The position numbers were made by a program, and so were the translations under genes. A stretch of DNA of 22,530 bases from Chrysochromulina parva (Eukaryota > Haptophyta > Prymnesiales > Chrysochromulinaceae), in NCBI GenBank assembly GCA_002887195.1, contig PJAB01000650.1:1-22530 (forward strand), given 5' to 3'. Under the pieces are notes generated by a model. It saw nothing but the letters and a program-made list of their open reading frames with translations, did no database searches and had not been told where the DNA came from. This document shows, piece after piece, positions 1 through 22,530 of the stretch (its first letter is position 1; each line of letters begins with the position of its first letter).

Positions 1-1863
1 AAGGCCCGGGGTCACCAAGTGCGCGCCAGACAGCGGTGGCAGGGCGCCGGACAAAAGCCTCTCGCAGCCGTGCTGATCCAAAGGGCCTTCCTGACCAAGA
101 GGAACCTGAAACGCGAGGGCGTCTCGCTGAAAAAGGTGCAGATCAATCAGATTCGGTACAGGACGGCCTTGAAATCACGCGTAGGCATTGGCTCGCACTG
201 GACGAACGTTGGTCCTGAGAAGCCCACGGCGGGCTCTGAGATCTTTAGCAAGCGACTCGAAGCTGCCTTGCGCATGAAGCAGGAGTTTAGCGACGAGGAA
301 GTTGCCGCATTTGAGGTGCTCCTCAGGATGGACAGCTTCATCAAGGTGGATGAGCAGTACTTTGAACAAGCTGGCTCGGCGAGCTCGAGCTCAGTTGGAG
401 GCGGCCAGGCAGCAGGCTCAGTCTCGAAAGCTACTGGCTCTACAGAAACAGCTTCGCCCCCCACAGAAAAGCAGCGTTTCGGCACATCCAGGCGTGGACG
501 TCAGGCGAAGAAAAGGATGGCCGGAGAAAAGCAGTGGGGCTCTTTCATCTCCTTTGGCTTCTCGAAAGCTTCGAGTCCGAACTCCAAACAACCACCAGGT
601 CGACCACTGCTCGAAGACGTGCACGCGACAACGGAGCCGGCGGCAGCAGAGACGGCGGTCGTGGAACCGGTGGCAGCGCAGACACGAACACCGCGCTCGA
701 TCTTCGGGCGTACCAAGCGAACGGTGATCAATCCGAGCAACGGCCGTGAAGCGCTGCTCAACAGCGGCACCCGCCCAACCAATGAGGCAGCGATCGCAGC
801 TGCTTACGGGACGTCGACGCCGCCGTCGCTGCCTGCAGCAAGCAGCGTGCTTCAGGCGGCGGTGGAGCCGGTGGCAGCCGTGCTTGACCTCACGAGGTGG
901 TCAGCCTCCTCCGCCTCACCCTCGGTAGAGGCCGCGAGGGAAGCGGCCGCAAGGGAGGCGGCCGCGAAAGGCGACCTCGCTTTCCTGGCGTTTGTGACAG
1001 ATCCGAAAGCCGCTGTTGCCGCTGCCGCTTCGCACGCCTGGGGCAAAAGCGGTGCGTCGGAGATGGAGGTGGCGGTCGCACAGGAGCACCATGAGCGCCA
1101 GAACACGGAGGCCGCCACCCTCACGCGGCAAAAGATCGCTCAGAGCGAAAGGCTCAAGAGACTGGAAGAGGAGGCGGCCGTAGCCATTGAGGAGCTTGAG
1201 GCCGCCACGGCCGAGACAAGGGAAGCGGCCGCGAAGGAGGCGGCCGTTAGGGGCGACCTCGCTTTCTTGGCGTTTGTGGCAGATCCGAAAGCCGCTGCAT
1301 CTGCCGCTTTTATCGGCGGCGGCGTTGTCAGCGAGCGGGAGATTTCTCTGGTCAACTTCAGTACTTGGGACGCTAGCCGGGACTCTATCGCATCCTCCGA
1401 AGCGGAGATGCGTCCAGGGATGCAGTGGCTGATTGAGAACATGAACAGGACCACGTTGATGTTTGACGCTGATGAGGATGACAATAACGAAGATGGTATG
1501 AGCGTCGACTTGCCAGAGCAGCATCCAGATCGTAACCAAGCGTCAGTGCCAAATCTTGTGTACCGTTTTGAAACGGTACAGGAGCGGGTAACTCGGGCGC
1601 GCGCTTCGCTGCCCAGCGGGCTGCCCAAGTCAGTTCCAGGGATCCACGGTGCCGCCAAGCTCCGCAGTACCGCCAAGTCCCTTGGCAAGCGCCCTGGCAA
1701 GCTCCCTCTAGGTCTGTCCCCAGGTCTGCTCCCAAGTTCTGCCCCAAATCTGTTGGCTGTGTCCCCTGCCTCGAGCATCGTTGAAGACGTCCGTCGCTGT
1801 GGGGGAGGCGCTGCGTCAAGCTCGTCGGAGCCTGAAAGGAATGACTTCATGGACCATGTGTGA
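1..1863 (+). CDS. Unrecognised IQ/coiled-coil, Ala-rich protein (5' partial)
   Basis: The reading frame is open from base 1 to the TGA at 1861-1863, so the start lies upstream of the window; the first ATG-like codon inside it should not be taken as the real start. Near the N-terminal side a basic stretch (AAVLIQRAFLTKRNLKREG, about 67-123) resembles a calmodulin-binding IQ motif, but weakly. An acidic helical segment follows (about 235-365), then Ser/Ala/Pro-rich low-complexity sequence. Two copies of a helical block with the core GDLAFLAFV.DPKAA are encoded at about 939-1015 and 1221-1297, separated by a predicted coiled coil rich in Glu, Ala and Arg. The C-terminal part is Pro/Leu/Lys-rich and ends DFMDHV. 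No catalytic domain is visible and I do not recognise the family. It could be the cytosolic tail of a larger protein. No introner-type intron was found here. It is convergent with the large TRPM-like gene. Confidence 0.6.
   Translation, partial: KARGHQVRARQRWQGAGQKPLAAVLIQRAFLTKRNLKREGVSLKKVQINQIRYRTALKSRVGIGSHWTNVGPEKPTAGSEIFSKRLEAALRMKQEFSDEEVAAFEVLLRMDSFIKVDEQYFEQAGSASSSSVGGGQAAGSVSKATGSTETASPPTEKQRFGTSRRGRQAKKRMAGEKQWGSFISFGFSKASSPNSKQPPGRPLLEDVHATTEPAAAETAVVEPVAAQTRTPRSIFGRTKRTVINPSNGREALLNSGTRPTNEAAIAAAYGTSTPPSLPAASSVLQAAVEPVAAVLDLTRWSASSASPSVEAAREAAAREAAAKGDLAFLAFVTDPKAAVAAAASHAWGKSGASEMEVAVAQEHHERQNTEAATLTRQKIAQSERLKRLEEEAAVAIEELEAATAETREAAAKEAAVRGDLAFLAFVADPKAAASAAFIGGGVVSEREISLVNFSTWDASRDSIASSEAEMRPGMQWLIENMNRTTLMFDADEDDNNEDGMSVDLPEQHPDRNQASVPNLVYRFETVQERVTRARASLPSGLPKSVPGIHGAAKLRSTAKSLGKRPGKLPLGLSPGLLPSSAPNLLAVSPASSIVEDVRRCGGGAASSSSEPERNDFMDHV
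939..1015 (+). repeat. Direct repeat copy 1 inside the Ala-rich gene
   Basis: About 77 bases that recur at 1221-1297 with a few substitutions and no frame change. Both copies encode the block ending GDLAFLAFV.DPKAA. The 282-base offset is exactly 94 codons, so this is an internal protein repeat. Confidence 0.75.
1221..1297 (+). repeat. Direct repeat copy 2 inside the Ala-rich gene
   Basis: Second copy of the block described at 939-1015. Most differences fall at third codon positions or are conservative, which suggests the repeated peptide is maintained by selection. Confidence 0.75.
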
Positions 1864-2101
1864 GGTACGTGCGAGAGAAGTGGAGCGCAGGGCTAGCGGG
1901 GTAGCTCGGCCTCGGGCTAATTAGTGGCAGTCTTGGTGGCATGTGCATGTGCCTGGGCAGCCCTCTGGCCTCGCTGGGCAGCCTGACGCACAGCTTTGGT
2001 TGGTGGTAATGTACCAGCCTATGGCATAGCGGTACGGGGAGCGGAGAGAGTGACGTCGTACGTGTCTGAGTCGCGGACGGGAGTGGGGAGACTGAACCTG
2101 G

Positions 2102-2119
2102 AGTAAGTAAGTAAGTAAG
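2102..2119 (+). repeat. (AGTA)n tetranucleotide microsatellite
   Basis: Four tandem AGTA units directly after the first gene's 3' flank and directly before a hairpin. Each unit also reads as the splice-donor-like GTAAGT, but no matching acceptor or downstream coding frame was seen. Confidence 0.75.
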
Positions 2120-2120
2120 A

Positions 2121-2139
2121 TGCGCCTCATGGAGGCGCA
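2121..2139. other. Short perfect hairpin (8-bp stem, 3-nt loop)
   Basis: TGCGCCTC, loop ATG, GAGGCGCA. It lies about 260 bases after the stop of the first gene, in the convergent region, so an RNA 3'-end role is possible but not shown. Confidence 0.5.
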
Positions 2140-2439
2140 CACGTGGTGAGGGGGGTACCCAGGCGCATACATGAAAGTGTGGCGGTGGTGCGCACCCAGT
2201 CGAGTGTCGTAGCTGATGAAAGTAATCAGTCAACGCTCGATCTGTGTGCTCCAAGAGATTGGGTTGGGGTGCCCGGCGGGTCCGGTGCTCGAAGATCTCT
2301 CAGCCGAGCCCGCCACTGCACTGCACGCCTCGCTCTCGCTCGTGCCGTTGTGCGTCGCCGCCGTCCGCCGTTCCTAACTTGTTCCGGGCTCGCCGACTCG
2401 ACTCGCAGCGGCCGGCACGCGGCCGACCGGGCGGGGCGA

Positions 2440-2453
2440 ATACTCCGGAGTAT
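2440..2453. other. 14-bp perfect palindrome ATACTCCGGAGTAT
   Basis: The sequence is self-complementary over 14 bases and sits in a locally AT-rich patch of a GC-rich region. It could be a protein-binding site or part of a 3' end region; function is unknown. Confidence 0.45.
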
Positions 2454-2674
2454 AATACTGAACCTAGAATGAAGACGAGAGCCGCGCTGTGTCTGTTGAG
2501 GTCTCGACACACAAATAACACTCGACTAAAGTAGTATAGAGACAGTTGACTGACTCGCAAGAGAATCAGAGCGTACAGAGAGGACGCTATTGGCGCACTG
2601 GCCCACAGACCAAGGCCGAGTGAAGTCAAGCTGCGCACGCACGTGCCCGCCCGACCTGCTGACTGTCCTCACGA

Positions 2675-5600
2675 TTAAGCCTGCACGACTGAAAATGATG
2701 CGCGAGGCCGCGCGCCCAGAATCTGAGCCTGCGTGGCAGCTCCAGCCGTCACGGCTGATGGCAGCACGCGACGCGGCGAGGCGGCCCGATCAGTAGCGCT
2801 CGCGGTGGCGCCATTTGGCAGCGCCATCAGAGAGCTCTGTCGGCCCGACAGTTGCCGACTAGCTGGCAACGGCTGCGATGCGCGCGGCATCTTCCCTCCA
2901 CTCGCGCACAAGGGGTCGGAGGCCGCCGCCTCGGGGGGCGCCGGCAGCGGCTCCCCAGCTCTCATTCGGAGCACCCATTCGAGATCGCGGAGATCGACGC
3001 GCTCCATCGCGCCGCGCGTCGTCCCGGGCGTCACCGCCTCGTCGAAGACGGCGTCGAGATCCAGTGCGGGCGCGTCGATGCCAATGGTGCGCACCGCCCT
3101 GTGGAACTCGAGACGTGCCACGCTGCCGCTGGGGCCGCCGCCCGAGCTGCCCTCTTCACCCGAGCCGCCGTTGGCCGAGCGACGAAGTAGACCCACGATG
3201 CGTGCGGCAGATCGGTCGAGAGCACTGCGCAGCGTGAAGCGCACTAACTCGGCGCACTCGATCGTGCCCGAGCCGTCGATGTCCATCTCCGCAAATACGG
3301 CCTCGCACGCCGCCGCGTGCAGAGGGTTCGTCACAGCTGGCATCGTCTCCGAGAAGGAGAGCCCGGGCAGCCTGAGCGTCGCGATAGCACGCCCGAACTC
3401 GTGACGACTGATCAGTCCAGAGCCATCCTCATCCCATCGCGCAAAGGTGTCTGCCACGCGGCTAAGCGAGCTGGCTAGTGCGTGCTTGAGCAGGGCCTTG
3501 GCGTCGATGAGCTCCGCACTCGGCACGGCCATCGACACCAACGCCGGCGTCGCCCTCGGCGTACTCGGCCCGATCGTCTGGGGTGGGCCAGTTGCCTTTT
3601 TCAGCATCTGGGGAGTCGCTCGTACAGGGCTAGCCGAGCACGAGCCACCCGCACCGTACGGCCGCGCCTGCGTAGCTGCGCCGTGCTGAGCGCCGCGCTG
3701 CGACGAGGCGCCGTGCTGAGCGCCGCTACTCTCGCCGCACGCGCCTTTGCAACTCGCCTCGCATCCCTCGCGCGGTATTGCCACGAGCTCGAGGTGCCTT
3801 ATCGGAAACTTGCCGCCTTTCTCATCGCCCTTGCCGCCCTTGCCGCCTCTCTCACCGCCCTTGCCGCCGTTATCACAGCCCTTGCCGCGGTTCTCACCGC
3901 CCTTGCCGCGGTTCTCACCGCCCTTCTTGCCGCCTTCGACGCCATTGGTGGGGCTCCTCGTCTGCTTGGGAGAGCTATTGGCGGACGGGGCGAGGGTCCG
4001 TCGCAGCTCCTTGTACTCCACGGTGCCGCTGCCGTCCACGTCCATCTCGTCAAAGAGCTCATCGATGACGTGGTCAGGAGCGTCGAAGCCGGCGGCGCGA
4101 ATCGCCGATTGGAACTCGGAGCGCTGGATGGTACCTGTCCCATCCGTGTCCCACTTGTGCAGAAAGTCGGTGACGCGCCCGTACGAAGCCGTTAGCGCGC
4201 TTTTCAGAAGAGCTACGATGAACTCGGAGTACGCCATCTCACCTGAGGAGAGAGGCGACCAGTGGACGTCAGAGAGGCGATCGGCCATGATCATCAGAGG
4301 CAATCAGCCCCATCTAACCCGGACCTATTGGTCATCAATCAGATCGAATCTCAGCCCCATCTCACCCGAGCCATCCCGATCATAGTCGTCAAAGATGCCA
4401 TCGCACATCTCGTCCGTGACCGTCGTCCCCATGTTCGCGACGAGCTTGCGGAATTCGACCTTCGTGACCGCGCCGCTGCCGTCGGCATCTAAGAGTCGGA
4501 AGTCGCCGCTCATCTTGGCGATGTTTGCACCAATGACACGCTTGAGTTGCTCTTTCAGACCCTTCCACACTTTCTGCGTCAGCATGACCCCAATATCACG
4601 GTAACTGACAGTACCATTCGTATCGGCCTTGAAGTCGTTGAAGAGCTTATCCACCTGATGCAGGAGGTAATCATCAATGAGATCTTCAGGTGATTATCAG
4701 GTGGCACTCAGGTGGAGTCGAAGAGCGTGCTCACCTCCGCTTGCTCCGCCACGAAGCCGAGCATCGCGATCCGTTGACGGAACTCGACCTGAGGAGGGAG
4801 GCAATCAGTCAGAATCAAATGTCATCAGATCGCCATCAGAGGTCATCAAGGTCGCCATCAGAGGTCATCAGTGGCAATCACGAGACTCGACCTTAGCGAG
4901 CCGCCCAGTACCAAGTTGGTCCTGGCTCGTCAAGTACGCGAGCACACGCGGCCAGTCCGCGCTGAGCTGCTCACGTAGTGGCAGCCGCTTCTCGTGATCT
5001 CGCGGCTTCTTCTTAGCCGAGATCGTGAGCGAATTGACCACGTGCTCCTCGGTCCATGAATCAGAGGTCCACGTAGGGGGCAAGGCTTCCAGTGGCTCCA
5101 CCTCCGGCTTGGCCGCGGACTTGGGCACGGGTCTCGCTTCAGGCCGGATGACCCTCGTGGTGCGGCTCAGCGGCAGCCCCTCGGCTAGGCCAGCGGCGTC
5201 AGCGGCAGGGGCAGGCGGCGACGACGTCCCAAGCGTTCGCCCCTTCATAGGCATTCGTAGCGTCGGCCCTAATTTGGAAGGTGGTTCGTTGGGCTGACCT
5301 TCCTCGCCGTCAGGGCTGGAGCTGCTGCCGGGGCGACCCTGGCTCGATGGTTGGCGTGCCGACTCCAAGCGCGCGACGTGCTGTTGCACTGGGTCGCGGA
5401 TGGCATGCCATAGCTCATTGATCTGAACAAAACCATTGCCGTCCTCGTCGAACGAATCGAAGACTAGGTCGGCATCGTGCGCGGGAGCCTCGATCCCGAG
5501 CATGGCGACCACTTTGCGGAACTCCTCCTTTCCCAGTTTGCCGTCACCATTCTCGTCCCACTGACGGAAGAGGTCGAGCACCTCGACGTGGTTGGCAGAC

Positions 5601-8600
5601 AGGGCACTCTTGATCTGTCGCTGGATCTTGTTGGCGGCAGACGCGTCCACGTCCACCGGGCCGGGCTTCCGCCAGATGGCCCGCTGGACCTCACTGGCGC
5701 TCTTCGCCTCGGGCTTCCGCCAGATCACCTTCTGGAGCTCATCGATCTGAAGACGACCATCGCCGCTCTTGTCGAACGAATCGAAGAGTTGGTCGATCTC
5801 GTGTGCGGGAACATCATCGATGCCGAGCATGGCGATCGTCTCGCGGAACTCCTTCTTTCCCACAGTGCCGTCAGCCTTCACGTCCCCGTGACGGAAGAGC
5901 TTGTTCGCGCTCCCCCGTTGGCGGAAGAGGTCAAGCACCTTCGCGTGATTGGCCTGCACTGCGCTCTTCATCTGCTGCTGGAAGTGGTTGACAGCGGTGC
6001 GAGCAGAGCCACCGATGCCGTTACCGGTACCGGTGCTGCTGACAGCCCTGCGCTCAAACTCATCCACCACCTCCTCCTCATAGCCCTCCACGTTGCTCTC
6101 CACATCATCACCGTACGCCTCCTCGTCGCACTCGTCCGCATCGTCCCTGCCATCCTCATCGTCCCTAATGAGGGCCTCTTCCATATTTGGCGCGTCGAGA
6201 GAGGCATGCATCTTCGGAGCGGCTGGGGGAGCTGAGTGAGGCGGTGGGGGCGCAGGAGAGAGCTGTTGTCGCGGCGGCGGCTCGAGAGCTTGGAGCGGCG
6301 GCGGCGGCGGCTTTGGCGGTTTTGGTGGCGGCTTCGGCAGCGGTGTCGGCTTCGGTGGCGGCGGTAGGAGCTCTGGCATCGTCAGCGGCTGCTGTGGCGG
6401 CAGCGGCGGCGGCGGCGGCTTCGGTCGCTGCGCCAGCTTTCGCAAGGAGCTGGCGGCTGCGTCCGCAGGCGGCGGCTGGCGTGACGCCGCGGACAGCGAG
6501 GGAGGTGGTGGGCGTGCCGATGAACACCCTAGAGCGACGGAATTCGTGGAGACGGCGCCAGACGACGCGACGCTGCACGCATTATAACGGGCGACCGTGG
6601 CGCTGCCTCGGCTAAACGAGGGCGTGGACGACGACCCATTCGAAGCCCACAGCGTGTCGCCACCACCGCCACCGCCGCCACCACCACCGCCACCACTGCC
6701 ACGGTCGCCCCATCTGCCGCATCTGCCACCTCGTCCGCAGCCGCCTCCACCCCCGCCTCCACCCCCGCCTCCACTCCCGCCTGCGCCACCGCCTCCGCCA
6801 TCGCGTCCGCCGCTGCCCACGGCGCGCTCGATGCGTTCAACGGCCTCGCGGTCCTCCAGCTGCCTGTCCGCAAGCAGTGCGAGCCCCCTGTCCAATTGGT
6901 TCAATCTGGCAGGCAAGGCGCGTTGCAGCTCAGCGGTATCGGCCGCGACAAAGCGCTCCAATCCAGCGAGCACCTGATGAGGGAGGCAATCGGTGCTCAC
7001 CAGAGGCAATCCGAGGCAATCCGAGGCAATCCGAGGCAATCCGAGGCAATCCAGCGAGCACCTCGCGCTTCTCATTCTCCTCCTCCAGGCCGTCCAAGTG
7101 AGGATCACCTTCCAGATTAGGATCGCCCATCACCGTCCGAGCGCCCAAGTCCGCAGCAAAGTCGCTTGGCTCGTACCCATCCGCACCGGCCGCGCGACCT
7201 CGGGGCTGGCACCATGCGGAGGGAGTGCACATCAAGAGCGGCAGCGAAAAGGGCGGCGGCACAGCAAAGTAGGCGCGCGCGCACAGGAGCGTGGAGACGC
7301 GGTGGAAGCCAAACTCCTGCTCGGCATTGACATCATACTTTTGGTAGGTGTTACCCAACCGAGCGATCAGCAGGTTGACGAGCAGCACTTGAGAGGCCAT
7401 CACGTAGAGCCAGAGCAGCGGCTGGCCGACCCAAGGCGACGCTTGCTCGATGGTGTCGAGCGAGGACTCACCGAGAGCCGCCCAAAAGGGCACGCCAAGC
7501 GCCGAGAGGATCGACCAGCCAGCCTCGTCCGCTTCGCCGTCGCTCGAGCCGGCGGTGCTGCCTGCTCGTGCGGCAGCCCCCGCGGCCGCGGCGTTGGCCC
7601 CGCTGGCCTGCCAGTTGGAGGCGAGGATGGGGCGCCAATGTGGCGCCTGGACGGAGAGAAGGGCGACGAAGGCAAGGCCGAATCCGAGCGCGACGACCTG
7701 CACGGCAGCATCCGCGCCAATTATGAATGGCGATCACGGGCAATCAGTGGAGCATTCATGGTCATGAATGGCACTCAGGAGTGACGTGGCACTCATGAGT
7801 GGAACATTCATGGTCATGAATGGCAGACAGTGACCATCCCCGGAACCTACCGAGAAGATGACGAGGAAGAGCGCCACGTCAGAGATCATCTTGCTCAGGA
7901 TGATCATCAGAACGCCCAGGATGCGGTGCTGAGTGAGCAGATTGAGCAGACGGATAGCCATCGGAATGGCGCACATCCCAAGGATGAGCAGAGAAATCTC
8001 CGCGGCGCCCCACAGGGTCTCATCCTGCGTGCCGTCGGCCACGTCGACGCTCGACAGGTGGCGACCCCAAGGCACGCCGGCCCATCCCCCCGCCGGCCTG
8101 GAGGGCGAGGGCGGTGGGGGGGAGGGCGAGGGCGGCGGCGGCGGCGATCGGTCGCCATGGACCGCCGCTTCGGCCTCCAGCCGCTGCCGTTGATCAGCGT
8201 GCCACGCGAGGCCGAGGGCAAGCAAGATCAGCAGCAGGGTGCTGACCTCGAGGATCGTGCCGGGACCATTGAGAGAAAGCGCCCGGCGAGGCCGACGCGC
8301 GTGCTGTGACGCGTGATCGACGACCAAATTGAACGTCCACCACAGAAAGAGAGGCTCGAGCAGCCAGAACGGCAGCCGTCCCCATGGGCCGGCCGCCGCG
8401 GCACTCGCGATGGCGGCTGAGGAGGAGATGGCGGCGCCACTGCTCGAAAGAGCGGACTTTCGCTGCGTCAACGAGGACGAGGACGGGGCGGCGGCGGCGG
8501 CGGCCGCATGCGTCTCGACGCGCGTGAGCAGCACAAGCACAAAGAGGCACGAGTACACCACGAGCAGCACATTGCGCAGCAGCAGCTTCACCCGTGGCAC

Positions 8601-11600
8601 GCGCACAAATTCCAACGCGAGCTCATGGTGTCCCAACGGCAAGGGCGCTTGCTCGCGCTGCTGGGCTAGGGTAAGGCGCCGCTTCGCCTTCTGCCACGCG
8701 GCGCAGTGAAGGTCGGTGCACGTACTGAGCGTCTCCGAGTACCTGATGAGAGAGGCAATCAGGACGCCACTCGGTGCAGGCTTCAAGGCTCTTCTCGTGC
8801 CCGAGAGGCAATCAGGCAGGCAATCAGGCAGGCAATCAGGCATGCAATTACCCGAGAGGCAATCAGGCATGCAATTACCCGAGAGGTAACAGTAACGTCT
8901 GGATCAGGATCGCCGAGGAGCTCGTGTGGTGGGGCAGGCCGAGCCGCCGCGTCTGATGCAGGAGGGTGCGCACGAGGCCGCGGCAGTGGGGGTGCCCGAG
9001 GAAAGCCTTCATCTCGGCCGCGAAGGCGAATTCGAGCAGCGAGAGCCCCCACACACGATCGGCCTTGGCCAGGTGACGAACCCCTACCGGTCCGAGCGCC
9101 ACCGCGGGCGGCAGGTGGTCGAGCACGCGCGCGCACCTGTGGGGAAGTAAGGCTGCCGTAGTGAGCGTTTGCATGCAAGGCAGGTGGTCGAGCACGCGCG
9201 CGCGCACCACGCCTCGAACTGCTCGGCGCGCGCGTTCAGCGTGGCCGTGTCGGTCTCGGGCAGCTCGGCCATCGCCACGCACATGGCGGAGGCGAGTAGA
9301 CCGAACCGCACCTGAGGTGATGAGACCGACATGCAGGGAACGGCTCTCAGAGAGGCAAACAGAGTCGAAGCAGAGGCGAATCAGAGGCGAATCAGAGGCG
9401 AATCAGAGGCGAATCAGACCCACCGGAGTTGCCATGCGCCGCCAAAGCAGAGACGCGAGATCCCACGCGCCCACCGCGACGCTCCATACAAAGACGTCGG
9501 AAGAGCGCACCTGTGAGGAAGTGAGGCCGCCGTGGTGAGCGTTTGCATGCAAGGCAGGTGGTCACCTCGGAGGAGCGCACCTGCCGCCCGCGCGCCACCC
9601 ACGCATCCTCATACGACGGCACGAGCGATGCAAGAAAGGGCAGCACGCCCTCCTCGTACCTGTGGGGAAGAGGAGGGAGGGCGCCGTGGTGAACTTGTGC
9701 ATGCATTCGACACAAGAAAAGGCAGCACGCCCTCCTCGTACATCTGGCGTTGTTCTTCTGCTGAGCTCGAGCGGACGTTCACGGGGCAGCTGCGCAGCGT
9801 CGTGAGGGACGCCGAGGTGGCGAGCGCTGCCGCGGTGGCGTCGCTCACACTGGCACAAGTGTACAGGGCCGGTAAGTTGACCTGGCTGAGAGAGGCTCGA
9901 TGAGACAGGAGCAGAGCGACGATGGCGACACGTCTCTGCTCGAGGGCGCACTGCAATGCACACTGGACAGCCTCTGCCACCGCCTCGGCCGCAGCAGGCC
10001 GGCCTCTCTGGGGAGGCATTCGAAGGCCCCCTGCCGCTGCTGCCGTGGTTGCGGCCACCGCCACGGCCGCTGCCAGGTCCTCGCGCGCATACATCTTGCC
10101 CAGCAGCTCCCTCATCAGATCGGCACGACCCCAGCGCACCACCAGCCTCACCTGCAGAGGCACTCAGAGAGGCAGTGGATTGAGAGGCACTCAGAGAGGT
10201 CATGTTGGAGGGGCACACAGAGAGGCACCTGATAGAGAGGCGCATGATTGAGAGCAGCAATTCAGAGGTCATCAAGATCCACTCAGATCCAATCAGATCT
10301 AATCATGGATCCAATCAGAGGCGATCAGATCCAATCAGATCTCATCATGGATCCAATCAGAGGCGATCAGAGGCGATCGCGTACGGGCTTCTCGATGAGC
10401 CATTTGGATTGGCCGCGCGGCAACGGTGCGCCGGTACGACCTGTGGGGAAACTGGCACGCCGTCGGCTCGCGCTCGTCGCGCTACCGCCCAAGACGGCGC
10501 TACCGCCCAAGACGGCGCTACCGCCCAAGACGGCGCTACCGCCCAAGACGGCGCTACCGCCCAAGACGGCGCTACCGCCCTGACCGAATCCGACTGTGGA
10601 CTGCGAGGTGGCGGCGCGCGCGGCTGTGGCCTCGGCGGCGACTTGTTCATGCCGCTGGAGCATGGCGCGAAGGATGGCGAGGTCCAGGGGCAAGCAGCCC
10701 GACTGGAGATGCTCGAGGGGCAAGCCCGCCTGGCCGCCGGCCGCGCCGGCGCCGGCGCCAACTCCGGCCCCGGTCGCGCCGTGTTGAGCGCCACCGATGC
10801 GGTAGCAGCTCAGGAGAGGACCTACGCCGCTCAGCTCATCGAGGGCGCAGATGCTCTCGAGCAGCGGCGTGCACTCGAGCCACCGACCCCCCTCGTAATG
10901 AGCGAGCACCTCGGCGGGCTCCGCGGTCGAAAAGGTCGACCCCCATAAATCCGCATGCAGCTGGGCGGCGGCGGCGGCGTGCCGAGCGTCGAGGTACGCG
11001 GACAGGGCGCCCGCTGCACCGCCCGTGTCCGCGAGAAGCATCACCCCAGCACGCTTGTGCGACACCGCGTACAGTACTGATCGCAGAGTGCTCACCTGAT
11101 GAGGGACGCAATCATCCAGGCCGTAGCATGCAATCATCAGAGGCAAAAAAGCATCAGAGGCCATCAGCGCTGAGTGCTCAACTGATGAGGGACGCAATCA
11201 GCCAGGCCGTAGCATGCAATCATCAGAGGCCATCAGCGCTGAGTGCGGAGTGCTCACGTCGCCGCCAAGCACGAGCACCGCGCACGGGGCGTCGTAGATG
11301 CGGCAATAAGACTCGAGGGTGCTGTCGAGTGCCACGGCGGTTGCAGAGCGCTCAGTGCCACCGCCGCCGCCCAGCACTCCGATGCCGTCTTCCTCCTCGC
11401 CGTTGCCCTCGCCGCCCCCGCCGCCCCCGCCACCCTCACCGCCGCCGTCGCCACGCGCCTGGCCGTCTAGCAGGACCAGATGCGTATGGTGCGGCTCGAG
11501 CTGCCGGCCGTGCCGCGCGATGGCTCGATGGTGTGCCGGCAGCGCCGACGCCGACTCGAGCGGGTATGGTCGGGGTTCGGAGGAGCCTGCGTTCGCAGCC

Positions 11601-12439
11601 AGCCGGTGTCGATTCTTCACTTGAGCCCAGGGGATGAAACCAACGAGTGGGAATCCGGCCGCGGCCCCATGCTCCGGGTCGGCCTCGGCAGCGGCCGCCA
11701 CGAGCATGGCGCTCAGGCCTGCGGTGGCAGCGCTGCCGGACGCGCACATGACGAACGCGCCTGTCGCGCGCACCGCCGCCGCCAGACCCCGTGCCATCAA
11801 CCTGACGAGGTGGGGCGACCACGACGGCGCGCTAGGTGGCTCGGCGGCGGCGGCGGAGGCGAGGACACCGCTGCCGAGCACGCACACCGCCGCGCGGCGC
11901 AGCTTCCAGTACTTGGCCATCAGCCGCGCCAGCCGGCTTGGCGCGACATGCTGCGGAGTGCGCAGGTAGCGCGCTGTTGCCACCTCGCTGCTGCCACGCA
12001 CGGCACGGCCGACGAAGCACAGCAGGCCCCAGTCGGGTCGCACACCGGCCGATCCGTCGCCGAGCAGGTGCGCCGGCGACCAGCGCACCACACCCAGATA
12101 GTGGCTCTCGATCACCGCAACGGCCAGCTGCTGGCGCACGCGGTCGATGCCGGTCGGTGCGATGATCAGCTTGGAGCTCGATGACGAGTGAATCGAGAGG
12201 CTATGCTGGCTGCCCGAGAAGTAGCCCAGGCTGCGCTTGGACTGCGCCCACAGTGCCGCGTGCAGGTGCGACGAGCCGGGCGACATGTGGCTGCTGCTGC
12301 GGCGGGAGTCGGAGGTGATGAGAGGCTCCGTGTCGGCGTCCGCGCTGCCGCTCCTGCTGGCTCTGCGAAGGCTCTCGCGGCGCGCCCTTTGTGCGGCCAA
12401 GGCGATCACCGACGGTGGTGCACATTGCTGGCGCTCCAT
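2675..12439 (-). CDS. TRPM-like cation channel with a C-terminal array of about 14 EF-hands (14 exons)
   Basis: Exons, 5' to 3': 12439-11258, 11095-10585, 10440-10385, 10151-9742, 9659-9581, 9510-9424, 9311-9208, 9136-8897, 8742-7851, 7697-7062, 6973-4892, 4788-4735, 4654-4366, 4242-2675. All join in frame, giving about 2,729 residues. Residues about 165-450 are a TRPM SLOG domain (GFIPWAQVKNRHRL, HTHLVLLDGQA, CAVLVLGGD). About 450-890 is the TRPM homology region (VQCALQCALEQRRVAIVALLL, DVFVWSVAVGAWDLASLLW). S1 is at about 942-963; S4 to S5 reads IRLLNLLTQHRILGV; the pore reads PFWAALGE; S6 is followed by a TRP helix and a PPP motif. Then come a coiled coil, poly-Gly and poly-Pro linkers and seven EF-hand pairs, nine loops canonical. 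The expected role is a calcium-regulated membrane cation channel. The ATG at 12439 is the first in frame; the frame stays open to 12547, so an upstream exon is possible. EF-hand arrays are not a feature of the TRPMs I know. Confidence 0.85.
3808..3934 (-). repeat. Lys/Gly-rich coding minisatellite in the EF-hand tail
   Basis: Imperfect units encode GGKGG, GENRGKG and similar peptides in the last exon of the TRPM-like gene. It forms a basic flexible linker between EF-hand pairs 5 and 6. The frame is kept throughout. Confidence 0.7.
4243..4365 (-). repeat. TRPM-like intron 13 (GATTGCCTC family)
   Basis: Donor GTGAGATGG at 4365; acceptor CTCCTCAG before 4242. The exon restarts with the same GTGAGATGG. 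Splicing restores the EF-hand loop DRDGSGEMAYSE. The interior contains GATTGCCTCTGATGATCA and GCCTCTCT units. Confidence 0.85.
4655..4734 (-). repeat. TRPM-like intron 12 (GATTGCCTC-like)
   Basis: Donor GTGAGC at 4734; acceptor GCATCAG before 4654. The start of the intron (GTGAGCACGCTCTTCGAC) resembles the start of the next exon (GTGGATAAGCTCTTCAAC). Splicing joins FVAEQAE to VDKLFNDF in frame. Confidence 0.8.
4789..4891 (-). repeat. TRPM-like intron 11 (GATTGCCTC family)
   Basis: Donor GTCGAGT at 4891; the intron ends GATTGCCTCCCTCCTCAG. The next exon begins GTCGAGT again. The interior is built of TGATGACCTCTGATGGCG units. Splicing gives TGRLAKVEFRQRIAMLGF, an EF-hand helix. Confidence 0.88.
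6283..6425 (-). repeat. Poly-proline coding tract
   Basis: Repeated CCX codons encode Pro-rich blocks (PPPPPKP-like) in the linker before the EF-hands of the TRPM-like channel. It may be flexible or may bind SH3/WW/profilin-type partners; this is inferred from composition only. Confidence 0.6.
6655..6815 (-). repeat. Poly-glycine coding tract
   Basis: Runs of GGX codons encode almost pure Gly with occasional Arg, Cys and Ser, after the coiled coil of the TRPM-like channel. On the + strand the same bases read as a false proline-rich frame. Confidence 0.6.
6974..7061 (-). repeat. TRPM-like intron 10 (GATTGCCTC family, tandem 10-mers)
   Basis: The first 15 bases GTGCTCGCTGGATTG recur exactly at the start of the next exon (6973 downward). 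The interior is about five tandem GATTGCCTCG units and the 3' end is GATTGCCTCCCTCATCAG. Splicing joins NEKRE to VLAGLERF, continuing a coiled coil. Confidence 0.9.
7698..7850 (-). repeat. TRPM-like intron 9 with duplicated inverted repeats
   Basis: Donor GTAGGT at 7850; acceptor GTGCAG before 7697. It interrupts transmembrane helix S5 and splicing gives LFLVIFSVVALGFGLAFV. The interior has two copies of CATTCATGACCATGAATG, each an inverted repeat with 8-base arms, plus one GATTGCC unit. No clear duplication of the exon start. Confidence 0.82.
8743..8896 (-). repeat. TRPM-like intron 8 (GATTGCCTC family)
   Basis: Donor GTTACTG at 8896; 3' end GATTGCCTCTCTCATCAG. It contains several CCTGATTGCC units and two ATTGCATGCCTGATTGCC blocks. 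Splicing joins AILIQT to YSETLSTC in phase 2, just before S1. The donor is less certain than the acceptor. Confidence 0.78.
9137..9207 (-). mobile_element. Introner-like intron 7 of TRPM-like gene (TGCATGCA family)
   Basis: 71 bases with the core TTGCATGCAAACGCTCAC and the end CTTCCCCACAG. Its first 29 bases repeat the first 27 bases of the next exon (9136 downward) apart from one CG dinucleotide. Splicing gives FEAWCARVLDHLP in phase 2. Confidence 0.88.
9312..9423 (-). repeat. TRPM-like intron 6 (GATTCGCCTCT tandem repeats)
   Basis: Donor GTGGGTC at 9423; acceptor CACCTCAG before 9311. The interior has four or more tandem TGATTCGCCTC units, a variant of the GATTGCCTC motif. Splicing joins RRMATP to VRFGLLASAM in frame. 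Confidence 0.85.
9511..9580 (-). mobile_element. Introner-like intron 5 of TRPM-like gene (TGCATGCA family)
   Basis: 70 bases with the core TTGCATGCAAACGCTCAC and the end CTTCCTCACAG. The first 15 bases match the start of the next exon with two differences. It also holds GACCACCTGCC, an exon fragment otherwise found at intron 7. Splicing joins ARGRQ to VRSSDVFVW. Confidence 0.88.
9660..9741 (-). mobile_element. Introner-like intron 4 of TRPM-like gene (TGCATGCA family)
   Basis: 82 bases. The first 29 (GTACGAGGAGGGCGTGCTGC onward) recur at the start of the next exon (9659 downward) with one mismatch. The core is ATGCATGCACAAGTTCACC and the end CTCTTCCCCACAG. Splicing gives EEQRQMYEEGVLPFL in phase 2. 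Confidence 0.92.
10152..10384 (-). repeat. TRPM-like intron 3 (GATTG/GCCTCT repeats)
   Basis: Donor GTACGCG at 10384; acceptor CTCTGCAG before 10151. It contains two copies of a block with GCCTCTGATTGGATCCATGA, then GCCTCTCTGAGTGCC units. Splicing joins WLIEKP to VRLVVRWGRADLMREL in phase 0. The donor is placed from frame and repeat pattern. Confidence 0.72.
10441..10584 (-). repeat. Probable in-frame TRPM-like intron 2 with 18-bp minisatellite
   Basis: Five full copies plus a partial copy of GCTACCGCCCAAGACGGC (+ strand, 10481-10580) precede the - strand 3' end GTTTCCCCACAG. The 144 bases are a multiple of three and lack stops, so they could instead encode (GGSAVL)n. The intron reading joins VGFG to RTGAPLPRG. 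I favour an intron because of its acceptor and the AG/GT pattern. Confidence 0.55.
11096..11257 (-). repeat. TRPM-like intron 1 (internally duplicated GATTGC element)
   Basis: Donor GTGAGCACTC at 11257; the next exon also begins GTGAGCACTC. Two head-to-tail copies of a block of about 76 bases each carry GATTGCATGCTACGGCCTGG and end CCCTCATCAG. The interior stop codons rule out translation. Splicing completes the SLOG domain: VLVLGGD to VSTLRSVLY. Confidence 0.9.
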
Positions 12440-13025
12440 GGCGCAGTCGAGAGGTGGTTGGCGGAGGCAAAATTTTCGCACCAGTGGAGCGCGCCGCGCC
12501 GAACTCGACGCAATTGAATCCTCATCAGGGGCCGTCAAGTCAGACAAGTCAAGTCAAGTGTAGGACGCGCGGCGCGGGCGCGTGTGTTGGCGCCTGCGCC
12601 TGCGGCAGGCCCCCCGCTCTATGGGGAATTCCCTCTCCGCCATCTCCGTCGACTCCCCCTTTCACAGGTTGGCTTCCGGAGCACCATGGAGCACATTCGA
12701 TCTAGGCCCCTGTTTGGGTTGTCTGTTGTTTCTGTATACGTTGTACTTGTTTGACTTGACATCGCTTGCTGAGAGGACAAGCGGACGGAGGTGGATAGAC
12801 CGACACCTCTCTACGCAGCGCACACGCACCAGTGCCGCCGCGATCGCGAATTCGCGATGGTGGGGCCTCCACACGGGACATACTTACACATGACAGACAG
12901 CGGGTACAACCAACAGACCGGGCCCGGCCAGTGCAGTGACCACCCCATGCCATCCGCATCGACAAGAAGCGTCAGTATCCGATCCGGTACAGTGACCGCA
13001 TTCGAGCGGTTTTAGAGGCAATTGT
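12440..13025. promoter_or_regulatory. Upstream region of the TRPM-like gene
   Basis: About 585 bases between the TRPM-like start and the stop of the next - strand gene. It should hold the TRPM-like promoter and 5' leader and the neighbour's 3' untranslated region. The TRPM frame remains open to 12547. A short repeat of CAAGT(CAAGT) units is at about 12528-12559. No TATA box or RNA gene is evident. Confidence 0.45.
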
Positions 13026-13853
13026 TTAGAGGCCCTCACGGGGGCCCGCATGGAGGCCCTGCGGCGGGAACGATTGCCAGCCGTACACCGTCGGCCCCGT
13101 GTACTCGACACCGTCGCTGAGTCTCAGCACCTCCTTGGCGATCTCGCTCGCGTACGGGCTTGAACTGAAGCGGCGCTCAATCGCCTGCTGGCGGCGCCGG
13201 TTGATGCGCGTGGCCATCGAGAGGTCCTCCTCGCCCTTGTCGAAGCGGCGCGCGTAGTAGTTGCCAGTGTAACCCGGCGCCGGATCCGGTCTCGCGCCCG
13301 ACTCGTCGCCTTCGCGCACCTTGCCCCATGCCCAATTCACTGCTGGGGGCTCCGGCGGAGGACGCACCTTGGGCAGCACCTTGTTCGTGCCCGAGAGCGG
13401 CTTGGGGTTCTGCCTCGGAATGGCACCCTTCTTCGAGCCACCCTTGCTCGCGTAGCTGCCGATCGCCTTGGACGTGGGCGTCATGTCCTCGACAGTCGGC
13501 TCCCATGGCGAGTAGCTTAGGCCGGGAGTGTCGCCGGGTTCACAATCCGTCATCCGATCGAGTGGGTAGAGTTTACCACCAGCCTGCTGGAAGCTTGCGA
13601 CGGGCCGGGTGTTGAGCGCATTGTTATGCTTGTCGAACCACCGGTTCTTCAGTGTCTCCTCGTCGAACCACGTGCCGTGCACATTTGACATGGAGGCAAG
13701 GCGGTCGCCATTGCCGTCGGCCGACCTGGCGTTGCGGTCGCGCATCCCGTTGTCAGGCACAAGGAGGTCTTCCTCCCTGAACTTGCCGGTGGGGTCCTTC
13801 CATCTGCCCTTGTGTGGGGAGATGGACACCATCTCGTCGATCAAGGCTTCCAT
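13026..13853 (-). CDS. Unrecognised conserved protein, paralogue A (275 aa)
   Basis: A single open frame from an ATG at 13853 to a TAA at 13026-13028. The family is not one I recognise. It contains MSNVHGTWFDEE, a WFDKHN motif, GDTPGLSYSPWEPT, a Pro/Lys-rich middle, then YTGNYYARRFDKGEEDLSM followed by an Arg-rich helix and GVEYTGPTVYGW near the C-terminus. It is clearly paralogous to the next gene (14289-15365), in the same orientation and 435 bases away. It lacks both EF-hand-like segments of that paralogue: its N-terminus is shorter and its C-terminus ends in HAGPREGL just after SFPPQGL. No signal peptide or membrane segment is seen. A structural or flagellar role is possible only by loose analogy. 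Confidence 0.75.
   Translation of the reverse strand: MEALIDEMVSISPHKGRWKDPTGKFREEDLLVPDNGMRDRNARSADGNGDRLASMSNVHGTWFDEETLKNRWFDKHNNALNTRPVASFQQAGGKLYPLDRMTDCEPGDTPGLSYSPWEPTVEDMTPTSKAIGSYASKGGSKKGAIPRQNPKPLSGTNKVLPKVRPPPEPPAVNWAWGKVREGDESGARPDPAPGYTGNYYARRFDKGEEDLSMATRINRRRQQAIERRFSSSPYASEIAKEVLRLSDGVEYTGPTVYGWQSFPPQGLHAGPREGL
13171..13271 (-). repeat. Near-identical 101-base segment shared with the paralogue (copy 1)
   Basis: Matches 14512-14612 with a single mismatch, including third codon positions, while flanking parts of the two genes have diverged. Confidence 0.85.
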
Positions 13854-14288
13854 CGGTGCGAGCTCGCGCGGTCGGAGCCTGGCGTGAGCTGGGGAGAGCG
13901 GTGGCGGCCCTTTTCGGAGACTTTTAACAAATTTGGCATCCAGTTCCGCGAAGTAACCGCATAACTTTTACGACGCCCGACTCCGACACCAAAGACGACA
14001 ATCCGACCCGGACACAGACACACAACCGCAGGGCCCGTTCATGCGTACATGGAAGGCGCATTGGGTACCCCATTCTGGGATGCACATTCTACCCCACGTT
14101 CGCCTCGCGACACAGCACGTCACACCTCAAACCATAATTGCTCCTGGCGTCTTGGGGGAGGGAGAACGCCTACGGGCTAACAGCCGTTAACGCCTACGAG
14201 GCTACAGCCGTTATGCGCCGCGCGTCGGCCGTTCCGCCGCATCGGCCTCGGGGATAGGGGAGGTGCAGCCCCCCGCGCGCACTTGCGC
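13854..14288. other. Intergenic region between the tandem paralogues
   Basis: About 435 bases holding the upstream region of paralogue A and the 3' flank of paralogue B. It contains a two-copy 24-base tandem repeat. No promoter motif or RNA gene was recognised. Confidence 0.5.
14165..14212 (+). repeat. 24-base tandem repeat, two copies
   Basis: Each unit begins AACGCCTACG and ends CAGCCGTT; the copies are 14165-14188 and 14189-14212 with a few differences. It lies just downstream of paralogue B's stop codon. Confidence 0.7.
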
Positions 14289-15365
14289 TCAGTGGAGCAT
14301 GGACTGAGCCATGCGCGGGTCGATCTTCTGCAAGGCGAAGGCACCCGACTCGGTGAAGGGCGAGTCGACCTTGCCGTCGCCGTCGATATCGACGAGGCCC
14401 TGCGGCGGGAACGAACGCCAGCCGTACACCGTCGGCCCCGTGTACTCGACACCGTCGCTGAGTTTCATGACGTCCATTGCGATCTCGTGAGCGTACGGGC
14501 TCGCGCTGAAGCGGCGCTCGATCGCCTGCTGGCGGCGCCGGTTGATGCGCGTGGCCATCGAGAGGTCCTCCTCGCCCTTGTCGAAGCGGCGCGCGTAGTA
14601 GTTGCCAGTGTAGCCCCACGCCGGGTCCGGCTTCAGGTCCGACTCGTCGCCTTCACGCACTTTGCCCCACGACGGGTTGTCCGAGAGCGACATGTGGGGT
14701 GGCGGCGGGGGCTTCGGCTTAGGCGCCGCCTTCATGGTGCCCGAGGGCGGCTTCGGCTGCGGATACATGGCGGCCTTCTTCGGTCCGCCCTTGCTCGCGT
14801 AGCTGCCCACCGCCTTGGACATGGGCGTCATGTCCTCCTCCGTCGGCTCCCAAGGAGAGTATGACAGGCCGGGCGTGTCGCCGAGCGCCTCGTTGACGTC
14901 CGTCTGCCGGTCGAGCGGGTAGAGGCGCTCGAAAAAGGTCTCCGCGGGGATGGAATCGCGCGCCCCGTTGTGCTTGTCGAACCACCGCTTCTTGAGTTCC
15001 TCCTCGCTGAACCATGTGCCATGCACGTTGGACATTGACAAGAGGCGGTCGCCGTTACCGTCGACAGCCTTTTTGTCGCGGTCGTACCTCAGCTTGTTGT
15101 CGGGCGCGAGAAGCTCATCCTTATACTTCCAGCCGCCAACGTGCCGGCCTGCGTACGCGCCATGGATAATCTGCTGCTCTGTCGGCTTCGGGCCATCGGG
15201 GCGCGGCGTGGAGGTGTCGGTGTCAACCGCACCGCCGGGTTTGTGCGAGCCTGAGTTGCGTTCCTTGGCGCCCGCGTCGGGCGCCTTCGGACGGCCCTTG
15301 CCGAGCGCACGGAGCTCCTCGTAGCTTACCTTGCCATCGCCGTCAAGATCCGCGCTGCCCGGCAT
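14289..15365 (-). CDS. Unrecognised EF-hand protein, paralogue B (358 aa)
   Basis: A single open frame from an ATG at 15365 to the stop at 14289. Residues 6-17 form a complete EF-hand loop (DLDGDGKVSYEE) at the very N-terminus. A second loop-like segment near residue 325, DIDGDGKVDSPF, lacks the Glu normally found at position 12 and may bind calcium poorly. Between them is the same core as paralogue A: MSNVHGTWF, WFDKHN, GDTPGLSYSPWEPTEEDMTP, a Pro/Lys-rich linker, and YTGNYYARRFDKGEEDLSM plus an Arg-rich helix. The first EF-hand has almost no entering helix before its loop, so an upstream exon is possible, though none was found. Calcium binding is inferred from the loop; the core function is unknown. 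Confidence 0.78.
   Translation of the reverse strand: MPGSADLDGDGKVSYEELRALGKGRPKAPDAGAKERNSGSHKPGGAVDTDTSTPRPDGPKPTEQQIIHGAYAGRHVGGWKYKDELLAPDNKLRYDRDKKAVDGNGDRLLSMSNVHGTWFSEEELKKRWFDKHNGARDSIPAETFFERLYPLDRQTDVNEALGDTPGLSYSPWEPTEEDMTPMSKAVGSYASKGGPKKAAMYPQPKPPSGTMKAAPKPKPPPPPHMSLSDNPSWGKVREGDESDLKPDPAWGYTGNYYARRFDKGEEDLSMATRINRRRQQAIERRFSASPYAHEIAMDVMKLSDGVEYTGPTVYGWRSFPPQGLVDIDGDGKVDSPFTESGAFALQKIDPRMAQSMLH
14512..14612 (-). repeat. Near-identical 101-base segment shared with the paralogue (copy 2)
   Basis: Partner of 13171-13271. It encodes the NYYARRFDKGEEDLSM and Arg-rich helix region. Confidence 0.85.
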
Positions 15366-15930
15366 CCCCTTTCGTACGGCCCCAAAGGTCCTTCAGCTGT
15401 TTTTTTGGGCTTTCTGTTTTGCCACAACTTTTTTTGACACGTTTCCACGCGTGGTGTCGGGCGCTATGGGTCCGGTGCAAACAAGACTTTTTTTTTAAAT
15501 TGAAAGGGGGCATGGCGCACTCCCACTCGATCTCAGGCACTCGAAGAGCATCCCGATCCGGCACATGCCCACCGCACCCAGTGAGTGAGTTTTATCTGAA
15601 GACTGAACCAATGGACTGAACGCCAACGCGGCTTGTCCCTACAGTTCAAGACCCCCTGGGGTGCGCACCCAGCAGAGCAGGGGTGGCCCCAGGGTGTGAG
15701 AGTGTGGTGTGGTTTTGAGAGAATTGTGGCCACACACGCACCTAGCTCCGAGCCGCGAGCACCGGACCCGCCGGCAACCCGGCATGCCCGTCGCGCGCGC
15801 CGGCCGGTGCGGCACCGCAGAATGGAATGCGTACGCGGCTTCATGTCGTGACTCGTGTGCACATGGGGTTGTAAACTTGCGGCATTTTCCGGATTTCCCC
15901 GGTTGCACGCGCGTTGCACGCGCGCACGGC
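15366..15930. other. Intergenic region upstream of paralogue B
   Basis: About 565 bases between paralogue B's start and the kinase stop. It includes AT-rich patches unusual for this window: T-runs near 15400-15435 and a T-run followed by AAATTG near 15487-15505. These could mark a promoter for paralogue B. Open frames here have no recognisable protein. Confidence 0.45.
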
Positions 15931-17740
15931 TCACGGACGGGCCTCTGCATTTGGGCTAGGTCCGGGTCGTCGGTTCTCCAGCGGTGTAGGTGTGCGGCTC
16001 ATCTCCATGGCGGCCAACAGCCGCTCCCTCAAGGCCGCCGCCGTTGGGCGTAAGGGGGCTTCCACGCAGCAGTCACGCACGTACTCGTGCAAGCAGTGGC
16101 CCTCGGGAGTCGCCGCGCTCGGAGTGTCACGGCCGCTGAGGAGATGCTCGCGCAGCTGCACGCTGCCATCGCACCCGTCCACCGCCGCGCAAGGCGAAGT
16201 ATCGCCGCGAGCGATGCACGCGAACACGCAACCGAGCGCCCACACGTCCACTGCAGCGTCGTACTGGGCGTATCGGAGCTGCTCGGGCGACGAGAAGAGC
16301 ATGGTGCCCACGGCGAACTCGGTCATACTCGAGTCGTCAATGGCGCGGCTCGTGCCGAAATCAGCCAGCTTGGCGACGAGTGAGAGCTTGCCGAAGAGCA
16401 CGTTCTCAGGCTTGATGTCGCGGTGCACAATGGGAGGGGTGTGCGCGTGCAAAAAAGCCACACCCGTCGCCAAGTGCTGCGCGACGTTCAGCACCTCGTC
16501 CAGTGTCCACTGCGCCGCAACACCGCTGCTGATGTGTGTGCCTAGACAGCCGCCGCCCACGTACTCCATGACGAGCATCACGCGCCCCTTGTTGGGCTCG
16601 ACTGACCAGCCGTGCAGGCGCACGATGTTCGGGTGCGGCGCGAGGCACAACTCCACGTGAATGGAGCGCTTCAGATTGCGGAGCACCTGGAGAGAGAGCA
16701 CCTGTGGGGCAGAGGTGAGGGCGCCGTGGTGAGCACTTGCATGCAAGGCGGAGCGCCTGGGGAGAGAATGCGAGCACCTTTGTGTGGAGCAGCTTGACCG
16801 CGACGCGACGCGGCGGGCGCGACGAGGTCGTGGTGTGCGACGAAGCGCCCTCCGGCGAGGCGCCGGCGATGTCGATGTCGTTCGCCCTGTACCAGCGCGC
16901 GTCGTACACGGTGCCGAAGCTGCCGTTTCCAAGTTTGCCCACGAGCCGCAAGCAGCTGCTCTCGATGCGTGTTCTGCACAAGTCCTCGGGCAGAGGCGGC
17001 GCAAACGCCGCCTCGAGCAACGCCGTGGCGGCCACGGTGTTCGAGAGGGAGGGCACCTCGAGCGTGAGCTGCCGTAACATCGCCGGTTTAGGGGGCGTCT
17101 CGGCCGCAGCGCGCGGCGCCACCGTCGTCGAGTTGGCGCGCGCGCGCTCGATCGAGCCAGCAATGAGCTCGTTCAACTTGCTTGCATGGCCCTCGGCCTG
17201 CTGAATCGGATCGGCCGGCATCGACGTCGTGCCGATCGTCACACGGTGGCGGTGCGCTGGACAAGATGGGGCCGCGCACACGCTGGGCGAAAAAGGGTTG
17301 AGGACTTCGGTCCCCTCGGGGAGCTTCACCGAAACCCTCGACCTGAATTCATCGGCCTGCTGGAAGCCTGCTGGCCAGCATGCGGGGAGCTTCGCCGAAA
17401 ACAACACGGTTTTTTCCGATGCTGAGAGCGGGGGCACGGTTGTTTCCGATGCTGAGAGCGGCTCAAGGAGCACTGCAGCAGTGGACTCGTAGTTTCCGAT
17501 GCTGAGAGCAGGTGGAGGGGAGCTCCGCGGCAACGAGTCCATCGATGTCAAACCTTGTGTCAAACTTTGTGTCAAACCTTGAGTATGCAAGGATATTGAA
17601 TTGACCTCAAGCAGCTCGGTGAACAACCGTGTGTGCCTTAGCCACCGGCGGCGGCAAGCAATCGCCACGCCAAGCGCCACGAGAAGTGCAACACTGGAGG
17701 CGAGGGCTGCCACTTCTGCTGACGGCAAGGGCGATGACAT
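15931..17740 (-). CDS. Membrane-anchored protein kinase, Ser/Thr or TKL-like (2 exons)
   Basis: Exons 17740-16778 (321 codons) and 16701-15931 (256 codons plus stop) join in phase 0 to a 577-residue protein. Residues 9-29 are a hydrophobic helix followed by RRR, which suggests an N-terminal signal anchor with the kinase on the cytosolic side. A low-complexity Ser/Thr/Pro region follows. The kinase domain starts near 265: glycine loop GNGSFG (271-276), VAVK lysine 316, helix-C Glu about 338, catalytic HRDIKPEN (Asp about 416), DFG Asp about 435, and SPEQ in place of APE. All key catalytic residues are present, so it should be active. The closest kinase group is uncertain. It is divergent from WASHC5, with 217 bases between the two starts. 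Confidence 0.88.
16702..16777 (-). mobile_element. Introner-like intron of the kinase gene (TGCATGCA family)
   Basis: 76 bases with TTGCATGCAAGTGCTCACC and the end CTCTGCCCCACAG. Its first bases, GTGCTC followed by a TCTC-rich stretch and CAGGCGCTCCG, resemble the start of the next exon (GTGCTC, TCTCTCCAG, GTGCTCCG). Splicing joins VAVKLLHTK to VLSLQVLRNLKRSI, correct for kinase subdomains II-III. Confidence 0.9.
17414..17509 (-). repeat. Three-copy coding repeat TTTCCGATGCTGAGAGC
   Basis: Copies at 17414-17430, 17444-17460 and 17493-17509 (+ strand) encode LSIGN/LSASE-type peptides in the kinase's low-complexity region. An alternative is an undetected intron here. Confidence 0.65.
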
Positions 17741-17957
17741 CGGTAGCGACGGCGGCCGCGACGGCGGCGACGGCGGCGGCGGTGGAGCGCTCCTCCTGGG
17801 AGTCGCAAAATAGAGAGTTTCTTCCGCGCCGATGACGGCCCTGAATCAGTTGCGCACGTTCAGTTTCTCCAAGGGTTCGTGTCGCGTTCTTCACACTTCC
17901 TGTTCCGTTCATGGTCGTCAAGTTTTGCGCCGGGACGCCCGACGCCCTCCTCTGGCG
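17741..17957. promoter_or_regulatory. Bidirectional promoter region, kinase / WASHC5
   Basis: Only 217 bases separate the kinase ATG (17740, - strand) from the preferred WASHC5 ATG (17958, + strand); the gap is 91 bases if WASHC5 starts at 17832. Both promoters and leaders must share it. No TATA box is evident. Confidence 0.6.
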
Positions 17958-20900
17958 ATGGCGGTCAATGTGCTGCTGCGCCTCAGTGCGCGCGGCGAGG
18001 CGCTCATCGCCGAGCTCCTGCGCGTCTCCGACCACGTGCCGGCCTTCTTTGCGTTGGGCGACAAGACCGAGCAGAAGCTGTACTCTGACTTGCTGATGGA
18101 CTTTGCGTACCTGAAGACGCCCGCGCTCTTCGAGCACAAGATCGAGTCGTCGGCCGAGCTCATCGCGCGCGACAGCGAGGTGTGGGACGTGCACGGGAAA
18201 AGAATCGAGCGCCTGTTCGACCTCTTCCAGTCGATCTACATTTACATCAAGGACTTTGTCAAGGTTGTCGCGGACCTGCGCGACGGCGTGTACCTGCAGC
18301 AGACAGTGGAGGGCGTACTGCTCGACGACGAGGGCAAGCAGGTCATGTGCGAGTGCCTCTACCTCTATGGTGTCCTGCTGCTCCTCCTCGATGCGCGCAT
18401 CGACGGCGCGGTGCGCGAGCGCATCGTCGTCGCCTACTATCGGCACAAGGGGCAGTCGGCGATCGAGTCGATCGAAGACATGGAGTTGCTGGTGAAGAGG
18501 ACGGGCTACGTGTCGAACGTGCTCGATCGCAACGGCATGCAGCGCCGCCCGCCCGGCTACCCCGAGGAGTACCTCAACCGCCTCGTGCGCAAGTTGGGTA
18601 TGCCGCCAGCGCTGGTGCTCATGATGATCGACAGGCTTCGCTCGGAAGACATGTACTCGCAGATCCCCTTGTACCCTAAAATGGACCTCGCCTCGCATGC
18701 ATGTGCTCATCACGGCGCCATCTCCTCTTCCCCACAGGTACTCGCAGATCCCCTCGTACCCTATGCCGCAGCACCGCTCGACGGCGCTCGCGACGCAGGC
18801 GCGCATGCTCTACATCATCCTCTACTTCGCGCCCGATGTGCTCGACGAGCAGTCGCACACGATGCGCGAGATCGTCGACCGCCACTTCGCGGGCGCGGAC
18901 GCGTACTGGGTCGTGCCGTACTACATGGGCTTCCTCGAGGAGCTGCCGCACGCGTGGGAGCCTTACAAGGCCGCCAAGGCCGCCCTCTCGAACACGACCA
19001 ACGCCAACGAGATCAAGCGTCTCTACGCGCAGCACACGCAGAACCTGTCGGACTGCCGCAAGAAGTTGGCCCATTTCTTGACCGAGGGCGTGCTCACCGA
19101 GGAGCTCTGCCTCGAGCACACGAACGACCTGCTGCACTGCGTGCGCATGTGCAACGTGACGATCCGATGGCTGATGCTCCACCGGCGCGCGCGCATGCGC
19201 AAGCTACCCGTCGCCGACCCTGAGCAGGAGCGTCGCGAGGCCGAGATGCTGCTGCTCGTGCTGATGGACACGGCCCAGTTCGAGTACCAGCTTCGTCAGA
19301 TCTACACGGCACTGATGGACAAGAAGGAGGAGATGTGGGAAAAGTCGAAGTCGCAGGTGGTCAGCATGCTTCAGGAGCTCTCCGAGGCGTTCAAGGGCGA
19401 CAAGATCCTCTCGCGCATCGGCAAGGACGAGCAGCTCCAGCACTGGTTCTCCCAGCTCGCCGAGCAGGTCAAGCTTCTCGACGCGTCGGACATCGTGCAG
19501 AGTGGGCGCAAGCTGCATCATCTGATCGCGGCGCTCGTCGAGGTGGAGCAGTTCCACCAGATCGAAGCCGCGCTGCAGCTCAAGCAGTTCCTGCACGAGA
19601 CGCGTGAGCTTCTCACGCGCATGATCCGCGTCGTATCGGTGCGCGAGTCGACGCTGGTGACGCTCTGCATGCAAGTGCTCACCATGGCGCCCCCCTCCTC
19701 ACAGGTGCGCGAGTCGACGCTGGTGACGCTCGACGTGGTGTGCGACATGTCCTACGCCTGGCTGGCCATCTCGGACTACGCGCCGCTGATGCGCAACCGC
19801 ATCCAGCGCAACCCGTTCTCGGTGCTCAAGCTGCGCGCGACCTTCCTCAAGCTCTCATCGATCCTTGAGAGCCCGCTCGTGCGCATCCAGCAGTCCAATT
19901 CGCCCGACGAGGAGAGCGTCTCGCAGTACTACTCGTCCGAGGTGCGCTCTCTGCCTCGCTCTGCCACGCTCTGGAGGCTCTGCATGCAAGTGCTCACCAC
20001 GGCGCTGCCTCGCTCTGCCACGCTCTGGAGGCGCTGCATGCAAGTGCTCACCACGGCGCCCGCACCTCCCCACAGGTGGCGACCTTCATGCGCCAAGTGA
20101 TGCAGGTGATCCCTGAGAACATGTTTGCGATCCTGAGCGACGTAGTCACGATCCAGGCCAACGAGCTGCGCGAGCTCCCCGTCAAGGTGGAGCGAGATGC
20201 ACTGCGAGATTGGGCTCAGCTTGAGCTCCGCCATCGCCTTGCGCGCGCCACGCACCGAATCTCGGTGCTGACGGAGGGCGTGCTCACGATGCAGGTGTGA
20301 TGGGCTCGGAGGACCTCGGAGTGCCTCTGACGACCTCGGATTGCCTCTGACGACCTCGGATTGCCTCTGACGACCTCGGATTGCCTCTGATGACCTCGGA
20401 TTGCCTCTGATGACCTCGGATTGCCTCTGATGACCTCGGCTTGCCTCTGATGACCTCGGTGCTGACGGTGGGCGTGCTGTCGCGATGCAGACGACCCTGC
20501 TCGGCGTCGTCAAGGTGGATTCGAAGGAACTTCTCAAGGATGGCATTCGAAGGGAGCTCGTCCTGCAGCTCACACGCGCGCTCCAGTCCGGACTCAGCTT
20601 CAAGCCGGGCAAGCCCGCCGAGCTCGAGGCGGCGCTCGCACGGCTCGGTACACAGCTCGAGGGCTTCCGGCTCGCTCTCGAGTATATCTCGGACTACGTC
20701 AAGATCAACGGGCTGCAGCTGTGGCAGGAGGAGCTTGCGGGCGTGCTCAATTTTTACGTCGAGCAGGAGCGCAACGCATTCCTCAAGAAAAAGGTGCACT
20801 CATGGCAGTCGACATTCACACTGGCCGCCGAGGCTGCCAACCTTGCGCCGCCGGCGGCTTTCGAGCACTCCTTTTTTGGCCGGCTCGTTCGCGAGCTGCT

Positions 20901-21963
20901 CTACCTCACCGCGCCGCGCCGCGCAGTGTACGCGGAGGCGCTCGGCGGCTGGACCGACCCCACGGGCAAGGAGGTGGTGGGAGGGCGCATGCTGTCGCTG
21001 TTGCAGCGCGCCTTGGGGCGCGGTGGGCTGCGCGGCATCAGCTCGACGCTCGGCTTCATGGTGGCGGCGCAGCTCACTCGCTTCGTCGCCGTCTTCCAAG
21101 TCCTCGTCCAAGGCGAGCTGATGCTGCAGCTCGACAGGCTGCATGAGTCGCTCGTTCCGTGTAGCAAGCTCGCCGAGCGCCCCCCCCAGCTCTTCGCCAA
21201 CGTGGCCAAATGTGGAGCACAGCTGCTCGCCGAGCTGCATACAACAGTCTGGCGGTGCGGCGCGGCGCAGCTCGTGCGTGCACACGTGGCTTCGTCACTG
21301 CTCGGCACCACCGAGATTGATTGTCATCTACTCCACTCCATCCTCGCCACCGCGGATGCCGCGCTCCTGTCCGAGCTGCGCGGAGATCCCAAGACGAGCG
21401 AGCAGGCGCCCGGGACGGCGCCTGGCAGCACGCCCGGCGCCAAGAAGGGCGGCCTTGCTCTCGACCCGCACGCCGCCGGGCTGCACGGCGCGCGCAACGA
21501 GGGCGCCGCCGACCTCAGCCCGTACCTCGATGCGGCGGGTTTGTCGCGCCCTCGTGAGCAGGTGATGGTCGTCGCGCCGCCGCTCCACCACCTGGCGCTG
21601 CTCCTCGCCGTCTTCACGTCCACACAGCTCGCCAAGATGGCCTGGTCCGAGCAGCTCACGGCGCTCGTCGACCTGAAGGCCAAGCTCAACGACGACTCGA
21701 TCGACGGCGTGCCGCTCGTGTGCGGCATCGCGACGCTGCTTCGTCAGTTCCACAGCTCCACGGCCGACGCATACGTAGAATACCTCTCGCAGTTTGCGCG
21801 CGCGATGCTGCATAGCACCTTTGCGGCCAGCTCGGCCAAGCCGACCGAGGTTCCGCAGGACGTGTCCACGCTGCTCCAGTACCTCGACCTCTTCCGCAGG
21901 CACGCGAATGTGCGCGTGCCGTCGCTCGAGCTCTACCAGCGCGCCATCGGCATGATGCAATGA
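17958..21963 (+). CDS. WASHC5: WASH complex subunit 5 (strumpellin), 5 exons
   Basis: Exons 17958-18652, 18738-19638, 19705-19941, 20076-20294 and 20491-21963 join to 1,174 residues, close to human strumpellin (about 1,159). The match runs the whole length: IIAELLR-like N-terminus (ALIAELLRVSDHVPAFF), DGVYLQQTVEGVLLDDEGKQ, EHRSTALATQA-like QHRSTALATQARMLY, CNVTIRWLMLH, LLLVLMDTAQFEYQL, LKLRATFLKLSSILESPLVR, SVSQYYSSEV, LTEGVLTMQTTLLGVVKVD, and a C-terminal ATLLRQFHSS. Strumpellin is a scaffold of the WASH complex, which activates Arp2/3 actin nucleation on endosomes. The frame is open to an ATG at 17832, but the ATG at 17958 has a G at -3 and +4 and begins next to the conserved region, so it is preferred. 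Two introns were set by exact homology at the joins. Confidence 0.95.
18653..18737 (+). mobile_element. Introner-like intron 1 of WASHC5 (TGCATGCA family)
   Basis: 85 bases. The first 26 (18653-18678) recur at 18738-18763 with one mismatch. The core is GCATGCATGTGCTCATCACG and the end CTCTTCCCCACAG. Splicing gives RLRSEDMYSQIPSYPMPQ, matching strumpellin; unspliced sequence would repeat YSQIP.YP. Confidence 0.94.
19639..19704 (+). mobile_element. Introner-like intron 2 of WASHC5 (in-frame, 66 bases)
   Basis: The first 27 bases (19639-19665) recur exactly at 19705-19731. The core is TGCATGCAAGTGCTCACC and the end CCTCCTCACAG. It is a multiple of three with no stop, so open-frame prediction runs through it. 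Strumpellin alignment requires its removal (RVVS joined to VRESTLVTLDVV). Confidence 0.9.
19942..20075 (+). mobile_element. Introner-like intron 3 of WASHC5, internally duplicated
   Basis: 134 bases with two tandem copies of a block of about 50 bases, each with CTCTGCCACGCTCTGGAGG followed by TGCATGCAAGTGCTCACC; it ends CTCCCCACAG. Splicing gives QYYSSEVATFMRQVMQVIPE in phase 0. Its opening bases do not clearly copy the next exon. Confidence 0.9.
20295..20490 (+). repeat. WASHC5 intron 4: 20-bp minisatellite plus exon duplication
   Basis: Seven tandem 20-base units (TTGCCTCTGAYGACCTCGGA, first variant) fill 20321-20460. The intron's last 36 bases (20455-20490) are an imperfect copy of the last 34 bases of the upstream exon (20261-20294), which supplies the AG acceptor. 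Splicing gives EGVLTMQTTLLGVVKVD, as in strumpellin. Confidence 0.92.
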
Positions 21964-22402
21964 GGTTGAGCGCTGATTTCACGCCCGGGGGTGTGATTTC
22001 ACAGGGGGCTGTGATTTCACGCCCGGGGGTGTGTTTCCATGGCTTCTCAAACACCCCCCCCTGTGATTTCACACACTTCTGTGAATTCACACCCCAACCT
22101 ACGAAAACGCACCCTACTGACGAATCTCATGGGGGTGTAGGAGCGCAGGGTGTAGAGTCAGAGCCGAGCTGGACGTTGCGGCTGCGCGTGTGGCAAAGCA
22201 GGCTTGTTGGCGTTGCGGTTGGATGCGAGGCCAGGCCGACGCGCGGGATCGACGCCGCGCGAGGCATGGGCGATAGACTCTCGCGTGTTTTCGTGTTACA
22301 CGACACACCAAAGTTTGTCGCATTGGGAGTCGAAAATATGCGATTGCTGAGGGGGCCCCGCCCGACCTAGAAGCTTGCCTTGCTAGTTCTACCGTCGAGA
22401 GT
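21964..22402. other. Convergent intergenic region after WASHC5
   Basis: About 440 bases between the WASHC5 stop and the stop of the RING-finger gene. It holds a TGATTTCAC-based repeat cluster and otherwise nothing recognisable. Short + strand frames here lack homology. Confidence 0.55.
21974..22095 (+). repeat. TGATTTCAC repeat cluster
   Basis: TGATTTCACGCCCGGGGGTG occurs exactly at 21974-21993 and 22012-22031, with further TGATTTCAC-like units near 21994 and 22064 and TGAATTCAC near 22082. It begins 10 bases after the WASHC5 stop and so lies in its 3' untranslated region. Confidence 0.75.
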
Positions 22403-22530
22403 TCAGCAGGTTGTGATCCACGCTCGCCACTCCTTCTCGAGGGCCGTACGCGACACCTCCTGCTTGCAGAGCGCGCACTGCGGCGAGGGCGCGGACTGCA
22501 CCCACCACGTGCGTATGCAAGAGCGATGAA
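22403..22530 (-). CDS. RING-finger protein, C-terminal end (partial)
   Basis: The - strand frame enters from the right edge and ends at a TGA (22405-22403). It encodes about 41 residues, starting HRSCIRTWWVQ, then PQCALCKQEV, and ending RAWITTC. The spacing H-x2-C, 13 residues, then C-x2-C fits the second half of a RING-H2 zinc finger. The two bases before the His codon (TT) allow the Phe usual at that place. RING-H2 proteins are mostly E3 ubiquitin ligases acting with an E2 enzyme. The first zinc ligands and the rest of the protein lie outside the window. It converges on WASHC5. Confidence 0.7.
   Translation of the reverse strand, partial: HRSCIRTWWVQSAPSPQCALCKQEVSRTALEKEWRAWITTC

Follow-up and report, generated by a model that had tools for sequence, protein, structure and literature searches.

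A genome-wide introner family flanked by long host-exon duplicates in the haptophyte Chrysochromulina parva, possibly spread by break-repair copying

Intron gain is a long-standing open question. The window analysed here, a 22,530-nt stretch of the Chrysochromulina parva genome (GCA_002887195.1, contig PJAB01000650.1), raises it in concrete form: why do predicted introns of three unrelated genes share sequence? The host genes named in the initial annotation were borne out by Pfam domains, namely SLOG-in-TRPM for the TRPM-like gene (PF18139, 8e-6; 25.9 bits vs. a cut-off of 25.7), a protein kinase domain (PF00069, 3e-34), and strumpellin/WASHC5 (PF10266, 2e-67). The genome additionally yielded 58 light-harvesting matches, pointing to a photosynthetic alga.

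All seven segments proposed as introns start with GT and end with CACAG on the coding strand, an anatomy in keeping with that proposal. Their lengths are 71, 70, 82, 76, 85, 66, and 134 nt, six of the seven not being multiples of three. They are listed below together with an eighth predicted intron, built from a second repeat family.

9137..9207, minus strand: family intron, TRPM-like gene; core 9160-9177 (3 mismatches); 25-bp duplicate 9110-9134 / 9179-9203
9511..9580, minus strand: family intron; core 9534-9551 (2 mismatches); duplicate 9494-9513 / 9564-9583
9660..9741, minus strand: family intron; core 9688-9705 (4 mismatches); duplicate 9631-9665 / 9713-9747
16702..16777, minus strand: family intron, kinase gene; core 16728-16745 (0 mismatches); diverged duplicate of ~20 bp
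18653..18737, plus strand: family intron, WASHC5; core 18694-18711 (3 mismatches); 30-bp duplicate 18649-18678 / 18734-18763
19639..19704, plus strand: family intron, WASHC5; core 19666-19683 (0 mismatches); perfect 28-bp duplicate 19638-19665 / 19704-19731
19942..20075, plus strand: two-core family intron, WASHC5; cores 19981-19998 and 20035-20052 (0 mismatches each)
20295..20490, plus strand: second-repeat-family intron, WASHC5; GATTGCCTCTGA units; predicted removal fits frame and homologues

The two-core intron has a 31-bp stretch repeated within it at a spacing of 54 nt, and no exon duplicate was detected across its second core. An Rfam search of the window returned nothing at gathering score.

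When the 150-nt flanks were joined, a stop-free frame resulted for six of the seven family introns; the best joined frame of 9511-9580 has one stop, with flanks extending into neighbouring introns. As the unspliced version is also stop-free in four of the seven (9137, 16702, 18653, and 19639), an open frame is weak evidence for splicing here. Frame and homologue fit in WASHC5 make a stronger case for introns, as judged from sequence: the predicted spliced frame runs uninterrupted over 1174 codons and aligns gap-free at each of four junctions with 10-11 covering homologues, which supports the exact predicted boundaries. Excision would thus restore the ancestral coding sequence, as indicated by the four junctions in WASHC5 and by the frame alone in the other genes. 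Among the 40 of 888 candidates scored, no further WASHC5 copy that might represent an empty allele turned up, and a search by sequence found no solved structures of the protein.

The family extends far beyond this locus. Its ~24-bp core, GCATGCAAGTGCTCACCACGGCGC, occurs in 896 + 895 copies at ≤3 mismatches (reversed control, 0). At ≤2 mismatches there are 781 + 764 matches in 45.07 Mb, as opposed to 0 + 0 for the reversed control, so the matches are not due to chance. Even the exact combination of core, 8-36 nt, and CACAGGT is present at 77 + 66 places (reversed control, 0). The core is thus not limited to the locus, and the interpretation of these similar introns in unrelated genes as introner elements is supported. 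The shared core was likewise recovered in all seven introns (0-4 mismatches), but the long exon duplicates listed above had been overlooked. Donor-bringing copies, unspliceable in-frame copies, and antisense copies had also escaped notice, and all of these bear on mechanism. Within the core, CTCAC is presumably the branch point, going by the general consensus for such sites. Viral carriage of the family was considered and set aside: a 20-base core had no exact match in viral contigs, a scan whose scope possibly left out records near this genome.

Long direct repeats of host exon sequence flank 109 of 140 sampled copies, compared with 16 of 694 mismatched pairs; the other 31 copies have no detectable long duplicate, a point against the explanation favoured below. 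Duplicate length varies between 14 and 62 bp, and perfect duplicates of ≥20 bp occur in 22 of 90 cases, part of them in tandem arrays. In 68 of the 109 duplicate-flanked copies, GT and AG lie at equal offsets (18 of 109 when the test was mirrored onto the opposite strand), such that taking out the insert together with one of the duplicates gives back the original exon. Splice sites are supplied in three modes: the element brings the acceptor (a pyrimidine run plus CACAG) and the duplicate the donor; the element brings the donor (GTACGTTGATTGCC...) and the duplicate the acceptor; or the duplicate provides both. Insert ends vary on both sides, many copies lacking the 3′ part, and class A alone ends at CACAG. 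We consider this anatomy—a genome-wide introner family, host duplicates, and the described splice-site supply—close to certain.

How such an anatomy arose is a separate matter. Most described introner families look like short non-autonomous DNA transposons, mobilised by a cut-and-paste transposase (Gozashti et al. 2022, PMC9860276). For the present family this origin is very unlikely, as the duplicates differ in length from copy to copy, the insert ends are not fixed, and neither of two inserts tested had an inverted repeat (best, 6 of 16 positions). The short fixed duplication and terminal inverted repeats that mark such introners were accordingly absent, as far as the latter are concerned from those two inserts, and we rejected this type. 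Plain tandem duplication of AGGT-holding exon pieces, with no mobile element involved, could account for class C, whose GT and AG come from the duplicate or its immediate neighbourhood (16 of 109). One exonic copy is present in L003 and P0241 and absent from P0242, a relative of L003 (P0243 is uninformative), which may reflect insertion. At that site P0242 carries a short tandem repeat without the core; duplication may therefore have preceded the core there, a point for tandem duplication and against break-repair copying. Yet a near-constant core at 896 + 895 places cannot derive from each host exon. Because the core is foreign, tandem duplication is refuted for classes A and B, and as a general account it is exceedingly improbable. 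Introns made of duplicated exon only were not seen among the sampled copies, which had been collected by the foreign core.

Orientation and reading frame bear on what happens after insertion. Class E copies, defined by the lack of an equal-offset GT-AG pair, are multiples of three in 27 of 41 cases, in 16 of 23 after filtering, and in 15 of 17 after a further filter that was chosen afterwards. According to the initial annotation, copies always lie in the sense orientation of the host gene; this holds within the window, but outside it at least one of the copies examined lies antisense to the host gene. Known genes were miscalled by the codon models (two window copies), and strand calls consequently rest on Pfam for L087, L051, L003, and L038. 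The L087 copy, located in an open frame adjoining a chromodomain, is antisense by this measure. The L051 and L003 copies are sense, the Arm match of L003 lying far upstream in the same frame, as is the L038 copy, with its domain downstream in the same frame. Two further copies, neither with a Pfam match, look antisense: that of L020 by open frame (990 vs. ≤302 codons) and that of L049 by codon model only. In the same codon-model analysis, the best strand of the 26 class E copies examined was the core strand in 19 and the opposite in 7. A sense-only mechanism, first hinted at by a codon model, was dropped after the later strand checks. With one copy antisense in an open frame, selection for splicing is the probable cause of the sense orientation. 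Copies appear to persist in one of two ways: as newly gained introns that are removed by splicing, or as insertions that keep to the reading frame.

The insert junctions show microhomology, averaging 4.15 bases on the right (20 copies; 1.22 simulated) and 3.22 bases on the left (32 copies; 1.31 simulated), in a test whose donor strings were chosen from the same data. We put even odds on the explanation as a whole, namely that an introner family lacking recognisable inverted repeats spreads by being copied at staggered breaks and then passes through a splicing or frame sieve. Break-repair copying as the proposed means of spread carries about the same weight. On this view, neither splicing nor orientation would influence insertion. 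Fill-in of both sides of a staggered exon break would leave the duplicate; one break end would pair over a few bases with a copy already in the genome and copy its core along with a variable amount of flanking sequence; and the other side would be joined by microhomology. Splicing or the reading frame would then decide whether the insertion persists. In line with break repair, direct repeats and microhomology surround a filler, but that filler does not vary from event to event as would be typical: the same core recurs throughout. Ordinary repair is not expected to reuse one core >1000 times, and this needs explaining. A core that amplifies itself with neither transposase ends nor machinery of its own, being copied by host repair in either orientation and sorted later, is a tentative idea that we hold at somewhat less than even odds. 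Support for local copying, with a neighbour as donor, is weak (p=0.0086; 0.16 once contig C251 is left out). The left extra ACCACCTGCCTT of the 9511 copy is common to the 9137 copy, and, scored over core plus tail, this pair stands no higher than the top 12% of between-contig pairs.

Retrotransposition is the main rival to break-repair copying. In target-primed reverse transcription, a LINE-type enzyme would copy an RNA, either a spliced-out intron or a small SINE-like transcript, into nicked DNA, yielding variable target duplications, truncation, and junction microhomology; variable duplicates and microhomology are indeed observed, and fit both this route and break repair. A genome search identified five reverse-transcriptase loci, all above cut-off. 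However, both insert ends vary and many copies have no 3′ part, instead of the fixed 3′ end and variable 5′ truncation typical of SINE-like elements; no poly-A was seen in the inserts inspected in the class analysis; and only one of the four reverse-transcriptase frames scanned, those other than L110, passed the Pfam cut-off, none with another domain. We therefore regard this route as possible but rather unlikely.

Published systems share parts of this anatomy. The introners of PMC9860276 likewise form similar introns in many unrelated genes, and in some the element supplies one splice site, donor or acceptor, while the target duplication is co-opted for its partner. Duplications of 3-9 bp are cited there for earlier families and 4-8 bp appear in its own figure examples, whereas here they span 14-62 bp, no inverted repeat was found, and both modes occur in one core family. 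Amoebophrya introner elements (PMC7789003) are also repeated introns with direct repeats, yet these measure 3-5 nt and come with inverted repeats of 8-20 nt. In Daphnia intron gain, direct repeats are similarly explained by filling in staggered breaks, but the repeats are short and the filler varied, whereas the present family has one recurring core. Small tandem duplications at 3′-overhang breaks in mouse cells (PMC8355091) include fill-in duplicates that reach roughly the length of the overhang (49-50 nt), and the polymerase-theta ones carry microhomology, as do the junctions here; neither introns nor recurrent filler are involved there. For the direct repeats found next to introns generally (PMC11782384), break entry and repair have been proposed as the source, although those repeats are 4-30 bp (mean 11.4) and span unrelated introns. 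Fungal stwintrons (PMC12403724) resemble the present case in forming groups of similar introns that occupy new positions, but are not reported to carry target duplications.

Within the literature searched, we found no printed account of such a family. To our knowledge, repair-mediated intron gain has otherwise been described from few cases; if break-repair copying is correct, it would run here at introner scale. Because intron copies and apparently frame-rescued copies, one of them antisense, coexist, the family separates the insertion step from selection for splicing. Its long duplicates preserve a record of every target, help date each event, and allow the break-repair route to be compared with transposition and retrotransposition in one genome. 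As for the second repeat family, the last ~33 nt of the 20295..20490 intron repeat, by eye, the end of the upstream exon, apart from a small indel.

The seven window segments that the initial annotation had called introns of three genes indeed have intron anatomy: read on the coding strand, each begins with GT, ends with CACAG and spans 66–134 nt, a length that is not a multiple of three in six of the seven. The host genes are, as proposed, a gene with a SLOG-in-TRPM domain (a match barely above the cut-off), a protein kinase gene and WASHC5, and together the segments hold eight cores, two of them in the last intron. Removal of the three family introns and a fourth intron (20295–20490) from WASHC5 left a single open frame of 1174 codons, with 84% identity to its closest homologue. 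In an alignment with eleven homologues, of which one (P0009) lacks the first site, no gaps fell at the junctions themselves (10 homologues at the first site, 11 at the other three). As four of the seven unspliced segment versions were likewise free of stops in this GC-rich DNA, stop-free frames are weak evidence alone.

A genome search with the core revealed the family to be genome-wide. The 18-base core returned 781 + 764 matches (≤2 mismatches), a 24-base version 896 + 895 (≤3 mismatches), a 40-base form of the 5′ half with the core at its end 41 + 28 (≤3 mismatches), and the core followed by 8–36 nt and CACAGGT 77 + 66 exact matches; every reversed control gave none.

Long duplicates of host sequence surround most of the sampled cores. 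The window plus 108 loci (290,757 bases) supplied 140 distinct copies, a non-random sample, as 41 of the loci, L029–L048 and L088–L108, were picked for carrying CACAGGT. Of these copies, 109 possessed a local direct repeat across the core with a score of at least 14, vs. 16 of 694 mismatched pairs. Duplicates measured 14–62 bp (median 28) and averaged 95.5% identity in the 90 ungapped copies, 22 of which had perfect duplicates of at least 20 bp, partly in tandem arrays. Within the window, 28 such repeats were counted raw, including some unconnected with introns, vs. 0–1 in ten shuffles. One repeat in the window is:
970–1297, forward strand: 46-bp repeat with a spacing of 282 nt, within an open frame.
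A long duplicate was missing from 31 copies; four of these (L074, L075, L094, L105) combine, by pattern, a donor-type left half with an acceptor-type right half.

These lengths set the family of this photosynthetic alga apart from published systems, as far as the consulted parts of those reports describe them: 3–9 bp duplications are cited for earlier introner families (PMC9860276, main text), direct repeats are 3–5 nt in Amoebophrya (PMC7789003) and 4–30 bp (mean 11.4) next to introns in a survey (PMC11782384), Daphnia intron gains show short repeats (as cited in PMC3443670), and fungal stwintrons have no target duplication (PMC12403724). The literature searched held no report of introners with duplicates this long.

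Some known introners are described in PMC9860276 (main text) as carrying one splice site and co-opting the other from the target. By a mechanical rule, GT..AG at equal offsets was found in 68 of the 109 duplicate-bearing copies, vs. 18 of 109 in a mirror-image test on the other strand. Spliceable copies added 66–99 nt, with a single exception of 126.

Classes of duplicate-bearing copies: number of 109; source of splice sites; net added length mod 3 (0/1/2); number among 69 exact-core copies beyond the window and the CACAGGT-picked loci (17 of the 69 lack a long duplicate). Some copies are misfiled: L063, filed A, appears B-like, and window copies 9137 and 16702, introns by the initial annotation, were filed E through an indel or repeat blurring the offset.
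A: 43; acceptor from element, donor at start of first duplicate; 15/10/18; 14
B: 9; acceptor from second duplicate, donor from element; 4/2/3; 8
C: 16; AG|GT inside duplicate; 5/6/5; 5
E: 41, unfiltered, with tandem arrays and blurred introns still inside; equal-offset GT..AG absent; 27/7/7; 25

With gapped alignments and nine array or misalignment sources removed from class E, 16 of 23 additions were multiples of three, and 15 of 17 (p = 4.5e-6) once six CACAGG-tail copies were also left out, the filter having been picked post hoc on data already seen. A simple codon model, which like its successor called some known genes wrongly, assigned both flanks confidently in 37 copies. Both lay on the core strand in 16 of 21 spliceable copies, where the frame ran on after excision in all 16 (12/12 at lengths not divisible by three), and in 14 of 16 others, where it continued in 10 of 14 when joined and in 6 of 14 unspliced. 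The residues LHASAHHGA inserted by the exonic copy at locus L003 are present in the relative P0241; in P0242 they are absent, and flanking residues form a short tandem repeat there instead (P0243 was uninformative). This shows that the copy varies between close relatives and that duplication can occur there without the core. A separate array lies at locus L028:
contig C81, ~8694–8772, reverse strand: three 39-bp units head-to-tail within an open frame, one core per unit.

The claim that copies always lie in sense held within the window but not elsewhere. Insertion is not bound to the sense strand, since the copy at locus L087 is antisense to an open frame with a chromodomain directly downstream (Pfam, 4.9e-8), a firm case, and two weaker ones appear antisense from open frames (L020) or the codon model (L049). 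Core-strand copies reside in Arm-repeat frames at L003 and L051 (2.4e-4 and 5.4e-9) and in a frame with AMPK1_CBM at L038 (5.6e-14); the remaining frames submitted to Pfam had no match above the cut-off. Unspliced in-frame or antisense introner members were likewise unreported in the literature searched.

At the right junction, target and element had on average 4.15 bases in common (20 copies) vs. 1.22 simulated without microhomology, and at the left 3.22 (32 copies) vs. 1.31, in copies chosen for inserts ending close to the core and with donor strings drawn from the same data. The smallest insert was ~22 bp, and both insert ends vary. A staggered break might be repaired while an existing element is copied; such repair fits better than a transposase, because inserts can be small, ends are variable, duplicates long, variable and accompanied by microhomology, and copies not confined to sense. 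In mouse cells, breaks with ~50-nt overhangs gave tandem duplications covering most of the overhang, according to the consulted part of PMC8355091. An RNA route via reverse transcriptase is a possible alternative, for which five reverse-transcriptase loci (L109–L113) in 45 Mb speak; their open frames are long, one interrupted by a stop, and one of the four scanned passed the Pfam cut-off, with no additional Pfam domains in these four.

As to possible donors, AAACGCTCA, a variant of the core, occurs in both copies 9511 and 9137, and so does ACCACCTGCCTT, extra sequence on the left. This common stretch includes ACCACCTGCC, host exon at 9137 and found in both duplicates there, which suggests that 9511 was copied from its neighbour 9137. 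Same-contig copies were more similar (p = 0.0086; p = 0.16 minus contig C251), a weak indication that neighbour copying may be a general rule.

The fourth WASHC5 intron bears a second repeat family, with dozens of matches at other places (20-base form: 19 + 23; reversed control 0), which may share the long-duplicate mode. It and other window features are:
20295–20490, forward strand: WASHC5 intron with GATTGCCTCTGA units of the second family.
6974–7061 and 8800–8875, for example: GGCAATC repeats in the TRPM-like gene, tied to the second family.
4868–7129, reverse strand: open frame with EF-hand pairs, adjoining the channel-like gene.
13026–13967 and 14289–15392, reverse strand: adjacent open frames whose protein products are clearly related, which would fit a gene duplication.
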